The notes under the pieces are model-generated. The model saw only the letters and a program-made list of their open reading frames with translations, was not told the DNA's origin and made no database searches. A program made the position numbers and the translations under genes. 64,000 nucleotides of DNA from a virus. Shown piece by piece: positions 1-64,000 of the stretch; position 1 is the first letter of the stretch; every line of letters starts with the position of its first letter. The DNA lies in IMG/VR virus record IMGVR_UViG_3300024252_000004, positions 124,001 to 188,000 of that record; one strand, given 5' to 3'.

Positions 1-1
1 G

Positions 2-562
2 AGCACTACAAGCAGTATGACTCCAGTTACAGGAACTCAGGGAGCAATAGATGCTGGACGTGATGGCATATGGTTAGCAAAAGCTGTAGAAAGCGGAATA
101 ACCTGGGCAGATTATAATGGCATCTTGGTAAGGATGACAGCTACAGAGTGGAGAGCAGGAACCGGAGTAGATACTCATGTTCTGGTTGGCTATTCTGACA
201 CATTATTACAGTCAACAGGTGTAGGCTCTTTGGCTGGAATAAATTCATCTCCATCGGCTACCTCAATTAGAAGGGCAGCTACGATCTCGCCAGGAGGTTC
301 TTTGGCTACGAGCAGTGCTAACTTTTCAACAAGCTCCTCTGTAACTACCACAGTATGGATTCCGTTTGGAAGTTCGGGGCCACTTGGTGCTCAGCCAACA
401 GTTTATCTGGATAGCTCAACAACTGCGGCTGGAAGGAATAATACAAATCCGGTTTCGGTAAGCGATTTGAACTTAGTTATATCAATTGGTAATACAGGTT
501 CATGGGCCAGTGCAGTAGGCATTACTGGATTCACAGTTGAAACTGCGCTCATAAATAGTTAA
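2..562 (+). CDS. C-terminal part of a structural (tail/fibre-like) protein
   Basis: The frame is already open at the left edge (Ser/Thr-rich codons precede the first ATG at 17), so this is probably the 3' end of a longer gene. About 187 residues are visible, rich in Gly, Ser and Thr, with short hydrophobic strands and few charged residues, a composition common in phage tail or fibre beta-structure. It ends with TAA at 560-562, just before the next gene. The structural role is inferred from composition and from the beta-helix protein nearby; no named domain was recognised. Confidence 0.6.
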   Translation, partial: STTSSMTPVTGTQGAIDAGRDGIWLAKAVESGITWADYNGILVRMTATEWRAGTGVDTHVLVGYSDTLLQSTGVGSLAGINSSPSATSIRRAATISPGGSLATSSANFSTSSSVTTTVWIPFGSSGPLGAQPTVYLDSSTTAAGRNNTNPVSVSDLNLVISIGNTGSWASAVGITGFTVETALINS

Positions 563-568
563 AATGAT

Positions 569-1015
569 ATGTCTGATTGGAATAGTCTAAGAAATTATCT
601 TGTTAATTGGATTGAGAATAAAAAAGGTTATATAGTTCACTTCGCAACAGAAGGCGAACTAAATATCATTGACAGTGATTTTAATGAAATTGTCATTGAT
701 GAAAGACTTTCTTATGAACTTCAGACCTATGTATTGCTGCATGAGTGTGGACATATCCTTACATGGGAAAATGGAATGTTCTTAAGCCTTGAAAAGAAAG
801 CAAGCAGACATAAGGCCGCAACTTTTAAAGAAAGAACTTTTACGGTTATAGAGGAAATAGAAGCGTGGAAGAGAGGATTATCTCTTGCCAAGAGACTTAA
901 CATCCCAGTGGATGTGGTAAAATGGGAGGAGGAGATGGCATCCGCCATCGGGAAATATATAACATGGTCCATCAACCCGGAAGGGTACGAATCAATTGAT
1001 GGACCTAAGCCATAA
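569..1015 (+). CDS. Zincin-like metallopeptidase-fold protein (HExxH)
   Basis: 148 residues. The motif HECGH at residues 58-62 fits the HExxH zinc site, and an acidic stretch about 35 residues later (EEIEAWK) could supply the third ligand, as in ImmA/IrrE-type and related small zincins. In prophages ImmA proteases cleave repressors, but there is no HTH domain or repressor gene next to this one, so the target is unknown. No strong ribosome binding site is seen before the ATG, which lies 6 nt after the upstream stop. A structural-gene neighbour suggests co-transcription. Confidence 0.6.
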   Translation: MSDWNSLRNYLVNWIENKKGYIVHFATEGELNIIDSDFNEIVIDERLSYELQTYVLLHECGHILTWENGMFLSLEKKASRHKAATFKERTFTVIEEIEAWKRGLSLAKRLNIPVDVVKWEEEMASAIGKYITWSINPEGYESIDGPKP

Positions 1016-1033
1016 AACTGAGGAGAGCCGAAT

Positions 1034-1642
1034 ATGGGAATGACTAAAATTAAATTACTTGATGACAGAGCAGAGGTGCCTACCCGCGCTCATGAGTCCG
1101 ACACCGGATATGATCTTCGCATGATTGATGTAAAAACAATCACTGGAGATACAATTTATTTCAGAACTGGCATTGCAGTCCAACCGCCAGAGGGTCACTA
1201 TTTTGAGATTGTGCCCAGGAGTTCGCTTTCTAAACTCCCGCTCGCTCTTGCAAATTCTGTAGGGATTGTTGATGAGCATTACCGTGGAGAGATTCTTGTT
1301 GCAATCAAAGTGTTGCACTCGGAGCTTGGAAAAAACCTTGGCCGACAGGCATTCCCTGGAGGCATAATTACCATTTTTGATAAGAAGCCTCGCTCGCTCT
1401 ATGACGTAGCTAACCTTATTCTTTCTCAGAAGCCTGTGCTGACTCAGCTTATTCTCAAAGAAAGATTAAGCACTGATTTTGAAGAAGTAGCTGAGCTTGA
1501 AAAAACAGAAAGAGGCGATGGCGGATTTGGCAGCACTGATGGCAAGCCTGTAGTTAAGTCTACGAGGGCAGCTAGACCAACTCAGACTGTTACCAAGGCG
1601 AGCACTCGCAAAGGATTAGTAAGAAGATCTTCTGACGCCTGA
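1034..1642 (+). CDS. dut: dUTPase (deoxyuridine triphosphatase) with insertion and basic tail
   Basis: 202 residues. It hydrolyses dUTP to dUMP and PPi, keeping uracil out of DNA. All five trimeric-dUTPase motifs can be read in order: DTGYDL, PRSSLS, the NSVGIVDEHYRGEI segment, a QKPVLTQLIL segment, and RGDGGFGSTD. The family is usually about 150 residues. Here extra residues lie between motifs 3 and 4 and a basic Ser/Thr/Arg-rich tail of about 35 residues follows motif 5. RBS GAGGAGAG precedes the ATG. dCTP-deaminase relatives share the fold, but the glycine-rich motif 5 favours dUTPase. Confidence 0.88.
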   Translation: MGMTKIKLLDDRAEVPTRAHESDTGYDLRMIDVKTITGDTIYFRTGIAVQPPEGHYFEIVPRSSLSKLPLALANSVGIVDEHYRGEILVAIKVLHSELGKNLGRQAFPGGIITIFDKKPRSLYDVANLILSQKPVLTQLILKERLSTDFEEVAELEKTERGDGGFGSTDGKPVVKSTRAARPTQTVTKASTRKGLVRRSSDA

Positions 1643-1685
1643 AAAACTTACTTACTAATAAGCTGACCCTATTTAGAGGGTGATG

Positions 1686-3977
1686 ATGTCAGACTACAGT
1701 ATATATCCAAGCGCGCTTGATGGTTACTTACAATTACCATTAGCAGTAGACGGAACAACCGAAGTTGATGCGGCAAGTGTCAACCGGTTGCGTTCCGCTA
1801 TTGTTAATATTGAAAGTGAGCTTGGCACTGCGCCGAGCGGGGACTATGGGACAGTCTCTTCTCGGCTTTCTACATTTGAAACTCTTATTTTAGATTATGA
1901 TTATCACCTGACAGATGAGAGCAATCCCCATGCAACATCTTTGGCGAATCTGGTTGGTGGCACAATAACAGAACTAAATGATTTATTATCAGATGGCACA
2001 GTTGAGACTGAAAAACAGAATGTTATAACTGTGGCTAAAACTGGTGGAAATTTTACATCAATAAAAGATGCTTTAGATTCTATAACTGATGCGTCAACAT
2101 CAAATAGGTATATTCTAATTATATACCCAGGTAGATACTCTGAACTAAATCCAGTAACTGTCCCTAATTATGTATCAATAAATGCAATTGGTAGACACGA
2201 GACAGTTCAGATGTATTGCTCTAATCCAAATGCTCACGGAATGATTATGGGGAGCGACAGTGATATTGTGGGACTTGATATTTCAAATGTTTCTGGTTCA
2301 GGATTTGCAGGTTTTTACATTTCTTCATCTATTCAAAATATAGATCTCCACGACATCGAGGTTTCAGATTGTGAGATTGGAATTATATCTGAAGCTACAG
2401 GACGAAATGAAGTTAGGGTTAGAGAGTGCATTCTTAATGGGACTATTGGCACTGGAATTTTAGCTCAAACTGGAGGCAAAGCATTACTTTCAGATATAGC
2501 TGTTGGAAATGGAACAACTGTAGAAACTTTCTGTTTCGCAACAGGAACGGGTTCTACAATCGGCATTAACAGTTCAGACTCTGAACCTTCAGTAGGAATC
2601 AATGGCTTGTTTGTAGATGATGGCGGAACGATCCGGGCAAATGGAATTCACTTAGCTGGCTCTGTAACTAATATGATAAGAGTCGGCCCAACAAATACGA
2701 GCACAATAAGTATTGTTGGCGTTGACATATCTGGAACATCAACTTTTGACCTCTTAGTCGAAAGTTCGGGCAGCACAATTCGGTCCTCCGGTTGTAGAAT
2801 TAGAAATGATAGAGTCTCTTTAGTTACAGGCGTTATATCTCAGGCGTCTTTCTTCTCAGATACAGGAGGCGACGAAGGCCACATCATTCTTGGCGAACTA
2901 CATGTTGGAAGATATGATAAAGGATCTGAATCTACATTTGGAGAAGGAGACAGTCATACGTTTGGAATGAAGGTATTCACAAACACAAATGGAACAGTTG
3001 GCACTTGGGTTGATGTAACAGACACTGCGATTAGTAATACATCATCTACCTTTACAATGCTTCCTGCACTTACAACTGATGCATCAATTTATATTGGAGG
3101 GAATACAGCTTTTAATGGCTTAAAAGCTTTAATAACTGGAGCTATTAACATAGGCTCAGGTGGTATCATCGCAGAATATTGGGATGGAAGTGCTTGGCAA
3201 ATCTTTGATGCAATGTCCACCTTATCATCTCCTCCATATACTCAGTATGGAGCAGACCATTTTGGAAATGCAGAAACTCAGCAGATAAGGTTTGGCGATA
3301 TGACATTATGGGCAAAATCTACATTAAACGGTTCAGAAAAATATTGGATCCGCATCAGAATTACTGGCACCATTACTACATCTCCCATCATTGAGCAATT
3401 CAAAATGCATACAAATAGAACTGAGATTAACGCAGATGGCTTTGTTGAATTTTTTGGGAATGCAAGACCTGTTCGCGATATAAATGTGCATTTTAAATTG
3501 GCAGAAGATTTATCCGGATCAAGTCCAGGAAATCAGGCATTAAATCTTGCCTCCAATATCACCATTACTCCGAAAGATAATAAATTCAATAATAACGCTT
3601 TAGATGGCAATGGGTTCCTCGTGTTAGTTCCGGAAGGTATAGATACCTCTTTCCCAATTACATTTGAGGTAGAATGGATTCCGCTCTCTACTGCCGTTGG
3701 AGACATTGAGATTGATTTTGAGTTCGCTGTGCTTAATCCCGATGATCTTCTTGATGGAGCAAAATCAGGCACAACATCTACTGTATTAACCTCAGTAAAC
3801 AATAATCAGTACAAACCATTTATATCTATTTTTACTTTAAACATTAACGGCTCTTTTCCGGGCGATAAAATTGCCTACAGATATAGTCGTGACGCAACCG
3901 GCTCAAACCCAGCAGACACCTTCTCTGCCAACATCGCAATTGTCAGAACAAGGATGACTGGAAAATTTTGGAGATAA
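1686..3977 (+). CDS. Tail-spike/baseplate-like protein with parallel beta-helix (pectate-lyase fold) domain
   Basis: 763 residues. After an N-terminal segment of about 110 residues comes a region starting KTGGNFTSIKDALDSI and continuing with NVSGSG, FYISSS and similar repeats. This is typical of the pectin-lyase-like right-handed beta-helix in tail spikes that bind or cut surface polysaccharide. The C-terminal third is beta-rich without a recognised domain. GTG 1680, ATG 1683 and ATG 1686 are all in frame; the AGAGGG at 1675-1680 is best spaced for 1686. It is probably a virion adhesin. No catalytic residues could be assigned. Confidence 0.7.
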   Translation: MSDYSIYPSALDGYLQLPLAVDGTTEVDAASVNRLRSAIVNIESELGTAPSGDYGTVSSRLSTFETLILDYDYHLTDESNPHATSLANLVGGTITELNDLLSDGTVETEKQNVITVAKTGGNFTSIKDALDSITDASTSNRYILIIYPGRYSELNPVTVPNYVSINAIGRHETVQMYCSNPNAHGMIMGSDSDIVGLDISNVSGSGFAGFYISSSIQNIDLHDIEVSDCEIGIISEATGRNEVRVRECILNGTIGTGILAQTGGKALLSDIAVGNGTTVETFCFATGTGSTIGINSSDSEPSVGINGLFVDDGGTIRANGIHLAGSVTNMIRVGPTNTSTISIVGVDISGTSTFDLLVESSGSTIRSSGCRIRNDRVSLVTGVISQASFFSDTGGDEGHIILGELHVGRYDKGSESTFGEGDSHTFGMKVFTNTNGTVGTWVDVTDTAISNTSSTFTMLPALTTDASIYIGGNTAFNGLKALITGAINIGSGGIIAEYWDGSAWQIFDAMSTLSSPPYTQYGADHFGNAETQQIRFGDMTLWAKSTLNGSEKYWIRIRITGTITTSPIIEQFKMHTNRTEINADGFVEFFGNARPVRDINVHFKLAEDLSGSSPGNQALNLASNITITPKDNKFNNNALDGNGFLVLVPEGIDTSFPITFEVEWIPLSTAVGDIEIDFEFAVLNPDDLLDGAKSGTTSTVLTSVNNNQYKPFISIFTLNINGSFPGDKIAYRYSRDATGSNPADTFSANIAIVRTRMTGKFWR

Positions 3978-3991
3978 TTTAATTGAGACAA

Positions 3992-4047
3992 CTATATCGT
4001 TGTCGGTACGATATAGCAGAGGCTCCATCTGGGCTTCTGCTATTTTT
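3992..4047 (+). terminator. Two hairpins between the beta-helix gene and topA, the second a terminator
   Basis: An exact 9-bp inverted repeat (CTATATCGT at 3992-4000, ACGATATAG at 4008-4016) is followed by GCAGAGGC/GCTTCTGC (4016-4039, one G-U pair) and the T-rich tract TATTTTTATT. The second stem plus T tract fits an intrinsic terminator for the structural gene, so topA would start a new transcript or depend on read-through. Confidence 0.65.
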
Positions 4048-4062
4048 ATTGGAGGACGGCCC

Positions 4063-6294
4063 ATGGCCCTGATCATAGTTGAGAGTCCTAACAAGATTCC
4101 GAAAATTAAGAAATCGCTCGATTCTTCCTACGAAGTAATCGCTTCTGTAGGTCATATCATGGACCTCAGCAAAAAGAAGCTCGGCGTTGAGTTACCAGAT
4201 TTCACACCGGTGTATGTCACCAATCCTGACAAGAAGGATGTGGTCGCGAACATTAAAGCTGCTGCCAAGCGACACGATGACATCTACGTCGCAACAGACG
4301 CCGACCGTGAAGGTGAGGCGATTGCTTACAACATTCTGGATATTCTGCCGAAGCGTGGAAAGAACATTCATCGAGTAATCTTCAAGGAAATCAATAAGAA
4401 ATCCATCCTTGCAGGTATCAAGAATCCTCTTGGATTCAGAGAGACTACCTTTCATGCACAGCAGGCAAGGCGTATCACTGACCGCTTCGTTGGATTTAAA
4501 GTAAGCCCTGTCATGTGGGCAAAGGGCCTCAAAGGAACGAGCGCTGGACGAGTACAATCGGCCGCTCTTAAATTCGTTGTGGACAGAGAGAAGGATATCC
4601 GGGCATTCATCAAAGAAGAATACTGGAGCGTCACAGCCAACACTGACCACAAGTTCGATGCAGAGTTCGTCACTCTTAACGGCAAAAAATATGTCCCTAA
4701 AAGCAAGGCAGAAACAAAGGCGGCTCTCGATCAAATCGATGGACCACTTGTTGTCTCTGTATATGAAAAGAAAACAAGAACCAAAAGTCCTCCGCCACCA
4801 TTTGTAACTGCATCTATGCAGCAGACTGCTGGTGCAAAGTTCAAATGGACCGCCAAGAGAACAATGGATACTGCGCAGTCCCTATTCTCTCAGGGGCTCA
4901 TCACCTATCATAGAACTGATAGTACAAGATCTGATCCTGAGAAAGTCGAAGCGATTCGGAAGAAAATTATTGAGAAGCTTGGGGAGCAGTATCTCTCCGA
5001 GACTCCAAAGCTGTATGGTCCGAAGGAGGCAGCACAGGATGCTCACGAAGCTATCCGCCCAACCTTTGAAGCGACACCTGCGGCTATGACTCCTGATGGA
5101 GACAAACTATTATCTTTGATTAGGAATCGTTTCATGGCATCTCAGATGGCTCATGCCAAATTCGATGCCGCAAAGATTGAGCTTAAAAGCGGACCACTTG
5201 GATTTAAAGCTACAGGTTCCGTTATGCAGTTTGATGGTTTCCTTAAGGTATATGGCTCATCAAGTAACGATGTGTCAATCCCCGCGCTTAAGGTTGGACA
5301 GGAAGTTAAAGTAAAGAAGTACAAGCCAAAGCAGCATTTCACCAAGCCACCATCAAGATACACTGAAGCAGCGTTCGTTAAGAAGATGGAGTCGGAAGGT
5401 ATCGGAAGACCATCTACCTATGCGGCGCTTGTTGAAACTTTGCTCAACAGAGGCTACGTCACTCGTAAAAGCACAACCATGTTTGGCACAGAGATCGGTA
5501 TCTTAGCCTGCGACTATCTTGAAGAGCATTTCGAAAACCTTACTGACACTCAGATGACTGCCACGATGGAGGCACACCTTGATGAAATCGAAGCAGGCTC
5601 CAAGACTATCAAGGATATCTTAACTCCGTTCAATGCAGAGCTTGATAGGGATATCTTTAAGGCTAAGAAAAGCGAGTCACGTAAGGCATTCGAAACTGAT
5701 GAGAAATGTCCCAAATGTGATGACGGCTCCCAAATGGTCAGGAAGATTGCGAATAAGGAAGTATTCTTAGGTTGTCAGAACTGGCCGAAATGTGGGCACA
5801 CATTCAGTATCGGAGACGATGGAAAGTTCATTGCCAAAGAGGTTGAGACAGGTATTCCTTGTCCTGACTGTGGCAATGTGTTAATCAAGAGAAATGGAAA
5901 GTTCGGAGAATTTTGGTCATGTTCATCTTATCCTACATGCAATTGGAAAGGTAAGCTCAACGCAAAAGGCGAACCTGTTATGTCAGGTGGAGCACAAACA
6001 ACGGACCAAGAGTGCCCGGAATGTAAGACCAATATGCTTGTAAAGAGAAGCGGCAAATTCGGCGATTTCCTTGGATGCAAAGGCTATCCGACTTGTAACT
6101 TTACTGCACAGCTTGATGACGACGGTAAGATTGTCGTTAAGAAGAAGAAGCAGTGGGGCAAGAAGAAGGCAGTGAAAGACACTGGCGAGAAGTGCCCGAA
6201 ATGCAAAAAGAATAACCTTGTTGAGCGCGAAGGGCGTTACGGAGCATTCGTTGCGTGCAGTGGTTATCCACGTTGTAAGTTTATCAAGAAGTAA
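4063..6294 (+). CDS. topA: DNA topoisomerase I (type IA) with four C-terminal zinc ribbons
   Basis: 743 residues. It relaxes negative supercoils by nicking one strand through a 5'-phosphotyrosine. The Toprim domain is at the N-terminus (LIIVESPNKIPKI with its Glu; ATDADREGE with the DxD pair). The active-site tyrosine is Y282 in GLITYHRTDS. The C-terminus has four CxxC...CxxxxxC-type zinc ribbons (starting CPKCDDG, CPDCGN, CPECKT, CPKCKK). Start 4063 was chosen because GGAGG at about 4050 precedes it and the terminator hairpin lies inside any longer reading. Cellular-type TopA in phages is uncommon but known in large genomes. Confidence 0.95.
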   Translation: MALIIVESPNKIPKIKKSLDSSYEVIASVGHIMDLSKKKLGVELPDFTPVYVTNPDKKDVVANIKAAAKRHDDIYVATDADREGEAIAYNILDILPKRGKNIHRVIFKEINKKSILAGIKNPLGFRETTFHAQQARRITDRFVGFKVSPVMWAKGLKGTSAGRVQSAALKFVVDREKDIRAFIKEEYWSVTANTDHKFDAEFVTLNGKKYVPKSKAETKAALDQIDGPLVVSVYEKKTRTKSPPPPFVTASMQQTAGAKFKWTAKRTMDTAQSLFSQGLITYHRTDSTRSDPEKVEAIRKKIIEKLGEQYLSETPKLYGPKEAAQDAHEAIRPTFEATPAAMTPDGDKLLSLIRNRFMASQMAHAKFDAAKIELKSGPLGFKATGSVMQFDGFLKVYGSSSNDVSIPALKVGQEVKVKKYKPKQHFTKPPSRYTEAAFVKKMESEGIGRPSTYAALVETLLNRGYVTRKSTTMFGTEIGILACDYLEEHFENLTDTQMTATMEAHLDEIEAGSKTIKDILTPFNAELDRDIFKAKKSESRKAFETDEKCPKCDDGSQMVRKIANKEVFLGCQNWPKCGHTFSIGDDGKFIAKEVETGIPCPDCGNVLIKRNGKFGEFWSCSSYPTCNWKGKLNAKGEPVMSGGAQTTDQECPECKTNMLVKRSGKFGDFLGCKGYPTCNFTAQLDDDGKIVVKKKKQWGKKKAVKDTGEKCPKCKKNNLVEREGRYGAFVACSGYPRCKFIKK

Positions 6295-6303
6295 GGAGAT
6301 AAT

Positions 6304-6684
6304 ATGTCTGAAGAGAAAAAGTTAACAGCAAAAGAGAAGGCCAAGATTAGAGAGAAGAAGCTTGATGCTCAGTGGGCTAAGCAGGTCACTGATCCCATTA
6401 AAGAATTCAAAGCCACCCTTAAACAGGTGGAGATTTATGGCTTGTCCGATGAGGACAGAGCAGCGGTAGCAGCCGATACTGGAAGTTGGCCTGGACAGGT
6501 GCAGTTGCTTGTCTCTGCCTATATCAAGCATCTCAGGTTTAAACAAACTGTGATGCACAAAAGTCTGGAGGTGCTTGCGTCTGGTATGATTAAGCCAGAA
6601 GATGCGGCCGAATTTGCTCAGGGAGCCCTTGAGCAGGTTTGCCTTCGCGATTTGAAAAACATACCCAATCAAGAAGCTGAATAA
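6304..6684 (+). CDS. Unknown basic/acidic helical protein downstream of topA
   Basis: 126 residues, not recognised. The first 35 residues are very rich in Lys, Glu and Ala (likely a charged helix). The rest is predicted helical with GSWPGQVQLL and an acidic C-terminus. It begins 9 nt after the topA stop with RBS AAGGAGA, so it is very likely co-translated with topA. Confidence 0.75.
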   Translation: MSEEKKLTAKEKAKIREKKLDAQWAKQVTDPIKEFKATLKQVEIYGLSDEDRAAVAADTGSWPGQVQLLVSAYIKHLRFKQTVMHKSLEVLASGMIKPEDAAEFAQGALEQVCLRDLKNIPNQEAE

Positions 6685-6711
6685 AAATTCCTAAAACCTT
6701 AGAGAGCGAAG

Positions 6712-7011
6712 ATGGACGATAAAGCAATTTACTGGGAATACAGAGAAACTAATAGTATAAACGATAGGCCGGATAGTCACGTTGATCAAAACAAAATTAC
6801 CAAAGCTTATAATGAGGCTTCAGGGTGTATCTATCTCGAAGGAGAGCTTGGTTGGCAGAGCGCAGATGAGTCATATACTAATCAGACCCAAAATCATTTT
6901 GATGGTCAATGGCGAATTAAGGGATTCTATTTTGGCACCGTCGTTTGGGAAAGATTATTGATAGGGCGATATGCTCCGGAAATATATTCGGGAACAGTTG
7001 ATTTTTTATAG
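6712..7011 (+). CDS. Unknown small protein
   Basis: 99 residues, not recognised. Aromatic-rich (YWEYRE, DGQWRIKGFYFG), with no signal peptide or membrane segment. The spacing to its neighbours (27 and 10 nt) fits an operon with the Nfu-like gene that follows. Confidence 0.65.
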   Translation: MDDKAIYWEYRETNSINDRPDSHVDQNKITKAYNEASGCIYLEGELGWQSADESYTNQTQNHFDGQWRIKGFYFGTVVWERLLIGRYAPEIYSGTVDFL

Positions 7012-7021
7012 AAGGAAAAAG

Positions 7022-7288
7022 ATGAGTCAAATAATTTCAATAGATAAGCTGCAAGAGCTTATCGAAGAAGATATCAATCCCGCATTGGCGATGCACAGCG
7101 GATTCTGTGTTCTTGATGCTGTTGAAGATGAAAAAGACGGAGAGCCGCCAAAGGTTTTTCTTTCTTTCTTTGGCGGCTGTGATGGTTGTCCAAGTGCCTT
7201 TACGAGCACACTTGCTCAGATTCAGAATCTATTGAGGGCAGAATTAGAAATTGAAACCTTAGAGGTTATCAACACGGAGACCACATGA
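7022..7288 (+). CDS. NifU C-terminal (Nfu-type) Fe-S scaffold domain protein
   Basis: 88 residues. The segment FFGGCDGCPSAFTSTLAQI matches the Nfu/NifU C-terminal domain, whose CxxC (here C53 and C56) binds a labile [4Fe-4S] cluster between two monomers and passes it to target enzymes. It lacks the A-type-like N-terminal half of bacterial NfuA, so it is a stand-alone domain. It shares an operon with an A-type carrier (9682) and a radical SAM enzyme (10080), the likely client. The start ATG follows GAAGGAAAAAG. The next gene overlaps its stop by 4 nt. Confidence 0.8.
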   Translation: MSQIISIDKLQELIEEDINPALAMHSGFCVLDAVEDEKDGEPPKVFLSFFGGCDGCPSAFTSTLAQIQNLLRAELEIETLEVINTETT

Positions 7289-8169
7289 ACTTCAAAGGGA
7301 CAGTATACATATTTGATCTTGACGACACACTCTACTGGACATCTGACTGGTATGAAACTGCAAGGTTAAATAGAGATGGATACATCTATCAGCCTGGAGA
7401 AAGTGGAAATCTAAAAAACGCATTGGAACTATTTACTCAGCTCAATGCCAGAGAGGATATTCCTGAGAGGTTAATGACTCTTCAGCTTAAGACACAGAAG
7501 AAACATCAGCTTGATGGTAGAGATATTTACTTTGAGGTAACTGACAAAGCGGGGGCGCCTGTGCCTCTTGAGGAGCTACAGGCTCACATAACACCTGAGC
7601 AGCTTAGTGCGGCAGGGATTAGGGTTAATAGAAACTTCTCTCCATTTGCTATCATCACCAATGATGATCAATATTATCTCAATCCAAATACAATCGGAAG
7701 GCATGGCCCAAACTCCGAAATGCTTGAGCTTTATGAAGCCAATCATCAAAACGCCATCATCCTTACTGCAAGGAAGAGTGGGCCTGGAATGCAAGAAAGA
7801 ATTGCTGAAATTCTAAGCGATCATCCTCCGATGGAGATTGTAACTCAGCCTTTGGATAGTCCTAACTCAGGAAGATATAAGGGCAACTACATTCTCAGTG
7901 TAGCGATGCAACCTGAGGTAACTCAGGTATACTTCTACGATGATAACTCAAAATATATTAAAAGAGTTGATGAAGTTCTGAGTGCTTATGACGAAGAGCA
8001 CGGTACAAATCTAAGAGCGAAGGTAGACATTAATGTTGTCTCAACAGAGGGTAAGCCTATGAACAAGTTAAAGCTTGCTCATGCCTACAGTTCCATCTTG
8101 GGTCGTGATCATTATTTGAGAAAGAATGGCTTCGCAGATAAATATATTAACGAGCTATATGATGAGTAA
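7285..8169 (+). CDS. HAD-superfamily phosphatase-like protein
   Basis: 294 residues. HAD motif I is clear at the N-terminus (FDLDDT, D11 and D13). A motif II-like ILTARK and a motif III/IV acidic pair (YFYDDNSKYI) follow. This fits a Mg-dependent phosphohydrolase using an aspartyl-phosphate intermediate. The substrate is unknown. HAD domains also form the 3'-phosphatase half of phage polynucleotide kinases, but no P-loop kinase half is present here. The gene overlaps both neighbours (4 nt upstream, 8 nt downstream). Confidence 0.8.
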   Translation: MNFKGTVYIFDLDDTLYWTSDWYETARLNRDGYIYQPGESGNLKNALELFTQLNAREDIPERLMTLQLKTQKKHQLDGRDIYFEVTDKAGAPVPLEELQAHITPEQLSAAGIRVNRNFSPFAIITNDDQYYLNPNTIGRHGPNSEMLELYEANHQNAIILTARKSGPGMQERIAEILSDHPPMEIVTQPLDSPNSGRYKGNYILSVAMQPEVTQVYFYDDNSKYIKRVDEVLSAYDEEHGTNLRAKVDINVVSTEGKPMNKLKLAHAYSSILGRDHYLRKNGFADKYINELYDE

Positions 8170-8728
8170 ATTACAAACCTGTACGGTCAATGAACTAAAG
8201 AAATATTTTGATGCAGAACTAAATGAAGTGATTCGGGTCTACAAATTCAAAGTCCCGCAGCCCGTTGTTCTGCACTTATCATCCCTGATGATGAGGACAG
8301 TTACTCGTCCTCCATCTTGGGATCCTACATTGACCGAGCTATATGGTAAAAGCCTTGAAACCGATAAGGCAGAGCAACTTGTTCTGCTTAAAGAAATCGG
8401 GGACAAGGCTTTAATTTTTTCTGGGTACTTTCCCGAATCTGTCGAGAAGAGATCGAGCATTGACTTCTATGTCCAGATGGGACAGAAGGGGTATACTCAA
8501 GCCTATTATATTCTTGACAATCCTGTATATTTGGAAATGGCCAAGACCTACCGCGACCTTGTAAATATTCTTAACGAGGTGGCGGACGCCGGGAGGCACT
8601 ACAGCGACGACGAAATGCTCGGCCTCTATGCGGAGTGGCTCTCTACTAAAAGCGTAGCTTTAGAGAGGAAGCTTGCAAGGCGTGGCTTCTTGACAAAAGG
8701 AGTCAATGAGGATGAAGTTATTTTCTGA
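8162..8728 (+). CDS. Unknown alpha-helical protein
   Basis: 188 residues, not recognised. Predicted largely helical, mixed charge, no membrane segment or cysteine motif. An in-frame ATG at 8159 immediately precedes the chosen one; neither has a strong RBS, as expected if translation is coupled to the overlapping HAD gene. Confidence 0.75.
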   Translation: MSKLQTCTVNELKKYFDAELNEVIRVYKFKVPQPVVLHLSSLMMRTVTRPPSWDPTLTELYGKSLETDKAEQLVLLKEIGDKALIFSGYFPESVEKRSSIDFYVQMGQKGYTQAYYILDNPVYLEMAKTYRDLVNILNEVADAGRHYSDDEMLGLYAEWLSTKSVALERKLARRGFLTKGVNEDEVIF

Positions 8729-8957
8729 ACATCCAAATAGTATAGGGGAGACGTATGCCGAGCATTTGGCATATGCCTGCGGAAAATCTTGGTGCGTGTT
8801 TAAGATCGCGTTAATTCTATTTGTTCATGGGGTCTTTCCCTTCTGGTATAAATATGAAGGATCGGAGCGAATTGAATCGCTTTGCAGTGAATTAGAAAAA
8901 AGAAAAGCCGGAGCGAGCCATGAAGAAGATTGTAGTTGCGACAGTTGTTCTAAATAA
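8712..8957 (+). CDS. DUF6356-like small membrane protein
   Basis: 81 residues. The N-terminus (MKLFSEHPNSIGETY.EH) followed by one hydrophobic helix ending HGVFPFW closely resembles the DUF6356 family as I recall it: 'HP.SvGETY.eH' then a single membrane helix. Function is unknown. The C-terminus adds a CSCDSC cysteine cluster. ATG 8706 is also possible, but 8712 matches the family start and sits 6-9 nt after GGAGT. It overlaps the previous gene and the next one. Confidence 0.7.
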   Translation: MKLFSEHPNSIGETYAEHLAYACGKSWCVFKIALILFVHGVFPFWYKYEGSERIESLCSELEKRKAGASHEEDCSCDSCSK

Positions 8958-9327
8958 GAACGACGAGATACTATTGCTCCAAAGGGCCTCAGGAAAATCA
9001 TGGGGAGGACGTTGGAATTTCCCTGGTGGAAAGTACGACTCTACCGATAAGGATTTGATGAGCGCAGCCAAGAGAGAGACTCAGGAAGAAGCGGGGATAA
9101 CCGTTTCTGATTTAGAGTTTATGGGCAAAGTAAGATATAAAAGTTTCGATATGTACATCTACTCCACAAGAACCTATGAAGGTGAGGTGAAGATTAACGA
9201 TGAAAGCGATGACTTCAAGTGGGTCAAAGCCAACGAATTATCGGAATACGAATTCCCTATGAATGGGATAATTAATTGGCACATCTATGATGCCATTGTG
9301 AACTTAGCTGGAGATAACAATGAGTGA
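8920..9327 (+). CDS. Nudix hydrolase
   Basis: 135 residues. The Nudix box is recognisable: GGK followed by a loop, then RETQEEAGI, which gives the REx2EExG core for Mg2+ binding and cleavage of nucleoside diphosphate-X substrates. The loop before RE is one residue longer than the canonical box and the first Glu position is not conserved. MutT-like sanitation of oxidised nucleotides is possible, but the substrate is not determined. It lies among other nucleotide-related genes and overlaps both neighbours. Confidence 0.88.
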   Translation: MKKIVVATVVLNKNDEILLLQRASGKSWGGRWNFPGGKYDSTDKDLMSAAKRETQEEAGITVSDLEFMGKVRYKSFDMYIYSTRTYEGEVKINDESDDFKWVKANELSEYEFPMNGIINWHIYDAIVNLAGDNNE

Positions 9328-9682
9328 AAGAATGAAAGAGATATTGGACTTTGAAAACAAAGTAACTGAGATTTTTGAAAAGGTTGAGTACATAGAAGAT
9401 CCATTTGCATTAGCCAATGTTCAGCATATGATAGCGGAAGAATGCAATGCGATAAGAGACCTTCTGATAATGAAGAACAAAGAGTATGGAAACTCTGCAT
9501 TGCAACCAAAGAGAATCTTTTCAAACTCGAATCCAATTGAGCAAATCAAGGTCAGGATTGACGACAAGCTTTCGCGCTTATCGACACGAGGGGAAAAAGA
9601 GATTCACGAGGATACATGTAGTGACCTTATGGGATATCTTATTCTATTGAAAGTAGCTCAGAGACTTTACGGAGAGGAATAG
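9320..9682 (+). CDS. Nucleotide-modification-associated (DUF1599-like) protein
   Basis: 120 residues, predicted all-helical. The pattern LLIMKNKEYGNSAL, then RIF, RIDDKLSRL and DLMGYLILLKVA resembles the DUF1599/Nmad1 family seen in phages beside nucleotide-modifying enzymes; the helical fold recalls MazG-type pyrophosphatases. Role inferred: nucleotide binding or turnover. It overlaps the Nudix gene by 8 nt and the Fe-S carrier by 1 nt. Confidence 0.7.
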   Translation: MSERMKEILDFENKVTEIFEKVEYIEDPFALANVQHMIAEECNAIRDLLIMKNKEYGNSALQPKRIFSNSNPIEQIKVRIDDKLSRLSTRGEKEIHEDTCSDLMGYLILLKVAQRLYGEE

Positions 9683-10002
9683 TGATAACAGTAACCGAGG
9701 CAGCCAAAGAAAAGATTCGCAAGATATCCAAGCAACTCCAGATTGAGGAGGGGGCTATGAGGATAGGTGTGCGAAGCGGAGGTTGCTCCGGTTTAATGTT
9801 TGTGACCGAGATGGTTGAGACACCTGACGCCACCGATAGGCTTTTTACATTTGATGATATCGTTATCGCCATCGATAAAAAGTCATACCTATTTTTAGTT
9901 GGATTGGAAATAGATTATGAAGATACGCTGATGAGATCAGGGTTTAAATACAACATGTCGGACAAAAGAAAATGTGGCTGCGGAGAAAGTTTCACTGCAT
10001 AA
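9682..10002 (+). CDS. A-type Fe-S cluster carrier (IscA/ErpA/HesB family)
   Basis: 106 residues. The three invariant cysteines of A-type carriers are C35 in RSGGCSG and C98/C100 in the CGCGESF tail, almost the same spacing as E. coli IscA. The fold and length are full. It accepts and delivers [2Fe-2S]/[4Fe-4S] clusters. GTG start, overlapping the upstream TAG by one base. With the Nfu-type gene at 7022 and the radical SAM gene 78 nt downstream it forms a plausible cluster-delivery set. Confidence 0.93.
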   Translation: MITVTEAAKEKIRKISKQLQIEEGAMRIGVRSGGCSGLMFVTEMVETPDATDRLFTFDDIVIAIDKKSYLFLVGLEIDYEDTLMRSGFKYNMSDKRKCGCGESFTA

Positions 10003-10039
10003 CAGACAAAAGGGTCTATTATTAAATTCCAGTATAGCA

Positions 10040-10058
10040 GGAGCTAACCATAAGCTCC
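10040..10058 (+). other. Leader hairpin upstream of the radical SAM gene
   Basis: GGAGCT-N7-AGCTCC lies 22 nt before the ATG at 10080 in the 77-nt gap after the carrier gene. The stem contains a GGAG sequence, so it could sequester or mimic a ribosome binding site; the gene's own RBS is TTGGAG just upstream of the ATG. Regulatory function is only a suggestion. Confidence 0.35.
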
Positions 10059-10079
10059 GTAACAAACATTGGAGTATAA

Positions 10080-11036
10080 ATGACTATTACAGACAGAATT
10101 GACCGAATTACTCATATGACTGAAGAGTATAGTGCGAAATTCCTTCCTGCTCCTAAATCCGTTAAGATTGAGCTAACGGGAAGATGCAACTTTAATTGCT
10201 TCTTCTGTGCTCGCTCTATGCGGCTTAGAGAGCAGCAGGACATGGATTTCGACATGTTCAAACGCCTTGCAATGGAGATGAAAGAAGCCGGAGTTGAAGA
10301 ACTCGGGCTATTTTACCTTGGGGAGTCGATGCTTCTCAAGTGGCTTCCGGATGCAATTAGATACGCAAAAGAAGAATGCGGATATGATTACGTGTTCCTG
10401 ACAACCAACGCAAGCTTGGCGACTAAGAAGAAAGTCAGAGCATGTTTAGAGGCAGGACTTGACAGTCTTAAGTTTTCTTTGAATTATGCTGATGAAGATC
10501 AGTTTGTGGAGATTGCTCAGGTAAAAAAGACAATCTACAAAAAGATGATCCAGAACATGAAAAACTCACAGGACATCAGAGATGATGTTGAAGAGGCAAC
10601 AGGACATCGTTGCGGACTTTACGCAAGCTACATTCAGTATGATGGTAGCCAAGGCGAGAAGATGAAGACGGTGGTAGATGATTTGACGCCTTTCCTTGAT
10701 GAGATTTATGCGTTACCCCTTTACAGTCAGGCCGACTTTGTTGGTAAAGCTGAAGAAGAGAAAGGCTGGACGGTAACCGCAGGAAACAGAGGGCGGCTTG
10801 ATAACCTCACCGTACCTGTCCCTTGCTGGGCAGCATTCACTGAAGGACACATTACATGGGACGGTCACCTGTCCGCATGTTGTTTCGATCATGATGGCAA
10901 GTTCCACATGGGCGATCTGAAAGAAGTATCATTCATGGACGCATGGAATAGCCAGAAGTTCCAAGACTTAAGGGCGGCTCATTTGAAGAAGGATCTTTGC
11001 GGAACGGTATGTGAGAAGTGCGTAGTTTACAACTGA
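10080..11036 (+). CDS. Radical SAM enzyme with SPASM-like C-terminal cluster domain
   Basis: 318 residues. The SAM-cleaving [4Fe-4S] motif CxxxCxxC is at C36, C40, C43 (TGRCNFNCFFC). The C-terminal part has CWAAF...HLSACCFDHDG...CGTVCEKC, the cysteine pattern of SPASM or twitch domains that hold auxiliary clusters and often act on peptides or proteins. The substrate is unknown, and no short precursor peptide gene is obvious beside it. The full set of cluster ligands suggests it is active. Followed by a bidirectional terminator. Confidence 0.93.
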   Translation: MTITDRIDRITHMTEEYSAKFLPAPKSVKIELTGRCNFNCFFCARSMRLREQQDMDFDMFKRLAMEMKEAGVEELGLFYLGESMLLKWLPDAIRYAKEECGYDYVFLTTNASLATKKKVRACLEAGLDSLKFSLNYADEDQFVEIAQVKKTIYKKMIQNMKNSQDIRDDVEEATGHRCGLYASYIQYDGSQGEKMKTVVDDLTPFLDEIYALPLYSQADFVGKAEEEKGWTVTAGNRGRLDNLTVPVPCWAAFTEGHITWDGHLSACCFDHDGKFHMGDLKEVSFMDAWNSQKFQDLRAAHLKKDLCGTVCEKCVVYN

Positions 11037-11050
11037 TATTACACAAATAG

Positions 11051-11083
11051 AAAAAGGCCAGAGGATTTCTCCCCTGGCCTTTC
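11051..11083. terminator. Bidirectional intrinsic terminator
   Basis: AAAAAGGCCAGAGG...CCCCTGGCCTTT: a stem of about 9-10 bp with A-tract on the left and T-tract on the right. It lies between the rightward radical SAM gene and the leftward YkuK-like gene, so it can end both transcripts. Confidence 0.85.
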
Positions 11084-11110
11084 GTGTGTCTACTGTACGC
11101 TAATTATTGA

Positions 11111-11629
11111 TTAAGATTTTGCAACCCTATCTGCAACTGCTGAAGCTGCCCACGCATCAGGCTTCACGGCACATTCATATCCCTGTGACTGAACAAGGTA
11201 CTGCAATTCTTTTTGAGCAATTGCAGACTTGCTAACTTTAGAGTCTGAGCCAACATCAAGATGGACATTTAGCTTGCCTTTGATATAAGGCTCGACTTCC
11301 ATAGCAGCTTCAATGCTTCGATATGCTTCGAGCAACATTCTTAATCTTAATGCTGAATTATCTCTTGTCTTTTCAATGATAAATTCAGGCATGCTCATAT
11401 TCTTAAGATCTGTCTTGCTAATCTTTTGTTTCACATAGAATACTCTGTTCTCACCCGGAAGGATTGCACAAACACAAGTAACTATGGATATTTTCTTTTT
11501 GATTACCTGAGAATCTGTTCCGATGAAGAATTCTGCGTCAAGCTTATCAAGTCTTTTGATTTCTTGTATTAATTCATCGTAAGAGTATTCTCTTTGGGAT
11601 AAGCCCCTTATTTGATTATCTTTTAACAT
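11111..11629 (-). CDS. YkuK-like (DUF458) RNase H-fold protein
   Basis: 172 residues. FFIGTDSQ near the N-terminus, a central MLLEAYRSIE helix and LDVGSDSKVSKS with a distal PDAWAASAVADRVA tail match the YkuK/DUF458 family of RNase H-like proteins. The conserved Asp residues are at the positions expected for metal binding, though nuclease activity of the family is unproven as far as I know. Start 11629 is set by RBS AAGGAC; a longer in-frame start at 11668 lacks one. Single leftward gene between a shared terminator and a divergent kinase-fold gene. Confidence 0.75.
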   Translation of the reverse strand: MLKDNQIRGLSQREYSYDELIQEIKRLDKLDAEFFIGTDSQVIKKKISIVTCVCAILPGENRVFYVKQKISKTDLKNMSMPEFIIEKTRDNSALRLRMLLEAYRSIEAAMEVEPYIKGKLNVHLDVGSDSKVSKSAIAQKELQYLVQSQGYECAVKPDAWAASAVADRVAKS

Positions 11630-11771
11630 CTTTGAGTCCTTTTTTCTACTTGCGTATCGTAGACACAACTATTATTCAAGTATTAAATGAAAGCCCACCT
11701 GGGCGGGCCTCCTACTACTTCGTACCGTGCCCCTATCTGCTTTAACAAATTTTTTATCATCAAGGTGTAAT

Positions 11772-13241
11772 ATGGCTTATAAAATTTTAAATCGAATCAA
11801 AGCTCTTAAAAAGTTCGCGGAAGAACTTGATGCTCTATTTGGAAACCCCGAAGGTCAGCTTGACCGAACCTTTAAAATTTTGGAAGATTCCTTTTCTAAA
11901 ATAGAAAGCATCACTGATTTTAAGCACGCGAAAAGCGAAGAGATACTTGAAATAGTAGAGCAGAACCCAGAACTATTTTTGCAATACCCTATCAAGGAAT
12001 ATCTTGGTTCAGGCTCTTACGGAGTCGCATTCGTAACTGATGATGACAAAGTTCTGAAGTTATCTGAAGACCCAGGAGATCTTTATTTTTATGAAAGACT
12101 CTTTAATGAAGATATGATAGATAGTGATTATGCAAAGTATAATGCTAAAGTATATGACTTCGGAATATTAAAACTTCCTTACTCAGTCTCTCGCAAAAGA
12201 AGAGGAGCTTGGGTTATACAAGAACGATTAAACAAAAAAGAACATAACTCAGAAGAAGATGCAAGATTGTTCGAGAGATTATTCAAGAGCATTAGACAGA
12301 CAGATATAAACCAATATCTTGAAGCTCCAATTACAATTTCCGATAATGGAAATGATATAAAGACAACTTTAAAAGAGATTGCTCACTTAGTTCTCTCTGG
12401 AAAACACACCGATACCGTTGATAATATCGCAAACCATATTGTAGAAAAAGAAATCGGAAGAGGTAGTTTCGCTTATGAGGTCATAATGAGCGAAGCAATA
12501 TCAAGAGAAGACTTTCATAAAATGATAAGATCAATAATTTATTCTTTCTTAAGAAAAGAAAATGACACTCATTATGACAATCTCGGATATAGAGATAATG
12601 AGCAGCCAATCTTTTTTGACCCATATAGGAATCATAATTACAAGGAAGAAGAACATGTTCGTAACAGATTCTTGCAACCATCTTTTGATGAAGAATATAA
12701 GTATGATCCAATTGATGCAGATAAACTAAAAGAAGAATTAAGCAGTAAGGCTCAAATGAAACAGAGCAATGATTATCAAAGCAATTTTCTCGATAAGTTT
12801 CGTAAGAAATTAAAGAAAAGAAAGAAAAGAAAAGACTCCAAGCAAGCTTTTGATGATTTACTGAGTGGTAAGAAAGAGAAAAAAGCTTCGAATGTCCATA
12901 GGGAGTTAGAGTTGGAGTATAGTCTCCCTGTTCAGGGGGATACTCCGCTTTCGACCCCTGAGCCTTCGGAGCCCATCTTCCATAATGATGATGGCATTGG
13001 CGAATTGGCAGCTAAGGCTGGCGTACCTGCTTTATTCCTTAAGGCAGTGCTTAGTGTCTCGGAGTTGGAGGCTGATTTTTATCTTCCATTCTCTTTTAAA
13101 CAAAACCCTAAAGCTGTAGATGCTGCTAATGAGCTTAACTTCGAACTCTTTGTGGAACATTACTTTGGAGAACATTATATCGATAAAGGACTCGCAAGAG
13201 AATTGAGAGAATCTTACGAGAAGTTAAGCTCCAAGAATTAA
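11772..13241 (+). CDS. Protein-kinase-fold protein
   Basis: 489 residues. A glycine-rich loop (LGSGSYGVAF, about residues 78-87) is followed by VLKLS with K96 as the likely ATP-binding lysine. Residues 267-270, HYDN, resemble a catalytic loop, and D283 in FFDPY a metal-binding DFG equivalent. A strongly basic stretch (KKLKKRKKRK, about residue 350) and a helical C-terminal domain follow. It may phosphorylate host proteins or a small molecule; the target is unknown. RBS AAGGTG supports start 11772 over 11727. Confidence 0.72.
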   Translation: MAYKILNRIKALKKFAEELDALFGNPEGQLDRTFKILEDSFSKIESITDFKHAKSEEILEIVEQNPELFLQYPIKEYLGSGSYGVAFVTDDDKVLKLSEDPGDLYFYERLFNEDMIDSDYAKYNAKVYDFGILKLPYSVSRKRRGAWVIQERLNKKEHNSEEDARLFERLFKSIRQTDINQYLEAPITISDNGNDIKTTLKEIAHLVLSGKHTDTVDNIANHIVEKEIGRGSFAYEVIMSEAISREDFHKMIRSIIYSFLRKENDTHYDNLGYRDNEQPIFFDPYRNHNYKEEEHVRNRFLQPSFDEEYKYDPIDADKLKEELSSKAQMKQSNDYQSNFLDKFRKKLKKRKKRKDSKQAFDDLLSGKKEKKASNVHRELELEYSLPVQGDTPLSTPEPSEPIFHNDDGIGELAAKAGVPALFLKAVLSVSELEADFYLPFSFKQNPKAVDAANELNFELFVEHYFGEHYIDKGLARELRESYEKLSSKN

Positions 13242-13330
13242 CAAATACTACTAAAGAATGCATATATCTCTGAACATGAAAGAACATCTGAGATTATGGA
13301 TGATTTAAAAATTCAGAAATGAGGAATCAA

Positions 13331-14029
13331 ATGAGCAAAAAGCTTGAAGAACTTGTTAAATTCGCAGATGAAGCAGACCGTAAAGGCTGGAATAAACTTG
13401 GAGATTTTCTTGATAAGGAAATTACAAAAGAAGCCAAGAAAGGTTATCATAAGTGCGGACTAAAAGAAGAAACAGTACAGCAGCATACAGAGCTGTATGA
13501 CGCATACAAAAAGGCTAACTCTTCTTTCTCCAAAAAACACAAGAGATTATTCAACGGTACAGACAACAAGGACTCGCCCAACATGGGTGAGCTTAGAGAG
13601 ATCGCAAAAGGTCTCTCTCATAACGGTAATGCTGAGTTCCTTCACGAACTTTACTTTACCGATGCCTACGAGTCTAAGCCATATGCTACAACTAAAAATG
13701 CCAACATAGATAAGCTATTCAAAGCTGCTTATGATGGCAAATGGAAAGATCTTGATGGCGATCTGAAAAGAATGGCTAACGTATCCAGAAATGGTTGGGT
13801 TGTTCTCTCTTATTGCTTTAAAGAAAAGAAACTATACCTTGATGCATTCGATCTCCATGAGATTGGAGCATCTATTCATAGTGTACCAGTCCTTGCCTTA
13901 GATATGTGGGAACACGCATACTACACGGATTTTGGATTGGATAAAGAAGCCTACGTTGATTGGTTTCTTGGAAGAGTCGATTGGCGTAAGGTAGCCAAGA
14001 GGCTTAAGAATTATCAGAGGGTTAATTAA
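13331..14029 (+). CDS. Unknown helical protein
   Basis: 232 residues, not recognised. The N-terminal third is very Lys/Glu-rich and probably helical; the C-terminal half has more aromatic residues (DMWEHAYYTDFG). No signal peptide or membrane segment. Start 13331 has RBS GAGGAA; an in-frame ATG at 13319 lacks one. It follows the kinase-fold gene by 89 nt. Confidence 0.75.
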   Translation: MSKKLEELVKFADEADRKGWNKLGDFLDKEITKEAKKGYHKCGLKEETVQQHTELYDAYKKANSSFSKKHKRLFNGTDNKDSPNMGELREIAKGLSHNGNAEFLHELYFTDAYESKPYATTKNANIDKLFKAAYDGKWKDLDGDLKRMANVSRNGWVVLSYCFKEKKLYLDAFDLHEIGASIHSVPVLALDMWEHAYYTDFGLDKEAYVDWFLGRVDWRKVAKRLKNYQRVN

Positions 14030-14152
14030 CCCGTAGGGGCCTTTATATAATTTGCGGACATTAAAACATGTCCTGACCTACCGAATATAAAGAAAGGCAC
14101 ACAATAGCCCTCAGGGGCGCTACACAAACACATCATTCGCAAGGAGAATAGA

Positions 14153-14572
14153 ATGAGCTTAAAGAAGTTAGCAGACCTCGCAACCAAAATGGATGCAGAG
14201 GGCAAAACAAAAGCCGCATCGGCAATCGATGCAGCTTTGGTAAGATTGGCAGAAGAAGGGGAACTAATTAATTTCCCATCATTCGATGAAGGAATGTCGC
14301 AGGAAGATTCTGGTCTAAGCGATCTCTCTCCTCCCCTGTCAGATGACATTAGAGAGTTCGGCGAGGAAGGGAAACTTGAAGCTCTTTCTGGTTTTGTAGA
14401 AGCCCTACTCGGTGGAGCATTCGAAACCTTGGAGGAAGCACAGGATGCTGCAAAGCATTTCTCAGATGAGTACGGTGCCCTTACTGGTGGCGATGAGCCA
14501 ATGACTGACGATGTCGGTCTTCCAGAAGGACCCGAGTTAGAAGGAAACGTCTTAGAGTTCCCCGAACTCTGA
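14153..14572 (+). CDS. Unknown acidic protein
   Basis: 139 residues with very low pI: many Glu/Asp clusters, including a DVGLPEGPELEG tail. Not recognised. RBS AAGGAGAAT precedes the ATG. Acidity of this kind occurs in phage DNA-mimic or chaperone-like proteins, but nothing else supports such a role. Confidence 0.7.
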   Translation: MSLKKLADLATKMDAEGKTKAASAIDAALVRLAEEGELINFPSFDEGMSQEDSGLSDLSPPLSDDIREFGEEGKLEALSGFVEALLGGAFETLEEAQDAAKHFSDEYGALTGGDEPMTDDVGLPEGPELEGNVLEFPEL

Positions 14573-14598
14573 TTTAACAATGTTTTTCATTGTTAAAT
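14572..14598. terminator. Bidirectional hairpin between convergent genes
   Basis: A perfect 11-bp inverted repeat, ATTTAACAATG and CATTGTTAAAT, with a TTTTT loop. It begins inside the stop codon of the rightward acidic-protein gene and ends 4 nt before the last base of the leftward gene at 14602. AT-rich, without a separate T-tract, so termination strength is uncertain. Confidence 0.6.
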
Positions 14599-14601
14599 GA
14601 A

Positions 14602-15474
14602 CTACGACAGTTTGTTCAGAGCATAACAAATGATAAAGTCACCCTCAAGTAGGGTGGCTTTTCCTAATTCAATTACACCCAAATTACTATTGTCATAAAG
14701 ATATGAGTTCTGAATAGACCTAATCTGATTAAGGGGAAGGAGTACGCCCCGCCTTGCGAACTTATTATAATCTTGCATGAAAGAACCTAAAGCAACTACG
14801 TCAAATAGTTCGATGTAGTTCTCGCCAGCATCATCGTCATAGGTGATATCATACTGCCCTTTAAGATCCGATAATGATGGGCAGAAAATCTCATTATGAA
14901 GCTCCCATACGAAACGGTAGAGCTTCATAATGGCTTGATACTCATCGTTGAACGATTCCTCCATGCGATGCGTCCCATCCAATAAGATATGAACAGTCTT
15001 CGATTCAGAATCGACACCAAAAGATGTGATATCCATATCAATACGAGCAATCATATCGAAAATGGATTTAATAACATACTCATGGTCGCATGGGATGCTT
15101 AAGGTAGCCGCAGTTCTCCCTGGAGTCCCTCGGACATACCAGTGTATAGGCTTAGTCACCATGGACTCCATTACATAAGCAGGATGAGTATAGAAATCTG
15201 CCTCAATACACTTATGAATCTTATGAGGTTTTCTATCAAATAGATCATGATCAAGAACCCAAGAATAGAATGCGCTATTTGTGCTGGTGTTGTCAAGATC
15301 ATATCTCGCCCAATAAGGGAGGGATAAAAATTCTTCGATAAGAGAAAGGTTAGGCACACCATGCCTCTCCCTAAGCCTACGCTGAGCCTCCCTCTCTTCT
15401 AAGACACGATCCTTGAGGCGCTCCTTATCAGTCTTTATTCTCACAACTCTACCATGATTCTTTCTACTACCCAT
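14602..15474 (-). CDS. Unknown protein, last gene of leftward operon
   Basis: 290 residues, not recognised. A basic N-terminal 45 residues (MGSRKNHGRVV, then RRLRERHG) is followed by a mixed alpha/beta region. No cysteine motif or membrane helix. Start 15474 has RBS AGGATGG; the longer reading to 15501 has none. It overlaps the upstream gene by 8 nt. Confidence 0.72.
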   Translation of the reverse strand: MGSRKNHGRVVRIKTDKERLKDRVLEEREAQRRLRERHGVPNLSLIEEFLSLPYWARYDLDNTSTNSAFYSWVLDHDLFDRKPHKIHKCIEADFYTHPAYVMESMVTKPIHWYVRGTPGRTAATLSIPCDHEYVIKSIFDMIARIDMDITSFGVDSESKTVHILLDGTHRMEESFNDEYQAIMKLYRFVWELHNEIFCPSLSDLKGQYDITYDDDAGENYIELFDVVALGSFMQDYNKFARRGVLLPLNQIRSIQNSYLYDNSNLGVIELGKATLLEGDFIICYALNKLS

Positions 15475-15742
15475 GTTCAACCATCCTAATCGCGGGGACA
15501 TATAAATGAGCTAAACCCTCAAACAACGTGAGAACTCCTATATACACAATGGTATCTCCACAATACTCACGAAACCCATGACGGGATTCAAAGTGTTCGT
15601 TCAGGATATCATTCTCGCATATTTTTGATTTCATCCCTGACTCACAGAATAGAATGGAAAGAGATGAATCATTATTCTCCCATACATCCTTGATATCCTT
15701 AAGGTCAGCCAGCACAGCCGGCAATACTTGCTCGTTTAACAT
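15467..15742 (-). CDS. Unknown small protein in leftward operon
   Basis: 91 residues, not recognised. A GGAG sits 8 nt before the ATG. The first 38 nt overlap the upstream gene in another frame. No motif or membrane segment seen. Confidence 0.6.
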   Translation of the reverse strand: MLNEQVLPAVLADLKDIKDVWENNDSSLSILFCESGMKSKICENDILNEHFESRHGFREYCGDTIVYIGVLTLFEGLAHLYVPAIRMVEHG

Positions 15743-16055
15743 CCTCTATTCTCCTAATAACCTTTTGAGCATCAACATATAATTCAGAATCCTCAGGATC
15801 CCTAATAGCTTTCAGATAAAAAATAACAATCTCTCCCTCAAACCCTTCAAAGGAAAACATGGGGGCGATGTATTTGTCGCGCTCCATATCCAGAATCGTG
15901 TGACACAATTCGTTAGGTAGATAAGTTACCTCCGTACTATCCCGACAAAAATGCATTGAACCAATGGCATCAGGATAATGATAGTAAAGAACTCCCCAAT
16001 AGGTGTCACCCTCCCATACGTCATGAGGCGGCGGCAAATCTAAAATCGAAATCAC
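15705..16055 (-). CDS. Unknown small protein in leftward operon
   Basis: 116 residues, not recognised. It starts with MISILDLPPPHDVWEGDTYWG, aromatic- and acid-rich, and ends with a basic helix. It overlaps the upstream stop by 4 nt (ATGA type), showing translational coupling. Confidence 0.68.
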   Translation of the reverse strand: MISILDLPPPHDVWEGDTYWGVLYYHYPDAIGSMHFCRDSTEVTYLPNELCHTILDMERDKYIAPMFSFEGFEGEIVIFYLKAIRDPEDSELYVDAQKVIRRIEDVKRASIAGCAG

Positions 16056-17050
16056 TCTACATCCTTTTTACCGGATTCTTTATTGTCACATATAGAACAT
16101 GAAGGCTCCGCAACTACCGACCCCATACTCAAAGTGCGAATCGGACTGTCAATAAGATCCATCAAAGAAGTCCCAACAGCACCGCTCGAAGATAAATAAG
16201 GATCATAACCCACAGAACCAACATACAAATCCCCACCGCTGCCGATGATATGGCTCTCATAACTTACCTCAACAGGAACAGAATTCCCAATTTCAGATAA
16301 CTTAATTGAATAGGCACTATCAGGAAAAGTCATGGTCGGAGGAGAATCATTTACCTCCACCCAATTAAAATAAAGCTGGTAAATACCCTCACGCAACTCA
16401 ACCTCACCAATATGGTTCAATCCCTCAGACATGCTATGACCCCAATAAGAACCCTTGTGAATCATGGTATAGGCAGAAGAATTAAGGAATGGAAGCCAAT
16501 CATTCTCGCGAAACTGATAAACGCTCTCAACACCAATGCTCGCACGATCCTCAGAATCAATGAAACAATCCGAACCTGCATCCCCCAAAGATAAGTCCTG
16601 AAGCCCAGGCATAAACTCCAACTTCCACTCAGCTATAACCTCAAATGCCCAATTCAAAGTGGCAACCATCTTCGAAGAACCACGACCAATAAAGTCCAAT
16701 GAAGAATCACGCATAGGATCAACATCAATGTTCTTAAATAGATACTCACCATCAACCTCAAAACAACGGAACTCATAAGCACCATCCAAACCACCACCCA
16801 AACCACCATGCTTCATAGAAAACAATGGAGATAAATACTTCTCAAATACCATAGAGTAAACCGATACATAAGAGGAAGGATATAACTCAACATCAGGACC
16901 AAAAGAAGCAACCGACTCAGGACCCAATGCCAAAGCATAAGGCTCATCAATAATCCCCGTACTAAACCACACAGGATATACTCCATTAAAAAGATCCCGA
17001 AAACATAAATCCACTCCCAACCACAAATCCAATTCCTCCAATAACATCAT
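16052..17050 (-). CDS. Unknown large protein, first gene of leftward operon
   Basis: About 332 residues, acidic, beta-rich, with many Gly/Ser/Tyr and a C-terminal CSICDN cysteine pair. Not recognised. Two ATGs at 17050 and 17047 follow AAGGGG; an in-frame TTG at 17074 also has a fair GAGAGG 6 nt away, so the start is uncertain by 8 residues. It is transcribed leftward out of the AT-rich divergent region. Confidence 0.65.
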   Translation of the reverse strand: MMLLEELDLWLGVDLCFRDLFNGVYPVWFSTGIIDEPYALALGPESVASFGPDVELYPSSYVSVYSMVFEKYLSPLFSMKHGGLGGGLDGAYEFRCFEVDGEYLFKNIDVDPMRDSSLDFIGRGSSKMVATLNWAFEVIAEWKLEFMPGLQDLSLGDAGSDCFIDSEDRASIGVESVYQFRENDWLPFLNSSAYTMIHKGSYWGHSMSEGLNHIGEVELREGIYQLYFNWVEVNDSPPTMTFPDSAYSIKLSEIGNSVPVEVSYESHIIGSGGDLYVGSVGYDPYLSSSGAVGTSLMDLIDSPIRTLSMGSVVAEPSCSICDNKESGKKDVE

Positions 17051-17700
17051 CAGCCCCTTATAAGTTTTTATCAATTTCTGCCTCTCTTATCTCTCTCCAA
17101 TTTATTGTACCAATTCCCTTTGAACATCAATTTAATGTTAATTAAAATCCCCTAAAATACTTAATGCCACAATTTGAACTCTTTTCAAACCAAAGACTAC
17201 CTGATTATCATAACCATTTTAATCCACATTACCACAGCAAACTTATAAATCCAAATATCCAAATCAAATCGGGCGGAATATTATAACTTGAAAAGGAAAC
17301 GTCGAAGAGAACAAGCTCTATCCGAATGCGTACTAGTCCTAGACAAGATAAGAACCCAAGAGCAAATAACATAGGCGAATAAGAAACATAAATCCCCTAA
17401 GGAATATGTAGATCCCATAGGGAACATAAGAACCACATGAACATAAACCCATAAGGAATAACTTATACGTAAGAACATAAGAGGTAAAGGAATAGCTTAA
17501 AGATGGAATGGCTTAGGGAACGGCTTAAACATAAAAAACAGTTTAGGGAATCGCTTAAACATAAAACATGGCTTAGATTTGTTTAAAATGGAAACCACGG
17601 TGCGGCATATCTGCAAGAACCGTGCCAACTCGGCCCCAGCAAGAATCGTGCCATATAAGTTGTAAAGACTTTGTCAAGACATGAAACGATCTTTACTTGT
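17051..17700. repeat. AT-rich divergent intergenic region with degenerate repeats (candidate origin/control region)
   Basis: No convincing gene. From about 17340 to 17590 short related units recur, built around AACATAA, a C/G-rich core such as CCCATAAGGAA or CTTAGGGAA, and GCTTAAA. GGCTTAGGGAACGGCTTAAACAT and TTTAGGGAATCGCTTAAACAT are the closest pair. The region is flanked by divergent operons, and GC content rises sharply at its right end. A replication origin, iteron-type protein site or bidirectional promoter would all fit. The hydrophobic leftward ORF at 17281-17478 is probably a by-product of the repeats. Confidence 0.5.
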
Positions 17701-17754
17701 TAAGTTTATGTCAACACTTTATTAAAAGTAAAAGTGTTGGTACGGTTATTGCAA

Positions 17755-17892
17755 AGAAAGAAAAGGTGGCACAGGTTTTGCATACACTGCACGAACCATG
17801 CCAACGTGGCGCGAGCAGCGGCAGCCCAGAAACCTGGCATGGATCTTGCATGGGGTGCAAAACCTTTCTAAGTAACTGACAAGGTGTTATAG
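17755..17892 (+). promoter_or_regulatory. Composite control element 1 (first of the island)
   Basis: A 37-bp dyad at 17767-17803 (TGGCAC...ATGCCA) is followed by a half-copy at 17835-17860 (TGGCAT-N5-TTGCA-N5-TGCAA) and a promoter-like box TTCTAAGTAACTGACAAGGTGTTATAG at 17866-17892, written here as one box of conserved spacing. The GGGGWGAAAA decamers found in later copies are missing. Confidence 0.75.
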
Positions 17893-17931
17893 ATGGGTGG
17901 AGCGAAAAACTACACACAACGGGCGGACAGC

Positions 17932-18708
17932 ATGGGTAAGGGTTCACGGGTCGAACTGACCAATATGGTGATCGACGCGGCACTCGCCGCGACTGGACAG
18001 AATGTCAGTTACTCGCGGGACGTGCCCAATGGGTTCGTCTCCGCTACTTTCCCCGACCGTATGGGTCGGGACGGGAACCTGAACCCGGTGGACGGCGGCG
18101 GTAAGCTGTTGATTACTCCGGCGAAAGAGTCGAAGGCCGGGCGCGGTCAGGTGTTCTTTGACGTTCACGGGATTTTCGATGGGCTGGAGATCGGGATTAG
18201 TCTGAAGGTGTCAGACTACATCGGCGACGATCACGCCCCGAGAAACTCCATCATCTCAGGTTCCAAGGCTGAGCACTACTTCGGGATGCATCTTGCGGCG
18301 CAGCGGGGGACGTTGCTCCCGGTGATCCAGTTCTGGCAGGACGCCAGCGGGCAGTGGTGGCGCTGCGCTTTTGACGCAGGCCGCATTCTGCGGGAGCGCC
18401 GCCCGAACCTGACGGTGGGGTGGGATAAGCTGCTCCACTCCGAGATCCCGAACATGGCCGCGTGCGGTCAGCTTGATCGCCTGGAGGCGATCACGGGCGA
18501 GCGTCCGCCCATCGTGGCGCTCGGCGAGGGCGGAGCGATCGCGATCTCGCCGCTCGTGCGGGGGCGCGGGAAATACTGCTACCTGTCGGCGAAGATCAGC
18601 CACGCCCGAACGGGTCACGGGTGGACGCCCGTGGACGCCCCTCGCCTGCCGGAGAGCTACGGCGAACTGTTGGAATGGACCGGAGAGCAGGGTGAGATGA
18701 TCGGCTGA
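17932..18708 (+). CDS. Unknown protein, first gene of the GC-rich island
   Basis: 258 residues, not recognised. Gly-rich with a mixed alpha/beta pattern, and TRIHAR-like basic patches only near the end. The longer ORF begins at 17893, but that ATG lies at the expected transcription start of the upstream promoter box. ATG 17932 has GGGCGG 5-6 nt before it and was preferred. Codon use is strongly GC3, unlike all genes to the left. Confidence 0.75.
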   Translation: MGKGSRVELTNMVIDAALAATGQNVSYSRDVPNGFVSATFPDRMGRDGNLNPVDGGGKLLITPAKESKAGRGQVFFDVHGIFDGLEIGISLKVSDYIGDDHAPRNSIISGSKAEHYFGMHLAAQRGTLLPVIQFWQDASGQWWRCAFDAGRILRERRPNLTVGWDKLLHSEIPNMAACGQLDRLEAITGERPPIVALGEGGAIAISPLVRGRGKYCYLSAKISHARTGHGWTPVDAPRLPESYGELLEWTGEQGEMIG

Positions 18709-18789
18709 GACAAAGGGGGCTCCGGCCCCCGAACCCCGCCCCGTACCGCTTCGGCGGACGGGGCATTAGGGGCAGGAAAGGAGACGCGC

Positions 18790-19212
18790 ATGGAGCCGCA
18801 CGAGATTGAGGATCTGATTGATATTCCGGCCGCAAAGGCTGAGATCATCCGGCGGCTGGACTGGCGGGGATGGCGACGGCGGCTCTTGATCAAGCGGATG
18901 AACGCTTGCACGACCGCCGATCAGCTTTCGCGGTTCAATTGGAACCGGCTGAACCCTAACCCGGATGATGAGGATCTGATTGGGTGGGTGCTTGATGCGG
19001 CCTTTGATGAGATCAAGCGTGCGAACACGCCTCCCGAGGATCTCACGCGCCGCGTGATTTGGTTCGCGGAAGATGGCAGGACGGTGGAGCGGGTTCGGGA
19101 CATCGATCCGGCTTCACTGTTCACCAAGTCGGGCCAGCCGAACGCACAGGCACGCGATCTGCTTCACGAGATTTTCGGAGCGAGGATCGTCAAGCTCCAG
19201 AGGATGGGTTGA
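18790..19212 (+). CDS. Unknown helical protein
   Basis: 140 residues, not recognised. Arg/Asp-rich, predicted helical, no cysteines of note. RBS AAAGGAGA. Its TGA overlaps the next ATG (TGATG), so the two are translated together; the 81-nt gap upstream has a G/C-rich palindromic stretch but no composite element, so it is transcribed with the 17932 gene. Confidence 0.75.
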   Translation: MEPHEIEDLIDIPAAKAEIIRRLDWRGWRRRLLIKRMNACTTADQLSRFNWNRLNPNPDDEDLIGWVLDAAFDEIKRANTPPEDLTRRVIWFAEDGRTVERVRDIDPASLFTKSGQPNAQARDLLHEIFGARIVKLQRMG

Positions 19213-19442
19213 TGCGGCATGAAGGATGGATCCCCGTGGGGCAGTTGGTCATTGACCGGATGCCCCTGAACCCGGCTACGCTCTCGTGTGCGAACGCGAT
19301 TCTTGAAGGGGTCGAAATGCCTCCGATCAAGGTCCAGGCGTTGCCCGATGGCCGGTGGAAGGTTCGGGACGGTCGGCACCGTGCGGTCGCGCATAAGCTT
19401 ACGGGCAAGGCGCGAATCCTGGCTAAGTGGGGCACGCGATAG
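19212..19442 (+). CDS. ParB/Srx-like nuclease-fold small protein
   Basis: 76 residues. VGQLVIDRMPLNPA...MPPIKVQ...WKVRDGRHRAVAHKLTG matches the short ParB N-terminal (ParBc) fold, where the G-R-H-R segment contacts nucleotide. Full-length ParB has an HTH and dimer domain, both absent, so this is a stand-alone ParBc domain like those in many phages. CTP binding, DNA nicking or a modifier role are all possible. Coupled to the upstream gene by TGATG. Confidence 0.72.
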   Translation: MRHEGWIPVGQLVIDRMPLNPATLSCANAILEGVEMPPIKVQALPDGRWKVRDGRHRAVAHKLTGKARILAKWGTR

Positions 19443-19617
19443 TTTTCTCCCCGGCAGGTTGCCAGCCTGCCGGGGAGCGGGGAGAAAAACATTTCAAATG
19501 CTGGCACGGGTTTTGCAGAGAATGCAACAACTGTGCCAACGTGTGAGCGTGTGCCTTTTTTCTCCCTGGGGCTGGGGTGAAAAAGAAAACAACTAAGTAA
19601 CTCACAGGATGTTATAT
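19443..19617 (+). promoter_or_regulatory. Composite control element 2
   Basis: Order: inverted decamer within the hairpin, GGGGAGAAAA 19479-19488, dyad 19502-19538 (TGGCAC and GTGCCA arms both perfect), TTTTCTCCC about 19558-19566, GGGGTGAAAA 19574-19583, promoter box AACTAAGTAACTCACAGGATGTTATAT 19591-19617. The left half of the dyad is a perfect sigma-54-type TGGCACG-N4-TTGCA. Confidence 0.8.
19447..19477 (+). terminator. Perfect 12-bp hairpin after the ParB-like gene
   Basis: CTCCCCGGCAGG/CCTGCCGGGGAG with a 7-nt loop begins 5 nt after the stop. The left arm extends into TTTTCTCCCC and the right arm runs into GGGGAGAAAA, so the hairpin merges with the first decamer of the next control element. 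There is no T-tract; it could be rho-independent only weakly, or protect the 3' end. Confidence 0.6.
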
Positions 19618-19639
19618 CAAGACACCGGAGGTTCTTCCA

Positions 19640-19936
19640 ATGTTTCTGATCCAGATGCCCAGCGCCGCGCTTCCCGGGCGCATGTGCTACTACGATGGCC
19701 CGGCCGAGAACCCGCAGGTCGCGCCGGTGGAGCCCATGAGACGGGCAACCATGCGGGGGACGGGGTTCGATGATGTTTGGCTCGCGTTGGAGGTCCTTGA
19801 GGACTTTCAGTTCGACGCGAAGCACGCGCCGGCCACGCTGAACATGCTCGGAGGGTACGACTACACCGAGCGGCTCATGAAGGGCTGCATCGTGCTGGCC
19901 TCCGAGGTCGAAGGAGTCGAGGTGACCCAGGGCTGA
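19640..19936 (+). CDS. Unknown small protein
   Basis: 98 residues, not recognised. Begins MFLIQMPSAALPGRMCYYDGP; the C-terminal half is acidic and predicted helical. RBS GGAGG sits 6-10 nt before the ATG, in the leader of control element 2. Mono-cistronic, followed at once by a 33-bp inverted repeat. Confidence 0.68.
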   Translation: MFLIQMPSAALPGRMCYYDGPAENPQVAPVEPMRRATMRGTGFDDVWLALEVLEDFQFDAKHAPATLNMLGGYDYTERLMKGCIVLASEVEGVEVTQG

Positions 19937-19942
19937 GCCGGG

Positions 19943-20037
19943 CCCTTTCGGGCCCTCAAGAAAACACCGCTGACCGCCGCCTGTGTCGGCATTCGTTCCT
20001 CCAAGGTCAGCGGTGTTTTCTTGAGGGCCCGAAAGGG
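19943..20037. repeat. Perfect 33-bp inverted repeat
   Basis: Arms 19943-19975 and 20005-20037 are exact reverse complements, separated by 29 nt. The right arm runs directly into the GGGGAGAAAA of control element 3. In RNA this is a 33-bp duplex, far longer than the terminator hairpins elsewhere in the window. It sits between the stop at 19936 and the promoter of the first structured RNA. Confidence 0.9.
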
Positions 20038-20173
20038 GAGAAAAGATTTTCATTCTTGATAAGGAACTGGCACGGACTTTGCAGTGTATGCAAGGGGCAT
20101 GCCATCAATCTTTTCTCCCTGTTGTGAGGGGGTGAAAAGAAAGACACCTAAGTAACTCGTAAGATGTTATAGA
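20035..20173 (+). promoter_or_regulatory. Composite control element 3 (drives structured RNA 1)
   Basis: GGGGAGAAAA 20035-20044 with following GATT; dyad 20068-20104; inverted AATCTTTTCTCCC to 20119, so the outer GGGGAGAAAAGATT/AATCTTTTCTCCC pair encloses the dyad; GGGGTGAAAA 20129-20138; promoter box CCTAAGTAACTCGTAAGATGTTATAG ending about 20172. Confidence 0.8.
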
Positions 20174-20550
20174 GGGGTGCCGCGACGGCACTGAGCATGA
20201 CAGCGAGTCGGCGCCGACGACTTCGGCGAACCGACAACGACGAAACTAATAGCGAGAGGCTGAAGTTGACTCACAGACGTGTTCATCGCTGCCCACCGTC
20301 CGGGGCATAAACGGACGGCGGCGAGTAGTCGCTTGCGTGGATACCTTGGGGCCGGCAGTCCTGGGGCAAACTAAACGTAACGATGAAGCACCGGGTGTGA
20401 GGGAACGTGAAGACAGGACTCTGCCGGGTCTGGTCATGACACCTAAAACCCTCCTTTGTGACTCTGAGCATTAACCGGGCGACGGCTCGGTTCTGAGAAA
20501 GCAAAGAACGATTCCCCGTTGGGCAGCAAATGCTGTTGCCCAGCGGGACC
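20174..20550 (+). ncRNA. Structured RNA 1, candidate non-coding RNA
   Basis: About 375 nt with no credible rightward ORF, directly behind a promoter box and ending in an 11-bp stem (20515-20525/20537-20547, one G-U). Several internal stems are visible, for example CCGTCCG...CGGACGG around 20297-20320. The 5' part is rich in GACGAC/CGGCG complementary tracts. No family was recognised; the leftward ORFs that cross it look accidental. Ends and strand are inferred from the promoter and final hairpin. Confidence 0.6.
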
Positions 20551-20553
20551 TCC

Positions 20554-20701
20554 GGGGAGAAAAACATTTCAAGCCTCGAAAGGTTGGCACGGTTATTGCA
20601 TACACTGCAAATGCCATGCCAGTTTATATGTTCTTTTTCTCCCCTGGCTGAGAATCTGGGGTGAAAAAGAAAACAACTAAGTAACTCACAGGGTGTTATA
20701 G
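20554..20701 (+). promoter_or_regulatory. Composite control element 4
   Basis: GGGGAGAAAA 20554-20563; dyad 20585-20621 (TGGCACGGTTATTGCA left half); TTTTCTCCCC 20635-20644; GGGGTGAAAA 20658-20667; promoter box ACTAAGTAACTCACAGGGTGTTATAG ending 20701. A complete copy, useful as the reference arrangement. Confidence 0.85.
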
Positions 20702-20739
20702 AAGGACGTGAGAGAAACACCCAAACGGAGCATCCCACC

Positions 20740-21192
20740 ATGTCCGACAAGTTCACCCCCCTCTTCGCCGATGCCGCGCCCAAGCGGCAGACCTTCACCG
20801 AGAAGGTGATGAGCAAGGCGCCCGTGTCCTTCGGCACGGACGACCTCGGGAACCCGGTCGTCGGGGTCGGGATCCCCGGCTACGGTGGCTGCGGGGCGGG
20901 GGGGGCCATGCTGCTGCGGCCGGAGAACATGCAGAACTTCTGCACGGCCATCCGCAACGCCGTCGATGGTGTGGGTCCCGACCCGCTCCAGGTCGCCGTG
21001 GAGACTATGACTCGCACGGGAGAGGGGGAGATCAGCTTCAAGCTGAGCCACATGCCCCGGTCCCAGACGATCACGATGTCGTCCGCCGAGGCCATCGAGT
21101 TCGCAACGCTCGTGGAGCGGATGATCACCGCCTGCGAGAAGAAGGCGCAGGGTCCCGAGACGGACGGCGAGGAGGCGACCGACGGGGAGTGA
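20740..21192 (+). CDS. Unknown protein
   Basis: 150 residues, not recognised. Central Gly-rich stretch (VGVGIPGYGGCGAGGA) and acidic Glu/Asp-rich C-terminus. No membrane helix. Single-gene transcript between control elements 4 and 5. Confidence 0.72.
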   Translation: MSDKFTPLFADAAPKRQTFTEKVMSKAPVSFGTDDLGNPVVGVGIPGYGGCGAGGAMLLRPENMQNFCTAIRNAVDGVGPDPLQVAVETMTRTGEGEISFKLSHMPRSQTITMSSAEAIEFATLVERMITACEKKAQGPETDGEEATDGE

Positions 21193-21204
21193 TCTCCGCC
21201 CCGC

Positions 21205-21227
21205 CCCGGGAGGCTTCGGCCCCCGGG
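21205..21227 (+). terminator. GC-rich hairpin with TTCG loop
   Basis: CCCGGG-A-GGC-TTCG-GCC-CCCGGG starts 13 nt after the stop at 21192. The TTCG tetraloop and GC stem are typical of the transcript ends in this island; no T-tract follows, but GGGGAGAAAA does. Confidence 0.6.
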
Positions 21228-21231
21228 TTCC

Positions 21232-21372
21232 GGGGAGAAAAGATTTTCATTTTTGATAAGGAACTGGCACAGATATTGCATGTATGCAAGAGTCATTCCA
21301 TCAATCTTTTCTCCCCTGTGTGTGTATGGGGGTGAAAAAGAAAACAACTAAGTAACTTATAAGATGTTATAG
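21232..21372 (+). promoter_or_regulatory. Composite control element 5
   Basis: GGGGAGAAAA 21232-21241; dyad 21265-21300, one base shorter in the centre and with ATTCCA in place of the last arm; TTTTCTCCCC 21307-21316; GGGGTGAAAA 21329-21338; promoter box ACTAAGTAACTTATAAGATGTTATAG ending 21372. The arm change lies outside the left, sigma-54-like half, which stays perfect. Confidence 0.8.
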
Positions 21373-21417
21373 AGAGGTGCCCGACAGACCGTGGCACCCA
21401 AACTCTGGAGAAATCGC

Positions 21418-21954
21418 ATGTCCTTCACGCCTCCGCACTCGCACTCCCGCTCCGTCGCTGGCCTCGGACGGCTTCTCGTCGCCGTCATGATCTCCGGCGA
21501 CAAGGCGCTCATCGCCCTCAAGTCGGCGGAGCAGGCTGTGGATGGGGCGCGGACGCGCCTGACCGTGTGGTTCCCCAACGATGAGCAGTGGCCGACCGAC
21601 GCCGAGGACAATCGCGAGGTGATCAGCGCCTTGTCCGTCGCCAACGGGGAGGTGAAGCACGCCCGGCTGATGCTGGACGGCGTCAAGGTCTCGCGGGCCG
21701 CCGGCCTCGACTTCCTGACGAGCCTGCACGAGGAGGTCGCGGCCTGCTCTGACCGCCTGTTCGTCAACCCCTACACCGGGAAGGGCGGAAAGACCTACAT
21801 GGCGTTCTTCGGCGAGGGCGACGACATCGAGCACCGGGGCCAGACCCACCGCGAGTTGCGGGACACCCTCCGCGCGAAGATCAAGAAGGCGGGCCTGGAT
21901 CCGGTGAAGGTCCAGGCGGACCACGGCTACGGCCGAGGGCGTGGCCGGCGCTGA
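21418..21954 (+). CDS. Unknown helical protein
   Basis: 178 residues, not recognised. Long helix-prone segments with heptad-like hydrophobics (about 25-110) and a basic C-terminus ending GRGRGRR. ATG 21418 has TGGAG 7-10 nt upstream; GTG 21391 is in the same frame but lacks an RBS. The basic tail could bind nucleic acid; nothing else supports this. Confidence 0.7.
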   Translation: MSFTPPHSHSRSVAGLGRLLVAVMISGDKALIALKSAEQAVDGARTRLTVWFPNDEQWPTDAEDNREVISALSVANGEVKHARLMLDGVKVSRAAGLDFLTSLHEEVAACSDRLFVNPYTGKGGKTYMAFFGEGDDIEHRGQTHRELRDTLRAKIKKAGLDPVKVQADHGYGRGRGRR

Positions 21955-21966
21955 GCCGCACCCTGA

Positions 21967-21985
21967 CGGGAGCTTCGGCTCCCCG
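21967..21985 (+). terminator. Hairpin with TTCG loop
   Basis: CGGGAGC-TTCG-GCTCCCCG, 13 nt after the stop at 21954, immediately before the decamer of control element 6. Confidence 0.6.
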
Positions 21986-21988
21986 AAG

Positions 21989-22091
21989 GGGGAGAAAAAC
22001 ATTGCAGAAGCATATGTGTATGCTTTTTCTCCCCTGTGCGTGTGTGTCGGGGTGAAAAGAAAAACAACTAAGTAACTCATAGGATGTTATT
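21989..22091 (+). promoter_or_regulatory. Composite control element 6 (dyad missing)
   Basis: GGGGAGAAAA 21989-21998; the 37-bp dyad is replaced by a short TTGCA...TATGC remnant; TTTTCTCCCC 22025-22034; GGGGTGAAAA 22049-22058; promoter box AACTAAGTAACTCATAGGATGTTAT ending about 22091. Shows that the dyad is an optional part. Confidence 0.75.
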
Positions 22092-22127
22092 ACAAGGTGT
22101 AAGGAACCCAAAAGCGGAGCATTGAAC

Positions 22128-22310
22128 ATGGACACGCCGACCATCATCATCGTGGATCTCTACGGGAAGGACGGGCGACCCGTCCGCACGGGAATCACGT
22201 TCCACAGCAACGACGAGGCGACCGCGAAGGAACAGGCTTCCGAGTTCGCGACACACCACAAGTCGCGGGGGAAGACCGTAAAGGCCCGGCGTCCGAAGAA
22301 GAAGCGTTGA
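22128..22310 (+). CDS. Unknown small basic protein
   Basis: 60 residues: MDTPTIIIVDLYGKDGRPV, then a helix, then the basic tail KARRPKKKR. Not recognised. RBS GCGGAGC 7-9 nt upstream supports ATG 22128; an in-frame TTG is at 22122. Confidence 0.65.
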   Translation: MDTPTIIIVDLYGKDGRPVRTGITFHSNDEATAKEQASEFATHHKSRGKTVKARRPKKKR

Positions 22311-22315
22311 CGCAT

Positions 22316-22406
22316 GTGGGGCCGGGCAGGCGGACGCGGGTTCGATTCCCGCATCAGCCGGTCGCAAGCGATAGCTTGCCGGAGGGTTCGATTCCCTCCC
22401 CCCCAC
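22316..22406 (+). tRNA. Degenerate tRNA-like element with two T-arm-like hairpins
   Basis: Starting 6 nt after the stop at 22310, GTGGGG pairs with CCCCAC near 22406 as an acceptor-like stem. Inside are GCGGG-TTCGATT-CCCGC and GAGGG-TTCGATT-CCCTC, both with the T-loop sequence TTCGATT, and a GCAAGC-GATA-GCTTGC hairpin between them. Read as a class II tRNA, the first hairpin would be the anticodon arm with CGA (Ser), but the D-arm is too short and T-stem/acceptor spacing is off. More likely a decayed tRNA, joined 3' tRNA halves, or a tRNA mimic. Confidence 0.4.
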
Positions 22407-22510
22407 GGGGAGAAAAACATAACACCTTATCAAGATATGAGACTTTTCTCCCCTGCGTGTGCGTGTCGGGGTGAAAAACAATTCAACTAAGTAACTCATA
22501 GGATGTTATT
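22407..22510 (+). promoter_or_regulatory. Composite control element 7 (dyad missing)
   Basis: GGGGAGAAAA 22407-22416, a short AT-rich spacer, TTTTCTCCCC 22444-22453, GGGGTGAAAA 22468-22477, promoter box AACTAAGTAACTCATAGGATGTTAT ending 22509. Nearly identical from the inverted decamer onward to the copy at 23724. Confidence 0.75.
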
Positions 22511-22531
22511 CTAAAGTGTAGGAGGTTCCCG

Positions 22532-22834
22532 ATGCGAGTGCAGAACGACGACGGCATGTTCGAGTTTCAGACGGATTGCCGTCGCTGGCTGTGTATCCAG
22601 ACGACCCGGAAGGGACGGCGGGAGTTTGCTCCCCGTGTCCTCGTGCCGTATGCGTACGCCGGGAGTCTCTCTGCTCAGGCTCGCGCCGAGGGTGCGACCA
22701 GCGCGGACTTCGGAATCGTGGAGCCCAAGGTCAAGAAGCCGCGTGCGCCCAAGGCTCCGCGCAAGCCTCGTCAGCCTCGCAAGGTGAAGGCTCGGATGCC
22801 GGAGGGTTTCGTGCCCCTGGATCTGGGGCTCTGA
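22532..22834 (+). CDS. Unknown small basic protein
   Basis: 100 residues with a Lys/Arg/Pro/Ala-rich stretch (VKKPRAPKAPRKPRQPRK, residues about 68-88), like the disordered tails of histone-like or DNA-coating proteins. The first half is beta-rich. RBS TAGGAGG 6 nt before the ATG is strong. Possible nucleic-acid binder, inferred from composition only. Confidence 0.75.
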   Translation: MRVQNDDGMFEFQTDCRRWLCIQTTRKGRREFAPRVLVPYAYAGSLSAQARAEGATSADFGIVEPKVKKPRAPKAPRKPRQPRKVKARMPEGFVPLDLGL

Positions 22835-22843
22835 ACGGCAAAA

Positions 22844-22870
22844 GGTCCCGATCACCAAGTGATCGGGACC
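22844..22870 (+). terminator. Perfect 12-bp hairpin
   Basis: GGTCCCGATCAC-CAA-GTGATCGGGACC, 10 nt after the stop at 22834 and just before the next decamer. Confidence 0.7.
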
Positions 22871-22873
22871 TCC

Positions 22874-23019
22874 GGGGAGAAAACTTTTGCGTTTATCTTG
22901 ATGAGGTGGTATGAATCTTGCAGAGAATGCAAGGGTTGTGCCACCCAGGGGAGAAAAGATTCATATGTATATGCTGGGGTGAAAACCTTAGCACACAGGA
23001 AACTGGTAGGGTGTTATAG
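22874..23019 (+). promoter_or_regulatory. Composite control element 8 (drives structured RNA 2)
   Basis: GGGGAGAAAA 22874-22883; dyad 22907-22943 with TGGTAT left and GTGCCA right arm; a second direct GGGGAGAAAA 22948-22957 where other copies have the inverted one; GGGGTGAAAA 22976-22985; promoter box ACAGGAAACTGGTAGGGTGTTATAG ending about 23019. Confidence 0.8.
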
Positions 23020-23020
23020 A

Positions 23021-23705
23021 AGGGTGCCGGAAAGACCCGGCAAACAGATGGATAAGGAGAATCGATAGAGTCTGCGAGAAGTGCGTGTCTCTCTTCTAAA
23101 CGCAACGCTTTGTAGCTCGTAATACCTCAGTCACCACGCAGGCGAATGCGTACCGGTGGTGACAGTTTGCCAGTCCGACGTGAAGAACAGCAGTGGTGGA
23201 TACCGGGAAGGGAAGCGGCAGCACCGTGAATAGCCGACCCGGAAACGCGAAATCGATAGTACAGACTCCCAGTAACGTGATACGCGCCCTTCGGGGAAAG
23301 CTTAACCAGTCTGTCTCGTAAGTGCATGATACCAAAGTGCAGTCCTTTAAGGGATGTAGCAGGCAACCGGAGCCGAGAACACCGAAAGGCAAATCCGGGA
23401 CTGAGGAAATGAGGTCGAAAAAGGATCGAAAGTCTGCGATCACCACCGCCATGGCGGGGTCAATCCAGGCGACGGAATCTAAGCTACTCGGTTAAGCAAC
23501 CTGAGACTAAAGACTTCCGGCGGGACTCTGCCGACATAGATAACTATAGAGGATGGACACGGAAAAGATGGGCTGCCCGGTGCAGACCAAGATGTCCATA
23601 ACATTTGCGCGAAGAGGTAGCTCCTACGAAGGCAAATCCTGTAAAGTTACCGCCCCCCACTCACGCGCCTTTGGCCGGTCATGAGTGGGGGGCGGCTCCT
23701 TTTGT
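23021..23705 (+). ncRNA. Structured RNA 2, large candidate non-coding RNA
   Basis: About 685 nt with no credible rightward ORF, directly downstream of a promoter box and ended by the strongest terminator in the window (23650-23707). The 5' end starts with TGCCGG-loop-CCCGGCA; many purine-rich joints (GAAA, GTAA, GGAA) and complementary GC tracts follow, as in ornate bacterial RNAs. Size and phage context recall ROOL (about 580 nt) and GOLLD (about 800 nt), but I could not verify a consensus match. Leftward ORFs crossing it are probably accidental. Confidence 0.65.
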
Positions 23706-23707
23706 TT
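23650..23707 (+). terminator. Strong intrinsic terminator of structured RNA 2
   Basis: CCGCCCCCCACTCA (23650-23663) pairs perfectly with TGAGTGGGGGGCGG (23682-23695), followed by CTCCTTTTGTTTT. Confidence 0.9.
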
Positions 23708-23723
23708 TCCCCGTATGTCAAGC

Positions 23724-23791
23724 TTTTCTCCCCTGCGTGTGCGTGTCGGGGTGAAAAACAATTCAACTAAGTAACTCATAGGGTGTTATAT
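23724..23791 (+). promoter_or_regulatory. Composite control element 9 (right half only)
   Basis: Only TTTTCTCCCC 23724-23733, GGGGTGAAAA 23748-23757 and promoter box AACTAAGTAACTCATAGGGTGTTATAT (ends about 23791). Sequence from the inverted decamer to the promoter is almost the same as at 22444-22510, suggesting recent copying. Confidence 0.75.
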
Positions 23792-23822
23792 CAAAGTATA
23801 ACAAAACCAAAGAGCAATCAAG

Positions 23823-24452
23823 ATGACTATCGCCGGTGATAGCCGCGACACGCGGAACCCTCAGAAGTCCTGGGTCGCTTGGACGGCGTCTCTCTGGGCT
23901 CAGAAGATCCTGCGGGCCGAAGTAAATCGTCCCGAGGTAGTGTCTCTCACGGGGGACTATGTCCAGGCGCACATGGAGGAGCTTTTGCCCTTCCATCGTC
24001 GGCATTTCTTCGAGATGGATCCTGTCCAGCTTCGCAAGATGCGGCGGAAGTTCAAGCGGCTCCCTCGCACGTTCACACGGGACGAGATCAGCGACACGAC
24101 CATCCATCAGGGGAACATCTTCAAGACCGACGTAGTTTCGGATGCCGATGGGGCGTATTACGACTGGGACATCACCGGCTCGATTCGTGAGGCCATCAAG
24201 TATGGTCTTGAAGATGCTGTGTGGGACGCTTTTGAGTCTCCGGGGACTCGGTGCATGGCTCTGACGGTTTCCCGTCGGATGCCGGGTGGCAAAGCGAAAA
24301 CGTCGGAGCTTTGGCGGGAGATCGTCAATGGGATCGGCGGAGTGTTCGGAGACTCTCGTGTGTGGGAGTTCGAAGAGCCGATCCACTACGGCCGGGCACG
24401 CCTTGGCTGCGGCAACATGATGCTCATCCGTGCGGTCATCCGCGAGCGGTGA
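23823..24452 (+). CDS. Unknown protein
   Basis: 209 residues, not recognised. Aromatic- and Arg-rich, with FFEMDPVQLRKMRRKFKRL and a Gly-rich C-terminal part (GCGNMMLI). No membrane segment. The region around residues 130-190 has alternating strands and helices. First gene of a 1.1-kb transcript with 24483 and 24605. Confidence 0.72.
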   Translation: MTIAGDSRDTRNPQKSWVAWTASLWAQKILRAEVNRPEVVSLTGDYVQAHMEELLPFHRRHFFEMDPVQLRKMRRKFKRLPRTFTRDEISDTTIHQGNIFKTDVVSDADGAYYDWDITGSIREAIKYGLEDAVWDAFESPGTRCMALTVSRRMPGGKAKTSELWREIVNGIGGVFGDSRVWEFEEPIHYGRARLGCGNMMLIRAVIRER

Positions 24453-24482
24453 AAAGAGCAATAGAAGATGTAAGGGGGCAAA

Positions 24483-24608
24483 GTGGAAATCGTCATCGTC
24501 TGGTACTCTGCGAACGAACGCGAAGACACTCCCGTGGAGGGGTTCTACCGATGGGATGATTCCCATTGTGGCGACAGCCTTTCCTTCGTCGGGACGGAGC
24601 TTCCATGA
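24483..24608 (+). CDS. Small unknown protein
   Basis: 41 residues: GTG start after AAGGGGGCAAA, product beginning MEIVIVWYSANERED and ending in the TGA at 24606-24608, which overlaps the next ATG. A short strand-helix-like peptide; coding status rests on RBS and overlap only. Confidence 0.45.
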   Translation: MEIVIVWYSANEREDTPVEGFYRWDDSHCGDSLSFVGTELP

Positions 24609-24919
24609 AAAGTCACGAAAAGTCTGATAGCAAACGCTGGGTGATTCAGCGCTGCGTTCGCTGCGGGCATTGGTGGGACCCGCATGGAATCTGGACAACC
24701 GACTGTCCGGCTCCGACCGAAGCTGCGCAGAGTCTGATGGCAGATCTGCGTGTGCTTGGCATCCGAAGCTCCGCCAAGCAGAATGTGGTGTTCGCATGGC
24801 GTACGAGGCGGGTGAATCCGTGGAATCGTAGGGAGTTCGATGCTCGGCACCAAACGGCCGAGGAAATCGAGAAAGAACTGCGAACCCATCCCACACGTCA
24901 GTCCCTTTACCGGGGCTGA
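24605..24919 (+). CDS. Unknown protein with N-terminal Cys/His segment
   Basis: 104 residues. IQRCVRCGHWWDPHG near the N-terminus and a CP about 15 residues later resemble a small zinc-binding element, though only three cysteines are visible. The rest is basic and helical. It overlaps the 41-residue gene by 4 nt. Confidence 0.65.
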   Translation: MKSHEKSDSKRWVIQRCVRCGHWWDPHGIWTTDCPAPTEAAQSLMADLRVLGIRSSAKQNVVFAWRTRRVNPWNRREFDARHQTAEEIEKELRTHPTRQSLYRG

Positions 24920-24923
24920 GGTC

Positions 24924-25017
24924 GGGGAGAAAAGATTGTTATTCTTGTGAAGGTATTCTCCCCGATGCCTAAGCCGGGGTGAAAAACAATTCAACTAAGT
25001 AACTCACAAGATGTTAT
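24924..25017 (+). promoter_or_regulatory. Composite control element 10 (dyad missing)
   Basis: GGGGAGAAAA 24924-24933; TATTCTCCCC 24954-24963; GGGGTGAAAA 24976-24985; promoter box AACTAAGTAACTCACAAGATGTTATAT ending about 25018. Confidence 0.75.
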
Positions 25018-25047
25018 ATCAAAGCGTAACAAAGGGATGAAGAAAGA

Positions 25048-25389
25048 ATGGGAACGGACCTGAACAAACTCCTTTCGGAGTGTGACGTTGAAACCTACGC
25101 TGCTTCGCGCGGTTCGGGTGGACAGAACGTCAACAAACGGGATACGGCGGTGCGTCTGACGCATCGTCCCACCGGAATCAAAGCCGGTTCCCGTTCCCAT
25201 TCCACGCAGGGACGGAATAAGAGCGAAGCGCTCAAACGTCTGGCAAAGAAGATCGCTCAGGCAAACGAGGTCAAGGCGGAGCGGTTGCCCACGGGAATCC
25301 CGCAGTCCGTCAAGGAAAAACGATTGTCTGATAAGCGTCGGACTTCTGCACGAAAGACCGGACGGAAGCCCGTCCGATCGGAGGACTGA
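25048..25389 (+). CDS. GGQ-domain peptidyl-tRNA hydrolase / ribosome-rescue factor (class I release-factor family)
   Basis: 113 residues. CDVETYAASRGSGGQNVNKRDTAVRL contains the GGQ motif (residues 24-26) that catalyses peptidyl-tRNA hydrolysis on the ribosome, followed by the family's THRPTGI and QGRNKSEALKRL segments. There is no codon-recognition domain. The last 30 residues are basic (EKRLSDKRRTSARKTGRK), as in ArfB/YaeJ, whose tail enters the empty mRNA channel of stalled ribosomes. PrfH-type proteins are an alternative. Heads a four-gene unit. Confidence 0.85.
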   Translation: MGTDLNKLLSECDVETYAASRGSGGQNVNKRDTAVRLTHRPTGIKAGSRSHSTQGRNKSEALKRLAKKIAQANEVKAERLPTGIPQSVKEKRLSDKRRTSARKTGRKPVRSED

Positions 25390-25391
25390 TC

Positions 25392-25601
25392 ATGGGCAAG
25401 AAAGAACCCCTGATTGAGACGGCGGAATGCTGGTGCGGTAAAACTGTAACGTGTTCGTCAGAGGATTTCGGAAAGCCTGACGTGGTAGTCCCCGGATGGG
25501 TTTCTTGGAAGCCTATCAAGAAAGAATGTTCGTGCGGAGAGTCTCTGATCTTCGGAATGGACTTCGACAAGTTTCTGAACCTCTTTGAGGTGGAGTACTG
25601 A
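25392..25601 (+). CDS. Small zinc-ribbon-like protein
   Basis: 69 residues with ECWCGKTVTC near the N-terminus and ECSCGES later: two CxC pairs about 35 residues apart, fitting one structural zinc site. Unknown function. RBS GAGG just before the stop of the GGQ gene; spacing 2 nt. Confidence 0.65.
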   Translation: MGKKEPLIETAECWCGKTVTCSSEDFGKPDVVVPGWVSWKPIKKECSCGESLIFGMDFDKFLNLFEVEY

Positions 25602-25787
25602 ATGGTGTTCTACTACCTGATGTCTCGCGGCATCTTCGCTGGCCTGATGGCCTATGGCTACGCCCACTACGAGAGCGAGATCTGGATCTGGGCAGGACTC
25701 GTCGCGCTGGTGCCTTTCTTGGGCGAAATCGTGATGATCGGGTTCCTCGTTTTCACGATGTTCTTTCTGTTGGGGTCTTTCGCATGA
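25602..25787 (+). CDS. Small membrane protein with two helices
   Basis: 61 residues, almost entirely two hydrophobic helices separated by HYESEIW. ATG follows the previous TGA directly. Unknown; holin or antiholin-like topology is possible but there is no lysis gene nearby. Confidence 0.65.
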   Translation: MVFYYLMSRGIFAGLMAYGYAHYESEIWIWAGLVALVPFLGEIVMIGFLVFTMFFLLGSFA

Positions 25788-26170
25788 AGTACGGACTTTC
25801 TCTCTCTTTCTGTGTGCGTGCGATCATTGATCGCGAGATCACTCTCTTCGAGATCGCTGGCATCATCTCTGCGACAAAGATGGAGTCGCCGGAGGAAGCG
25901 TACGAGCAGTACGGAAAGAGCTACTGGTCTGAGGCGTCAGAAGATGATGTGATGGTGGTCCTTCGGGAACTCTGGCCCCGAGTGATTCAGCCACGCATGT
26001 ACGGTCTTCCGCACCACAATATCTCCAAGGGAATCTGGTTGGAGGTTGCGCATGACCGGCTCCCGGTGCTCATCGAGGCGCGGCACTGTGCCTACTGGAT
26101 GGAGGGAACTGGTAACGAGCCCGCCATCGGTATGATTCGAAACGGTGGACTCTGGAAGTTTCTGGCCTGA
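25784..26170 (+). CDS. Unknown protein
   Basis: 128 residues, not recognised. Helical, with EEAYEQYGKSYWSE and RHCAYWMEGTG. Overlaps the membrane-protein gene by 4 nt (ATGA). Confidence 0.7.
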   Translation: MKYGLSLSFCVRAIIDREITLFEIAGIISATKMESPEEAYEQYGKSYWSEASEDDVMVVLRELWPRVIQPRMYGLPHHNISKGIWLEVAHDRLPVLIEARHCAYWMEGTGNEPAIGMIRNGGLWKFLA

Positions 26171-26177
26171 GCCTACG

Positions 26178-26203
26178 CCGAGCCTCCAATCAAGGAGGCT
26201 CGG
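26178..26203 (+). terminator. Perfect 10-bp hairpin
   Basis: CCGAGCCTCC-N6-GGAGGCTCGG, 7 nt after the stop at 26170 and 2 nt before the next decamer. Confidence 0.65.
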
Positions 26204-26205
26204 TC

Positions 26206-26302
26206 GGGGAGAAAAGATAATCATTCTTGTGAAGGTATTCTCCCCGAAGCACAGATAGGGGGTGAAAAACAATTCAACTAAGTAACTCATAAGATGTTAT
26301 AG
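26206..26302 (+). promoter_or_regulatory. Composite control element 11 (dyad missing)
   Basis: GGGGAGAAAA 26206-26215; TATTCTCCCC 26236-26245; GGGGTGAAAA 26259-26268; promoter box AACTAAGTAACTCATAAGATGTTATAG ending 26302. Closely matches element 10. Confidence 0.75.
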
Positions 26303-26327
26303 AGAGGCACAGAATCGGGAGCAGAGA

Positions 26328-26843
26328 ATGGATATTCTTTCGAAAGTCGGCATGGTGGTTGGGGTGACTGCGCTTTGCGCTTCGCTCTACTCTGCTTACT
26401 CTCACTTCTACGATGGGAAAACCGTCCCCGAGAAGCTCCCGATGGTGGGGCAGGCTTGGTGGGTGGAAGGAAAGGGGACCGTTCTGGTCGCAGAAGTCTA
26501 CCCTGCGGAAGATCGGATCGTCTACAAGACCAAGAACCACAAGGGTGGATGGTCGGACGATCTGACTACTGAGTCTACTCTCGGGCAGTTCATGAACTAC
26601 TCTCGGGTCAACAAGAAGATGACGACTCACGAGTCCGCTCCTGAGAAGAAGGATCGGCGTCCGATGGTGGGTCAGATCTGGGAAGTCGCCGGCTTCGGTG
26701 ATGTGCGAGTCCTTTACTGCGACGGCTACTCCGTTAGCTACAGCTACAAACTGGATCCGTGGAGAAATGAGTCGAGTGAGACTACGGATCTCGAACTGTT
26801 CTACCACTACGGAAACGTCAAGAAAGAGAAGGAGGCCAAGTGA
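26328..26843 (+). CDS. Membrane-anchored protein with duplicated beta domain
   Basis: 171 residues: one N-terminal membrane helix or signal anchor (VVGVTALCASLYSAY), then two related segments starting PMVGQAWWVEGKGTVLV and PMVGQIWEVAGFGDVRV. This looks like an internal duplication of a small beta (SH3-like) domain. Unknown function; probably faces the periplasm if the anchor is inserted N-in. Confidence 0.72.
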   Translation: MDILSKVGMVVGVTALCASLYSAYSHFYDGKTVPEKLPMVGQAWWVEGKGTVLVAEVYPAEDRIVYKTKNHKGGWSDDLTTESTLGQFMNYSRVNKKMTTHESAPEKKDRRPMVGQIWEVAGFGDVRVLYCDGYSVSYSYKLDPWRNESSETTDLELFYHYGNVKKEKEAK

Positions 26844-27169
26844 GTCTACCGAAGCTTCGCATTGGCAACATCGTCCACTGGAATGGCAATCCTTGGGGCG
26901 GAAAGGTTATCTCGAATGGATACGATCTGAATGGAGGGCTCGGGTTCTACTGTATCATCAAGGCTCCCCTTCAGCCCGTGCGCAGGGGTGGGCGTCCGCT
27001 CTGGCTGATCTTCGAAGACGGAACGGTGAGCCCTTCGCTGGGGGATTCCGAGCCTCTCATGTCCCTGCGTGTGAACGGTATCCCTTACCCTCTCGTCATC
27101 GAGGGAGAACTGGAGACGTACACGTTCGAAGGCGAGGGTGAACTCAAGTTCCTTCTGGAAACCCTGTAA
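26840..27169 (+). CDS. Unknown beta-rich protein
   Basis: 109 residues, not recognised. LRIGNIVHWNGNPWGGKVI at the N-terminus resembles the duplicated domain of the preceding gene. GTG start overlapping the upstream TGA by 4 nt. Confidence 0.68.
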   Translation: MSLPKLRIGNIVHWNGNPWGGKVISNGYDLNGGLGFYCIIKAPLQPVRRGGRPLWLIFEDGTVSPSLGDSEPLMSLRVNGIPYPLVIEGELETYTFEGEGELKFLLETL

Positions 27170-27193
27170 ACTTCTCAAACCCGCGAGTAACTG

Positions 27194-27370
27194 ATGCTTA
27201 GGCTTCTTTGGGCCCTTGTCAAATGGGGCATCTTCAGTTGGATGATCGATGTCAGAGCTTTCGGCTGGCACATTTTCCCCAGGGAATGGTGTGCTTGGGC
27301 TGAATGCACTTCGAAAGAGTGTTTGGCTCTGGATGACTTCGATGCAGCTATCTTTCGGCTCAAGGGCTGA
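27194..27370 (+). CDS. Small Trp-rich protein
   Basis: 58 residues: MLRLLWALVKWGIFSWMIDV... with a hydrophobic first half containing five of the tryptophans and an acidic second half (CLALDDFDAAIFRLKG). Possibly membrane-associated. Third gene of the 26328 transcript; no strong RBS. Confidence 0.5.
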   Translation: MLRLLWALVKWGIFSWMIDVRAFGWHIFPREWCAWAECTSKECLALDDFDAAIFRLKG

Positions 27371-27375
27371 AGGAC

Positions 27376-27434
27376 GGGGAGAAAAGATTGGAGGGTGAAA
27401 AAGAAAACACACAGGAAACTTATAAGATGTTATA
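27376..27434 (+). promoter_or_regulatory. Composite control element 12 (short form)
   Basis: GGGGAGAAAA 27376-27385, GAGGGTGAAAA 27391-27401 only 5 nt later, promoter box CACAGGAAACTTATAAGATGTTATAT ending about 27434. Dyad and inverted decamer are both absent. Confidence 0.7.
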
Positions 27435-27459
27435 TGAGGTTGTATTCTCCGGAGACAAT

Positions 27460-27771
27460 GTGATTCCCAACAGCAACATCCCGTCCTACGCAATCCCCTT
27501 CCACATCGGCGTCTGCGGTCTGATCATCGCCTGGGCCCTCGGCGTTGAGGCTGCCAAGTTCATCACGGAGGCCGTGATCACGCTGATCGGTGCGCCGATC
27601 CACTTCGCCCTGTGGACTTTCGATGCTGCGATCGACGCGGTCTACCTGAACGGCTACGAGTACGACCATCCGGTCGATGTCAATGAGCGTGCTGCGTTCG
27701 CTGTCGCGTCCGGTCACAGTGGGTTCGCCCACCGGCCGAGTTCTCATATCAGCGGATGGCGAGGCTACTGA
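27460..27771 (+). CDS. Unknown membrane protein
   Basis: 103 residues with two likely membrane helices (GLIIAWALGVEAAKFITEAV and LIGAPIHFALWTFDAAI) and a soluble C-terminus. The first in-frame ATG (27427) lies inside the promoter box, so it cannot be in the transcript; GTG 27460 has CCGGAG 5-6 nt upstream and was chosen. Confidence 0.68.
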   Translation: MIPNSNIPSYAIPFHIGVCGLIIAWALGVEAAKFITEAVITLIGAPIHFALWTFDAAIDAVYLNGYEYDHPVDVNERAAFAVASGHSGFAHRPSSHISGWRGY

Positions 27772-27802
27772 GCCTCTCCCGCTCCGGCTGCGGCCGGAGA
27801 TT

Positions 27803-27873
27803 GGGGAGAAAAGATAAGCATCCTTGTCAAGGAGTGAAAACCTTAACCCCCAAGAAACTCATAAGATGTTATA
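27803..27873 (+). promoter_or_regulatory. Composite control element 13 (short form)
   Basis: GGGGAGAAAA 27803-27812, AGATAAGCATCCTTGTCAAGG spacer (the same kind of CTTGT/GATAAGG spacer recurs in other copies), GGAGTGAAAA 27831-27840, promoter box AAGAAACTCATAAGATGTTATAG ending 27873. Confidence 0.7.
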
Positions 27874-27902
27874 GAATGACACCAAAAGATATCGAGGAAA
27901 CC

Positions 27903-28346
27903 ATGAAGTCTCTGCTCAACAGTCTGAACAAGTCTCTCCCTTCGATCATGGGATCGAAGAACCAGACGATGATCGATGCTGCTGTGCTGCTCAAGGCATC
28001 GATCACCGATCAGATCAACGGCGGTGGCCCGAAGGGCTGGGTCTGGCAGGAGACCGTGAGCGACAGCTTCGTCGCCCTCGATCTTCACCATCCTCAGCGC
28101 GGAAAGATCCGGGTCTTCTCGGCTTCGGAAGCGTGCTGGGACTGGCGACAGTATCTCGGTCGCGGCTACAACATGGGCACCGTTAAGCTGCCAAATGGCG
28201 GGAACGAGCCTGTCGGACAGTACCGGAATTTCAAGACGGGATTTCGGAACATCGTTCAGATCGCGAAGATCCGGTGGGGATCCATCACGGTCGCGGACGA
28301 GAAGCGGAAGGTCAACGACCTCAAGGGGAAATTCCATTGGGGCTGA
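27903..28346 (+). CDS. Unknown protein
   Basis: 147 residues, not recognised. Starts with a helix (SLLNSLNKSLPSIMGSK); central WVWQETVSDSFVALDLHHP suggests a beta core. Start 27903 has TCGAGGA upstream; the ATG at 27876 would be at or before the transcription start. Confidence 0.7.
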   Translation: MKSLLNSLNKSLPSIMGSKNQTMIDAAVLLKASITDQINGGGPKGWVWQETVSDSFVALDLHHPQRGKIRVFSASEACWDWRQYLGRGYNMGTVKLPNGGNEPVGQYRNFKTGFRNIVQIAKIRWGSITVADEKRKVNDLKGKFHWG

Positions 28347-28561
28347 ACGAACCGAAGTTCAAGACCTACGACGAGCGGAACCGTGCAGGCTGCTGTGCGC
28401 GGGGAAGCTGCGAAGAAAAGCTGTGTCCTGATGACACATGGATCAACAGCCTGAACAACAACAAGTACTGCGGTCCCTGCAAGGACTTCTTTTACTTTAG
28501 GCATGACCGATTCGCGACCGGAAAGATCCAGAGAAAGTGGACCCTCATGCCTTCGGGCTGA
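28337..28561 (+). CDS. Small cysteine-rich (zinc-binding-like) protein
   Basis: 74 residues from a TTG start that follows AAGGGGA by 7 nt and overlaps the previous gene by 10 nt. The pattern GCCARGSCEEKLC...YCGPCKDFFYFRH gives two cysteine pairs plus a histidine, a likely zinc-binding fold. Unknown function. Confidence 0.6.
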   Translation: MGLNEPKFKTYDERNRAGCCARGSCEEKLCPDDTWINSLNNNKYCGPCKDFFYFRHDRFATGKIQRKWTLMPSG

Positions 28562-28577
28562 GGGGATTCACCCTGTC

Positions 28578-28715
28578 GGGGAGAAAAGATATACATTCTT
28601 GATAAGGATTGGTACGGTTCTTGCACACACTGCAAGACCTATGCCATATAGCCTTTTGCCTATGCCCACCGGGGAGAAAAACTATTCATGTAAGTAACTC
28701 ATAGGGTGTTATATC
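28578..28715 (+). promoter_or_regulatory. Composite control element 14
   Basis: GGGGAGAAAA 28578-28587; dyad 28610-28646 (TGGTAC left arm, ATGCCA right arm); a second direct GGGGAGAAAA 28671-28680 in place of the GGGGTGAAAA decamer; promoter box TAAGTAACTCATAGGGTGTTATAT ending about 28714. Confidence 0.8.
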
Positions 28716-28749
28716 AGGCCGTGAGAGCAACCTACCCGGAGAGTGCAGC

Positions 28750-29073
28750 ATGGCCCGACCGACCTACTTCCTGATCGATGACGATTCGCTGGAGACCTAC
28801 ACGACCCTGGACGCGGAGGATCTCGACAACTGGGCTGTTCTGGTGAACGGTGCCATCGTCTCCATCGAGGCGGACGAGGAGGACTGTGAGATCCGCATCG
28901 CTGAGATCAATCGGGAGGGTGACAACCTGACCAACGATCTGGGCTTCGGTGCCGAAACGCAGTGCGACGACGGCGACGACGCCGACGACGACCAGGGCGG
29001 AGTCTGGGGCGACTTCGACAACACGGTCGGTGCGGGCGAGTGGGCCGACAAGGCCGTCCAGAAGTCCTGGTGA
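28750..29073 (+). CDS. Unknown very acidic protein
   Basis: 107 residues, strongly acidic (ADEEDCEIR, CDDGDDADDDQGGVWGDFD). Not recognised. RBS CGGAGAG 6-8 nt before ATG. DNA-mimic behaviour is conceivable from charge alone. Confidence 0.72.
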   Translation: MARPTYFLIDDDSLETYTTLDAEDLDNWAVLVNGAIVSIEADEEDCEIRIAEINREGDNLTNDLGFGAETQCDDGDDADDDQGGVWGDFDNTVGAGEWADKAVQKSW

Positions 29074-29363
29074 GTCGCCGTCTCGCAATCGTCCTCGATC
29101 CCGACAATAGCGATCCGGCCTGGGGTGCGGCTGAGGAGGCCGCCTTCCGGCGGTTCACCGACGAAAGCCACTACCCGGAGTCAGCCGAGGGCAATCCTGT
29201 TCCGGTTCTGGAAGGGGAGAGGATCCCGATCTACGATCTGATCGAGGCCGCCCGAGCCCTGGTGGACTGTGCCGATCACACCGGCTGTACCCCTGACCTC
29301 GCAGTTGTGGATTCCGATCCACTTTTCAAGCTCAAGCGTGTCCTCGACAGCATCGGAGAATGA
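29070..29363 (+). CDS. Unknown protein
   Basis: 97 residues from GTG 29070, overlapping the previous TGA by 4 nt. Acidic, alpha/beta, not recognised. Ends in a TGA that overlaps the next ATG by 4 nt. Confidence 0.68.
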   Translation: MSRRLAIVLDPDNSDPAWGAAEEAAFRRFTDESHYPESAEGNPVPVLEGERIPIYDLIEAARALVDCADHTGCTPDLAVVDSDPLFKLKRVLDSIGE

Positions 29364-29890
29364 CAGTGATCCCCTTCGTCTCGCATCCATCGGGGAATGA
29401 CATGAGCGCCCCAGAAATCGATTGGGACAACCAAGACCTGATCTCGAAGTTCATGCTTGACATGGATTCCGGAAATGTCCTGATTTCTTTCGCCGCGAAC
29501 CTGAGCATGGCAACTGCCCATATCGCTCCGGAAAACTTCTCTGCGTTCGTGGACGCATACGAGAAGCTTGCGGCGATGGATCCCAGTGAGCTTCAGGGGA
29601 ATGAGGTTGCCGTATGGCAGGACGGGAAGGTCGTTCAGGTGGTGGGATTCCCTGACCTGAAGCCCACGGACTGGTACATCGAAGCGATGCTGGCAACGGC
29701 GTACATCAAGTTTCGCGACGGAAAGGGGATGTTCGAAGATCGTACCCGCCTCATGTGGCATGGTCCGATTGGCACCCGTGGAACCTTCCTTGTCGAAACC
29801 TGCAACATCCAGAAGGTGGCCAAGATGCTCCGAGCAGCGATCCCGCTCGTGGCGGCGGCTGTGAAAACCATGAAGGAAGGTACCGAATGA
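29360..29890 (+). CDS. Unknown helical protein
   Basis: 176 residues, not recognised. An ATG at 29402 is a possible alternative start (GGGGA upstream), but the 4-nt overlap supports 29360. No membrane segment. Confidence 0.7.
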   Translation: MTVIPFVSHPSGNDMSAPEIDWDNQDLISKFMLDMDSGNVLISFAANLSMATAHIAPENFSAFVDAYEKLAAMDPSELQGNEVAVWQDGKVVQVVGFPDLKPTDWYIEAMLATAYIKFRDGKGMFEDRTRLMWHGPIGTRGTFLVETCNIQKVAKMLRAAIPLVAAAVKTMKEGTE

Positions 29891-30145
29891 AGCCCCTGAA
29901 AGAAGAGGATGCCCAAGCCATTCTCGCTGCGGCTTACAAGGCTGCGGCGGAAAAAAAAGAACACATGGCCCGTTATCCTCGATGTCTGCAAGGAGCGGGA
30001 AATCGAGTTCGGTTGGGCTTCCATGTTCTCCCTGATGACCGATTTCTTCTACGAAGATGTGCGTGAATGGAGTGAAGGAAACTACGGAAAGGACGCCATC
30101 TATTTCTACGCTCTGATTCCAGAAGACGAAAGCCATTCGGGGTAA
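29887..30145 (+). pseudogene. Frameshifted gene (A8 run) - unknown protein
   Basis: The frame starting at ATG 29887 (overlapping the upstream stop by 4 nt) reads MKPLKEEDAQAILAAAYKAAAE and then meets eight A residues near 29950. After them a sensible sequence continues only in the +1 frame (NTWPVILDVCKEREIEFGWA...), ending TAA at 30143-30145. One base too many in the run would restore about 85 residues. It may be a real mutation, a slippage-dependent gene, or a homopolymer sequencing error. Confidence 0.6.
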
Positions 30146-30179
30146 GGTCTACGAGGTGGGGGAATAGTCCCCTCCCTCC

Positions 30180-30276
30180 GGGGAGAAAACTATTACAAAT
30201 TAAGCAATGTTTTTCTCCCCGAGCCAGGAGCGGGGTGAAAAGAAATACACACAAGTAACTCATAGGATGTTATAGA
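30180..30276 (+). promoter_or_regulatory. Composite control element 15 (dyad missing)
   Basis: GGGGAGAAAA 30180-30189; TTTTCTCCCC 30211-30220; GGGGTGAAAA 30232-30241; promoter box CACAAGTAACTCATAGGATGTTATAG ending 30276. Confidence 0.75.
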
Positions 30277-30304
30277 GAGGCGCCTCCAATCATAGAGAGT
30301 CTCA

Positions 30305-30596
30305 ATGAATCGCCTCTTTCGCGTCTTCGTCTTCCTGGCCGCCACCGCCGCCCTTTTCGTCGTTCTTCCGGGGTTCAACCCTTCGACCCTGAACGAGATC
30401 ACGACCAGCGGCCTCGGCACGGTCGCGAAGGGGTTCCCTCGTGCCGGAGGTCTTCAAGCACCCCGGTGCATGTACCTTCGAACCGGCATACACGGATTCG
30501 ATGACGTACAGGGTCAGCTACATCGTGGGAGGACTCGTCTTCGCCTACGTCTTGGGGAAGCTGATCCAGAAGAAGAAGAAGAAGAAGAAGAAGTAG
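30305..30596 (+). pseudogene. Apparently frameshifted small membrane-protein gene with poly-Lys tail
   Basis: From ATG 30305 the frame gives a hydrophobic N-terminus (MNRLFRVFVFLAATAALFVVL) for about 45 residues. From about 30440 the +1 frame takes over with VFKHPGACTFEPAYTDSM, a second helix (VSYIVGGLVFAYVLG) and eight lysines, ending at 30594-30596. GTG 30441 could start the second part separately (51 residues). The original frame stays open to 30694 but runs into the next control element, so it is not credible beyond about 30440. Confidence 0.5.
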
Positions 30597-30622
30597 GGAG
30601 TCAGGGCTTCGGCCCTCCCTCA

Positions 30623-30695
30623 GGGGAGAAAAAGATTGCATTATCGATAAGGGGTGAAAACCTTAACACACAGGAAACTCATAAGACGTTATAGA
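30623..30695 (+). promoter_or_regulatory. Composite control element 16 (short form)
   Basis: GGGGAGAAAA 30623-30632, GATTGCATTATCGATAAG spacer, GGGGTGAAAA 30651-30660, promoter box CACAGGAAACTCATAAGACGTTATAG ending 30695. Confidence 0.7.
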
Positions 30696-30714
30696 GTGAC
30701 ACATGGAGAGGGTA

Positions 30715-30873
30715 ATGTGGTCATACAGTGAAGCTTCAATCCTCGCATCGCTTCCGCTTTTCGCGGTTGCAATGCTGATTGACTTCGAAGTCTTCGCTGT
30801 CCCAAGAACGACCATCTATCTCCTTCCGCTTATTCCGTTCGTGACGTTTCTGTTCTCCCGAGGTAAATACTGA
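30715..30873 (+). CDS. Small membrane protein with two helices
   Basis: 52 residues: MWSYSEASILASLPLLFAV..., with hydrophobic stretches at about 8-25 and 35-48 separated by VPRTT. RBS GGAGAGGG before the ATG; its TGA overlaps the ATG of the next gene by 1 nt. Confidence 0.6.
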   Translation: MWSYSEASILASLPLFAVAMLIDFEVFAVPRTTIYLLPLIPFVTFLFSRGKY

Positions 30874-31637
30874 TGGACATCGAACGATTCAAGAAGCTGG
30901 CAAGTCAGGCGCGTAGCTTCCGAGGTCTCATTGACTTCGCGGACCCCTACTGGGAGTCCTCCGTTTTCTTCGAGATTCCCTCGGCCAATGAGAAGGACGA
31001 GTACGCTTGTCCGCTCGCATCGTCGGACAATCTGGATTTCCTGGCAGGGATGTTCGGTGCGGGTAGCGACCTTCACGTCTGGAACTGCGTGTTCGTGTCT
31101 GAGCCTTCCGAAGAGGTTCGGGAGAGCTACAGTACCCACGGCAACAAGATGGCGCGGTACGTCCTGTGGACGGACAACCCAAGGTATCGCTCCGTCGATT
31201 TGATGAAGAACTTCATCCGTGACTTCACGCTCGGTTGGCGGCTGGCTCTCGCGCCCATCCGTGCGGCAGAGAAGGCCGCCGCAAAGGAAGCGGAAGAAGC
31301 CTTCCAGTCTCGCTGCGATGATTGGGTGAAGGTTTTCGGAGATGCCATCCAAAACTACAAGGTCGATTCGCGTGGGAACGAGTTCGCCGGGATTACCTTC
31401 AAGAAGGACCCCGACTTCAGAGCCTTCTACAGCCGCGTGACCTCGAAGGTCATGACGGCAGAGCAGTTCAGTGTGTACCGCCCCGGGACGCAGGAACTCT
31501 ATGGCAGGGGCAAAACTGTGAACGGGTCATTCGATCTGTACACGTTCGGTGCTCACCTGGAGATGTGGACCAACTGCTACCCGGATGATCCCGCGAACAA
31601 GGCTTACCGAAAGATCCGGCATCTTTGCCGGGTCTGA
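30873..31637 (+). CDS. Unknown protein
   Basis: 254 residues, not recognised. Mixed alpha/beta N-terminal half, a central Ala/Glu-rich helix (RAAEKAAAKEAEEAF, about 130-145), then a C-terminal domain with many aromatic residues. Translated with the upstream membrane peptide (TGATG). Confidence 0.75.
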   Translation: MDIERFKKLASQARSFRGLIDFADPYWESSVFFEIPSANEKDEYACPLASSDNLDFLAGMFGAGSDLHVWNCVFVSEPSEEVRESYSTHGNKMARYVLWTDNPRYRSVDLMKNFIRDFTLGWRLALAPIRAAEKAAAKEAEEAFQSRCDDWVKVFGDAIQNYKVDSRGNEFAGITFKKDPDFRAFYSRVTSKVMTAEQFSVYRPGTQELYGRGKTVNGSFDLYTFGAHLEMWTNCYPDDPANKAYRKIRHLCRV

Positions 31638-31683
31638 CCACGGGGCTTCGGCCCACCATCTATTCTGCTGAGAGGAGAGAATC

Positions 31684-31869
31684 ATGAGTATCCCAGGTTC
31701 CGATGGTGTCCGACAGACTTACATCAGTTTGGCACGCACGATCGCAAACGGGCACAATGCTTCGCCCGAAGAGATCAGTTGGGCCATCAGCATGCTCGAA
31801 AGCTTCAAGCGCCCTTCTCCGAAGAGTGTTTGGTACCTGAATAAGCTCAAGGCAAAGGTGGGAGGCTGA
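31684..31869 (+). CDS. Small unknown helical protein
   Basis: 61 residues, not recognised. RBS GAGAGGAGA before the ATG is strong. Ends just before an array of decamers. Confidence 0.65.
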   Translation: MSIPGSDGVRQTYISLARTIANGHNASPEEISWAISMLESFKRPSPKSVWYLNKLKAKVGG

Positions 31870-31881
31870 CGCCCTCCCTCC

Positions 31882-32084
31882 GGGGAGAAAAAGATTGCAT
31901 TGCCAAAGCGGGGAGAAAAGATTTATTCTTGTCAGGAATGTTGGCACGATCCTTGCATACACTGCAAGAGCTATGCCGGAAGTTTTTCACCCCGGGGAGA
32001 AAAGATTGTCATGGGGTGAAAAAGATGACAATGCCCCACCGGGGAGAAAAGATTAGTACACAGGAAACTCATAGGGTGTTATAG
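31882..32084 (+). promoter_or_regulatory. Composite control element 17 (decamer-rich)
   Basis: GGGGAGAAAA at 31882-31891, 31910-31919, 31994-32003 and 32041-32050; dyad 31942-31978 (TGGCACGATCCTTGCA left half, last base of the right arm changed); TTTTCACCCC 31984-31993 abutting the third decamer to form a 20-bp palindromic junction; GGGGTGAAAA 32013-32022; promoter box ACAGGAAACTCATAGGGTGTTATAG ending 32084. The densest copy. Confidence 0.8.
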
Positions 32085-32164
32085 AGTGTCGTCAGAGAGG
32101 CCGAGAGGATGGCCCACGCTACGGCAACGCATACTGAGTCGGTCATTCAGAGGAATAGACCAAA

Positions 32165-32193
32165 GTTTTCTAAACAACTCATGATGTGTTATC
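32165..32193 (+). promoter_or_regulatory. Second promoter-like box upstream of 32276
   Basis: TTTTCTAAACAACTCATGATGTGTTATC is a diverged copy of the box (core shifted by a short change), 80 nt upstream of the 32276 gene and about 80 nt after the box of element 17. The intervening 32085-32164 has no credible gene; a small ORF from 32109 runs out of frame into the next gene. Confidence 0.5.
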
Positions 32194-32275
32194 ATAGAGC
32201 GTCTGAAACGACCCAACCCGAGAGCTTGACTCTCAACACCCCGAGAGCTTGTCTCTCAAAGCCAAGGAAATCCCC

Positions 32276-32863
32276 ATGTCCAACACCGACTTCGAAGCCC
32301 TCGACGGTCTTGACCTCTCCGACAACAAGACGCTCAGCAGCATCGACATTCTCGGCGCGAACTTCACCGCCGGTCGCAAGGATGGGCAGCTCTGCGTCGT
32401 CTTCAAGACCAACGGCGGCAAGGGCTCCGGTCCCCAGACCGTTCGCGCGACCGAGCTCATCGAGTTCCGCGACACCCTGCACGAGTGTGTCGCCCGAGGG
32501 GAGGGGAGCACGGTCGAGGCCGGTTACATCCCCGCGCCGATCCTGCTCGGACGCAGCTTCGCGCTCGTCGCGAATCCCGGTCCCGGTCGCAACAAGAAGA
32601 ACGAGGTGACGCCCGCGCCCTTCGGCGGACGCGACTACTACGAGTGGAACAGCAACACGGGGCAGGGCACCGCGTCCAAGGGCTCCAAGCCCGCCAAGGT
32701 TCCGGTGGACGAGATTGATGGTTTCCTGGCCCTCTTCGACAAGAACGTGGACCAGACGGTCAGCCGGTTGATCTCCCTGGGGCTCATGGCGGACGAGGAC
32801 GCGGACGAGGACGAGGACGAGGGCGACGAGGTCGATCTCGACGGCATCGGTGACGAGGACTGA
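32276..32863 (+). CDS. Unknown protein with acidic tail
   Basis: 195 residues. A beta-rich body (ILGANFTAGRKDGQLCVVFK...) ends in a very acidic C-terminal tail (about 30 residues, repeated DE). Phage and bacterial ssDNA-binding proteins have such tails, but no OB-fold signature could be read, so the comparison is only architectural. RBS AAGGAAA; an in-frame ATG at 32249 lacks one. Behind two promoter boxes, so possibly strongly expressed. Confidence 0.72.
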   Translation: MSNTDFEALDGLDLSDNKTLSSIDILGANFTAGRKDGQLCVVFKTNGGKGSGPQTVRATELIEFRDTLHECVARGEGSTVEAGYIPAPILLGRSFALVANPGPGRNKKNEVTPAPFGGRDYYEWNSNTGQGTASKGSKPAKVPVDEIDGFLALFDKNVDQTVSRLISLGLMADEDADEDEDEGDEVDLDGIGDED

Positions 32864-32957
32864 ACGGTCACAGGTTGAGGGGCTTAACCGCCCCGAAACC
32901 AAGGCTCAACCAGCCGGTTAATCCCGGCTGGTTCGAGCTTCATTGTGTTTGTAAAGT

Positions 32958-33113
32958 TTTTCACCCCAGATGCGGGTGAGCACATGCAAAAGTTTTCACC
33001 CCCCGCTCGTAAGATTTTTCACCCCATACCTGCAAGCACACGCAAAAGTTTTCTCCCCGGCGGCCGGGTTGGGGTGAAAACCTTAGCACACAGGAAACTC
33101 ATAGGGTGTTATA
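32958..33113 (+). promoter_or_regulatory. Composite control element 18 (three inverted GGGGTGAAAA copies)
   Basis: TTTTCACCCC at 32958-32967, 32993-33002 and 33016-33025, TTTTCTCCCC at 33049-33058, then direct GGGGTGAAAA 33071-33080 and promoter box ACAGGAAACTCATAGGGTGTTATAG ending 33113. GCAAAAG recurs beside each box; the 37-bp dyad is absent. Confidence 0.75.
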
Positions 33114-33169
33114 GAGTGACGCCGGTAGAACTAACCGGTTAGCTTCCAAACCATGACCCCGAGGTCCAC

Positions 33170-33616
33170 ATGTCCCAGATGTCCAGTGCTCTCCTGCTTC
33201 TCGCCGCCAGCACGCTCCCCTCCGACACCGATGCCGCTTCCCTCCGGCTGATGCCCGCCGCCCTCCGCGATGCCGTCGAGGCCAAGCAGGCCGACGCCAA
33301 GGGGCAGGCCCTGGACGACGCGGCCGAGTCGGTGATGGCCCTGATCTCGAAGATGACCGACTACAAGCGCGGCACCCTCGTCGAGATCCGCCAGTACCGC
33401 CAGTACATCGCCCAGGAGAAGGGCCGGCTGGATGAGATCGATCGTGCCTTCGCGTACGGCAACGCGACCAGCAACTACATGCCCCTCATGATCGCGCTCG
33501 GAATGTCCACCGCGACCAGCGGCATGATGACCAGCGCGGACCGGGAGCGGCTGTCGGTCATCCCCGATGGTTGGACCCCGCCCGCCGATGTCCCGGCCGC
33601 GCCGACTGCCGGCTGA
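33170..33616 (+). CDS. Unknown helical protein
   Basis: 148 residues, Ala/Asp-rich, helical, with a hydrophobic start (SSALLLLAASTLPSD) too short and polar-flanked for a clear signal peptide, and a central helix (YRQYIAQEKGRLDEIDRAF). RBS GAGGTCC. Not recognised. Confidence 0.72.
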   Translation: MSQMSSALLLLAASTLPSDTDAASLRLMPAALRDAVEAKQADAKGQALDDAAESVMALISKMTDYKRGTLVEIRQYRQYIAQEKGRLDEIDRAFAYGNATSNYMPLMIALGMSTATSGMMTSADRERLSVIPDGWTPPADVPAAPTAG

Positions 33617-33630
33617 GAATCTGACGAATG

Positions 33631-33654
33631 GGGGCCGGGCCAGTCCCGGTCCCC
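33631..33654 (+). terminator. GC-rich hairpin after 33616
   Basis: GGGGCCGGG pairs with CCCGG-T-CCCC around a 5-nt loop. It marks the mRNA end and the start of structured RNA 3. Confidence 0.55.
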
Positions 33655-33659
33655 TGAGT

Positions 33660-34043
33660 CACACACGTCCGAACATGAATGCTAGGGACAGTGCGCGTGA
33701 AGGCCGCGCCCAGCCGAAAGGTTGCTCCGCTTTAAATTATGTTCGGCAGATCTGAGCAGAAACGGTGAAAAGGCATACTTGTTGCCTAAATGGTTTCGAG
33801 GAAGCCGCATAAGTATCCGTGGACGCAAGGAAGAGCCAAAACCTCGCTTCGGTATAGACAGTACACTAAAGACACTCGAACACATAAAGCTTATTAATCT
33901 TGTTTCTAGATTATTTGAGCACGCTATCGAGTTAGCCTGCCGGGAAGGGGGCTGCGTCTAATCACTCTTCGGAGTGGTTCTCGAAAGAGTAAGTGGGACT
34001 GGTATCGGGGCAAACCCACCGGGTGTAAATCCGGTGGGCGATG
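33660..34043 (+). ncRNA. Structured RNA 3, candidate non-coding RNA
   Basis: About 385 nt without a credible gene. Visible pairings: CCGAACAT...ATGTTCGG as a possible closing stem (near 33670 and 33738), CAGCC-GAAA-GGTTG (GNRA loop), CACTC-TTCG-GAGTG, and CCCACCGG...CCGGTGGG just before the next decamer. No promoter box precedes it directly, so it may be processed from the 33113 transcript. Family not recognised; ORFs crossing it (such as 33722-33961) look accidental. Confidence 0.5.
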
Positions 34044-34123
34044 GGGGAGAAAAGATATACATCCTTGTCAAGGAGTGAAAACTATAACATAGGTCTTTTC
34101 TAAACTTCTTGTAGGGTGTTATA
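34044..34123 (+). promoter_or_regulatory. Composite control element 19
   Basis: GGGGAGAAAA 34044-34053, GATATACATCCTTGTCAAGG spacer, GGAGTGAAAA 34072-34081, promoter box TTTTCTAAACTTCTTGTAGGGTGTTATAG ending 34123. The TTTTCTAAA upstream part is shared with the boxes at 32165, 35010 and 62217. Confidence 0.7.
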
Positions 34124-34151
34124 GAATGTTGCCAAACAACGGGGAATGCAG

Positions 34152-34688
34152 ATGCCTTTGACTGCGAAACAGGAAGCGCGAGTGGACATGCTCCTCCCGT
34201 ATTTCGATGAGGAATCCTTGGCAGCTTTCGCTGAGGAAGAGAACAGCCGGAACAACCCCGAAGACATCGTGGAACGAATCCTCACGGAGGTCACGGTCTA
34301 CGAAAAGGCAGGCGTCCGCAATCAGTACACGGGAACATACCGTGGTCATCCATTCATCATCGGAGAGGAAAACCGATACGTTGATGATGGGTTCACCCTT
34401 CGTGAAATGTATATCCGAACGCAGTACGGTGCAGGACGTGCGAGCAAGAAGATGATGGTCTTCATGATCTCCGGAAAGGTCGGAGGATATCCGACCGATG
34501 GACTGCGGTTCACAGACGAATTCAAGGGTCCGCTTGCGGACGTTCTCCAGTGTCTCTTCGAAGCTGCAAAGACGCGGTACAGAGATGCTGAGATTGAGCG
34601 TCTGATGAAGGCAGACACGAACACACCCACCCCAAAGGATGATGGAGATTTCGGACTCGATTCTCTCATCGTCACTCCACCCAACTGA
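34152..34688 (+). CDS. Unknown protein
   Basis: 178 residues, not recognised. N-terminal acidic helices, a central basic and Gly-rich part (YGAGRASKKMMVFMISGKVGG). ATG 34152 is better spaced from GGGGAA than the in-frame ATG at 34146. Confidence 0.7.
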   Translation: MPLTAKQEARVDMLLPYFDEESLAAFAEEENSRNNPEDIVERILTEVTVYEKAGVRNQYTGTYRGHPFIIGEENRYVDDGFTLREMYIRTQYGAGRASKKMMVFMISGKVGGYPTDGLRFTDEFKGPLADVLQCLFEAAKTRYRDAEIERLMKADTNTPTPKDDGDFGLDSLIVTPPN

Positions 34689-34715
34689 GGCGAAAGCCTG
34701 CGAAGTGAGGTCAGC

Positions 34716-34922
34716 ATGAACACAACTCTCGAAACCCCGTATCTCGGTCGCTCCGATGGTGGCAAGTTCGGATGGCGGAAGCCCAGCCGTCGCACCGAGG
34801 CTGCCGAGCGACAGACCGCACGCGATGCCCGAAGCACCGCCGAGCAGATCGCCGAACTCGATGCCCGTCTGGGTGTCGGCATCGGAGCGACGAAGGAGCG
34901 CGCACGTCTCTCCGCAGAGTAG
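34716..34922 (+). CDS. Small unknown protein
   Basis: 68 residues with an Arg/Ala/Glu-rich helix in the second half (TARDARSTAEQIAELDARLG). RBS GAGGTC. Second gene of the 34123 transcript. Confidence 0.65.
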   Translation: MNTTLETPYLGRSDGGKFGWRKPSRRTEAAERQTARDARSTAEQIAELDARLGVGIGATKERARLSAE

Positions 34923-34932
34923 AGAAACCCTG

Positions 34933-34958
34933 TGTCCCCTGGTTTTCCAGGGGACACT
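34933..34958 (+). terminator. Perfect 11-bp hairpin
   Basis: GTGTCCCCTGG-TTTT-CCAGGGGACAC, 10 nt after the stop at 34922. Confidence 0.65.
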
Positions 34959-34960
34959 CG

Positions 34961-35038
34961 GGGAGAAAAGATTTGCAGCCCCCAAGGGGAGAAAACTATA
35001 ACATTAGTCTTTTCTAAACTTCTTGTAGGGTGTTATAT
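34961..35038 (+). promoter_or_regulatory. Composite control element 20 (drives structured RNA 4)
   Basis: GGGGAGAAAA at 34961-34970 and again 34987-34996; promoter box TTTTCTAAACTTCTTGTAGGGTGTTATAT ending 35038, identical upstream of the core to element 19. Confidence 0.75.
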
Positions 35039-35040
35039 TA

Positions 35041-35990
35041 AAGTGTCCCCAGAGAGCAGGATACAACGGAAGTTACGCAAGCAAACACTGCGATGATTGC
35101 AAGCATACCAAATAATGTAAGCCGTCTGAGCAGGCAGGAACCTGCAAGGTAAGCATTAGGCAATGAGCGGGATATACCATTGAGACATGGAAGCTGATTG
35201 AGCGGGAAGGAACCTGCGAAGCGAGTGTCATAGGGAGCGCTGATTAGGCGCTGTGTTGACGGCGAGGGTTAAGCCACTTAGGGGCCAGTCAACTTTAAAC
35301 GTAGAGCCGCCTTAGCTCAGTTGGATAGAGCGTCGGCTTTCTAAGCCGGGGGTCGCTGGTTCGAGTCCAGCAGGCGGTACCACTTCACACACTCTCGGAG
35401 GCGGCAATACGCAGGGCTCAACCAACACACGTTTCGGCGTGGTATATACGGCCCGGGTTTACGAATAAGACTGTTGGGAATAGTAGACCAGATGCAGGGG
35501 AAGATCCTGTCCGAGACACACATCCACGGACAAGCTCAGCCGTGGACGAAAAGATGGGCGATTAGAGCATATGATTCTTAAGAGGGGCTGGTGCCCATGT
35601 CGAAAGACGAAACCAGTGCAACCCTCCATGCCCCGGATTTGCTGCGGGGTAGGATGTAGCAGGGGAGGATAGACGGTAAGACAGCATTACCTTCACGTCC
35701 CTGACATCCGCCAAGACAACCCAATCCTTGCGTAAGACACGCGCGCTTAGATAGCCAATAGGTTCAGACATGTTTTGATTAGTGGGCGACTAGCCCGCCA
35801 CTCAGTTAACGAGTGGGAATCTTAAGTGACTAACGATTGAGTTAAGTTGACAGAGTTGAGTTGAATAAAAATTGCGTTCATTGTGTCTTGATTGTAGCAC
35901 ATGCAGTTGAGACTGTCCGAAACGATAACCATAAAGGTGGACATAGACGAGGGCCCGTCGAGCCCTATGTGTAACGACATGGCGACCAGC
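35041..35990 (+). ncRNA. Structured RNA 4, giant candidate non-coding RNA enclosing a tRNA
   Basis: About 950 nt between a promoter box and the next gene with no credible ORF. A tRNA-Arg lies in its first half. Visible stems: GCAGG-AA-CCTGC (about 35132), TCCACGG...CCGTGGA (about 35521-35544), GGGC-GACTA-GCCC (about 35785) and CCACTC...GAGTGG (about 35798). Giant phage RNAs of the GOLLD class (about 800 nt) sometimes contain a tRNA, which makes this the best candidate here. The 3' end is uncertain; GGGC...GCCC near 35950-35964 could close it. Consensus match not verified. Confidence 0.6.
35306..35382 (+). tRNA. tRNA-Arg (anticodon TCT)
   Basis: Complete cloverleaf: acceptor GCCGCCT/AGGCGGT (first pair G-U), D-arm GCTC...GAGC, anticodon arm TCGGC-TTTCTAA-GCCGG with TCT at 34-36, five-base variable loop, T-arm GCTGG-TTCGAGT-CCAGC, discriminator A and encoded CCA at 35380-35382. 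It reads AGA, a codon used often in the AT-richer genes of this window but rarely in the GC island. It could also resist host anticodon nucleases. Confidence 0.95.
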
Positions 35991-36174
35991 ATTAGATGCG
36001 GTCGTAACGTTTGGGTCGGATTACTTCTTGGTAAGGTGTTGGTCTAAGCGCAACGTAAATGCTTTCGAAGGGCACGCACACCCGTTCTTTGATTGCATAA
36101 GGCGTAAGGATAGTAATGGTAGCCGCCGCACACCCAAACATAACACCATCCACAGTACCAAAAATGGGGGAGTC

Positions 36175-36420
36175 ATGAGAAGTAGAGATGTCGTGAAAGC
36201 CTGGGATAATGGAGTCCCAGCAGAAACAAAGAACCTGCGTACTGACGGTTTCGATCTGTGGTCTTACGAAGTGCTGATTGGTACTCGCCCAAACGCAAGC
36301 GCACAAATCGTCTTCGACTACACAGCTCCGGCTGGACATTTCGAATCACACACAACTTCGGTTCATGTGGGACTCGCGAAAAGAATCACGAACGCAAACG
36401 TGATTGAGCCTCCGGAATAA
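36175..36420 (+). CDS. Small unknown protein
   Basis: 81 residues: SRDVVKAWDNGVPAETKNLRTDG, then a short beta-rich part and a basic C-terminus. RBS GGGGGAG. The longer ORF from 36028 has no RBS and crosses the RNA 4 end region. Confidence 0.65.
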   Translation: MRSRDVVKAWDNGVPAETKNLRTDGFDLWSYEVLIGTRPNASAQIVFDYTAPAGHFESHTTSVHVGLAKRITNANVIEPPE

Positions 36421-36427
36421 AGAGTAA

Positions 36428-36521
36428 CCCCGAACACTCACAAGAATACTGGACATGCATCATGTTCAGCCTTCTTCTCTCTACAGGGTGTTTTATCCCG
36501 TGTTCTTTTGAGTGCTCGGGG
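36428..36521. repeat. Imperfect 19-bp inverted repeat enclosing a second hairpin
   Basis: Arms 36428-36446 and 36503-36521 match at 17 of 19 positions (CCCCGAACACTC.../...GAGTGCTCGGGG). The enclosed 56 nt include GGACATG-CAT-CATGTTC and a diverged CAGGGTGTTTTATC resembling the promoter core. It fills most of the 244-nt gap between 36420 and 36665. Confidence 0.6.
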
Positions 36522-36664
36522 TGTACTCCACATATACGCGTCCGCTACAAAGCGGAGTAACTCACCAATACCATTCGGGAGAGTATCAGGTTGTAGGACG
36601 ATCTGATTCATCTTGGCGCGTAGTGATAGTCCTTTCATATACACGAAACGGTAGGGAGCAGGCA

Positions 36665-37294
36665 ATGGCGACGAAGGAAAATTTCCAGAATCTCAAGCCT
36701 GACGTGATCGCAAAGACTCGCCTGTACTCTGACAACTCCCAGAGCTTCACAGTGCTCCATGGTGTCACCATGGAAGCGGCGCGTTATCACCTGAGTGTCA
36801 ATGAGAAGCTTGGTGGTAAGCCAGCACGGTCAATGCTCTTCAGGAAAATCTGCGACTTCACCTGTTTCGATGACAACCTCGGACGTGCGTACATGCCGCA
36901 ACCGTGGGCAAAGGGAATCCTTCCCATCTTCCCAAAGAAGTGGATGGTGAGCTTCGCCAATGGTTCGAAAATCGATCTGAGCTACACGGTTAGGCCGGGA
37001 AGCAAAAGGCAGATCGTTGGATATTCCTACGCTCTCGTACGACAAATAACCACTGGTGGGATCGGCATCTCCAAATTGACCAAGATTCTTTTGGAGGTTG
37101 GTTACTCGGGCCTCACCGTAGGTGACGTGATGGCAGCCGTAAAGTCCAGACCAGATCTGTTCGCGCCGCATAAGGGGCTTTCACAGTGGACCGTCAAGAG
37201 GGCTTATGACGCTGAGCCTATCTTGGAGGGTGATGCGGTGGCACAAACCAACAAGACGCTTCTGAAGGTCTTCAGACTCCTGCGTGACAAGTGA
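36665..37294 (+). CDS. Unknown protein
   Basis: 209 residues, not recognised. Starts MATKENFQNLKPDVIAKTR; the C-terminal 90 residues look like one or two helical DNA-binding-type domains (SKLTKILLEVGYSGLTVGDV, then WTVKRAYDAEP), but no named HTH fits. RBS GGGAG at the right distance; the ORF extends upstream to 36512 without one. Confidence 0.7.
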   Translation: MATKENFQNLKPDVIAKTRLYSDNSQSFTVLHGVTMEAARYHLSVNEKLGGKPARSMLFRKICDFTCFDDNLGRAYMPQPWAKGILPIFPKKWMVSFANGSKIDLSYTVRPGSKRQIVGYSYALVRQITTGGIGISKLTKILLEVGYSGLTVGDVMAAVKSRPDLFAPHKGLSQWTVKRAYDAEPILEGDAVAQTNKTLLKVFRLLRDK

Positions 37295-37536
37295 GTCCTC
37301 CGGTCTGGATCAATCTGCTTCCGCACGGATTCTATAAGCTCACAAGCTACAAGGGAATTGGATGGATGGGATTCCATTACCATGACTGTGGTGTGGAGTT
37401 TATCGAACGGTTCCAGGTGAAGTCATATTCGTTCTACTTTTGGGGAATGACTGACTGGCCCACCACGATGATTGGTCTGCTTGGAAGCGGGGAACTGATC
37501 AAGGTTGAACGCCACGAGATAAGGGGAGAGGTTTAG
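37291..37536 (+). CDS. Small unknown protein
   Basis: 81 residues, aromatic-rich (FHYHDCGVEFIERFQVKSYSFYFWG). GTG start overlapping the upstream TGA by 4 nt. Not recognised. Confidence 0.65.
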   Translation: MSPPVWINLLPHGFYKLTSYKGIGWMGFHYHDCGVEFIERFQVKSYSFYFWGMTDWPTTMIGLLGSGELIKVERHEIRGEV

Positions 37537-38100
37537 CCTCGTCCCCTCCGGGGAGAAAAGATTTACATCCTTATCAAACGAACATAGACCACCCTTCCCG
37601 GCATGGCTGTTCGAATATGTACACGCCGCATTCAGTTTCAGAAGATGCCAATTGAATGACTTGGTTTGGCCCGGATAATTTACCCAGTAAACGATAGTTT
37701 TTTCTTTGTAATTAACTACCGCACTTATCTACCTCTTCTATTCTCGACGGTGTGTTGAAGGTTCTCCCGAAGGTCTACCTAACAGTTAGTAAGTGAAAAA
37801 GTCCCTTACAGGGCTCTTCCATAACCCTATAACCCCCTACCAGTTATTTAGAAAAGAACAATGTATCACCACAACACACCATCATCTAACCCTGCCCCCA
37901 CCGGGGAGAAAAGTTTTGCACGGCACCACCCACCACCGGGGTGAAAACTTTAACATCAGGTTTAACATGTCTATCTATCATCATTCAAGACTCAAACATA
38001 CCAGCACATACCACTCAACTCCTTAGGGTACATACTATGGCATTCAATCCAGAGAGCAAATCGAACTATCCTTTACTGATAAGAATGTGATAAGCATCGC
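37537..38100. other. Non-coding interval with residual control-element decamers
   Basis: No gene of note over about 560 nt; two short ORFs (37793-38026 and others) have no RBS and odd composition. It holds GGGGAGAAAA at 37550-37559, then GGGGAGAAAA 37903-37912 and GGGGTGAAAA 37938-37947 without a recognisable promoter box after them. This is the right-hand limit of the decamer family; a further RNA gene cannot be excluded. Confidence 0.6.
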
Positions 38101-38133
38101 TCTATTCTAATTTTCTCATAGGACGTTATCAGT
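38101..38133 (+). promoter_or_regulatory. Promoter-like box without decamers
   Basis: TTCTAATTTTCTCATAGGACGTTATC, 50 nt before the ATG at 38182. Shares CTCATAGGAYGTTAT with the island's boxes. Confidence 0.65.
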
Positions 38134-38181
38134 AGTTGAACTGTACCGGATCAATCAGACCCAACTGTCAGGAGTTTAACA

Positions 38182-38385
38182 ATGGCGTTTCACCGATACG
38201 ATGATAGAACCAAGGATCGCGAGAAGGATAGCAATGATGTCGCTGCATTCCTTGAGAGTGGTGGGGAGATCACTCGCGTTCCCAACGGACAAAAGATGAA
38301 GAAGCTTCGCCGGAGCAGAGCATCATCTGATCGGAAGTCAAAGGACAACGGACTCGAAGTCCTGTTCGATCTGAATCAGTTCTGA
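38182..38385 (+). CDS. Small basic protein
   Basis: 67 residues, Lys/Arg/Asp-rich (KDREKDSNDV, KMKKLRRSRASSDRKSKD). Not recognised. RBS is weak (CAGGAG 9 nt upstream). Followed in the same frame, after the TGA, by an open stretch that looks protein-like (see 38386). Confidence 0.65.
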   Translation: MAFHRYDDRTKDREKDSNDVAAFLESGGEITRVPNGQKMKKLRRSRASSDRKSKDNGLEVLFDLNQF

Positions 38386-38640
38386 TTCCTATATGATGTC
38401 ATAGATAGCGTAGGTAATACAGTTACTTGCGCTGTCTGTGGTTCAGAGTTCGACTTAATCCGGTACACACTTACTCTTTTTCTCAGAGAGATCGACTTTT
38501 CCTGTAGAAACGGAACCTCTTTTTCTGAGAAAAAACACTTTTTCCTGTGGAAACGCGATATAGAGAATCGCATACATCTTGAAGTTTTCTACGGTGACGG
38601 GTTTAAGTACCGCACACTGTGTTACTTCGCACACAGGTAA
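38386..38640 (+). other. In-frame open stretch after a TGA, zinc-ribbon-like, no start codon
   Basis: The frame of 38182-38385 stays open for 84 codons after its TGA, encoding VTCAVCGSEF, then FLREIDFSCRNG, and ends HR-stop at 38638-38640. There is no ATG, GTG or TTG near its beginning. It overlaps an imperfect 43-bp tandem repeat (38474-38513 and 38517-38555). It may be a readthrough extension, a remnant of a gene, or non-coding leader. Confidence 0.35.
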
Positions 38641-38678
38641 TTTTTTACAACTTTTTGTATAAGCTACATAGAGGGTCC

Positions 38679-39041
38679 ATGCTTCTCTACATCATTCGCG
38701 ACGACTGTGTCTTCCCAAACGCCAGTCACAATCAGGTAATGATTGACGACTTCGGCCTCACACTTTCACCCAGGAGTGTGCGTGATCGTCTGTGTGAGTA
38801 CCGTCAAATCGAAGACCTTCATGAAACGGAAGACGAGACATTCGAGTTCGTCCTTGTGACTCGCAGCATTCCTGCGATGAACTGGTTTGCTCGTGAGCTT
38901 GGCTATGAGAGTGTGATGGTCTGGTGTCCGGCCACTGATTCTTGGATCTCGATTACTGACGAGCTTACTTACGATTTCCTGGCGCACTTTGCGCTTGGGG
39001 ATCTGTACCTGAATGGTCATCTCGATATTGAGGCTGACTGA
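38679..39041 (+). CDS. Unknown protein
   Basis: 120 residues, alpha/beta, acidic C-terminus. Starts MLLYIIRDDCVFPNA. RBS GAGGGTCC. Not recognised. Confidence 0.7.
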   Translation: MLLYIIRDDCVFPNASHNQVMIDDFGLTLSPRSVRDRLCEYRQIEDLHETEDETFEFVLVTRSIPAMNWFARELGYESVMVWCPATDSWISITDELTYDFLAHFALGDLYLNGHLDIEAD

Positions 39042-39079
39042 CATACATACGGACACACACAAGTGCCTTGAGGTTTGCG

Positions 39080-39298
39080 ATGAATTACTTTCTTTGTCTG
39101 GGTGACGTAGAGATTGGCGGGACTCCTTTGGGGACTGACGGCAAGCTGATCATTCGTGATCTTAAGACTCTTCGGGGTGTTATCAATAGAGGTAAGAGAG
39201 CGTGGCCGGGAAAGACATTCACCGTCTGGTCATTCCGTAACTTCTACAGAGAAGACACGTTCCGAAAGGTTCATACAAACATTGGAGATATGGCATGA
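39080..39298 (+). CDS. Small unknown protein
   Basis: 72 residues. ATG 39080 sits 7-10 nt after TTGAGG; the ATG at 39068 does not. C-terminal half basic and aromatic. Overlaps the next ATG by 4 nt. Confidence 0.65.
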   Translation: MNYFLCLGDVEIGGTPLGTDGKLIIRDLKTLRGVINRGKRAWPGKTFTVWSFRNFYREDTFRKVHTNIGDMA

Positions 39299-39489
39299 CA
39301 ATCACTGACTGGCGAAACCTTTTGATCTCTTTGCTTGACGACGATCATGGCATCACGAGGGATGCTTATTTCAAGCTTGAAAAAATGATTTGGGAGCAAT
39401 GTTCGGACTCTGGAGAGCTTACGGGCATTCTGAATGCTACAAAGTGTTCTGATGATCGAGTGTATCTCCCAGAGAATTGGGACGAGTAA
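39295..39489 (+). CDS. Small acidic protein
   Basis: 64 residues, helical and acidic, not recognised. ATGA overlap with the previous gene. Confidence 0.65.
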   Translation: MTITDWRNLLISLLDDDHGITRDAYFKLEKMIWEQCSDSGELTGILNATKCSDDRVYLPENWDE

Positions 39490-39551
39490 CCCTAACTCGA
39501 AATTTTTTACTCAGAATTTTTTTCTGAGGTTTACATATAAGGCAAAGCAAA

Positions 39552-39869
39552 GTGTATACAGACTGTTGTGGCACGGGTCTCGGAGAGATTGAGAGAATTC
39601 CCGTGTGTTCCAATTGCTACAAAGAGCGTCCGCCAACTGGTCGTCTTCTCTCTAATGCTGACATCAAAACTTTGTATCGCAGAGCTGTCCATTTCAATCT
39701 GACCTCACGGGAGCCTGTGTGTTTGAATGAGATTGTGTGGGAATGGGTCGAAGATTTGTGTGGAGAGAAGGGAGACTTTCCAGACTCCGTGCCACATTCT
39801 ATTGTGAATCTTTGGCATGAAGACGTGATGTCTCTGATCAATGAATTGGCGGCAACCTTCGATACTTGA
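39552..39869 (+). CDS. Unknown protein with N-terminal cysteine pairs
   Basis: 105 residues from GTG 39552 after AAGGCAAAGCAAA. CCGTGLGEIERIPVCSNC gives two cysteine pairs, a likely zinc ribbon; the rest is helical with several Trp. Not recognised. Confidence 0.62.
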   Translation: MYTDCCGTGLGEIERIPVCSNCYKERPPTGRLLSNADIKTLYRRAVHFNLTSREPVCLNEIVWEWVEDLCGEKGDFPDSVPHSIVNLWHEDVMSLINELAATFDT

Positions 39870-39895
39870 GGGTAGGGCCTCAAAGGGGTAAACTG

Positions 39896-40108
39896 ATGGC
39901 GACTGTTTTGGATCGAGAGAAACCTCCGTGGAGTCAGACCATTCGGTGTTTCAGTTGGAGTTGCGGCGTTACCTTCCAGATCACAAGGTCGGATGTTTAC
40001 AAGCGCCTTTACTCTTACAAAGCTGAGTGTCCAGAGTGTGGCAAGGAACACGGAGTCTATGGCTACACCAGTATTCCGAACTTCCGCAACCTTCCTGAGA
40101 GGAATTGA
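39896..40108 (+). CDS. Small zinc-ribbon protein
   Basis: 70 residues: TIRCFSWSCGVTF and ECPECGKEHG form a CxxxxC/CxxC zinc-binding pattern. RBS AAAGGGG before ATG 39896. Unknown function. Confidence 0.68.
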   Translation: MATVLDREKPPWSQTIRCFSWSCGVTFQITRSDVYKRLYSYKAECPECGKEHGVYGYTSIPNFRNLPERN

Positions 40109-40109
40109 T

Positions 40110-40421
40110 ATGAGAAACCTTCTGCGTTGGATTCTTAGTCTCTTTGGCTTTGACGACACTGTCCAGCCCAAGAGAGAGAAGCGTCCTGTTTCTGGTTACG
40201 ACAAGTATGCTGAGGGCACAATTGAGAGGGATGCCTTTCATTGTGGTTTCACTTACGGATTGAATCTCGCTTGTTCTGGGTGGCCGGAGAAAACTGTTTA
40301 CATGAAAGAGCGGTGGAGTCGCGGAGAAGAGGGTCAGCGTCTGTATAAAATTCATGAAGAGGGAGTGAAGGAGGCGTTTCGTTCTAGCTCCAACATCATT
40401 GGAGGAACAAGTGTCCACTGA
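40110..40421 (+). CDS. Unknown protein
   Basis: 103 residues. Hydrophobic N-terminus (MRNLLRWILSLFGFDD) like an amphipathic anchor, then Tyr/Lys/Glu-rich. RBS GAGAGG. Not recognised. Confidence 0.68.
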   Translation: MRNLLRWILSLFGFDDTVQPKREKRPVSGYDKYAEGTIERDAFHCGFTYGLNLACSGWPEKTVYMKERWSRGEEGQRLYKIHEEGVKEAFRSSSNIIGGTSVH

Positions 40422-40476
40422 TAACAGGGAAATTCCGCATCGAAGCTGCAAACGAGAATCATAAGGAAGTGTAGTG

Positions 40477-41169
40477 ATGTCTATCGGCGAAAGGGCTCGA
40501 CAGATTGTAAGCCTCGAACACTTTGCCGGTGCGAATGAGGCAGAAGAGGTTGGCCCTTACCATCTTGAGTGTCCTTTCGATGATCAGTACATTCTTCGGA
40601 TGCTGGTTAAGGTAGGAAACGCTGACTTCCGAATCCCTTCTGAGCTTGAGTGGCTTCGTGATATGATCGAAGAGGCTTATCGGTATCAGAGAGAGGAAGT
40701 AGGAGTGACTCACAGCTTCTGCTATGTCACTGTGAGACATGGAGAGGTTCGTAGTGTCACTGACGATGAGTGGCATGTTGACGGCTTCTCTACCTTCATC
40801 ACACACATTCCTGAGTCGAACTACGTTGCTGTGAACCATACTCCGACAGAGTATCTGGTTCAGCCCATTGAATTCCCTGATGACTTTGATCCTTTGGTTC
40901 ATAACGTTCAGTGGTACATTCAGAACAGGGCGAGCTTGGATGTGAGAAGGCTTAAGCCTCACACACTCTATTGCTTTGACCCTTACTTCATTCATCGCAG
41001 GCCCTCCATTGAGCCTGGAACTCACCGCACCTTTGTCCGAGTGTCTTTTACTCCGATTGAGATTGCGGATGACGCGAACACTCCCAACCCTCTTCTTCCG
41101 ATGAGAGTATACGAGCGAGACGGTGTCACGATTCGGAATGCTCTTTCTGACTATGACTTGGATTCGTAA
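40477..41169 (+). CDS. 2-oxoglutarate/Fe(II)-oxygenase-like protein
   Basis: 230 residues. A double-stranded beta-helix pattern is suggested by WHVDGF (H100, D102), a distal FIHRRP (H173) and a following R184 in THRTFVRVS. This gives the HxD...H...R arrangement that binds Fe(II) and 2-oxoglutarate in this family. A substrate cannot be named; phage members modify nucleotides, DNA or proteins. ATG 40477 follows AGGAAG. A second candidate of the family is at 55217. Confidence 0.68.
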   Translation: MSIGERARQIVSLEHFAGANEAEEVGPYHLECPFDDQYILRMLVKVGNADFRIPSELEWLRDMIEEAYRYQREEVGVTHSFCYVTVRHGEVRSVTDDEWHVDGFSTFITHIPESNYVAVNHTPTEYLVQPIEFPDDFDPLVHNVQWYIQNRASLDVRRLKPHTLYCFDPYFIHRRPSIEPGTHRTFVRVSFTPIEIADDANTPNPLLPMRVYERDGVTIRNALSDYDLDS

Positions 41170-41330
41170 TGCCCTTTAATGAGTTTGTCAGCTATACCAT
41201 CTTTTTCATGGCGTGCTTTGGTTTCGTGGTTGTCAACGTTGTGATGACCGTGGCGCAATTGAATAAGAATAAGGCGAAGAAGATGCGTAACTGCACTCGT
41301 TGCATTCGTTGCTCTGAGTGTAACAAGTGA
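41169..41330 (+). CDS. Small membrane protein with cysteine tail
   Basis: 53 residues: one membrane helix (IFFMACFGFVVVNVVMTV), a Lys-rich segment, and the tail CTRCIRCSECNK, a compact zinc-ribbon-like cluster. Overlaps the previous stop by 1 nt. Too short to identify. Confidence 0.6.
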   Translation: MPFNEFVSYTIFFMACFGFVVVNVVMTVAQLNKNKAKKMRNCTRCIRCSECNK

Positions 41331-41397
41331 GTACCACTCCTACTGTTTGTCCTATTGCGTGTGCTACCCGATTCACCATGAGTCTCTGAAAGCGATA

Positions 41398-42165
41398 ATG
41401 ATTTCCCTGATTCTTTCTTTGCTGTTCAATCCTGCATATGCAAGCGGTGCTGATCGTTGTGCTGTCAAGGATTGTATTTGCGAAGTGCGAGAGAATCGGG
41501 TGAAGCAAAAGAAGCCGGGCGAAACCTACGTCACATTTGCTGAAGACTCTTCTGAGCTTTCAGATTTTGCGAAGAGGAAGCTTGACGCTTACCTTCAGAG
41601 AGTATCTGGCAACTTTCATATCTCTGGCTACGCTGACTCATGCGGCAATTCCAGTCACAACCTAAGTCTCTCACAACGTCGGGCAAATGCTGTTCGAAAG
41701 TATGTTGGGAGCAAGAGCAAGCGTAGCTCAATAGCTTTCTATGGTGAGACGAACTCTCACAATCATACCGAGGCTGATAGAAAGGCTGTCATTTCAACCC
41801 GAAAGGATTGGATGACTCGGAACATGGATGCGGTAAAGGCTGATGTCTATTTGATTGACGCTTCTGGATCTATCTCTTCCCATTGGTCTCAGATAACGGA
41901 GTATGATTTCCCCTATGGTTCAAAGGTGATCCTGTCGAAGATGACTAACTGTCGTGATGGACAGTACGTCAACACAGTGACACCTGCTGGCGGCACAGAG
42001 ATTTGGTATTCATACTGGACGGTGCTGAAAGAAATGAATCATGGAGAAACGATTCTTATCATTTCAGATTTCCGAAGCAACTATCCTTTGTCTGCAAATG
42101 AGCATAAGAAGATTGAGGCTCTGGCAAAGAGTAAGGGTATCAAGGTCTACACAATTAAGTGGTAG
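41398..42165 (+). CDS. Secreted OmpA-like peptidoglycan-binding domain fused to VWA-like domain
   Basis: 255 residues. N-terminal signal peptide (MISLILSLLFNPAYASG). An OmpA-C-like domain follows: ISGYADSCGNSSHNLSLSQRRANAVRKYV carries the conserved helix that binds diaminopimelate-containing peptidoglycan. From about residue 140 a VWA-type domain begins (VYLIDASGSISSHW, a DxSxS-like metal site). Such a protein would sit in the periplasm, implying a Gram-negative host. It may modify the envelope of the infected cell or exclude other phages. The start codon lacks a clear RBS; an upstream in-frame ATG exists at 41347. Confidence 0.75.
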   Translation: MISLILSLLFNPAYASGADRCAVKDCICEVRENRVKQKKPGETYVTFAEDSSELSDFAKRKLDAYLQRVSGNFHISGYADSCGNSSHNLSLSQRRANAVRKYVGSKSKRSSIAFYGETNSHNHTEADRKAVISTRKDWMTRNMDAVKADVYLIDASGSISSHWSQITEYDFPYGSKVILSKMTNCRDGQYVNTVTPAGGTEIWYSYWTVLKEMNHGETILIISDFRSNYPLSANEHKKIEALAKSKGIKVYTIKW

Positions 42166-42198
42166 TTGCAGAATCAATTTAAAAAAAAGGTACATGTA

Positions 42199-42483
42199 AT
42201 GAAGAGTCCTGAATCTATTTGTGGATGCTGTTTTTTCGAGTGTGATCTTGACGAACTGTGTTCTTCCTGTGAAGCGTGCGAGACTTGCTGTAGCTGCAAG
42301 ACTCTGGTTCAGCTATTCCCTGGGTGTGATTCTGACGAAGAGCAGCAGGCGTTTAAGGAGGCTGGAGAGGTTATCGCTAACAAGTATCGTTGGCTGGCTT
42401 ACCTTCTCTGTGGGGTCATCATGGTCCTTCCCATTATCTCTGGTGCCTTCATGTATCTTTGGGTGCAGGGGATGGGACAGTGA
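42199..42483 (+). CDS. Cysteine-rich protein with C-terminal membrane helix
   Basis: 94 residues. Ten cysteines in the first 40 residues (CGCC, CDLDELCSSC, CETCCSC) suggest a zinc or metal-binding cytoplasmic domain; a membrane helix (LLCGVIMVLPIISGAFMYL) ends the protein. RBS AAGGTA. Unknown function. Confidence 0.68.
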   Translation: MKSPESICGCCFFECDLDELCSSCEACETCCSCKTLVQLFPGCDSDEEQQAFKEAGEVIANKYRWLAYLLCGVIMVLPIISGAFMYLWVQGMGQ

Positions 42484-42680
42484 AGCTCTCTCTTCAAACC
42501 AAGGTCATTCTTTTTGAGGCGGCTTACTGTCTGTTCTGCGGGTTTGCTTCGTCTATCGTCTCTGTGATTAATTATCATACTGCGGCCAGTCTGATCTCAA
42601 TGCACATTGGGATTTGGTCTTCACTGATTTTCGTAGTAATTGCTGGAGCTTCTTTTTCCTCCAAGAACTCGGCTTACTAG
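42480..42680 (+). CDS. Small membrane protein
   Basis: 66 residues from GTG 42480, overlapping the upstream TGA by 4 nt. Two hydrophobic helices (VILFEAAYCLFCGFASSIV and LIFVVIAGASF). Not recognised. Confidence 0.62.
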   Translation: MKLSLQTKVILFEAAYCLFCGFASSIVSVINYHTAASLISMHIGIWSSLIFVVIAGASFSSKNSAY

Positions 42681-42681
42681 A

Positions 42682-42939
42682 ATGATCCATCTTATCCCTT
42701 ATGATCGGAAGCTTACCAAGGAAACCTACGACACTGAGGTTATTGAAGAGAAGCTTACAAAGAAGCTTCGCCTTGATCGCATTGATCCTGATTTGCTTCC
42801 GCTTCTGAAGAGGGGAGGGGAACTGTTCGTCTATGTCTGCGGCTATCATGACGAAATCTGCAATGAAAGGGTTTTGTTTGGTGGCTTGGATAAGAGTGAG
42901 CAGTCTGACCATTACTACAACATGCTTGAAGAAATCTAA
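42682..42939 (+). CDS. Small unknown protein
   Basis: 85 residues, helical, acidic C-terminus, not recognised. ATG directly after the previous TAG. Confidence 0.65.
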   Translation: MIHLIPYDRKLTKETYDTEVIEEKLTKKLRLDRIDPDLLPLLKRGGELFVYVCGYHDEICNERVLFGGLDKSEQSDHYYNMLEEI

Positions 42940-43009
42940 AGTGAAGGTTCTCATCATTGATGATGATCCTATTTAATTATAGGTTGTCTTTGGCTCTAAA
43001 GGAGTAAGC

Positions 43010-43336
43010 ATGTCTACTTCGGATGAAGAGGTTAGCCCTCTTCTTAGCAATGATCACATCAGGGAGTTCTTCTTCACTGGTCTGTTCATTTGGATGAACA
43101 AGCTTGGCTTCTGTGGTTTCACTCTCAATGGGGAACGTGAAGTCACTCTTTACAAGGACAGAGGTACATACTACGAGCCCTTTGGAATCGTAGAATTCTC
43201 TGAAGGTACAGAGACGGAGGCTCTCTTTATCTCTATCGATTCCTTGCTCGCAGGTTTCAAAGTGAAGCAGCAGCTATGTATCGGTACTAATGGATTTGAT
43301 CTTAACAACCTTAACAGTAGGTGCGGAAATGTTTGA
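43010..43336 (+). CDS. Unknown protein
   Basis: 108 residues, acidic N-terminus then beta-rich. RBS AAAGGAGTAAGC is strong. Overlaps the next gene by 8 nt. Not recognised. Confidence 0.72.
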   Translation: MSTSDEEVSPLLSNDHIREFFFTGLFIWMNKLGFCGFTLNGEREVTLYKDRGTYYEPFGIVEFSEGTETEALFISIDSLLAGFKVKQQLCIGTNGFDLNNLNSRCGNV

Positions 43337-43589
43337 CCCACAGTTGTTCTTTATGATTACGGGGCTCTCTTGGGCCCTCCTTATTCTCATGGGCCTTTTC
43401 AAAAAGCGGAGCAGCATTATCGGAGGTATTCTTCTCGACTTTATGCTTTGGACGTTTTTCGGCATCATCGCAGGATTCTTTGCATGGGTTTTCGGTAAGG
43501 ACCCGCAGCTCACTGTTCTTGTGACAATGACTGTGATCTCTGGAATCCTCTCTGCTCTCAGATTTATCTCTCTATTCTCAAAGGAGTAA
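43329..43589 (+). CDS. Membrane protein with three helices
   Basis: 86 residues with helices at about 5-22, 30-53 and 58-80. ATG 43329 overlaps the preceding gene; an in-frame ATG at 43290 lacks an RBS. Unknown function. Confidence 0.68.
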   Translation: MFDPQLFFMITGLSWALLILMGLFKKRSSIIGGILLDFMLWTFFGIIAGFFAWVFGKDPQLTVLVTMTVISGILSALRFISLFSKE

Positions 43590-43591
43590 TC

Positions 43592-43882
43592 ATGGATCAT
43601 TCTATCACTCACGACCCGAAGACCATTCTTGGTATCGGATTCAGTGAGGCAGATGACATCCTGTTTCATCCGCGCTTCTTGTCAAAGGAGTGGGTTGACT
43701 ATCCTGGGGACTATGTCAAAACGTTCTATGACGTTGAGCTAAAGGATGGAACCATTCTGAGTACGGTGTATCCCAACTCTGAAGATTGGGATGGTCATGA
43801 TCCATCTGAGATCAAGAGAGTTCGCTTCTCTACCACTTCTCCTTTCATTGCTTACGAAGATGAGCAGACGGATGAAATGTAA
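43592..43882 (+). CDS. Unknown protein
   Basis: 96 residues, acidic, beta-rich, starting MDHSITHDPKTILGIGF. RBS AAAGGAGTAATC. Stop overlaps the next ATG by 1 nt. Not recognised. Confidence 0.7.
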   Translation: MDHSITHDPKTILGIGFSEADDILFHPRFLSKEWVDYPGDYVKTFYDVELKDGTILSTVYPNSEDWDGHDPSEIKRVRFSTTSPFIAYEDEQTDEM

Positions 43883-44067
43883 TGGGTCTCTATGAGGTCA
43901 CCGTTGGAAGCTTCGTTATTGGCTCCATGGTAATGGTTATCGGACTGACGTTCTTTCCTGACGCGTTTTCTCCTAAGGTGACACAGGCTACTCCTACAAT
44001 CTACACAGAGAATAAGGCCAAAAGTTGCGATGCTTATTCTTGTTCTAACTTTAGTATTGGAAAGTAA
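43882..44067 (+). CDS. Small single-helix membrane protein
   Basis: 61 residues with one membrane helix (VTVGSFVIGSMVMVIGLTFF) and a polar tail. Unknown. Confidence 0.62.
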   Translation: MGLYEVTVGSFVIGSMVMVIGLTFFPDAFSPKVTQATPTIYTENKAKSCDAYSCSNFSIGK

Positions 44068-44068
44068 A

Positions 44069-44665
44069 ATGCCGATTAGACATGCTTGGTATTCTAAAAA
44101 GTCCAACACCCGCAGATATCTAACGCCCGTTTGGTACGGAACGCCCGATGGAAAGTGCGTTAAGATTTGCTTTATCACAGATAGCTCCGAAAATTCTGGT
44201 ACGAATTGGGATGATGTTGAGTATGTTGGAAAAGTAGATACTGACGTTTACTACGGTATCAACAGACCGGACCATGTCCCGATTAGATCCAGACGGAATA
44301 AGTTGGTCAAGGAATCTACTCCTCCTAAGATCCTCAAGATGGATCATAAGACCGTCCGTTACCCCAGAGAGCTTTATACTAACGTTATGGATCTCTCGAA
44401 CGAACTGATGTCTGAGAAATGCACAGCAGAAACGGAGCCGTCGAAGTATGACCTGGGTTCTCATGTGGTCAAGGAGACATTTGAGTCTCTTGGTGACCTG
44501 TTCTTCTTTATCGAAAACGAGGAAGGCATTCGTAAGTGGGTAAGGGAGAAGGACATTCTCAATCAGGTACAGTCTGTTGGTCGCAGTGATGCAATGTCTG
44601 CGGCGTTTGCTAAGGCTAAGCAGTATTTCCTTCCTGCTTACTACGAGCGGAGCAATAGCCTTTAG
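44069..44665 (+). CDS. Unknown protein
   Basis: 198 residues, basic N-terminal half (IRSRRNKLVKESTPPK), helical C-terminus, not recognised. Starts 2 nt after the previous stop; the ORF's upstream ATG (44030) lies inside that gene. Confidence 0.7.
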   Translation: MPIRHAWYSKKSNTRRYLTPVWYGTPDGKCVKICFITDSSENSGTNWDDVEYVGKVDTDVYYGINRPDHVPIRSRRNKLVKESTPPKILKMDHKTVRYPRELYTNVMDLSNELMSEKCTAETEPSKYDLGSHVVKETFESLGDLFFFIENEEGIRKWVREKDILNQVQSVGRSDAMSAAFAKAKQYFLPAYYERSNSL

Positions 44666-44885
44666 GCTACAGATTATAAGAAGAGGTATGCTAAGGCTCG
44701 AAAGGCATCCCCTGTCCTCTCTGTGAGGCGGTATCTTCTGAGCAGTCCCGAAGGGCTGCTCCGAGTATGACTCACAGATTGTCGCAGATAGGAAGACTGA
44801 CTGGTCTAATTATCTTGATAAGAAAATTGCCTCGCGCCCTGTGTGTTGTCAGTACCATGGTAAGCATACCTCAATAGGAGAACAA
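44666..44885 (+). other. Gap with possible remnant of a zinc-ribbon gene
   Basis: 220 nt with no intact gene. Two frames contain protein-like pieces: KGIPCPLCEAVSSEQSR near 44710 and, in another frame, YDSQIVADRKTDWSNYLDK with a later CCQYHG leading into the rhomboid frame. This fits a small CxxC gene that has lost its frame, or chance. Confidence 0.3.
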
Positions 44886-45620
44886 GTGATCTATTCCAAT
44901 GGAAGCTACCTGATGAATCGGCTCCTATACATGATTCTGTGTCTAGTCATCACAACGACTTGGCTAATGAACTATTATGTTTTCGACGGGAGTATGGTGT
45001 TAGGTGTAGTGTCTGGTTCTGAACCTTGGTTTGCTTTTATGGGATCGGTCTTTGCCGTAGTTAGTCATGCTTCGTGGGGTCATTACCTTTCGAACATGTT
45101 CATGCTTGCTATGTGCTATGTATTCCTCACAAGATATCTATCCGTCGCGCAATATGTGATGCTAACACTATCTGGCATCTTTGGTACTGGATTCATTGCG
45201 TGGCAACTTGACGTTAGGGAGTTTGGAGAAGCGATTCACATTGGTTCAAGCGGATTGATTTGGGCTTACATGGTGGTAGCTTTGCTCTTTACGTTCCGAT
45301 ACCTAAAGAGCAAGCTGCTCTCTAAGATTGAAACAGGTTTGTACTACTGCCTATTCCTTACAACATTGCTCGGAGTGGGGGGGCTTTTTCCTGCCGATGA
45401 TATGATCTCTTGGCAGATGCACCTTGGCGGTTTGATCATTGGTCTATTCTTCACAGTATATCTGATTCACAATAGAGAAAGTGCAACTCTTTCTCTGCCA
45501 TTGTTTTCGAAAAGGAAGATCGTTAATGCTTCAAGTGCTAGAGTCAATTACATCGTCGGTGCAAAAGTTTATAACAGGTGCTCCGGCCGAAGAAGAAAAT
45601 CCATTGAGAAAGCCAGATAG
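44886..45620 (+). CDS. Rhomboid-family intramembrane serine protease
   Basis: 244 residues, about six membrane helices. Rhomboid hallmarks are in order: H61, H66 and N70 in HASWGHYLSN; the catalytic serine S122 in GSSG; the catalytic-dyad histidine H179 in WQMHLGG. It cleaves membrane helices of other proteins in the inner membrane. GTG 44886 follows AGGAGA at 44875-44880 and gives a short cytoplasmic start; ATG 44913 would still keep all motifs. The 3' end overlaps the next gene by 95 nt. Confidence 0.9.
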   Translation: MIYSNGSYLMNRLLYMILCLVITTTWLMNYYVFDGSMVLGVVSGSEPWFAFMGSVFAVVSHASWGHYLSNMFMLAMCYVFLTRYLSVAQYVMLTLSGIFGTGFIAWQLDVREFGEAIHIGSSGLIWAYMVVALLFTFRYLKSKLLSKIETGLYYCLFLTTLLGVGGLFPADDMISWQMHLGGLIIGLFFTVYLIHNRESATLSLPLFSKRKIVNASSARVNYIVGAKVYNRCSGRRRKSIEKAR

Positions 45621-46152
45621 GGTCCGAGTCCTAGGCTCATATTCTCATCATTCCGCATTCGCATTGGATTCAGGTCTATTGAATTATGCAGCTCAAAAAG
45701 CTGTTGCGGAAATCAATGAGGCTCTTGTCTCAAAGGGTAGGAAAGTCTCTATTGTTTTTCGAGGTCTCTCTGGTTCAACCATTGCAGGAGCAATACTTGC
45801 TGAGGCTTCAAGAAAGGGAGTAGAGATTGGTGCATTCTATGTAAGGAAGGAGTTTGAGGATAGTCATGGGACGAAGGTAGAGTATGGTACGCCGTGGCCT
45901 GCTTCTCAAACCGAGGTGTTTGTAATCGTTGATGACTTCGTTGATAGTGGAAATACTATCAAAGAAATGTATGAAGTAATTGCTGCGGAATACCCTGCAA
46001 TATATGAGGCCGAGATTGGACATAAAAATGGAGCTGAGGCTCCGGATGTAGAGTGGGGAATCTGTTTGATTGAAGATTCCAAAATACATAATGTATTTGC
46101 CAATGGGTTTAACATCTCCTTCATGAAGCATCGGTTCGGGTGTTACTTCTAA
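45526..46152 (+). CDS. Phosphoribosyltransferase-fold protein
   Basis: 208 residues. VFVIVDDFVDSGNT is the PRPP-binding loop (two acidic residues then D-S/T-G-x-T) of type I phosphoribosyltransferases. The upstream ALDSGLLNYAAQ and IVFRGLSGSTIAG fit the hood and PPi loop. The base or other acceptor is unknown; the family includes nucleobase salvage enzymes. RBS AAGGAAG. The promoter box of the next operon follows. Confidence 0.8.
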   Translation: MLQVLESITSSVQKFITGAPAEEENPLRKPDRVRVLGSYSHHSAFALDSGLLNYAAQKAVAEINEALVSKGRKVSIVFRGLSGSTIAGAILAEASRKGVEIGAFYVRKEFEDSHGTKVEYGTPWPASQTEVFVIVDDFVDSGNTIKEMYEVIAAEYPAIYEAEIGHKNGAEAPDVEWGICLIEDSKIHNVFANGFNISFMKHRFGCYF

Positions 46153-46176
46153 TAGTAATCCTGTTTGGTAGCATTC

Positions 46177-46206
46177 TTTTATAGAAAACTCCCAGGACGT
46201 TATAGG
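46177..46206 (+). promoter_or_regulatory. Promoter-like box without decamers
   Basis: TTTATAGAAAACTCCCAGGACGTTATAG, 61 nt before the SprT-like gene. Heads the helicase operon. Confidence 0.65.
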
Positions 46207-46267
46207 GTAGTAGAGGACGAGCTTGTAAAGGGCTCGACTGCCACCCCTATATCTAAAGGCTGATACC

Positions 46268-46885
46268 ATGGAAATCTTGATCGATCTTTCGGTAAAGCCT
46301 GAGCCAACAGCGAAGCCTGTTACTGGTCCTGCGACTCCCGATATCCGAGCGATGTTTAACCGCATCAATACTGAGAAGTTCGGCGGCTATCTTCCTGACA
46401 CTTTCGATGTCAAGTGGTGCAACAGTCTTCGTGTTACTGCCGGGACTTGCAGGTGGATTCGGCGAGGTAGCACTTACACTATCGAATTCATTCGGCTGAG
46501 CATTAAGCTGTTCCGAGAGAATGGCTGGAATCTCGCCGAGATTGAGAATACTCTCACTCATGAAATGGCTCATGCCTATCTCGTTCTGCGACACGGTATC
46601 AGTGGTCATGGCCCTGAGTTTCAGAATCTGATGCATCGTCTGGTTGGTTGGCGTAAGAACCACACCTATCACGCATACGATGTCAGCAACCTTAGGAACA
46701 TTCGCCGCAATAAGGTTGAGATCTATTGCACTAGCTGCGAGTGTGTCATTGGCAGCAGGAAGCGTAAGCCGAGCGCGAAGAAGATTCATCTTTACACTCA
46801 CGTATCTTGTGGTGGTAAGGTGACTTTCCGCACTGTCCCAATCAAGAGTGACCCAAACACTCTCTTCTCTCTCTCCCGCAGCTAG
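46268..46885 (+). CDS. SprT-like zinc metalloprotease-fold protein
   Basis: 205 residues. Zinc site HEMAH (H98, E99, H102) followed by GHGPEF (H114), the SprT/Spartan arrangement, and a C-terminal ribbon with CTSCECV and a later cysteine. Spartan-type proteins cut DNA-protein crosslinks; its position directly before a helicase supports a DNA repair or replication role. RBS AAAGGCTGATACC is modest. Confidence 0.88.
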   Translation: MEILIDLSVKPEPTAKPVTGPATPDIRAMFNRINTEKFGGYLPDTFDVKWCNSLRVTAGTCRWIRRGSTYTIEFIRLSIKLFRENGWNLAEIENTLTHEMAHAYLVLRHGISGHGPEFQNLMHRLVGWRKNHTYHAYDVSNLRNIRRNKVEIYCTSCECVIGSRKRKPSAKKIHLYTHVSCGGKVTFRTVPIKSDPNTLFSLSRS

Positions 46886-46893
46886 GCAGCACA

Positions 46894-48552
46894 ATGGAAG
46901 AACTTTTCAGTCTCGGAACGCCGCCCGCTAAGAAGCCGAGAAAGAGGGCTGTTAGTAAGCGTAGCACTGGTCGCAAGCCTCGTGCTCGTCGCACTCCTAC
47001 GTTTGCATCTTCTGGCAGCTCCATTGTCAAGGAGACTCTGAGTTGCTCTTACACCCCGTCTGTCTACCAGATGGGAGTGTATAACTTCTTGAAGGAAGAG
47101 ACTGGTTCTTGCATTGTTGATGCAAAGGCTGGTGCTGGCAAGACTTCTACTGTTGAAATGATTGGAAAGAATCTCAATCAGAGTGTTTCCGGTCAGCGTC
47201 AGTTCGTTCTGATGCTTGCTTTCAACAAGGGTATTGCTGCCGAGCTTGGTAGCAGAATGCCTGACTGGATCAAGTGTGGTACTTTCCACTCGATTGGAAT
47301 GCTCACTTGGGGGCGTCATGTCAAGTCTCGTCTCGAAGTGAAGGCAGGAAAGGTTCGCGGTATCCTTAAGGATCTCTTGGAAGAGAAGGAGTATCGTTCC
47401 TTCAGTGGAGTTGCTTGTAAGCTGATCGGACTGGCGAAGAATGCTGGTATCGGTACTTGGCTTCGTGAGGACACTGAGGATGCTTGGTCATATCTGTTGT
47501 CCCATCACTGCGTTAATATTGGTTCGGATTCTGATGGTGGTACTGACCGGAAGTCTCGACTGATCAGCATCTGTCGGCAGGCGCTTGAGCAAAACAACAA
47601 GATGCGTACTGTCATTGATTTCGATGACATGTTGTATCTCCCCGTTCTGGAAGGCTGTTACTTCTTTCGAAATCATCTTGTGTTTGTCGATGAGGCACAG
47701 GACACAAACCTGATTCAGCTTGCAATGTTGAAGCGTCTTCTTCGCAAGAATGGCCGTCTGATTGCAGTTGGTGATCCCAATCAGGCAATCTACGGTTTCC
47801 GTGGTGCAGACAGTCAGGCTATTGACAAGCTGATTCGCTGGTTCAAGTGCAAGGTTCTCCCTCTCTCCATCTGTTACCGTTGTGACAGAGCGATTGTAGA
47901 AAAGGCTCAGGAGATTGTTCCCGAGATTGAATACTACGAAGGCAATGGAGAGGGTAAGGTTGAGAGTCTGCCTGACTATGACGCAGAAACCTTCAAGACT
48001 GGTGATGCGATCCTGTGTCGTAACACTGCACCTCTCATTCGGTTCGCATACGGTCTGATTGGTCGTCGTGTCCCTGCAAAGGTGATGGGTCGAGAGATTG
48101 GTGCTGGTCTGGTCAAGCTGATCAAGGATCTTAAGTCTGAGTCCATCAATACTCTTGGTGGTGACTTGCAGGACTGGTCTGACAAGCAGACTGCTCGACT
48201 GGCACAGGAAGAGGGCAGTGAGACTGCGATTGGAATGATCAATGACAAGGTCGAATGTATCAAGATTTTCTTGGACAATCTCGATCGTTCCGACTTCACT
48301 ATCAGTGGTCTCTGCAAGAGCATTCACTCTCTGTTCTCTGATGATGACAATGTCGGTGTCCAGTTGGGCACTGTTCATCGCTCCAAGGGGCATGAGTGGG
48401 ATAGGGTCTTCATCCTTGATTCTCACTTGATGCCTTCGCGTTACGCTCGGCTGGAATGGCAGCGTCAGCAGGAGATTAACCTCCAGTATGTTGCTTTCAC
48501 TCGCGCCAAGCATTACCTTGCGTTCATGTCTTCTGAGTGTTGGAAGGACTAA
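46894..48552 (+). CDS. UvrD/Rep-type superfamily 1 helicase
   Basis: 552 residues. After a basic N-terminal 40 residues come motif I AKAGAGKTS (about 77-85), motif II VFVDEAQD, motif III VGDPNQAIYGFRGAD, motif V TVHRSKGHEWDRVFIL and motif VI YVAFTRAKHYL. It is shorter than bacterial UvrD (about 720), as is usual for phage SF1 enzymes such as T4 Dda. ATP-driven 3'-5' unwinding is expected. Its TAA overlaps the next ATG. Confidence 0.95.
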   Translation: MEELFSLGTPPAKKPRKRAVSKRSTGRKPRARRTPTFASSGSSIVKETLSCSYTPSVYQMGVYNFLKEETGSCIVDAKAGAGKTSTVEMIGKNLNQSVSGQRQFVLMLAFNKGIAAELGSRMPDWIKCGTFHSIGMLTWGRHVKSRLEVKAGKVRGILKDLLEEKEYRSFSGVACKLIGLAKNAGIGTWLREDTEDAWSYLLSHHCVNIGSDSDGGTDRKSRLISICRQALEQNNKMRTVIDFDDMLYLPVLEGCYFFRNHLVFVDEAQDTNLIQLAMLKRLLRKNGRLIAVGDPNQAIYGFRGADSQAIDKLIRWFKCKVLPLSICYRCDRAIVEKAQEIVPEIEYYEGNGEGKVESLPDYDAETFKTGDAILCRNTAPLIRFAYGLIGRRVPAKVMGREIGAGLVKLIKDLKSESINTLGGDLQDWSDKQTARLAQEEGSETAIGMINDKVECIKIFLDNLDRSDFTISGLCKSIHSLFSDDDNVGVQLGTVHRSKGHEWDRVFILDSHLMPSRYARLEWQRQQEINLQYVAFTRAKHYLAFMSSECWKD

Positions 48553-48896
48553 TGAGTAGTCCTCTCAATAGAATCTCTCCGCCGTCTGATTGGACTCTAG
48601 TTGTTCCAGACCGTGATCCTTCGGATGATGGAGTCTGGGAGTTCAGATATGATAAGGAACTCTTCGAAAGAGAGTATGCCGATAAGCATAACTCAATCGA
48701 ACGATTCGCAAGAGCAACTTGGTGCCTAAACTCCGTTTTCTACGGTGAGGTATACACTTGCAAAGAAGATGGCAAGAACTACTGTGGCGTTTATCTCGAC
48801 ACCACCATTCCCAAAAGGCACTTCAAGCTCTTTGATACTGTTAGAGAGGCAAGGGAGTTTGTCAATGACTGGATCGCTCTAAAGGATATTCAATGA
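48552..48896 (+). CDS. Unknown protein
   Basis: 114 residues, acidic, alpha/beta, not recognised. Shares 1 nt with the helicase stop and overlaps the next start by 4 nt. Confidence 0.7.
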   Translation: MSSPLNRISPPSDWTLVVPDRDPSDDGVWEFRYDKELFEREYADKHNSIERFARATWCLNSVFYGEVYTCKEDGKNYCGVYLDTTIPKRHFKLFDTVREAREFVNDWIALKDIQ

Positions 48897-49156
48897 GCGC
48901 AACTTTGTGGATTAAGGCAGCCCATTGTCGCCATTGTGGTGACGGTTTCAAACAGAGATGGGAAAATTTCCGCACTCTTCCTAGGGAACCGGAACTCGTC
49001 TGCACAAACTGTGGTTCTGTTGGCAAGTGGAGTAAAGGTATTGGAAGGAAGAAGCGAAAGTTTATTCCTTGGACAAATGCAGAATGGGAATGGACTACCG
49101 AGACGATGATTCATTCATTGGCCGGAAGTAATAATCATTTCGAGGGGGACAGGTGA
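48893..49156 (+). CDS. Small zinc-ribbon protein
   Basis: 87 residues: HCRHCGDGF and VCTNCGSVGKW form a clear CxxC...CxxC ribbon, then a basic stretch (GRKKRKFIPW). Such ribbons often bind nucleic acid. ATGA overlap with the previous gene. Confidence 0.7.
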   Translation: MSATLWIKAAHCRHCGDGFKQRWENFRTLPREPELVCTNCGSVGKWSKGIGRKKRKFIPWTNAEWEWTTETMIHSLAGSNNHFEGDR

Positions 49157-50025
49157 ATAGGTTCGATTACCACGCTGACACTTCTGATGAGGCTACTCAG
49201 TATCTGAAGTACAGAGTCAAAGAGTTTCTTCGTTTTGGCGCGAGACTCATTCATCATCACACTTTCGAGAGTGGTGACGTTGCGGTGGTAGTTGAACTCA
49301 ATGGAGAGAATTTCCTCATCATCTATGTCCTGAGCAGTAATCGCGGACAAGGAGCTTACCCGGTGCTTTACGCTGAGGCGCAGAAGGAGCTATCAAGCTT
49401 TTCTCCCCGCCGGGTTCTGACTGTGTGGGCTTGTAATGTTGATGACTATCTCGATGACAAGGGGATTTCCTATCTGATGCTTGATCCTCACAGAATGAGT
49501 GGAGATCCTGAGCAGCAAGGTAAGATGGCGATCTTCTCAGAGTACACTCTGATCGATCTCTACTGGGCAAACAAAGTTGCAAAGAGGACAGGTGTACCCT
49601 ACATGCTTCATGTTGATGAAGGACTAGGAGTCTTGGAAGAAATCGGAGCGTCAGAGAGGGCTATGAGGATCTATGCCCTTCATGGTCTGTTGCAGGAAGT
49701 TTACCGTGACAAAACGTATGACTTCCCTGGCCTTAGCCACGTCTCTCCCGATGTCCTCATTGGAGCTATGGAATACAGAGCGGTAGCTAACGCTCACCTT
49801 TCTTCTCACGATCCTTGCACTCCGAAACTGAGTGAAGATCCTGATGTGAATGAAGCATTGATTGCTGACAAGGTACAGAACAGGAAAGACTTCGAGCTTT
49901 ACCATAGAGATACCCATGACCGGAGCGATGCACTTGATGCGTACTTCCGTCGATGGCTGAAGGCTCTAGGAATCACAGAGACTCGTTACGCCGAACTCGC
50001 GGCCATCATTTCAAACGGAGATTAA
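49153..50025 (+). CDS. Unknown protein
   Basis: 290 residues, alpha/beta, not recognised. GTG start overlapping the previous TGA by 4 nt (GGGGGACAG upstream). First half: VVVELNGENFLIIYVLSSN and VLTVWACNVDDYLDDKGISYL, reminiscent of a nuclease or nucleotide-binding fold, but no catalytic motif is secure. Confidence 0.72.
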   Translation: MNRFDYHADTSDEATQYLKYRVKEFLRFGARLIHHHTFESGDVAVVVELNGENFLIIYVLSSNRGQGAYPVLYAEAQKELSSFSPRRVLTVWACNVDDYLDDKGISYLMLDPHRMSGDPEQQGKMAIFSEYTLIDLYWANKVAKRTGVPYMLHVDEGLGVLEEIGASERAMRIYALHGLLQEVYRDKTYDFPGLSHVSPDVLIGAMEYRAVANAHLSSHDPCTPKLSEDPDVNEALIADKVQNRKDFELYHRDTHDRSDALDAYFRRWLKALGITETRYAELAAIISNGD

Positions 50026-50027
50026 AA

Positions 50028-50381
50028 ATGTCAGATACTCGTTCGCTTGGAGTATACCGAAAGCCATGTGACAATCAGCCAAATGTAATTCCTGGGCTTG
50101 AACTCATTGAGCCATTTTACTATGTTGATTGGGGTAGCTGTAGGGTCTATACCACGAAGTCTCTTATGCGTAGCAGGCAAACTAGTGCAAATCATCCAAG
50201 TTGTTTTATCGTTGGAATTCCGGGAGAACGAGTACAGTATAGACATCCTGCATTTACCGATATCTGTCTCGGAGAGTTTTTCGGACTCATGAACGAAGAG
50301 GAAAAAGAACAGTTCTTGGAAAATTATGAGCAACTGTCTAAGTTGCTTAAGTTCCCCAAAGACCTACAGCTTGGAGATTGA
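50028..50381 (+). CDS. Unknown protein
   Basis: 117 residues, mixed, not recognised. Its last 28 nt are part of the 48-bp tandem duplication at 50354-50449. No strong RBS. Confidence 0.68.
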   Translation: MSDTRSLGVYRKPCDNQPNVIPGLELIEPFYYVDWGSCRVYTTKSLMRSRQTSANHPSCFIVGIPGERVQYRHPAFTDICLGEFFGLMNEEEKEQFLENYEQLSKLLKFPKDLQLGD

Positions 50382-50449
50382 AATGTCTGGAAAAAAGATT
50401 ACCCCAAAGACCTACAGCTTGGAGATTGAAATGTCTGGAAAAAAGATTA
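50354..50449 (+). repeat. 48-bp exact tandem duplication spanning a stop/start junction
   Basis: Copies 50354-50401 and 50402-50449 are identical. The unit contains the end of the 50028 gene, its TGA frame, GGAGATTGAA and the ATG of the next gene. A recent duplication event by slippage or short-homology recombination is likely. Confidence 0.95.
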
Positions 50450-51102
50450 CCCCAACGATGATCTATAAGGCTCTCAGAGATATGTTCCCTGGAGAGTATG
50501 TGCCTCTGCGGAAGGTTCCGACAGAGTGTCCGCATCCTGGCAATGAACCAAGAAAGTCTCCGTCTTATCAGAGCAAGACGATTTACTCCAAGACTATCAT
50601 CAAAGCAGATATGTCTGTGCAGCAGATGATGGATCTTCTTTCCGAGGTTCCCACTCGTTCGTTCACTGTTTCACCCAAGCGTGTTCAGATCGGTACAGAG
50701 AAGAAGTCTTACCAAGAATATCAATGGGATGGGGAAGACGATGTCGAAGTAACTGTCAATACAGAGGTCCCAGTCTATTCTGACGAGGTTGAGTTCGTTG
50801 AGTTTTATACCAGCTACGAGGATCCAGAGTGGGGCTCTTTGGTGTCCCAGGCGAAGAAGGACAATGATCTCTGGCATGATAGAATGCGGAACTATTCTAG
50901 AAAAAGAAAGGATAGGGATGCCGCGATGAAGCACAACCGCTCTTTGATCAGTGCTGCTCGGCATCATGATTCAGAGAAGTGGGCTGGTGTTGGCAGACTC
51001 CTGAAGGGCAAGGCTGATCCGAATTTCATTGCGAAGCAGAGAGACAGACTGTTGACTCAGGTTGACAGGCTTAATGCGTTGATTGCCGAAGAGGAAGATT
51101 GA
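50383..51102 (+). CDS. Unknown protein
   Basis: 239 residues from ATG 50383, or 223 from the duplicated ATG at 50431, which is probably the ancestral start. Basic/acidic mix, with KKSYQEYQWDGEDDVEV and a Lys/Arg-rich helix (YSRKRKDRDAAMKHN). Not recognised. Confidence 0.72.
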   Translation: MSGKKITPKTYSLEIEMSGKKITPTMIYKALRDMFPGEYVPLRKVPTECPHPGNEPRKSPSYQSKTIYSKTIIKADMSVQQMMDLLSEVPTRSFTVSPKRVQIGTEKKSYQEYQWDGEDDVEVTVNTEVPVYSDEVEFVEFYTSYEDPEWGSLVSQAKKDNDLWHDRMRNYSRKRKDRDAAMKHNRSLISAARHHDSEKWAGVGRLLKGKADPNFIAKQRDRLLTQVDRLNALIAEEED

Positions 51103-51103
51103 A

Positions 51104-51463
51104 ATGAATCGTCATACTGATTGCTACAGACTTGCTCCACTGTATGAGCAGCTAGTACAGCAGGGGATGAGAGAAGGAGTTCTTGATGAAGAGTCTGAGA
51201 CTCATAACATTGAGGCATACTTCGACACGCTAAGGGCAGAAGGCAGACTAGAAGGATCTGTCAATAAACTCATTGGCAATGACCTAGAGGATGAGGTACT
51301 CGATTCTCTTTGGGAGCATTTCGCCGGAGAAGGATGCAATGGCTGGTGGGATGATAAGCCTCACCAGATTGGATATCGTCTTCTGCTGAGACTTACTCGC
51401 GCAGAGGCTAAGCTTGCTTCGCTTAAGAAGGAGATTAGGGGGTTCGATGAACAAAGACGCTGA
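51104..51463 (+). CDS. Unknown acidic helical protein
   Basis: 119 residues, acidic, not recognised. Starts just after the previous TGA (ATG 51104); overlaps the next gene by 17 nt. Confidence 0.68.
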   Translation: MNRHTDCYRLAPLYEQLVQQGMREGVLDEESETHNIEAYFDTLRAEGRLEGSVNKLIGNDLEDEVLDSLWEHFAGEGCNGWWDDKPHQIGYRLLLRLTRAEAKLASLKKEIRGFDEQRR

Positions 51464-51677
51464 CGGAAAGTTCATCGATCTTTATTCAAACTCAGTAGAA
51501 GATGCTGCCGAGTTTGAACGTTACTTCAACTGTGACGATGACGAAGAACCAATTGATTACTACGAGATGCAAGACGGAGAAGAGGAAGAAGACTCTTCTG
51601 ATTCCGATAGTGTCGATGACTATGATTTTTGCAGGTGCTGCTTCGCAGTCTGCGTCTGCCCCAAACCTAAGCGGTAG
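51447..51677 (+). CDS. Small acidic protein with cysteine tail
   Basis: 76 residues, acidic middle (DGEEEEDSSDSDS) and tail DFCRCCFAVCVCPKPKR with five cysteines. ATG follows GGGGGTTCG. Metal binding is possible. Confidence 0.6.
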   Translation: MNKDADGKFIDLYSNSVEDAAEFERYFNCDDDEEPIDYYEMQDGEEEEDSSDSDSVDDYDFCRCCFAVCVCPKPKR

Positions 51678-51687
51678 GCTTCCCCTA

Positions 51688-52143
51688 ATGACTCCGTATA
51701 ATCCTGCGTCCTACCTTGATAGGCGTGCTCTTGCAAGTGCTCTTGTATTTAAGCTGACCGAATGTGGCTTTGTTCAGGACACACAGGCAAGTGGCGAGAA
51801 GACTTTTTACCGTATGGTTCCTGGCACTGACCGAAAGGTAGTTGTCTATACGACCATCGACTGTGATCAGGTTCGTTCTGTTGGTAGGGATGCGATTAGG
51901 ATTTGCGGAGTGCATAAGAACTCTAAGGGTAATTGGCTGGGCCTCGTTAAGAATACAAGAGTCAACAGGACCGGCAAGATTGACGCTATCGTCCAGAGAA
52001 TGTATGATAGAATGCGTGATACTTATGGTAGGATCATGAACCCTACTGCTAAGTGTCACTGTGGTGCGTTGAAGTTCCTTACCAAGAGCGGCAACGAAGT
52101 CTGTTCTGAATTCTGTTGGACTAAGCGATGGACAGAGCGATGA
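51688..52143 (+). CDS. Unknown protein with C-terminal cysteine motif
   Basis: 151 residues. Basic core with a beta-rich start; C-terminus CHCGALKFLTKSGNEVCSEFCW gives a CxC...CxxxC zinc-like site. ATG 51688 is the first plausible start after the previous gene. Not recognised. Confidence 0.65.
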   Translation: MTPYNPASYLDRRALASALVFKLTECGFVQDTQASGEKTFYRMVPGTDRKVVVYTTIDCDQVRSVGRDAIRICGVHKNSKGNWLGLVKNTRVNRTGKIDAIVQRMYDRMRDTYGRIMNPTAKCHCGALKFLTKSGNEVCSEFCWTKRWTER

Positions 52144-52382
52144 GTGGATCTTATTGCATTGTCCTGATCACTTACGAGAGCGGTAAGTCTCCAGTTAAGA
52201 GCTACTACTCTGATATTCCTGGTCCTGTTCCGAGGAAAGGGGAGACTGTAAATCTCCATGCACATAGTGACAGGGTCATTCTCCGTGACGCTACAGTTGT
52301 TGATGTCTTTCATACGATCGATGTTGGCGATGATGCTAACGTTGCTACAACGTTTGTAGTCATTGAAAGACTTAGGACCTGA
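52140..52382 (+). CDS. Small unknown protein
   Basis: 80 residues, beta-rich (GSYCIVLITYESGKSPVK...). ATGA overlap with the previous gene. Not recognised. Confidence 0.65.
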   Translation: MSGSYCIVLITYESGKSPVKSYYSDIPGPVPRKGETVNLHAHSDRVILRDATVVDVFHTIDVGDDANVATTFVVIERLRT

Positions 52383-52384
52383 CA

Positions 52385-52621
52385 GTGCCTAAGCTAAAGA
52401 TTGGTAAACCTGCAACATGGCATACCGAAGACACAGATGTTCCTGTTGTGATCGACAGCATTGCTGGTTCTCACAATGGGGTTGTCTATTATTATGTCAG
52501 AGGAACTGCCGATACAATGGCTGGTAAGACTGGCATTCCCGAAAATGAATTGAGTCAAAAGAATGAGAAGTTTTCTCTCGATGACTCTGTAAAGCAGTTG
52601 CTAAAACTGTTCGGATTTTAG
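52385..52621 (+). CDS. Small unknown protein
   Basis: 78 residues from GTG 52385, 2 nt after the previous stop. Beta-rich, starting MPKLKIGKPATWHTED. Not recognised. Confidence 0.62.
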   Translation: MPKLKIGKPATWHTEDTDVPVVIDSIAGSHNGVVYYYVRGTADTMAGKTGIPENELSQKNEKFSLDDSVKQLLKLFGF

Positions 52622-52661
52622 ACCCATTCGTCTTCGGGTAATGTAACTAAAGGATACAATA

Positions 52662-53228
52662 ATGAATCTCAAGGAAATCATTGAACTCGTAAAGCCAAAG
52701 CGTGAGAAGTCTTGGTCTGCCGGAGAACTCTATGAGGATCTCACTGGCAGCCATGAATGGATCGATGCGGATCATGCTGTCCGTTTGACTGAGGCTAACT
52801 ACACCAAATGGTTGTGTACCGACACTGCTGTCGGTAAAGTGATCTATTTCCTTGGTGACGAAGCAGTTGCTGTCTCTACTCAGGAAGGTAGAAAGTGCCG
52901 AAAGAAGTTCACCTGGATCTCTCGACGCACAGCAGAAATGACGAGAGACTATCTGCTCACTCTCATTCCAGTAGAGGAAGAACTCTTTGATGTTTTTACT
53001 CCAGAGGATCTTGAAGAGGATATAGGCAAGGGTTACTTTGTTAGTTTCGGCTCTCATTATCTGACGAATGATGTATGTACTTTTGATGATGATGTGCCCG
53101 TCACTATCGTCAAGGTATATGTCGAATACGAAGATATTGATTTCTGGAATTATGTCGTCGTAAAATTTTCGGATGGTTCCAAGAAGATCATGGAGATAAT
53201 GGATCTTTACATTCCATACGGAAAGTGA
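52662..53228 (+). CDS. Unknown protein
   Basis: 188 residues, acidic, alpha/beta, not recognised. Starts with a helix (MNLKEIIELVKPKREKSW). RBS AAAGGA 11 nt upstream. One base separates it from the nucleotide-kinase gene. Confidence 0.7.
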   Translation: MNLKEIIELVKPKREKSWSAGELYEDLTGSHEWIDADHAVRLTEANYTKWLCTDTAVGKVIYFLGDEAVAVSTQEGRKCRKKFTWISRRTAEMTRDYLLTLIPVEEELFDVFTPEDLEEDIGKGYFVSFGSHYLTNDVCTFDDDVPVTIVKVYVEYEDIDFWNYVVVKFSDGSKKIMEIMDLYIPYGK

Positions 53229-53229
53229 T

Positions 53230-53820
53230 ATGAGACCGCTTGTTGTTGAAGGACATAAAGGAGCAGGCAAGACTCCTTTGATCGCTGCTATGCGCAAGTC
53301 TCTTGAAGACGGAGGCATTAAGCATCACATTGCTGAGCCTTGGCAGGCAGCGATCAAAGAGTTTGGCACAGATCCTTTCTACCTTTTCACTGACAATGAT
53401 CGGGCTAGAGAAATTGTAGAATTCTTGTCAGGATATGTCCGGCGCACACTGGCAGAGACTGATGATGATACCCTTCTGGTGTTCGATAGACAATGGCTGA
53501 CGTTCCTAACGTCTATCACGTTGATCGACACAGAGGGAGCCGGATTCTCTCAGGCACAGTACAGACAATACTTCAAATCGTTTATGAAGTGTGAGCCATG
53601 GACATTCTTCATTGCAAGCACTCCATACGTTCTGAAGAATCGTGCAAGCAGGAAGGGGCCACCTCCCTGGAATGAAGATGTAGACTATTGGACAAGGCTA
53701 AGACTGTTTAGCAAATACAGGAATTTGTTCGGCGGTATCTATTGGGTTAGAAAATCCCGAATAGATATGGACGAACTTGCGAATAGCATCCTAACTCAAT
53801 ACTATCGCGAGACCAACTAG
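53230..53820 (+). CDS. P-loop deoxynucleotide/thymidylate-kinase-like protein
   Basis: 196 residues. P-loop GHKGAGKT (8-15), a VFDRQWLTFL element resembling the DR(Y/W) motif of dTMP and deoxynucleoside kinases, and a later RASRKGPPPW lid-like stretch. The likely reaction is phosphorylation of a (deoxy)nucleoside mono-phosphate or nucleoside with ATP. Substrate not determined. Fits with dUTPase, Nudix and PurA-like genes of the window. Confidence 0.75.
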   Translation: MRPLVVEGHKGAGKTPLIAAMRKSLEDGGIKHHIAEPWQAAIKEFGTDPFYLFTDNDRAREIVEFLSGYVRRTLAETDDDTLLVFDRQWLTFLTSITLIDTEGAGFSQAQYRQYFKSFMKCEPWTFFIASTPYVLKNRASRKGPPPWNEDVDYWTRLRLFSKYRNLFGGIYWVRKSRIDMDELANSILTQYYRETN

Positions 53821-53845
53821 GTTCTCACAGGACACAGGTGTTAAT

Positions 53846-54250
53846 GTGGCAGAGGGTAAGTTTAGGTACGAGGTTCATACCGAGAGACCGAACTCTATCA
53901 GAGCAGCGAAGCTTGGACTGAAGAATAGGCTCTATGTTTCTGGCTGGCAGCTATCATATGAGCTACGCGGACTGATCCTAAGGCCGGGCGGCAAGATGAT
54001 CGTCCTAGCTTATAAGGAAGACCTACCCATTGGTATTCTGTTCGGAAAAAGAAGCGGGTTGGTCATGGTGTTCGTAAGAAAAGCCGAACGCCGACAAGGT
54101 ATTGGTACGCAGCTTTATTGTGAGGCTGCTAAGATCCTAAAAACAAAGATTTGGAACGACGAAGGAATCGAAGATAGCGATGTATTCTTTGCTAATGCAA
54201 AGGAGAAAGCTTTCGGTCCTCACTGGAGAAAGGAACTGAGGAGGCTCTGA
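53846..54250 (+). CDS. GNAT-family acetyltransferase
   Basis: 134 residues from GTG 53846. Acetyl-CoA-binding motif A: VFVRKAERRQGIGTQLYCEAAK (RxxGxG/A). Shorter than average at the N-terminus. The acceptor could be a protein, tRNA or small molecule. RBS AGGTG. Confidence 0.8.
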   Translation: MAEGKFRYEVHTERPNSIRAAKLGLKNRLYVSGWQLSYELRGLILRPGGKMIVLAYKEDLPIGILFGKRSGLVMVFVRKAERRQGIGTQLYCEAAKILKTKIWNDEGIEDSDVFFANAKEKAFGPHWRKELRRL

Positions 54251-54251
54251 C

Positions 54252-55253
54252 ATGACTTCCGATCTGTACTACATTCACTTGGGTTTTACACAGACGGCAC
54301 CGGAGGTGTTGTTTGATAATCCCAAGACGAAGGACGACGTAGCAAAGACGTTTAAGAAGCTTGCCATTAAATTTCATCCTGACAAACACGCAGGGGATCG
54401 TGAGGATACTAAGTGGGCGAACAACATCTTCACGCTTCTCTGTGAGTACAGGGATGCCCTAGATAACCTTATCGAGAAAGGTATTACCCCTGGTAAGGTA
54501 GAATTTGAGATTGCCATTGGCAAGAGGAAGATCAAATTCACTGACGTAATCCATGAAGGAGATCTAGGTCTAGTAGTACGCAACGGATCAGATGTCCTTA
54601 AGATCCTTCGAGACCCTTCTGACTCTGACCTCTATAGAAACGCAGAGAAACATCTGAGAAAACTTCGAGGCCATGAACACTTTGATCAGTATCTAATCGG
54701 AAAGATTACTCCCGTCAGCGTTAACATGGGCGGAGTGATCCATCCTGGCCAGCACTATCAATACGTTGAAGGCTATACGTTGGAGCAGGTGAAGGAGAAA
54801 TACCCTATAACTTCTGCTCCGCATAGCACTTGGATGCTTAATAGGATCCTAGAGGTTCTCTGTCACGCACATTCAAATGGCATTGCAAACCTTGGAGTTC
54901 TTCCTAGACACATTCTTATCATACCGGAAACTCACGGTGGCGTACTATTGGATTGGACTTGCTCCACGACTGGCAAGCCTATTGCGGTTGCGGACACAGA
55001 GTCATTCGGTAAGTACCCTGATTTCGTATTTGATAAGCCAGATGATGCAAGGTACGCAGACGTTGTCATGGCGTTTGATATCTACAAGTGGTTGGCAGGG
55101 GAAGACAACATCCCTTCCGAGATTAAGAATTTCTACCGAAACATCTATAGCGGATACTATAGAGGAAGGAATACTATCGAGATCTATAAGAGATTTCAGA
55201 AGGTAGTTGACAGCGTATGGAAGAGAACTTTCATGCCATTTACAATGGATTAA
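54252..55253 (+). CDS. J-domain (DnaJ-like) protein fused to a kinase-like domain
   Basis: 333 residues. Residues about 8-65 form a J domain: HPD at 42-44 in KLAIKFHPDKHAGD, with a preceding helix (VAKTFKKL). The rest looks like a small protein-kinase-like fold: GDLGLVVRNGSDVLKILRDPSD as an N-lobe with a VLKI-like lysine, HYQYVEGYTLEQV, a helix-rich C-lobe with RHILIIPETHGGVLLDWTCS in the place of catalytic loop and metal-binding Asp. The HxD catalytic aspartate is not obvious, so it may be a pseudokinase. Probably recruits host DnaK. Confidence 0.75.
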   Translation: MTSDLYYIHLGFTQTAPEVLFDNPKTKDDVAKTFKKLAIKFHPDKHAGDREDTKWANNIFTLLCEYRDALDNLIEKGITPGKVEFEIAIGKRKIKFTDVIHEGDLGLVVRNGSDVLKILRDPSDSDLYRNAEKHLRKLRGHEHFDQYLIGKITPVSVNMGGVIHPGQHYQYVEGYTLEQVKEKYPITSAPHSTWMLNRILEVLCHAHSNGIANLGVLPRHILIIPETHGGVLLDWTCSTTGKPIAVADTESFGKYPDFVFDKPDDARYADVVMAFDIYKWLAGEDNIPSEIKNFYRNIYSGYYRGRNTIEIYKRFQKVVDSVWKRTFMPFTMD

Positions 55254-55624
55254 AAGTGTTCGAGTTTGTACCCGGAAGACAAGGCACAGGATATGAGAAG
55301 CTAAAGCTATTCAGCGCCCTCTTCTTTGACTCTTATGTGCTGAGGTTTGACGAAGGTTCATACATTCCCGAGCATGTAGATATAGTAGATGGGTTCAATC
55401 ATTTTCGATTGAACGTTATCTTAAGAAACGCCGATGAAGGCGGAGAGTTTCGATGCGATAATGTATTGTCTATATTCGGCAGAGTTCATCTGTTCCGTCC
55501 AGACATTGAGAAGCATTTGGTCACCGAGATTCATTCAGGAAGGAGAATCGTTTTATCTTTTGGTATGGCGATTCCCAAGGTATACAACCCACTTGCTGCC
55601 AAAGAGTGCAGCATGAAAAGTTAA
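55217..55624 (+). CDS. 2-oxoglutarate/Fe(II)-oxygenase-like protein
   Basis: 135 residues. PEHVDIVDG holds H53 and D55 of the metal site; H106 in TEIHSGRRIVLSFG with R110 gives the distal His and 2-oxoglutarate-binding Arg of the prolyl-4-hydroxylase-like family. GGEFRCDNV is the usual strand in between. Substrate unknown. It overlaps the J-domain gene by 37 nt. Confidence 0.75.
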   Translation: MEENFHAIYNGLKVFEFVPGRQGTGYEKLKLFSALFFDSYVLRFDEGSYIPEHVDIVDGFNHFRLNVILRNADEGGEFRCDNVLSIFGRVHLFRPDIEKHLVTEIHSGRRIVLSFGMAIPKVYNPLAAKECSMKS

Positions 55625-55633
55625 GGAGAAAAT

Positions 55634-56584
55634 ATGGGTGGTGGAAGTTGGTCTGGTGCGACATATGATTCGTTTTCCAGCAGTATTAGTTCGGCTCCAA
55701 GAGCCACAGTTTTCAAGTCTCGTTCCTGCAAGGATGAGTTTGACCCAAAGAACATTGAGCGGCGGCAGTCTTTGATTACTGACGAGCATCCGAATCCTAC
55801 ACCGATTGTTGTAGCGTTTGACGTTACCGGATCGATGCATGGCATTCCTGACAAGTTCGTTAGAGAGCTTCTTGGTGACCTTATGGACACTCTGAATGAC
55901 TCTGGCGTTGTCACCGACCCACAGGTTTGCGTCTGTGCAGTTGGCGATGCGTACTCTGATCGTTCCCCTCTTCAGATTACTCACTTCGAGTCTGATAACA
56001 GGGTGTCTGATCACCTGTCTGACCTTTGGCTTGAAGGTGGTGGTGGCGGAGGTGGTCGTGAGAGTTATGAGCTTACTTGGTATTGGTTTGCTCAGGCTGA
56101 GAACCTAGAGTTGGATTGCCTAACTCAGGGTCGTAAGGGAATCTTTTTCACTATCGGTGATGAGATGCCTTACCAGCAGATTCCGGCAAGCATTGTGCGA
56201 AAGCATACAGGGTGCAACCCTCAGTCCGATACTTCTTTTAGTTCTGTAGTTGAACAGATTGGAGATCAGTTTGAGGCATTCCACATCATGATTAGTCAGG
56301 GAGGAAACTTCTCTACGAAGACCGCTGAGGTCTGGAGAGCTTTGATTGGTGAGCGTGCCGTGATGGTTGATGACTATACGACAATCTGTGATGTGATTAA
56401 GGGTATCTGCCTTATGGTCAATGGAGCATCTTTGGATGATGCAGTTAGTGTTGCCACTAACAAGGAGAGTACTGAGACTGCACTGGCTCCTTTGGAGAAC
56501 AGCGGTGCTGTTTTGGTTAGAGCTTCTGGCACTGGTACTGCGGCTGCTATGACAAAGAGTTCTAAGGGCTCGCGTAGACTTTAA
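55634..56584 (+). CDS. VWA-domain protein
   Basis: 316 residues. Starts MGGGSWSGATYDSF; IVVAFDVTGSMHGIP holds the MIDAS motif DxTGS-type (D63, T65, S67). A glycine run (about 130-140, GGGGGGG) and a Ser/Ala-rich C-terminus follow. No signal peptide, so cytoplasmic. VWA proteins with this N-terminal Gly/Ser start occur in large phages as I recall; function unknown, perhaps a chaperone-like or virion assembly role. RBS AAGGAGA. Confidence 0.78.
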   Translation: MGGGSWSGATYDSFSSSISSAPRATVFKSRSCKDEFDPKNIERRQSLITDEHPNPTPIVVAFDVTGSMHGIPDKFVRELLGDLMDTLNDSGVVTDPQVCVCAVGDAYSDRSPLQITHFESDNRVSDHLSDLWLEGGGGGGGRESYELTWYWFAQAENLELDCLTQGRKGIFFTIGDEMPYQQIPASIVRKHTGCNPQSDTSFSSVVEQIGDQFEAFHIMISQGGNFSTKTAEVWRALIGERAVMVDDYTTICDVIKGICLMVNGASLDDAVSVATNKESTETALAPLENSGAVLVRASGTGTAAAMTKSSKGSRRL

Positions 56585-56605
56585 AACCTGATAGGGGTTG
56601 ATACA

Positions 56606-56842
56606 ATGAGCATAATTAAAATGACTGAGTTTCTTGAGAAGTATAGAGTAGTCGTGGTCACTACGATTACCATTGCAATTCTTTTTCTTGCGATGTGCTC
56701 TATTGTGGACGACATGAATGAAGCCAACTCTGCTACTCAGGCAGTTAGAAAAGAGTGTGCTGAAAGCTGTTTCCCAGAGAGATCCAATTATAACTCTTAT
56801 CTTGAAATGTGTTATTGTGTCAGCCCTTGTGAAGGGAAGTAA
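56606..56842 (+). CDS. Small membrane protein with cysteine-rich exterior
   Basis: 78 residues: one membrane helix (VVVVTTITIAILFLAMC) then CAESCFPERSNYNSYLEMCYCVSPC, six cysteines that could form disulfides in the periplasm. RBS AGGGG. Unknown. Confidence 0.65.
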   Translation: MSIIKMTEFLEKYRVVVVTTITIAILFLAMCSIVDDMNEANSATQAVRKECAESCFPERSNYNSYLEMCYCVSPCEGK

Positions 56843-57231
56843 TGTCTATGATCAATAAGATGAATAGGTGGTGTGCTCTTTTCGAAGAGGCAACGCAGAT
56901 TATAGAGTCAGATGCCAGTTGGCTGACAAAATACAATCTTTTGTTTTCATACGAAATTGTATATGGAATGCATGACCTGTTTTGTATTCGAGTTCCTCTG
57001 CGTGTCTCGCCAGAAGTAGATTGCAATGCTTGGTATGCAAAGGCGAAAATTATGTATGACGAGTATCAGAAGATCCTTGGAAAAAAGGAATCTATCGCGA
57101 ATTACTACGTCAGATGCATTTGTGGGTGGGGAGGGAATCTTTATGATCTTGATCAGCACACAAGAGATGCTCTTTGTCCGAAGTGTAGCAGAGTTTTGCT
57201 TGGCTCTTCCAGTCCTCAGCTTGGTGGATGA
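56842..57231 (+). CDS. Unknown protein with C-terminal zinc ribbon
   Basis: 129 residues, helical, with RCICGWGGNLYDLDQH...ALCPKCS at the C-terminus giving a CxC...CxxC zinc-binding site. Start overlaps the previous TAA by 1 nt. Confidence 0.68.
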   Translation: MSMINKMNRWCALFEEATQIIESDASWLTKYNLLFSYEIVYGMHDLFCIRVPLRVSPEVDCNAWYAKAKIMYDEYQKILGKKESIANYYVRCICGWGGNLYDLDQHTRDALCPKCSRVLLGSSSPQLGG

Positions 57232-57276
57232 CGTTGTCTTCTTCCGTGTTGTCAATAAAGTATAAGAGGTAAAGAA

Positions 57277-57516
57277 ATGGAATCCCTATGGCTTGGTCTG
57301 CTAATCTACTATCTGATTACAAGATTTGTTCCCGTCATTTTGTTCGCTCGTTACGCTAAAAAGTTCTTTGGTAACGATGAGGGAATAGTATTGGGCGGAG
57401 CTTTTATAATTATCTTCTGCTTTACTCCTGTAGTTGGAGAATTTATCTATCTCTGTTTGGCAATTACCGCTGCGATTGTTGCATTGGCCCGCTCTGCTCT
57501 TAAGAGAAGACGATGA
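57277..57516 (+). CDS. Small membrane protein
   Basis: 79 residues, three hydrophobic stretches and a basic tail (RSALKRRR). Stop overlaps the PurA-like start by 4 nt. Unknown. Confidence 0.65.
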   Translation: MESLWLGLLIYYLITRFVPVILFARYAKKFFGNDEGIVLGGAFIIIFCFTPVVGEFIYLCLAITAAIVALARSALKRRR

Positions 57517-58802
57517 CTACATTTGTTGTGACAGGTCTTGGATACGGAGACGAAGGTAAGGGTACCGCAGTAGACTATCTCGCAAGAGGACTTGAGAGTC
57601 CTGTTGTTATTAGAGCTACAAGCGGCCCACAAGCTGCGCATAACGTAGTGCTTCCCGATGGAACGTCACACACTTTTGCACAGTTTGGTTCCGGCTTCTT
57701 TGCGGGAGCAGATACTCTGTACGCTGGTGTCGTCTGCGATCCTCTTGCTTTCGTAAAGGAAGGTAAGGCTCTGGAGAGCTTTGATAGTAAGGCATTCGGC
57801 AGAGTGATTGTCTCTGCTGATTCTATTGTGACGACTCCTTATCATCAGGCTGGCAACAGACTGAAGGAGATCCTAAGGGGGAGCGAGCGTCATGGTTCAT
57901 GTGGCTATGGAGTCAATGAGGCTGTCACTCTTGCTTCGCAGCAGATCGGACTATGCGTTGGGGATCTAACCGATGATAATTTGGAGAAGAGACTTGAGAA
58001 TGTCAGAGCACATTACGAGTCTTTCATTCTAAACATCATGGAGCATTACGATCTTGCTGGCAATCCAGAGATTGAAAGCATGATCGAGTTCATTGGTTCG
58101 GAAGAGTCTGTGGGTTATACTGCCGATCTTTACAAGGAGTTCTCCGCCCGTGTCCAAGTCAGAAGCGGGAGAGATATCTTTGACAGGATTAAGTCAGCGA
58201 AGAATAGGATCTTTGAGTCAGCGCAGGGTGTCTTGCTTGACCCAACGTATGGAATGTTCTTCCCTCATGTAACACGCCTGTCTCCATTCGATGTCTTGCG
58301 CTACCTTGAGGATAAGGACTATCGGCATGTCCTTTGTGCCAGAACATATATGAGTCGCCATGGTGCAGGCCCATTGTTTACTGAGCACATTGACGTTGAG
58401 GGGTACGATCCTCACAACGTAAAGAACAAGTGGCAAGCAGCTATGCGGTACGGATGTCTCGACCTTCCTTCTTTGCGCTATGCAGTAAGGGTTGTGAAGG
58501 CTCACAATATGTTTGTAAATCCCAAGCTTTTTGTTACTCACGAGGACATTGTATCTGACGGCAAGTATGTCGATGACTATGATGGGAAGAAGGATATCTC
58601 CGACGTGATGGAGGAAGCTCTCAGGTGCAGAGACTTCTCCAATCCTCATCTTGGACTGAAGATTTGTGATGAGCTATCAGATCTATTTGATCCTGAGTTT
58701 AAAGAGACTCATGATATTGTAAAGACAATGGAAGAAGGTCTTGGAGTTAAGGTTGGCTGGGTTAGTTCTGGCATGACATACCAAGATAAGACAGAGCTCT
58801 AG
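57513..58802 (+). CDS. Adenylosuccinate-synthetase-like (PurA family) enzyme, phage-type subgroup
   Basis: 429 residues, full length. The GTP-binding loop reads GYGDEGKG with D13 and K16 kept, where PurZ enzymes of 2-aminoadenine phages replace the catalytic Asp. A second motif SGPQAAHNVVLPDG...TFAQFGSG matches, as I recall, a divergent PurA-like subgroup rather than the housekeeping GGHNAGH form. The expected reaction is IMP (or a related substrate) + Asp + GTP. The housekeeping Lys after the loop is Thr here. No DatZ- or MazZ-like gene is seen in this window. Confidence 0.85.
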   Translation: MTTFVVTGLGYGDEGKGTAVDYLARGLESPVVIRATSGPQAAHNVVLPDGTSHTFAQFGSGFFAGADTLYAGVVCDPLAFVKEGKALESFDSKAFGRVIVSADSIVTTPYHQAGNRLKEILRGSERHGSCGYGVNEAVTLASQQIGLCVGDLTDDNLEKRLENVRAHYESFILNIMEHYDLAGNPEIESMIEFIGSEESVGYTADLYKEFSARVQVRSGRDIFDRIKSAKNRIFESAQGVLLDPTYGMFFPHVTRLSPFDVLRYLEDKDYRHVLCARTYMSRHGAGPLFTEHIDVEGYDPHNVKNKWQAAMRYGCLDLPSLRYAVRVVKAHNMFVNPKLFVTHEDIVSDGKYVDDYDGKKDISDVMEEALRCRDFSNPHLGLKICDELSDLFDPEFKETHDIVKTMEEGLGVKVGWVSSGMTYQDKTEL

Positions 58803-58807
58803 GGATT

Positions 58808-58836
58808 TTTGTAAAAAACTCATGGGATGTTATAAG
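58808..58836 (+). promoter_or_regulatory. Promoter-like box without decamers
   Basis: TTTGTAAAAAACTCATGGGATGTTATAA, 38 nt before the ATG at 58874 and directly after the PurA-like gene. Confidence 0.65.
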
Positions 58837-58873
58837 GGCCTGACTGTTCCACCTTTGTCCTGTCGGAAGAATC

Positions 58874-59410
58874 ATGCCTGAGATCCTCGCACTTACCGCC
58901 GCCAACAAGCGGCTTAGAGCCTTTGATAACAAGCCGGGTAACAATCTTGAAGAGGCCGAACGTTTGAGGTATGAAGCGGAAATCCTGATGCGAAAGGCAG
59001 ATGTGATTTTTCAGGCAGAAGAGAAACTTAGGAGTCCTTACGTTGCAGCGGTAGATGCTGCGATGGTGGAGCAGCGTCGTGCTTTGACTGGCTGGCTCCA
59101 CAGAGGAGAGTCTTTGGCTCTCTATCACAATAGGTACAGGCTTCCAGTTCTTGGCGGTATGAATACAGAGCCGCACAACAACGTAGCATGGCTTCGATTC
59201 ATGACTATCAGAACCGATTATAATCTTATTGGTCGGACGCGATTGACTCTTGATGTCCGCAGCAATGGCTGTCAAATTCCCGATGTCAGATACGGTCGGA
59301 AGATTTGGGAGGACATGGGTAAGGAGTCTGACCTATCAGAATGTTTTCGACTTGCAGACCAAGAGCTTGTTGATCGAGGGTTTATTCTTACCGATTGGCT
59401 GGAGGAGTAG
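58874..59410 (+). CDS. Unknown protein
   Basis: 178 residues. N-terminal helical half with a heptad-like pattern (LEEAERLRYEAEILMRKADVIFQAEEKL), C-terminal half mixed. First gene behind the 58808 box. RBS CGGAAGAATC is weak. Not recognised. Confidence 0.72.
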   Translation: MPEILALTAANKRLRAFDNKPGNNLEEAERLRYEAEILMRKADVIFQAEEKLRSPYVAAVDAAMVEQRRALTGWLHRGESLALYHNRYRLPVLGGMNTEPHNNVAWLRFMTIRTDYNLIGRTRLTLDVRSNGCQIPDVRYGRKIWEDMGKESDLSECFRLADQELVDRGFILTDWLEE

Positions 59411-59412
59411 TA

Positions 59413-59487
59413 ATGTGGAGTGGGATTATTGACTACCTCGCAGGTGATGGCCTGAAAGAAATGTTCTCCGAAGAAAACCATCGGTAA
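59413..59487 (+). pseudogene. Short ORF next to the homing endonuclease insertion
   Basis: 24 codons (MWSGIIDYLAGDGLKEMF...) starting 2 nt after the previous stop. Its last 55 nt overlap the antisense 3' end of the endonuclease gene. It could be the truncated start of a gene interrupted when the endonuclease arrived, or a chance ORF. Confidence 0.35.
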
Positions 59488-60248
59488 ATGGTCTGGAATG
59501 GTACCTCAAGCTCTTCTGATATTTCCGTGACGGCTACGCCATCGGAACGCATTAGGAAAGCTTGAGACTTTAACACTGCATACCTTCGATACGGTGGGTC
59601 ATAGTTGTCCATCCAGTCTTGATAGATGTCGAACTTGTAACTCTGGAAACTGGATTCATTCCACAACCATTTGCAAAAGTTCTCAGCATACTGCCCATTG
59701 AGACTAACCTGATAAAGGTTTTTGCATCGTTTAATGTGGGACACACTGAACTTCTTAACAGGGATATGCTTGATTGATTCTTTTATGAACTCTTCTGTTC
59801 CTACATATGATGCAGCAAGATATGTCCCAGCTCCTCGTTTGTAGATGCCAACAGAGCCGTCCCCATCAAAGTATCCTCTAAGAAAGTGACTGTAGAGCTT
59901 AGGGTTAAGCTCCGGCCACTTAAGTGTCAACGTTTTGTTAGGGGTAACTCCAAGCTCAATAAGTTTCGCAGTGATCTGAACTGAAGTTATCTGAAAGGAA
60001 TAGGAATTCACTTTCGGGTCAGCGTAAACCTTACAATTGGAATCTATCAGAGTTGTTATGTACTTGATAGTCTTTAGCCCATTTTCCCCAGACTGACTTA
60101 GCCTAAAGTATCTAAACTGATTAGTTTTTGCTTTTGCAGATTTAGATATAGAGCCGTCGGCAGCCATTAGGCCGACGAAATAAGCTTGTTCTGGCCCTAC
60201 CGCTTCTAAGAATGTATCGTCAACACTGTACTTTCTGTAACCTTTCAT
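59433..60248 (-). CDS. LAGLIDADG homing endonuclease
   Basis: 271 residues, the only leftward gene in the right half. Two LAGLIDADG motifs are visible: YFVGLMAADGS (about 23-33) and FLRGYFDGDGS, about 115 residues later, so it is a monomeric double-motif enzyme cutting a long asymmetric site. Free-standing and antisense between a short ORF and the RNA ligase. A C-terminal HTH-like piece (VTEISEELEVPFQTIYRWF) could help site binding. Start 60248 sits 5 nt after AGGAGA; in-frame ATGs at 60251 and 60275 are alternatives. Confidence 0.9.
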   Translation of the reverse strand: MKGYRKYSVDDTFLEAVGPEQAYFVGLMAADGSISKSAKAKTNQFRYFRLSQSGENGLKTIKYITTLIDSNCKVYADPKVNSYSFQITSVQITAKLIELGVTPNKTLTLKWPELNPKLYSHFLRGYFDGDGSVGIYKRGAGTYLAASYVGTEEFIKESIKHIPVKKFSVSHIKRCKNLYQVSLNGQYAENFCKWLWNESSFQSYKFDIYQDWMDNYDPPYRRYAVLKSQAFLMRSDGVAVTEISEELEVPFQTIYRWFSSENISFRPSPAR

Positions 60249-60269
60249 CATTTCTCCTATGGATTTACT

Positions 60270-61559
60270 ATGCACATTAACCTTGGCGAAATTAATAGAG
60301 ACAGGTTCAATGTTGAGGATAGATTTATCGAAGGTTATGGTCCTGTTGTGCTTGTCTGCTCAAACAAGACGACCCATGATTGGCAATACGACGAGCTACA
60401 CTTGAGATCCCTTTTGTGTGACCCTGACGGGGAGATCATAAGCAGCGGCTTCAAAAAGTTCTTTAACTATGGTGAACGCGAAGACTTGGACGCTATCACT
60501 GCCGATCTCATTGAGAATGGCACGGTGTACTATCCTAACAAGATGGATGGTTCTCTCATTGTAAGAGACGTTCTTCATCCGAAGGATGGCTCTGATCCTT
60601 TCGTTCACTTTCGGACTCGCGGCAGTCATCACCTTGGAGACTTTCACACTCCTGTGATGAGTATGATGAAAGAGAGGTATCCTCGTGTTTTCGATACCAT
60701 GTATGATCAGAGCATCTCTGCTCTGTTCGAATACACTTCGCCGAACAACAGAATCATTCTGAAGTATGAGGAAGCCGAGCTTACTTTACTTGGAGGAATG
60801 AAGCGTTCAAGGAATGTGCCTTACTTTGTTTGGGCTACCCCGGATTTGAACTTGGAGATTGCAGGAGAACTCGGAGTCAATGCTCTTGTGTTTCACGATC
60901 TGCCTTCTGATCCGAAAGAGCTTGTGAAGATTGTAAAGGCTTGGCCAGATGCCGAGGGCATTGTTGCGTGGTGTGAAACTGGTGACATGATTGGCTATGA
61001 TGGCGTAGAGCATGTCATTCACATGGCAAAGATTAAGGCTTGGGATTACATCCGACTTCACTCGTTGAAGTATGCATTCTCTGGCAAGAAGCTTCGCAAG
61101 ATGTGCTATGCTGCTGGCATCGAAGACATTGAGGCTTTGAGAGCCGCACTGTTTGCTTTCGGTGTTGATTGGGAGACTCTGACTCTGTTCCGTCCTGATT
61201 TCGAAGAGTACATCAATGAGCGTAATGCTCGAAAGGAGCACATCCTTAAGTTCATTGAGGCATATAGTCTCACTGGCCTGAAGGGTGCTTGTAGTCGGAA
61301 GGACATCGCCCTTCAGTCTAAGCAATACTGCAAGGATCAGGGTGAGCCAAAGATGTTCTCGGTTTGTATGGCTTTTGCCTTTGACAACACCGACAAGATG
61401 AATCGAATGATCGACGCATACAGTCTCGGCATCACTGCGACTGGTCTTTCAATCTACCGTGAGCAGGGTCAGTCTCTCTTTGATGGACTGAAGCCTTTCA
61501 TGGAGGTTTTCGAGGAGAGAATGGAAATGATGACGGAGGGTTCTGATGCCGACGATTGA
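60270..61559 (+). CDS. T4 RNA ligase 1-like enzyme
   Basis: 429 residues. Nucleotidyltransferase motif I KMDGS (K91, adenylated lysine), then FEYTSPNNRIILKYEEAELTLLG (motif III region), EGIVAWCETGD (motif IV) and MAKIKAWDYIRL (motif V) all fit Rnl1-type ligases, which seal 5'-phosphate/3'-OH RNA ends and repair cleaved tRNA anticodon loops. T4 Rnl1 is 374 residues; this one has a longer C-terminal helical domain. The ATG begins 22 nt from the endonuclease start on the other strand. Confidence 0.93.
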   Translation: MHINLGEINRDRFNVEDRFIEGYGPVVLVCSNKTTHDWQYDELHLRSLLCDPDGEIISSGFKKFFNYGEREDLDAITADLIENGTVYYPNKMDGSLIVRDVLHPKDGSDPFVHFRTRGSHHLGDFHTPVMSMMKERYPRVFDTMYDQSISALFEYTSPNNRIILKYEEAELTLLGGMKRSRNVPYFVWATPDLNLEIAGELGVNALVFHDLPSDPKELVKIVKAWPDAEGIVAWCETGDMIGYDGVEHVIHMAKIKAWDYIRLHSLKYAFSGKKLRKMCYAAGIEDIEALRAALFAFGVDWETLTLFRPDFEEYINERNARKEHILKFIEAYSLTGLKGACSRKDIALQSKQYCKDQGEPKMFSVCMAFAFDNTDKMNRMIDAYSLGITATGLSIYREQGQSLFDGLKPFMEVFEERMEMMTEGSDADD

Positions 61560-61833
61560 GATCAACGAGTGGTTGCAAGACGACATCGAAAATTACATTA
61601 AGGAAAGGCTCCTTAGAGAATGGCTCATTGAGAATGACATTCCCGAAGATAAGGGCAGAGACTACTACCTGTCAGATCCTATTGGCGGGTATGGTTGCGA
61701 CGCTCCTTCCAATCCTTCATATGGGTCTTTCGCTTGGTCTGTTGGGACCTACAAGCAGAGGGATAAGTGGCATGGAGAAATTGAGATCTCAATCAGGGAT
61801 GCACTGAAGCTGTATCTTTCTGACGAGGAGTAA
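61546..61833 (+). CDS. Small unknown protein
   Basis: 95 residues, acidic, alpha/beta, not recognised. Starts within the last 14 nt of the RNA ligase gene, so translationally coupled to it. Confidence 0.68.
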   Translation: MPTIEINEWLQDDIENYIKERLLREWLIENDIPEDKGRDYYLSDPIGGYGCDAPSNPSYGSFAWSVGTYKQRDKWHGEIEISIRDALKLYLSDEE

Positions 61834-61834
61834 C

Positions 61835-62209
61835 ATGGGTTTCCGATTTTCAAGAATGGATCCTGTTAAAGTCATTGTCTCTTTGATTCCAGAAGAGGAT
61901 GGCGGTCTGTCTTTCGTAGGAACATGGACCGCAAAGGGAAAGATTCTATTTGTCAAGACTACCTTTGGCAGTTATGAGAAGGTAGAGTCTCAGTCTCCTG
62001 CCCACCTGATGAGGCCATGGCAGTCTGTCAGGAGTCTTGGGATTGAAATGGAGACGCCTCTTGGGGCAGTGTATATTTGTCCCCTGGATGACAAGAAGCA
62101 TGTAAGGGTAAGAGACACAGAAGGTGTTGAGCATGATTGGCCCTTTGACTATGCTGTTGGCAACGCATTTGTAGCAACATTTTCAGAAAATGATGCCGCC
62201 CCATCCTGA
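61835..62209 (+). CDS. Unknown beta-rich protein
   Basis: 124 residues, beta-rich, starting MGFRFSRMDPVKVIVSLIP. Not recognised. One nt after the previous stop. Confidence 0.7.
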   Translation: MGFRFSRMDPVKVIVSLIPEEDGGLSFVGTWTAKGKILFVKTTFGSYEKVESQSPAHLMRPWQSVRSLGIEMETPLGAVYICPLDDKKHVRVRDTEGVEHDWPFDYAVGNAFVATFSENDAAPS

Positions 62210-62216
62210 AGGGAAG

Positions 62217-62246
62217 TTTTCTAAATTTCTCACAGGATGTTATAGG
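62217..62246 (+). promoter_or_regulatory. Promoter-like box without decamers
   Basis: TTTTCTAAATTTCTCACAGGATGTTATAG, about 75 nt before the ATG at 62320. Contains the TTTTCTAAA extension seen at 32165, 34095 and 35010. Confidence 0.7.
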
Positions 62247-62319
62247 GTTATGTAAGCCCGCACAATGTCAGGAATAGGTCGCCGCCATTCCTTGGCAATA
62301 CTTTGTCCCCGAGAATAAA

Positions 62320-62868
62320 ATGCCTCCGTCTATCGTTTGGTATTACCACAATGATGAATGGGTCAAGCTTTACAAGGAGAGTAGCTCTTACTACTTTGTA
62401 GATGTATTGACTTATGGTCGAGGAATGTGTTTCGGAGCAGCGCCTTCGAATACATATTCGGATAAGCCAAAGTATATTCCTGGGAAGATCCCTCTCGATC
62501 GGGTTAGGGTCTTTACCGAACGGAAAATCTCCATTGATTACGTCGAGGAAGCAGAAAAGGTTCTCTTCAGAGATACTTGCTTCAGCTTCAGTCAAGACAT
62601 GGAGGCTATTGAGTGGGGCGGAGAGAGCACGAAGATCACCGTTACTGAGACGGTTACGAAGATCGAAGGCTGGAACAACACTCACGTCTGCTCCTATTGC
62701 GAAGAGAGTTCTGTGACTCCAAACGATAGCATTGACCTCTCTGCTGTCACTTGTAACTGCGGAAGCACGGGACGCTTTGTCACAATGGAGCATTGGCTGA
62801 GTAGCAGCGGGATCAATGAGATTCCATACGTTGGTCAGACGGTCACCGTTACCAGAGAGGGTAGATAG
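62320..62868 (+). CDS. Unknown protein with zinc-ribbon segment
   Basis: 182 residues. N-terminal half beta-rich; VCSYCEESSVT...VTCNCGSTGRF about residues 125-150 forms a CxxC...CxC zinc ribbon. RBS is weak. Not recognised. Confidence 0.7.
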   Translation: MPPSIVWYYHNDEWVKLYKESSSYYFVDVLTYGRGMCFGAAPSNTYSDKPKYIPGKIPLDRVRVFTERKISIDYVEEAEKVLFRDTCFSFSQDMEAIEWGGESTKITVTETVTKIEGWNNTHVCSYCEESSVTPNDSIDLSAVTCNCGSTGRFVTMEHWLSSSGINEIPYVGQTVTVTREGR

Positions 62869-62869
62869 C

Positions 62870-63088
62870 ATGTCTGCGGAGACTATCTCACTTCAGGAAT
62901 TCATGATCGAAGTTCGCAGAATCCTCCGCAAGAACAACTGGTCTGCTGCTTACTTCCTTTGGCACACAATCCACTTTGTATATTCAGAATGTGATCCCGC
63001 AGACTTCCTGTGGTTCTTGCTCGAAGTAAATAAAAGAAAGGCCGGCACGGCCTGCGAAACGTACACACAGACTAAGGAACCAGTATAG
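62870..63088 (+). CDS. Small unknown helical protein
   Basis: 72 residues, helical, aromatic-rich (WSAAYFLWHTIHFVY). ATG just after the previous TAG (AGAGGGTAGATAGC). Not recognised. Confidence 0.65.
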   Translation: MSAETISLQEFMIEVRRILRKNNWSAAYFLWHTIHFVYSECDPADFLWFLLEVNKRKAGTACETYTQTKEPV

Positions 63089-63104
63089 GTTCTGAGGAAA
63101 TCTG

Positions 63105-63614
63105 ATGACTGATGGCGAAGGTTTTGATCCCAACAATGTTTTCTCTCTGAATGCAAAGCGAAACTACGGTAGGTCTTTCGAGATTGGCCGGAAGTATGCT
63201 GAGTGCATCATTGATGGTGTTGAAATCAAGCACAATTTCAAGGTTGCAGATCGGGTGGCGTTCACTATGGATTGTTTTAAGGAGGTGATTGACGAGAGTT
63301 ACTCTCTTGAGTTTTCCAGATTCATGATGATTTGTGTTCGTCACAAGATTGATCCCATTCATTCTGCTCTACTCTCTCAGAGTCTTTCCGGCAATGTCTT
63401 TGGTTTCTATACCGTGAAGATTGAGGATGGTAAGGCGCCGGTTCGAGAGTATCCTCGCATTGGAACTTACATGAACGATGGTGTCATTATGGTTTCTGAA
63501 GAGGCTGGGCTTAAGGCCATGAAGTTCTCAAGAAATCTTGGATACCTTATGGTCTCCATTGCTATGGCACTCTCAGGGGGTTTTGTGGCGGTCCTCTTCT
63601 TCATCTTTGGCTGA
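63105..63614 (+). CDS. Unknown protein with C-terminal membrane helix
   Basis: 169 residues. Soluble alpha/beta N-terminal part, then a membrane helix at the extreme C-terminus (MVSIAMALSGGFVAVLFFIFG). RBS GAGGAAA. A tail-anchored topology is likely. Unknown. Confidence 0.7.
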   Translation: MTDGEGFDPNNVFSLNAKRNYGRSFEIGRKYAECIIDGVEIKHNFKVADRVAFTMDCFKEVIDESYSLEFSRFMMICVRHKIDPIHSALLSQSLSGNVFGFYTVKIEDGKAPVREYPRIGTYMNDGVIMVSEEAGLKAMKFSRNLGYLMVSIAMALSGGFVAVLFFIFG

Positions 63615-63630
63615 AATAAAAGGAGAAGTG

Positions 63631-64000
63631 ATGGCAACGAGTTTTACATTCAGAGATAGGGACGGAAAGACCCTGAGCATTAGCCATGATGGTCCTGTGG
63701 ATATCCTACTTACTCCGAAGGTTTGGAGAAGGGACAGAGAGAACTATCGGATGGTTACGGTTCAAACTGTAGTTGATTTTGCAGAAGACCCTGGCCCTGA
63801 AAATGAAGTGTGCTATAGTGAAATTGCTCATGTCACTGGATGGCATGGTAAGGGTTTCATGGTACGCGTCAAGTCAAGAGAAGATGAGTCTGAGCCTGTG
63901 TTTGCATTCCGTTCGTCCAGTAAGGTTTTCTACCTTCAGGACTACGATGATGACTCTACGGCATACTCTGATGCCATGACCTGGGCAACTGAAAAGATTG
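63631..64000 (+). CDS. Unknown protein, truncated by window end
   Basis: ATG 63631 follows AAAAGGAGAAGTG, a strong RBS; 123 codons are open to the right edge. Acidic, beta-rich (MATSFTFRDRDGKTLSISHD). Not recognised; continues beyond the window. Confidence 0.7.
   Translation, partial: MATSFTFRDRDGKTLSISHDGPVDILLTPKVWRRDRENYRMVTVQTVVDFAEDPGPENEVCYSEIAHVTGWHGKGFMVRVKSREDESEPVFAFRSSSKVFYLQDYDDDSTAYSDAMTWATEKI

Follow-up and report, generated by a model that had tools for sequence, protein, structure and literature searches.

Why large phage RNAs lie beside tRNAs is the question that this locus bears on. RNA cages of the GOLLD and ROOL families have been suggested to hold tRNAs, and GOLLD is recognized as a non-coding RNA of ~800 nt or more, located in phages or prophages near tRNA genes and carrying a conserved 3′ region. 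The window analysed here is a stretch of 64,000 nucleotides (positions 124001-188000 of a virus record that is 395,127 bases long; coordinates below are window positions), in which a sequence-only reading had proposed a GOLLD-like RNA of ~950 nt at 35041-35990. We find at this locus a tRNA and a promoter-like box, and neither ORFs nor matches to RNA families; it is apparently ~1.1 kb of untranslated DNA behind a repeated phage box, with the tRNA enclosed. Its features are as follows:

34932..34957, plus strand: perfect hairpin GTGTCCCC...GGGGACAC in the sequence behind the upstream gene, with no T run after it
34983..35037, plus strand: 55-nt element ending in the box CTTCTTGTAGGGTGTTATA (35019-35037), with a 93% copy at 34069-34123
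35041..35305, plus strand: ORF-free 5′ leader of ~265 nt, with a fold energy that does not set it apart from shuffles
35306..35382, plus strand: tRNA-Arg, anticodon UCU (TCT), CCA encoded (ARAGORN and Rfam)
35383..36140, plus strand: ORF-free 3′ flank of ~760 nt (ORF-free on to 36174), from ORF and fold analysis
36009-36016 / 36132-36139, plus strand: closing stem of the 3′ flank, from fold prediction
36175..36420, plus strand: probable next gene of 81 aa, start preceded by GGGGGAG, no box of its own
36427..36519, plus strand: long inverted repeat CCCCGAACACTC...GAGTGCTCGGGG, enclosing a hairpin (36449-36469) and a weaker box (36484-36495)

No plausible plus-strand protein gene was found across 35038-36174 (~1.1 kb). 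Between 35041 and 36140 the longest ORF reaches 48 aa on the plus strand and 69 aa on either strand, against 96 aa for the average longest ORF in shuffles of the same composition, which bears out the earlier claim of an ORF-free stretch. The end proposed at 35990 proved arbitrary, as the stretch is real but continues without ORFs to 36174, and the description of it as free of repeats was correct except for one imperfect 31-nt repeat (35115-35145 / 35187-35217, 81%). Reading TAG or TGA as sense opened no convincing frame at the locus, and a recoded gene was rejected on this basis. Upstream, the hairpin at 34932..34957 probably ends the previous unit. Downstream, no obvious terminator was found between the ORF-free RNA and 36175; the 81-aa gene, for whose product we found no known relatives, lacks its own box and thus probably shares the same transcript. 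The unit may therefore run on into this gene, and the inverted repeat behind it is a possible transcript end.

The box that leads the locus is shared with the rest of the genome. CTTCTTGTAGGGTGTTATA occurs at 34105 and 35019, with 0.02 occurrences expected in the window, and the 93% copy of the 55-nt element precedes a protein gene. A 12-base core of the box is found 24 times in the window, where 2.6 matches are expected, and 22 of these occurrences lie on the plus strand. The promoter box of the sequence-only reading is thus real and statistically enriched, but its core is genome-wide rather than peculiar to the tRNA-Arg locus. We counted ~29 phage boxes in the parts of the record that were read, 23 of them in the window, and distinguished two sub-types: one preceded by GGGGTGAAAA...CTAAGTAACTCA in the range 17.9-33 kb, and one preceded by TTTTCTAAA.TTCT elsewhere. 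For most of the 23 window boxes, the start of an ORF lies within ~60 nt (for the boxes at 23779, 30263 and 62233 this assignment was taken from the ORF list). Three lead into ORF-free units, namely those at 20160 (unit A), 23007 (unit B) and 35026 (unit D, the tRNA-Arg locus). As the box of unit D has no ORF start nearby, we read unit D as a box-led unit in which an RNA replaces the gene. The other two units are:

20172..20550, plus strand: unit A, box-led, without a plus-strand gene up to the following box, terminal hairpin, strongly folded (z ~-4.5)
23019..23710, plus strand: unit B, box-led, without a plus-strand gene up to the following box, closed by a GC-rich hairpin and a T-rich tail

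From their layout, units A and B are candidate non-coding RNAs without a tRNA, so that this phage seems to have units that produce RNA only. Both close with hairpins, whereas unit D has no obvious terminator before 36175. Neither had matches in named phages, and comparison of units A, B, C and D in ten pairs revealed no significant sequence kinship (best pair B-D3, equalled or bettered by 9 of 200 shuffles). An ORF-poor stretch of ~480 nt at 33617-34100, after the gene at 33170-33616, folds with z ~-2.6 to -3.2 and had no match in an Rfam search. The window also contains TGGCACG-N4-TTGCA elements (23 matches against 4 expected), clustered in the block 17612-31957 and arranged as inverted pairs ~21 nt apart (for example, 20068-20104 and 20585-20621); these resemble sigma-54 promoters.

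The tRNA itself is confirmed. ARAGORN and Rfam agree on a single tRNA in the window, tRNA-Arg(UCU), which forms a complete bacterial-type cloverleaf and scores 68.5 bits in Rfam against a cut-off of 29; a complete tRNA with encoded CCA had been proposed and is borne out. A separate promoter and terminator for the tRNA, together with the absence of a long transcript, had been named beforehand as a refuting observation, and we found no box of its own at 35306-35382. tRNA matches in the record number at least 43 and cover many specificities; a second tRNA-Arg(UCU) and one tRNA-Arg(CCU) are among those elsewhere in the genome. The ORF-poor surroundings of the tRNA at the locus span 1177 nt, approximately the third-largest among 43 tRNAs (median 325); for the largest, the value is artefactual, as a synthetase-like frame runs off the examined piece, and the second-largest has minus-strand frames on its flanks. 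Arginine codon use differs along the window. In the GC-rich block at 18500-37000, CGG and CGC are favoured and AGA is rare, unlike in the rest of the window; by crude gene calls, the window genes have 17-20 AGA per 1,000 codons if they lie outside 18-37 kb and 1.6 if they lie inside. The tRNA-Arg(UCU) would thus serve genes outside the adjoining block.

Several other tRNA-related sequences were observed in the record. A tRNA with anticodon CUA, of the amber suppressor type (Pyl according to ARAGORN), lies at L091:4960-5037, and TAG nevertheless ends 20 of 132 called genes. Odd tRNA-like sequences occur at L089:5857-6012, L089:4890-5220 and L088:5250-5342. One of them, which Rfam matches as a tRNA, extends over 156 nt and contains a large insertion; the others have tRNA-like 3′ ends and were not called by the programs. 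At L090:16590-17110, a tRNA-like 5′ part abuts a minus-strand frame that by eye resembles an HNH-type endonuclease gene, and a group I intron match of 72 bits lies at L089:2170-2630.

Outside the tRNA, the locus has a fold energy typical of this genome, although the hairpins that had been described as stable are indeed predicted. The 5′ leader (35041-35305) has a z of ~-0.6 to -0.8, not different from shuffles. The 3′ flank has z ~-2 on the plus strand and +0.9 on the minus strand, and its plus-strand stability takes rank 19 of 41 in a comparison with background windows of the genome, which is average. The identical test gave z of -2.7 to -3.7 for expressed long RNAs of other phages (ICP1 and kayvirus), to which the 3′ flank comes close, but this measure separates expressed phage RNAs poorly from background (mean -1.9, s.d. 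1.8). As the 3′ flank lies within the background, stability alone is uninformative. The difference between its two strands (-1.9 on plus, +0.9 on minus) was equalled by 1 of 39 control windows, a mild hint that points to a plus-strand RNA. No difference in base composition was seen between predicted loops and shuffles.

We searched for relatives of the flanks with several baits. Blastn against named phages and plasmids returned nothing outside the tRNA, and the exact flank pattern was found in IMG/VR exclusively in identical assemblies of the same phage. Flanking genes likewise recovered the same phage in another assembly, and the helicase recovered distant phages only. The terminase identified ~75 related loci at 62-73% identity; in named phages all matches were below 60%, the best listed at 26-30%. 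The 3′ flank had no match beyond chance in 50 related records, many of them fragments. With no homologues in the collections or in these 50 records, the flanks draw no support from conservation of structure.

The locus is most likely a phage-promoted non-coding RNA with a working tRNA-Arg(UCU), judging from its sequence, and its flanks would be either an unclassified phage long RNA or no more than a leader and a trailer. The transcription, processing and codon role that we infer here, together with any role of the flanks, would run as follows. In a jumbo phage rich in tRNAs, the locus would form one transcription unit that starts just 3′ of the box at 35019-35037 and yields a non-coding RNA of ~1.1 kb, with transcription probably continuing across the 81-aa gene as far as ~36.45 kb. 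Cleavage by host RNase P and 3′ processing would release tRNA-Arg(UCU), which would help to read AGA and AGG, codons that are common in most genes of this phage and rare in the adjoining GC-rich block. The second tRNA-Arg(UCU) in the genome counts against this explanation, as do the background-level fold energy, the lack of flank homologues in the searched collections and the lack of a terminator directly behind the RNA. The freed 5′ (~265 nt) and 3′ (~760 nt) pieces would then constitute an unclassified phage long non-coding RNA of the kind found beside tRNAs in other phages. We consider the odds evenly balanced for this full reading, in which a box-driven RNA is cut to free its tRNA and the flanks form such a long RNA, distinct from GOLLD.

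In a rival account, possible though we hold it tentatively, the flanks would be functionless: only leader and trailer around a precursor of the tRNA, and 5′ UTR of the 36175 gene, degraded once the tRNA has been excised. Folding at background level, the missing flank homologues and the lack of a separate box at the 36175 gene all fit this account, as does a box-led ORF-poor stretch of the same genome (L089:4890-6060) that simply holds several tRNAs; the flank lengths, unusual for this genome, and the two further box-led units that are ORF-free and have no tRNA argue against it. Rather unlikely, in our estimate, is a broader version of the long-RNA reading, in which several box-led units (20172-20550, 23019-23710 and 35041-36140) are new large structured RNAs of independent origin, one of them with a GOLLD-style tRNA. 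Decidedly improbable is a non-functional spacer, or decayed genes, that received a tRNA gene: it would agree with the absence of homologues, the ordinary folding and the position at the edge of the GC-rich block, but the ORFs are shorter than the average of random sequence of the same composition, the box ahead is intact and folding is biased to the plus strand.

Membership of GOLLD or ROOL was rejected, as neither covariance model matched at the locus or in the record. We ran cmscan with lax filters (E<=10) on both strands of 34900-36250 with the GOLLD (RF02032) and ROOL (RF03087) models, compared both models with the whole 395-kb record and searched 30 other records for GOLLD; none of these searches returned a match, and all rest on the Rfam models as published, with no match in any positive control. 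A divergent GOLLD or ROOL RNA with the tRNA in its variable part, which would fit published GOLLD in size, enclosed tRNA and tRNA-rich phage (PMC12286853, PMC6582537), is very improbable given these searches.

The long-RNA reading places the locus among several known systems. GOLLD resembles it in layout: GOLLD is a large phage RNA, often near tRNA islands, whose linker carries a tRNA in some cases (PMC12286853), and similar descriptions of size, enclosed tRNA and tRNA-rich phage have been given (PMC12286853, PMC6582537). The RNA would be of comparable size (~1.1 kb ORF-free behind its box), and the setting is shared: the virus record contains at least 43 tRNA matches, and one of these tRNAs lies inside the unit. 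The proposed likeness to GOLLD, which assembles into a multimeric nanocage (PMC12286853), therefore stands for the arrangement but fails for family membership, as the locus has neither a covariance-model match nor evidence of a conserved 3′ domain. ROOL is likewise a large phage RNA near tRNA genes, and differs in that the locus does not match its model. Ordinary phage tRNA genes are alike in that a tRNA with CCA that looks functional follows a phage box, but the leader of 265 nt and trailer of ~760-790 nt at the locus are long for this genome. The lncRNA of the lytic phage ICP1 (gp139-gp140) occupies ~1 kb of ORF-free space with fold z ~-2.7; ICP1 has no tRNAs, however, and its RNA has been shown to be abundant. 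If our reading is true, an RNA unit around a tRNA outside GOLLD would suggest that the association of RNA and tRNA arises repeatedly. In this uncultivated group of jumbo phages, the three box-led ORF-free units offer a handful of candidate RNA genes that can be tested. Kayvirus lncRNA1 and lncRNA2 (phage 515A1 / phage K) are ORF-free, 525-570 nt long, adjoin tRNA genes and fall outside named RNA families, with lncRNA1 directly after tRNA-Met (PMC7698491). They differ from the locus in being shown by RNA-seq, and we found no sequence similarity between them; the locus nevertheless shares their ORF-free character and similar fold z, and it fits the pattern of 0.5-1 kb of ORF-free sequence that follows a phage promoter box and adjoins a tRNA.
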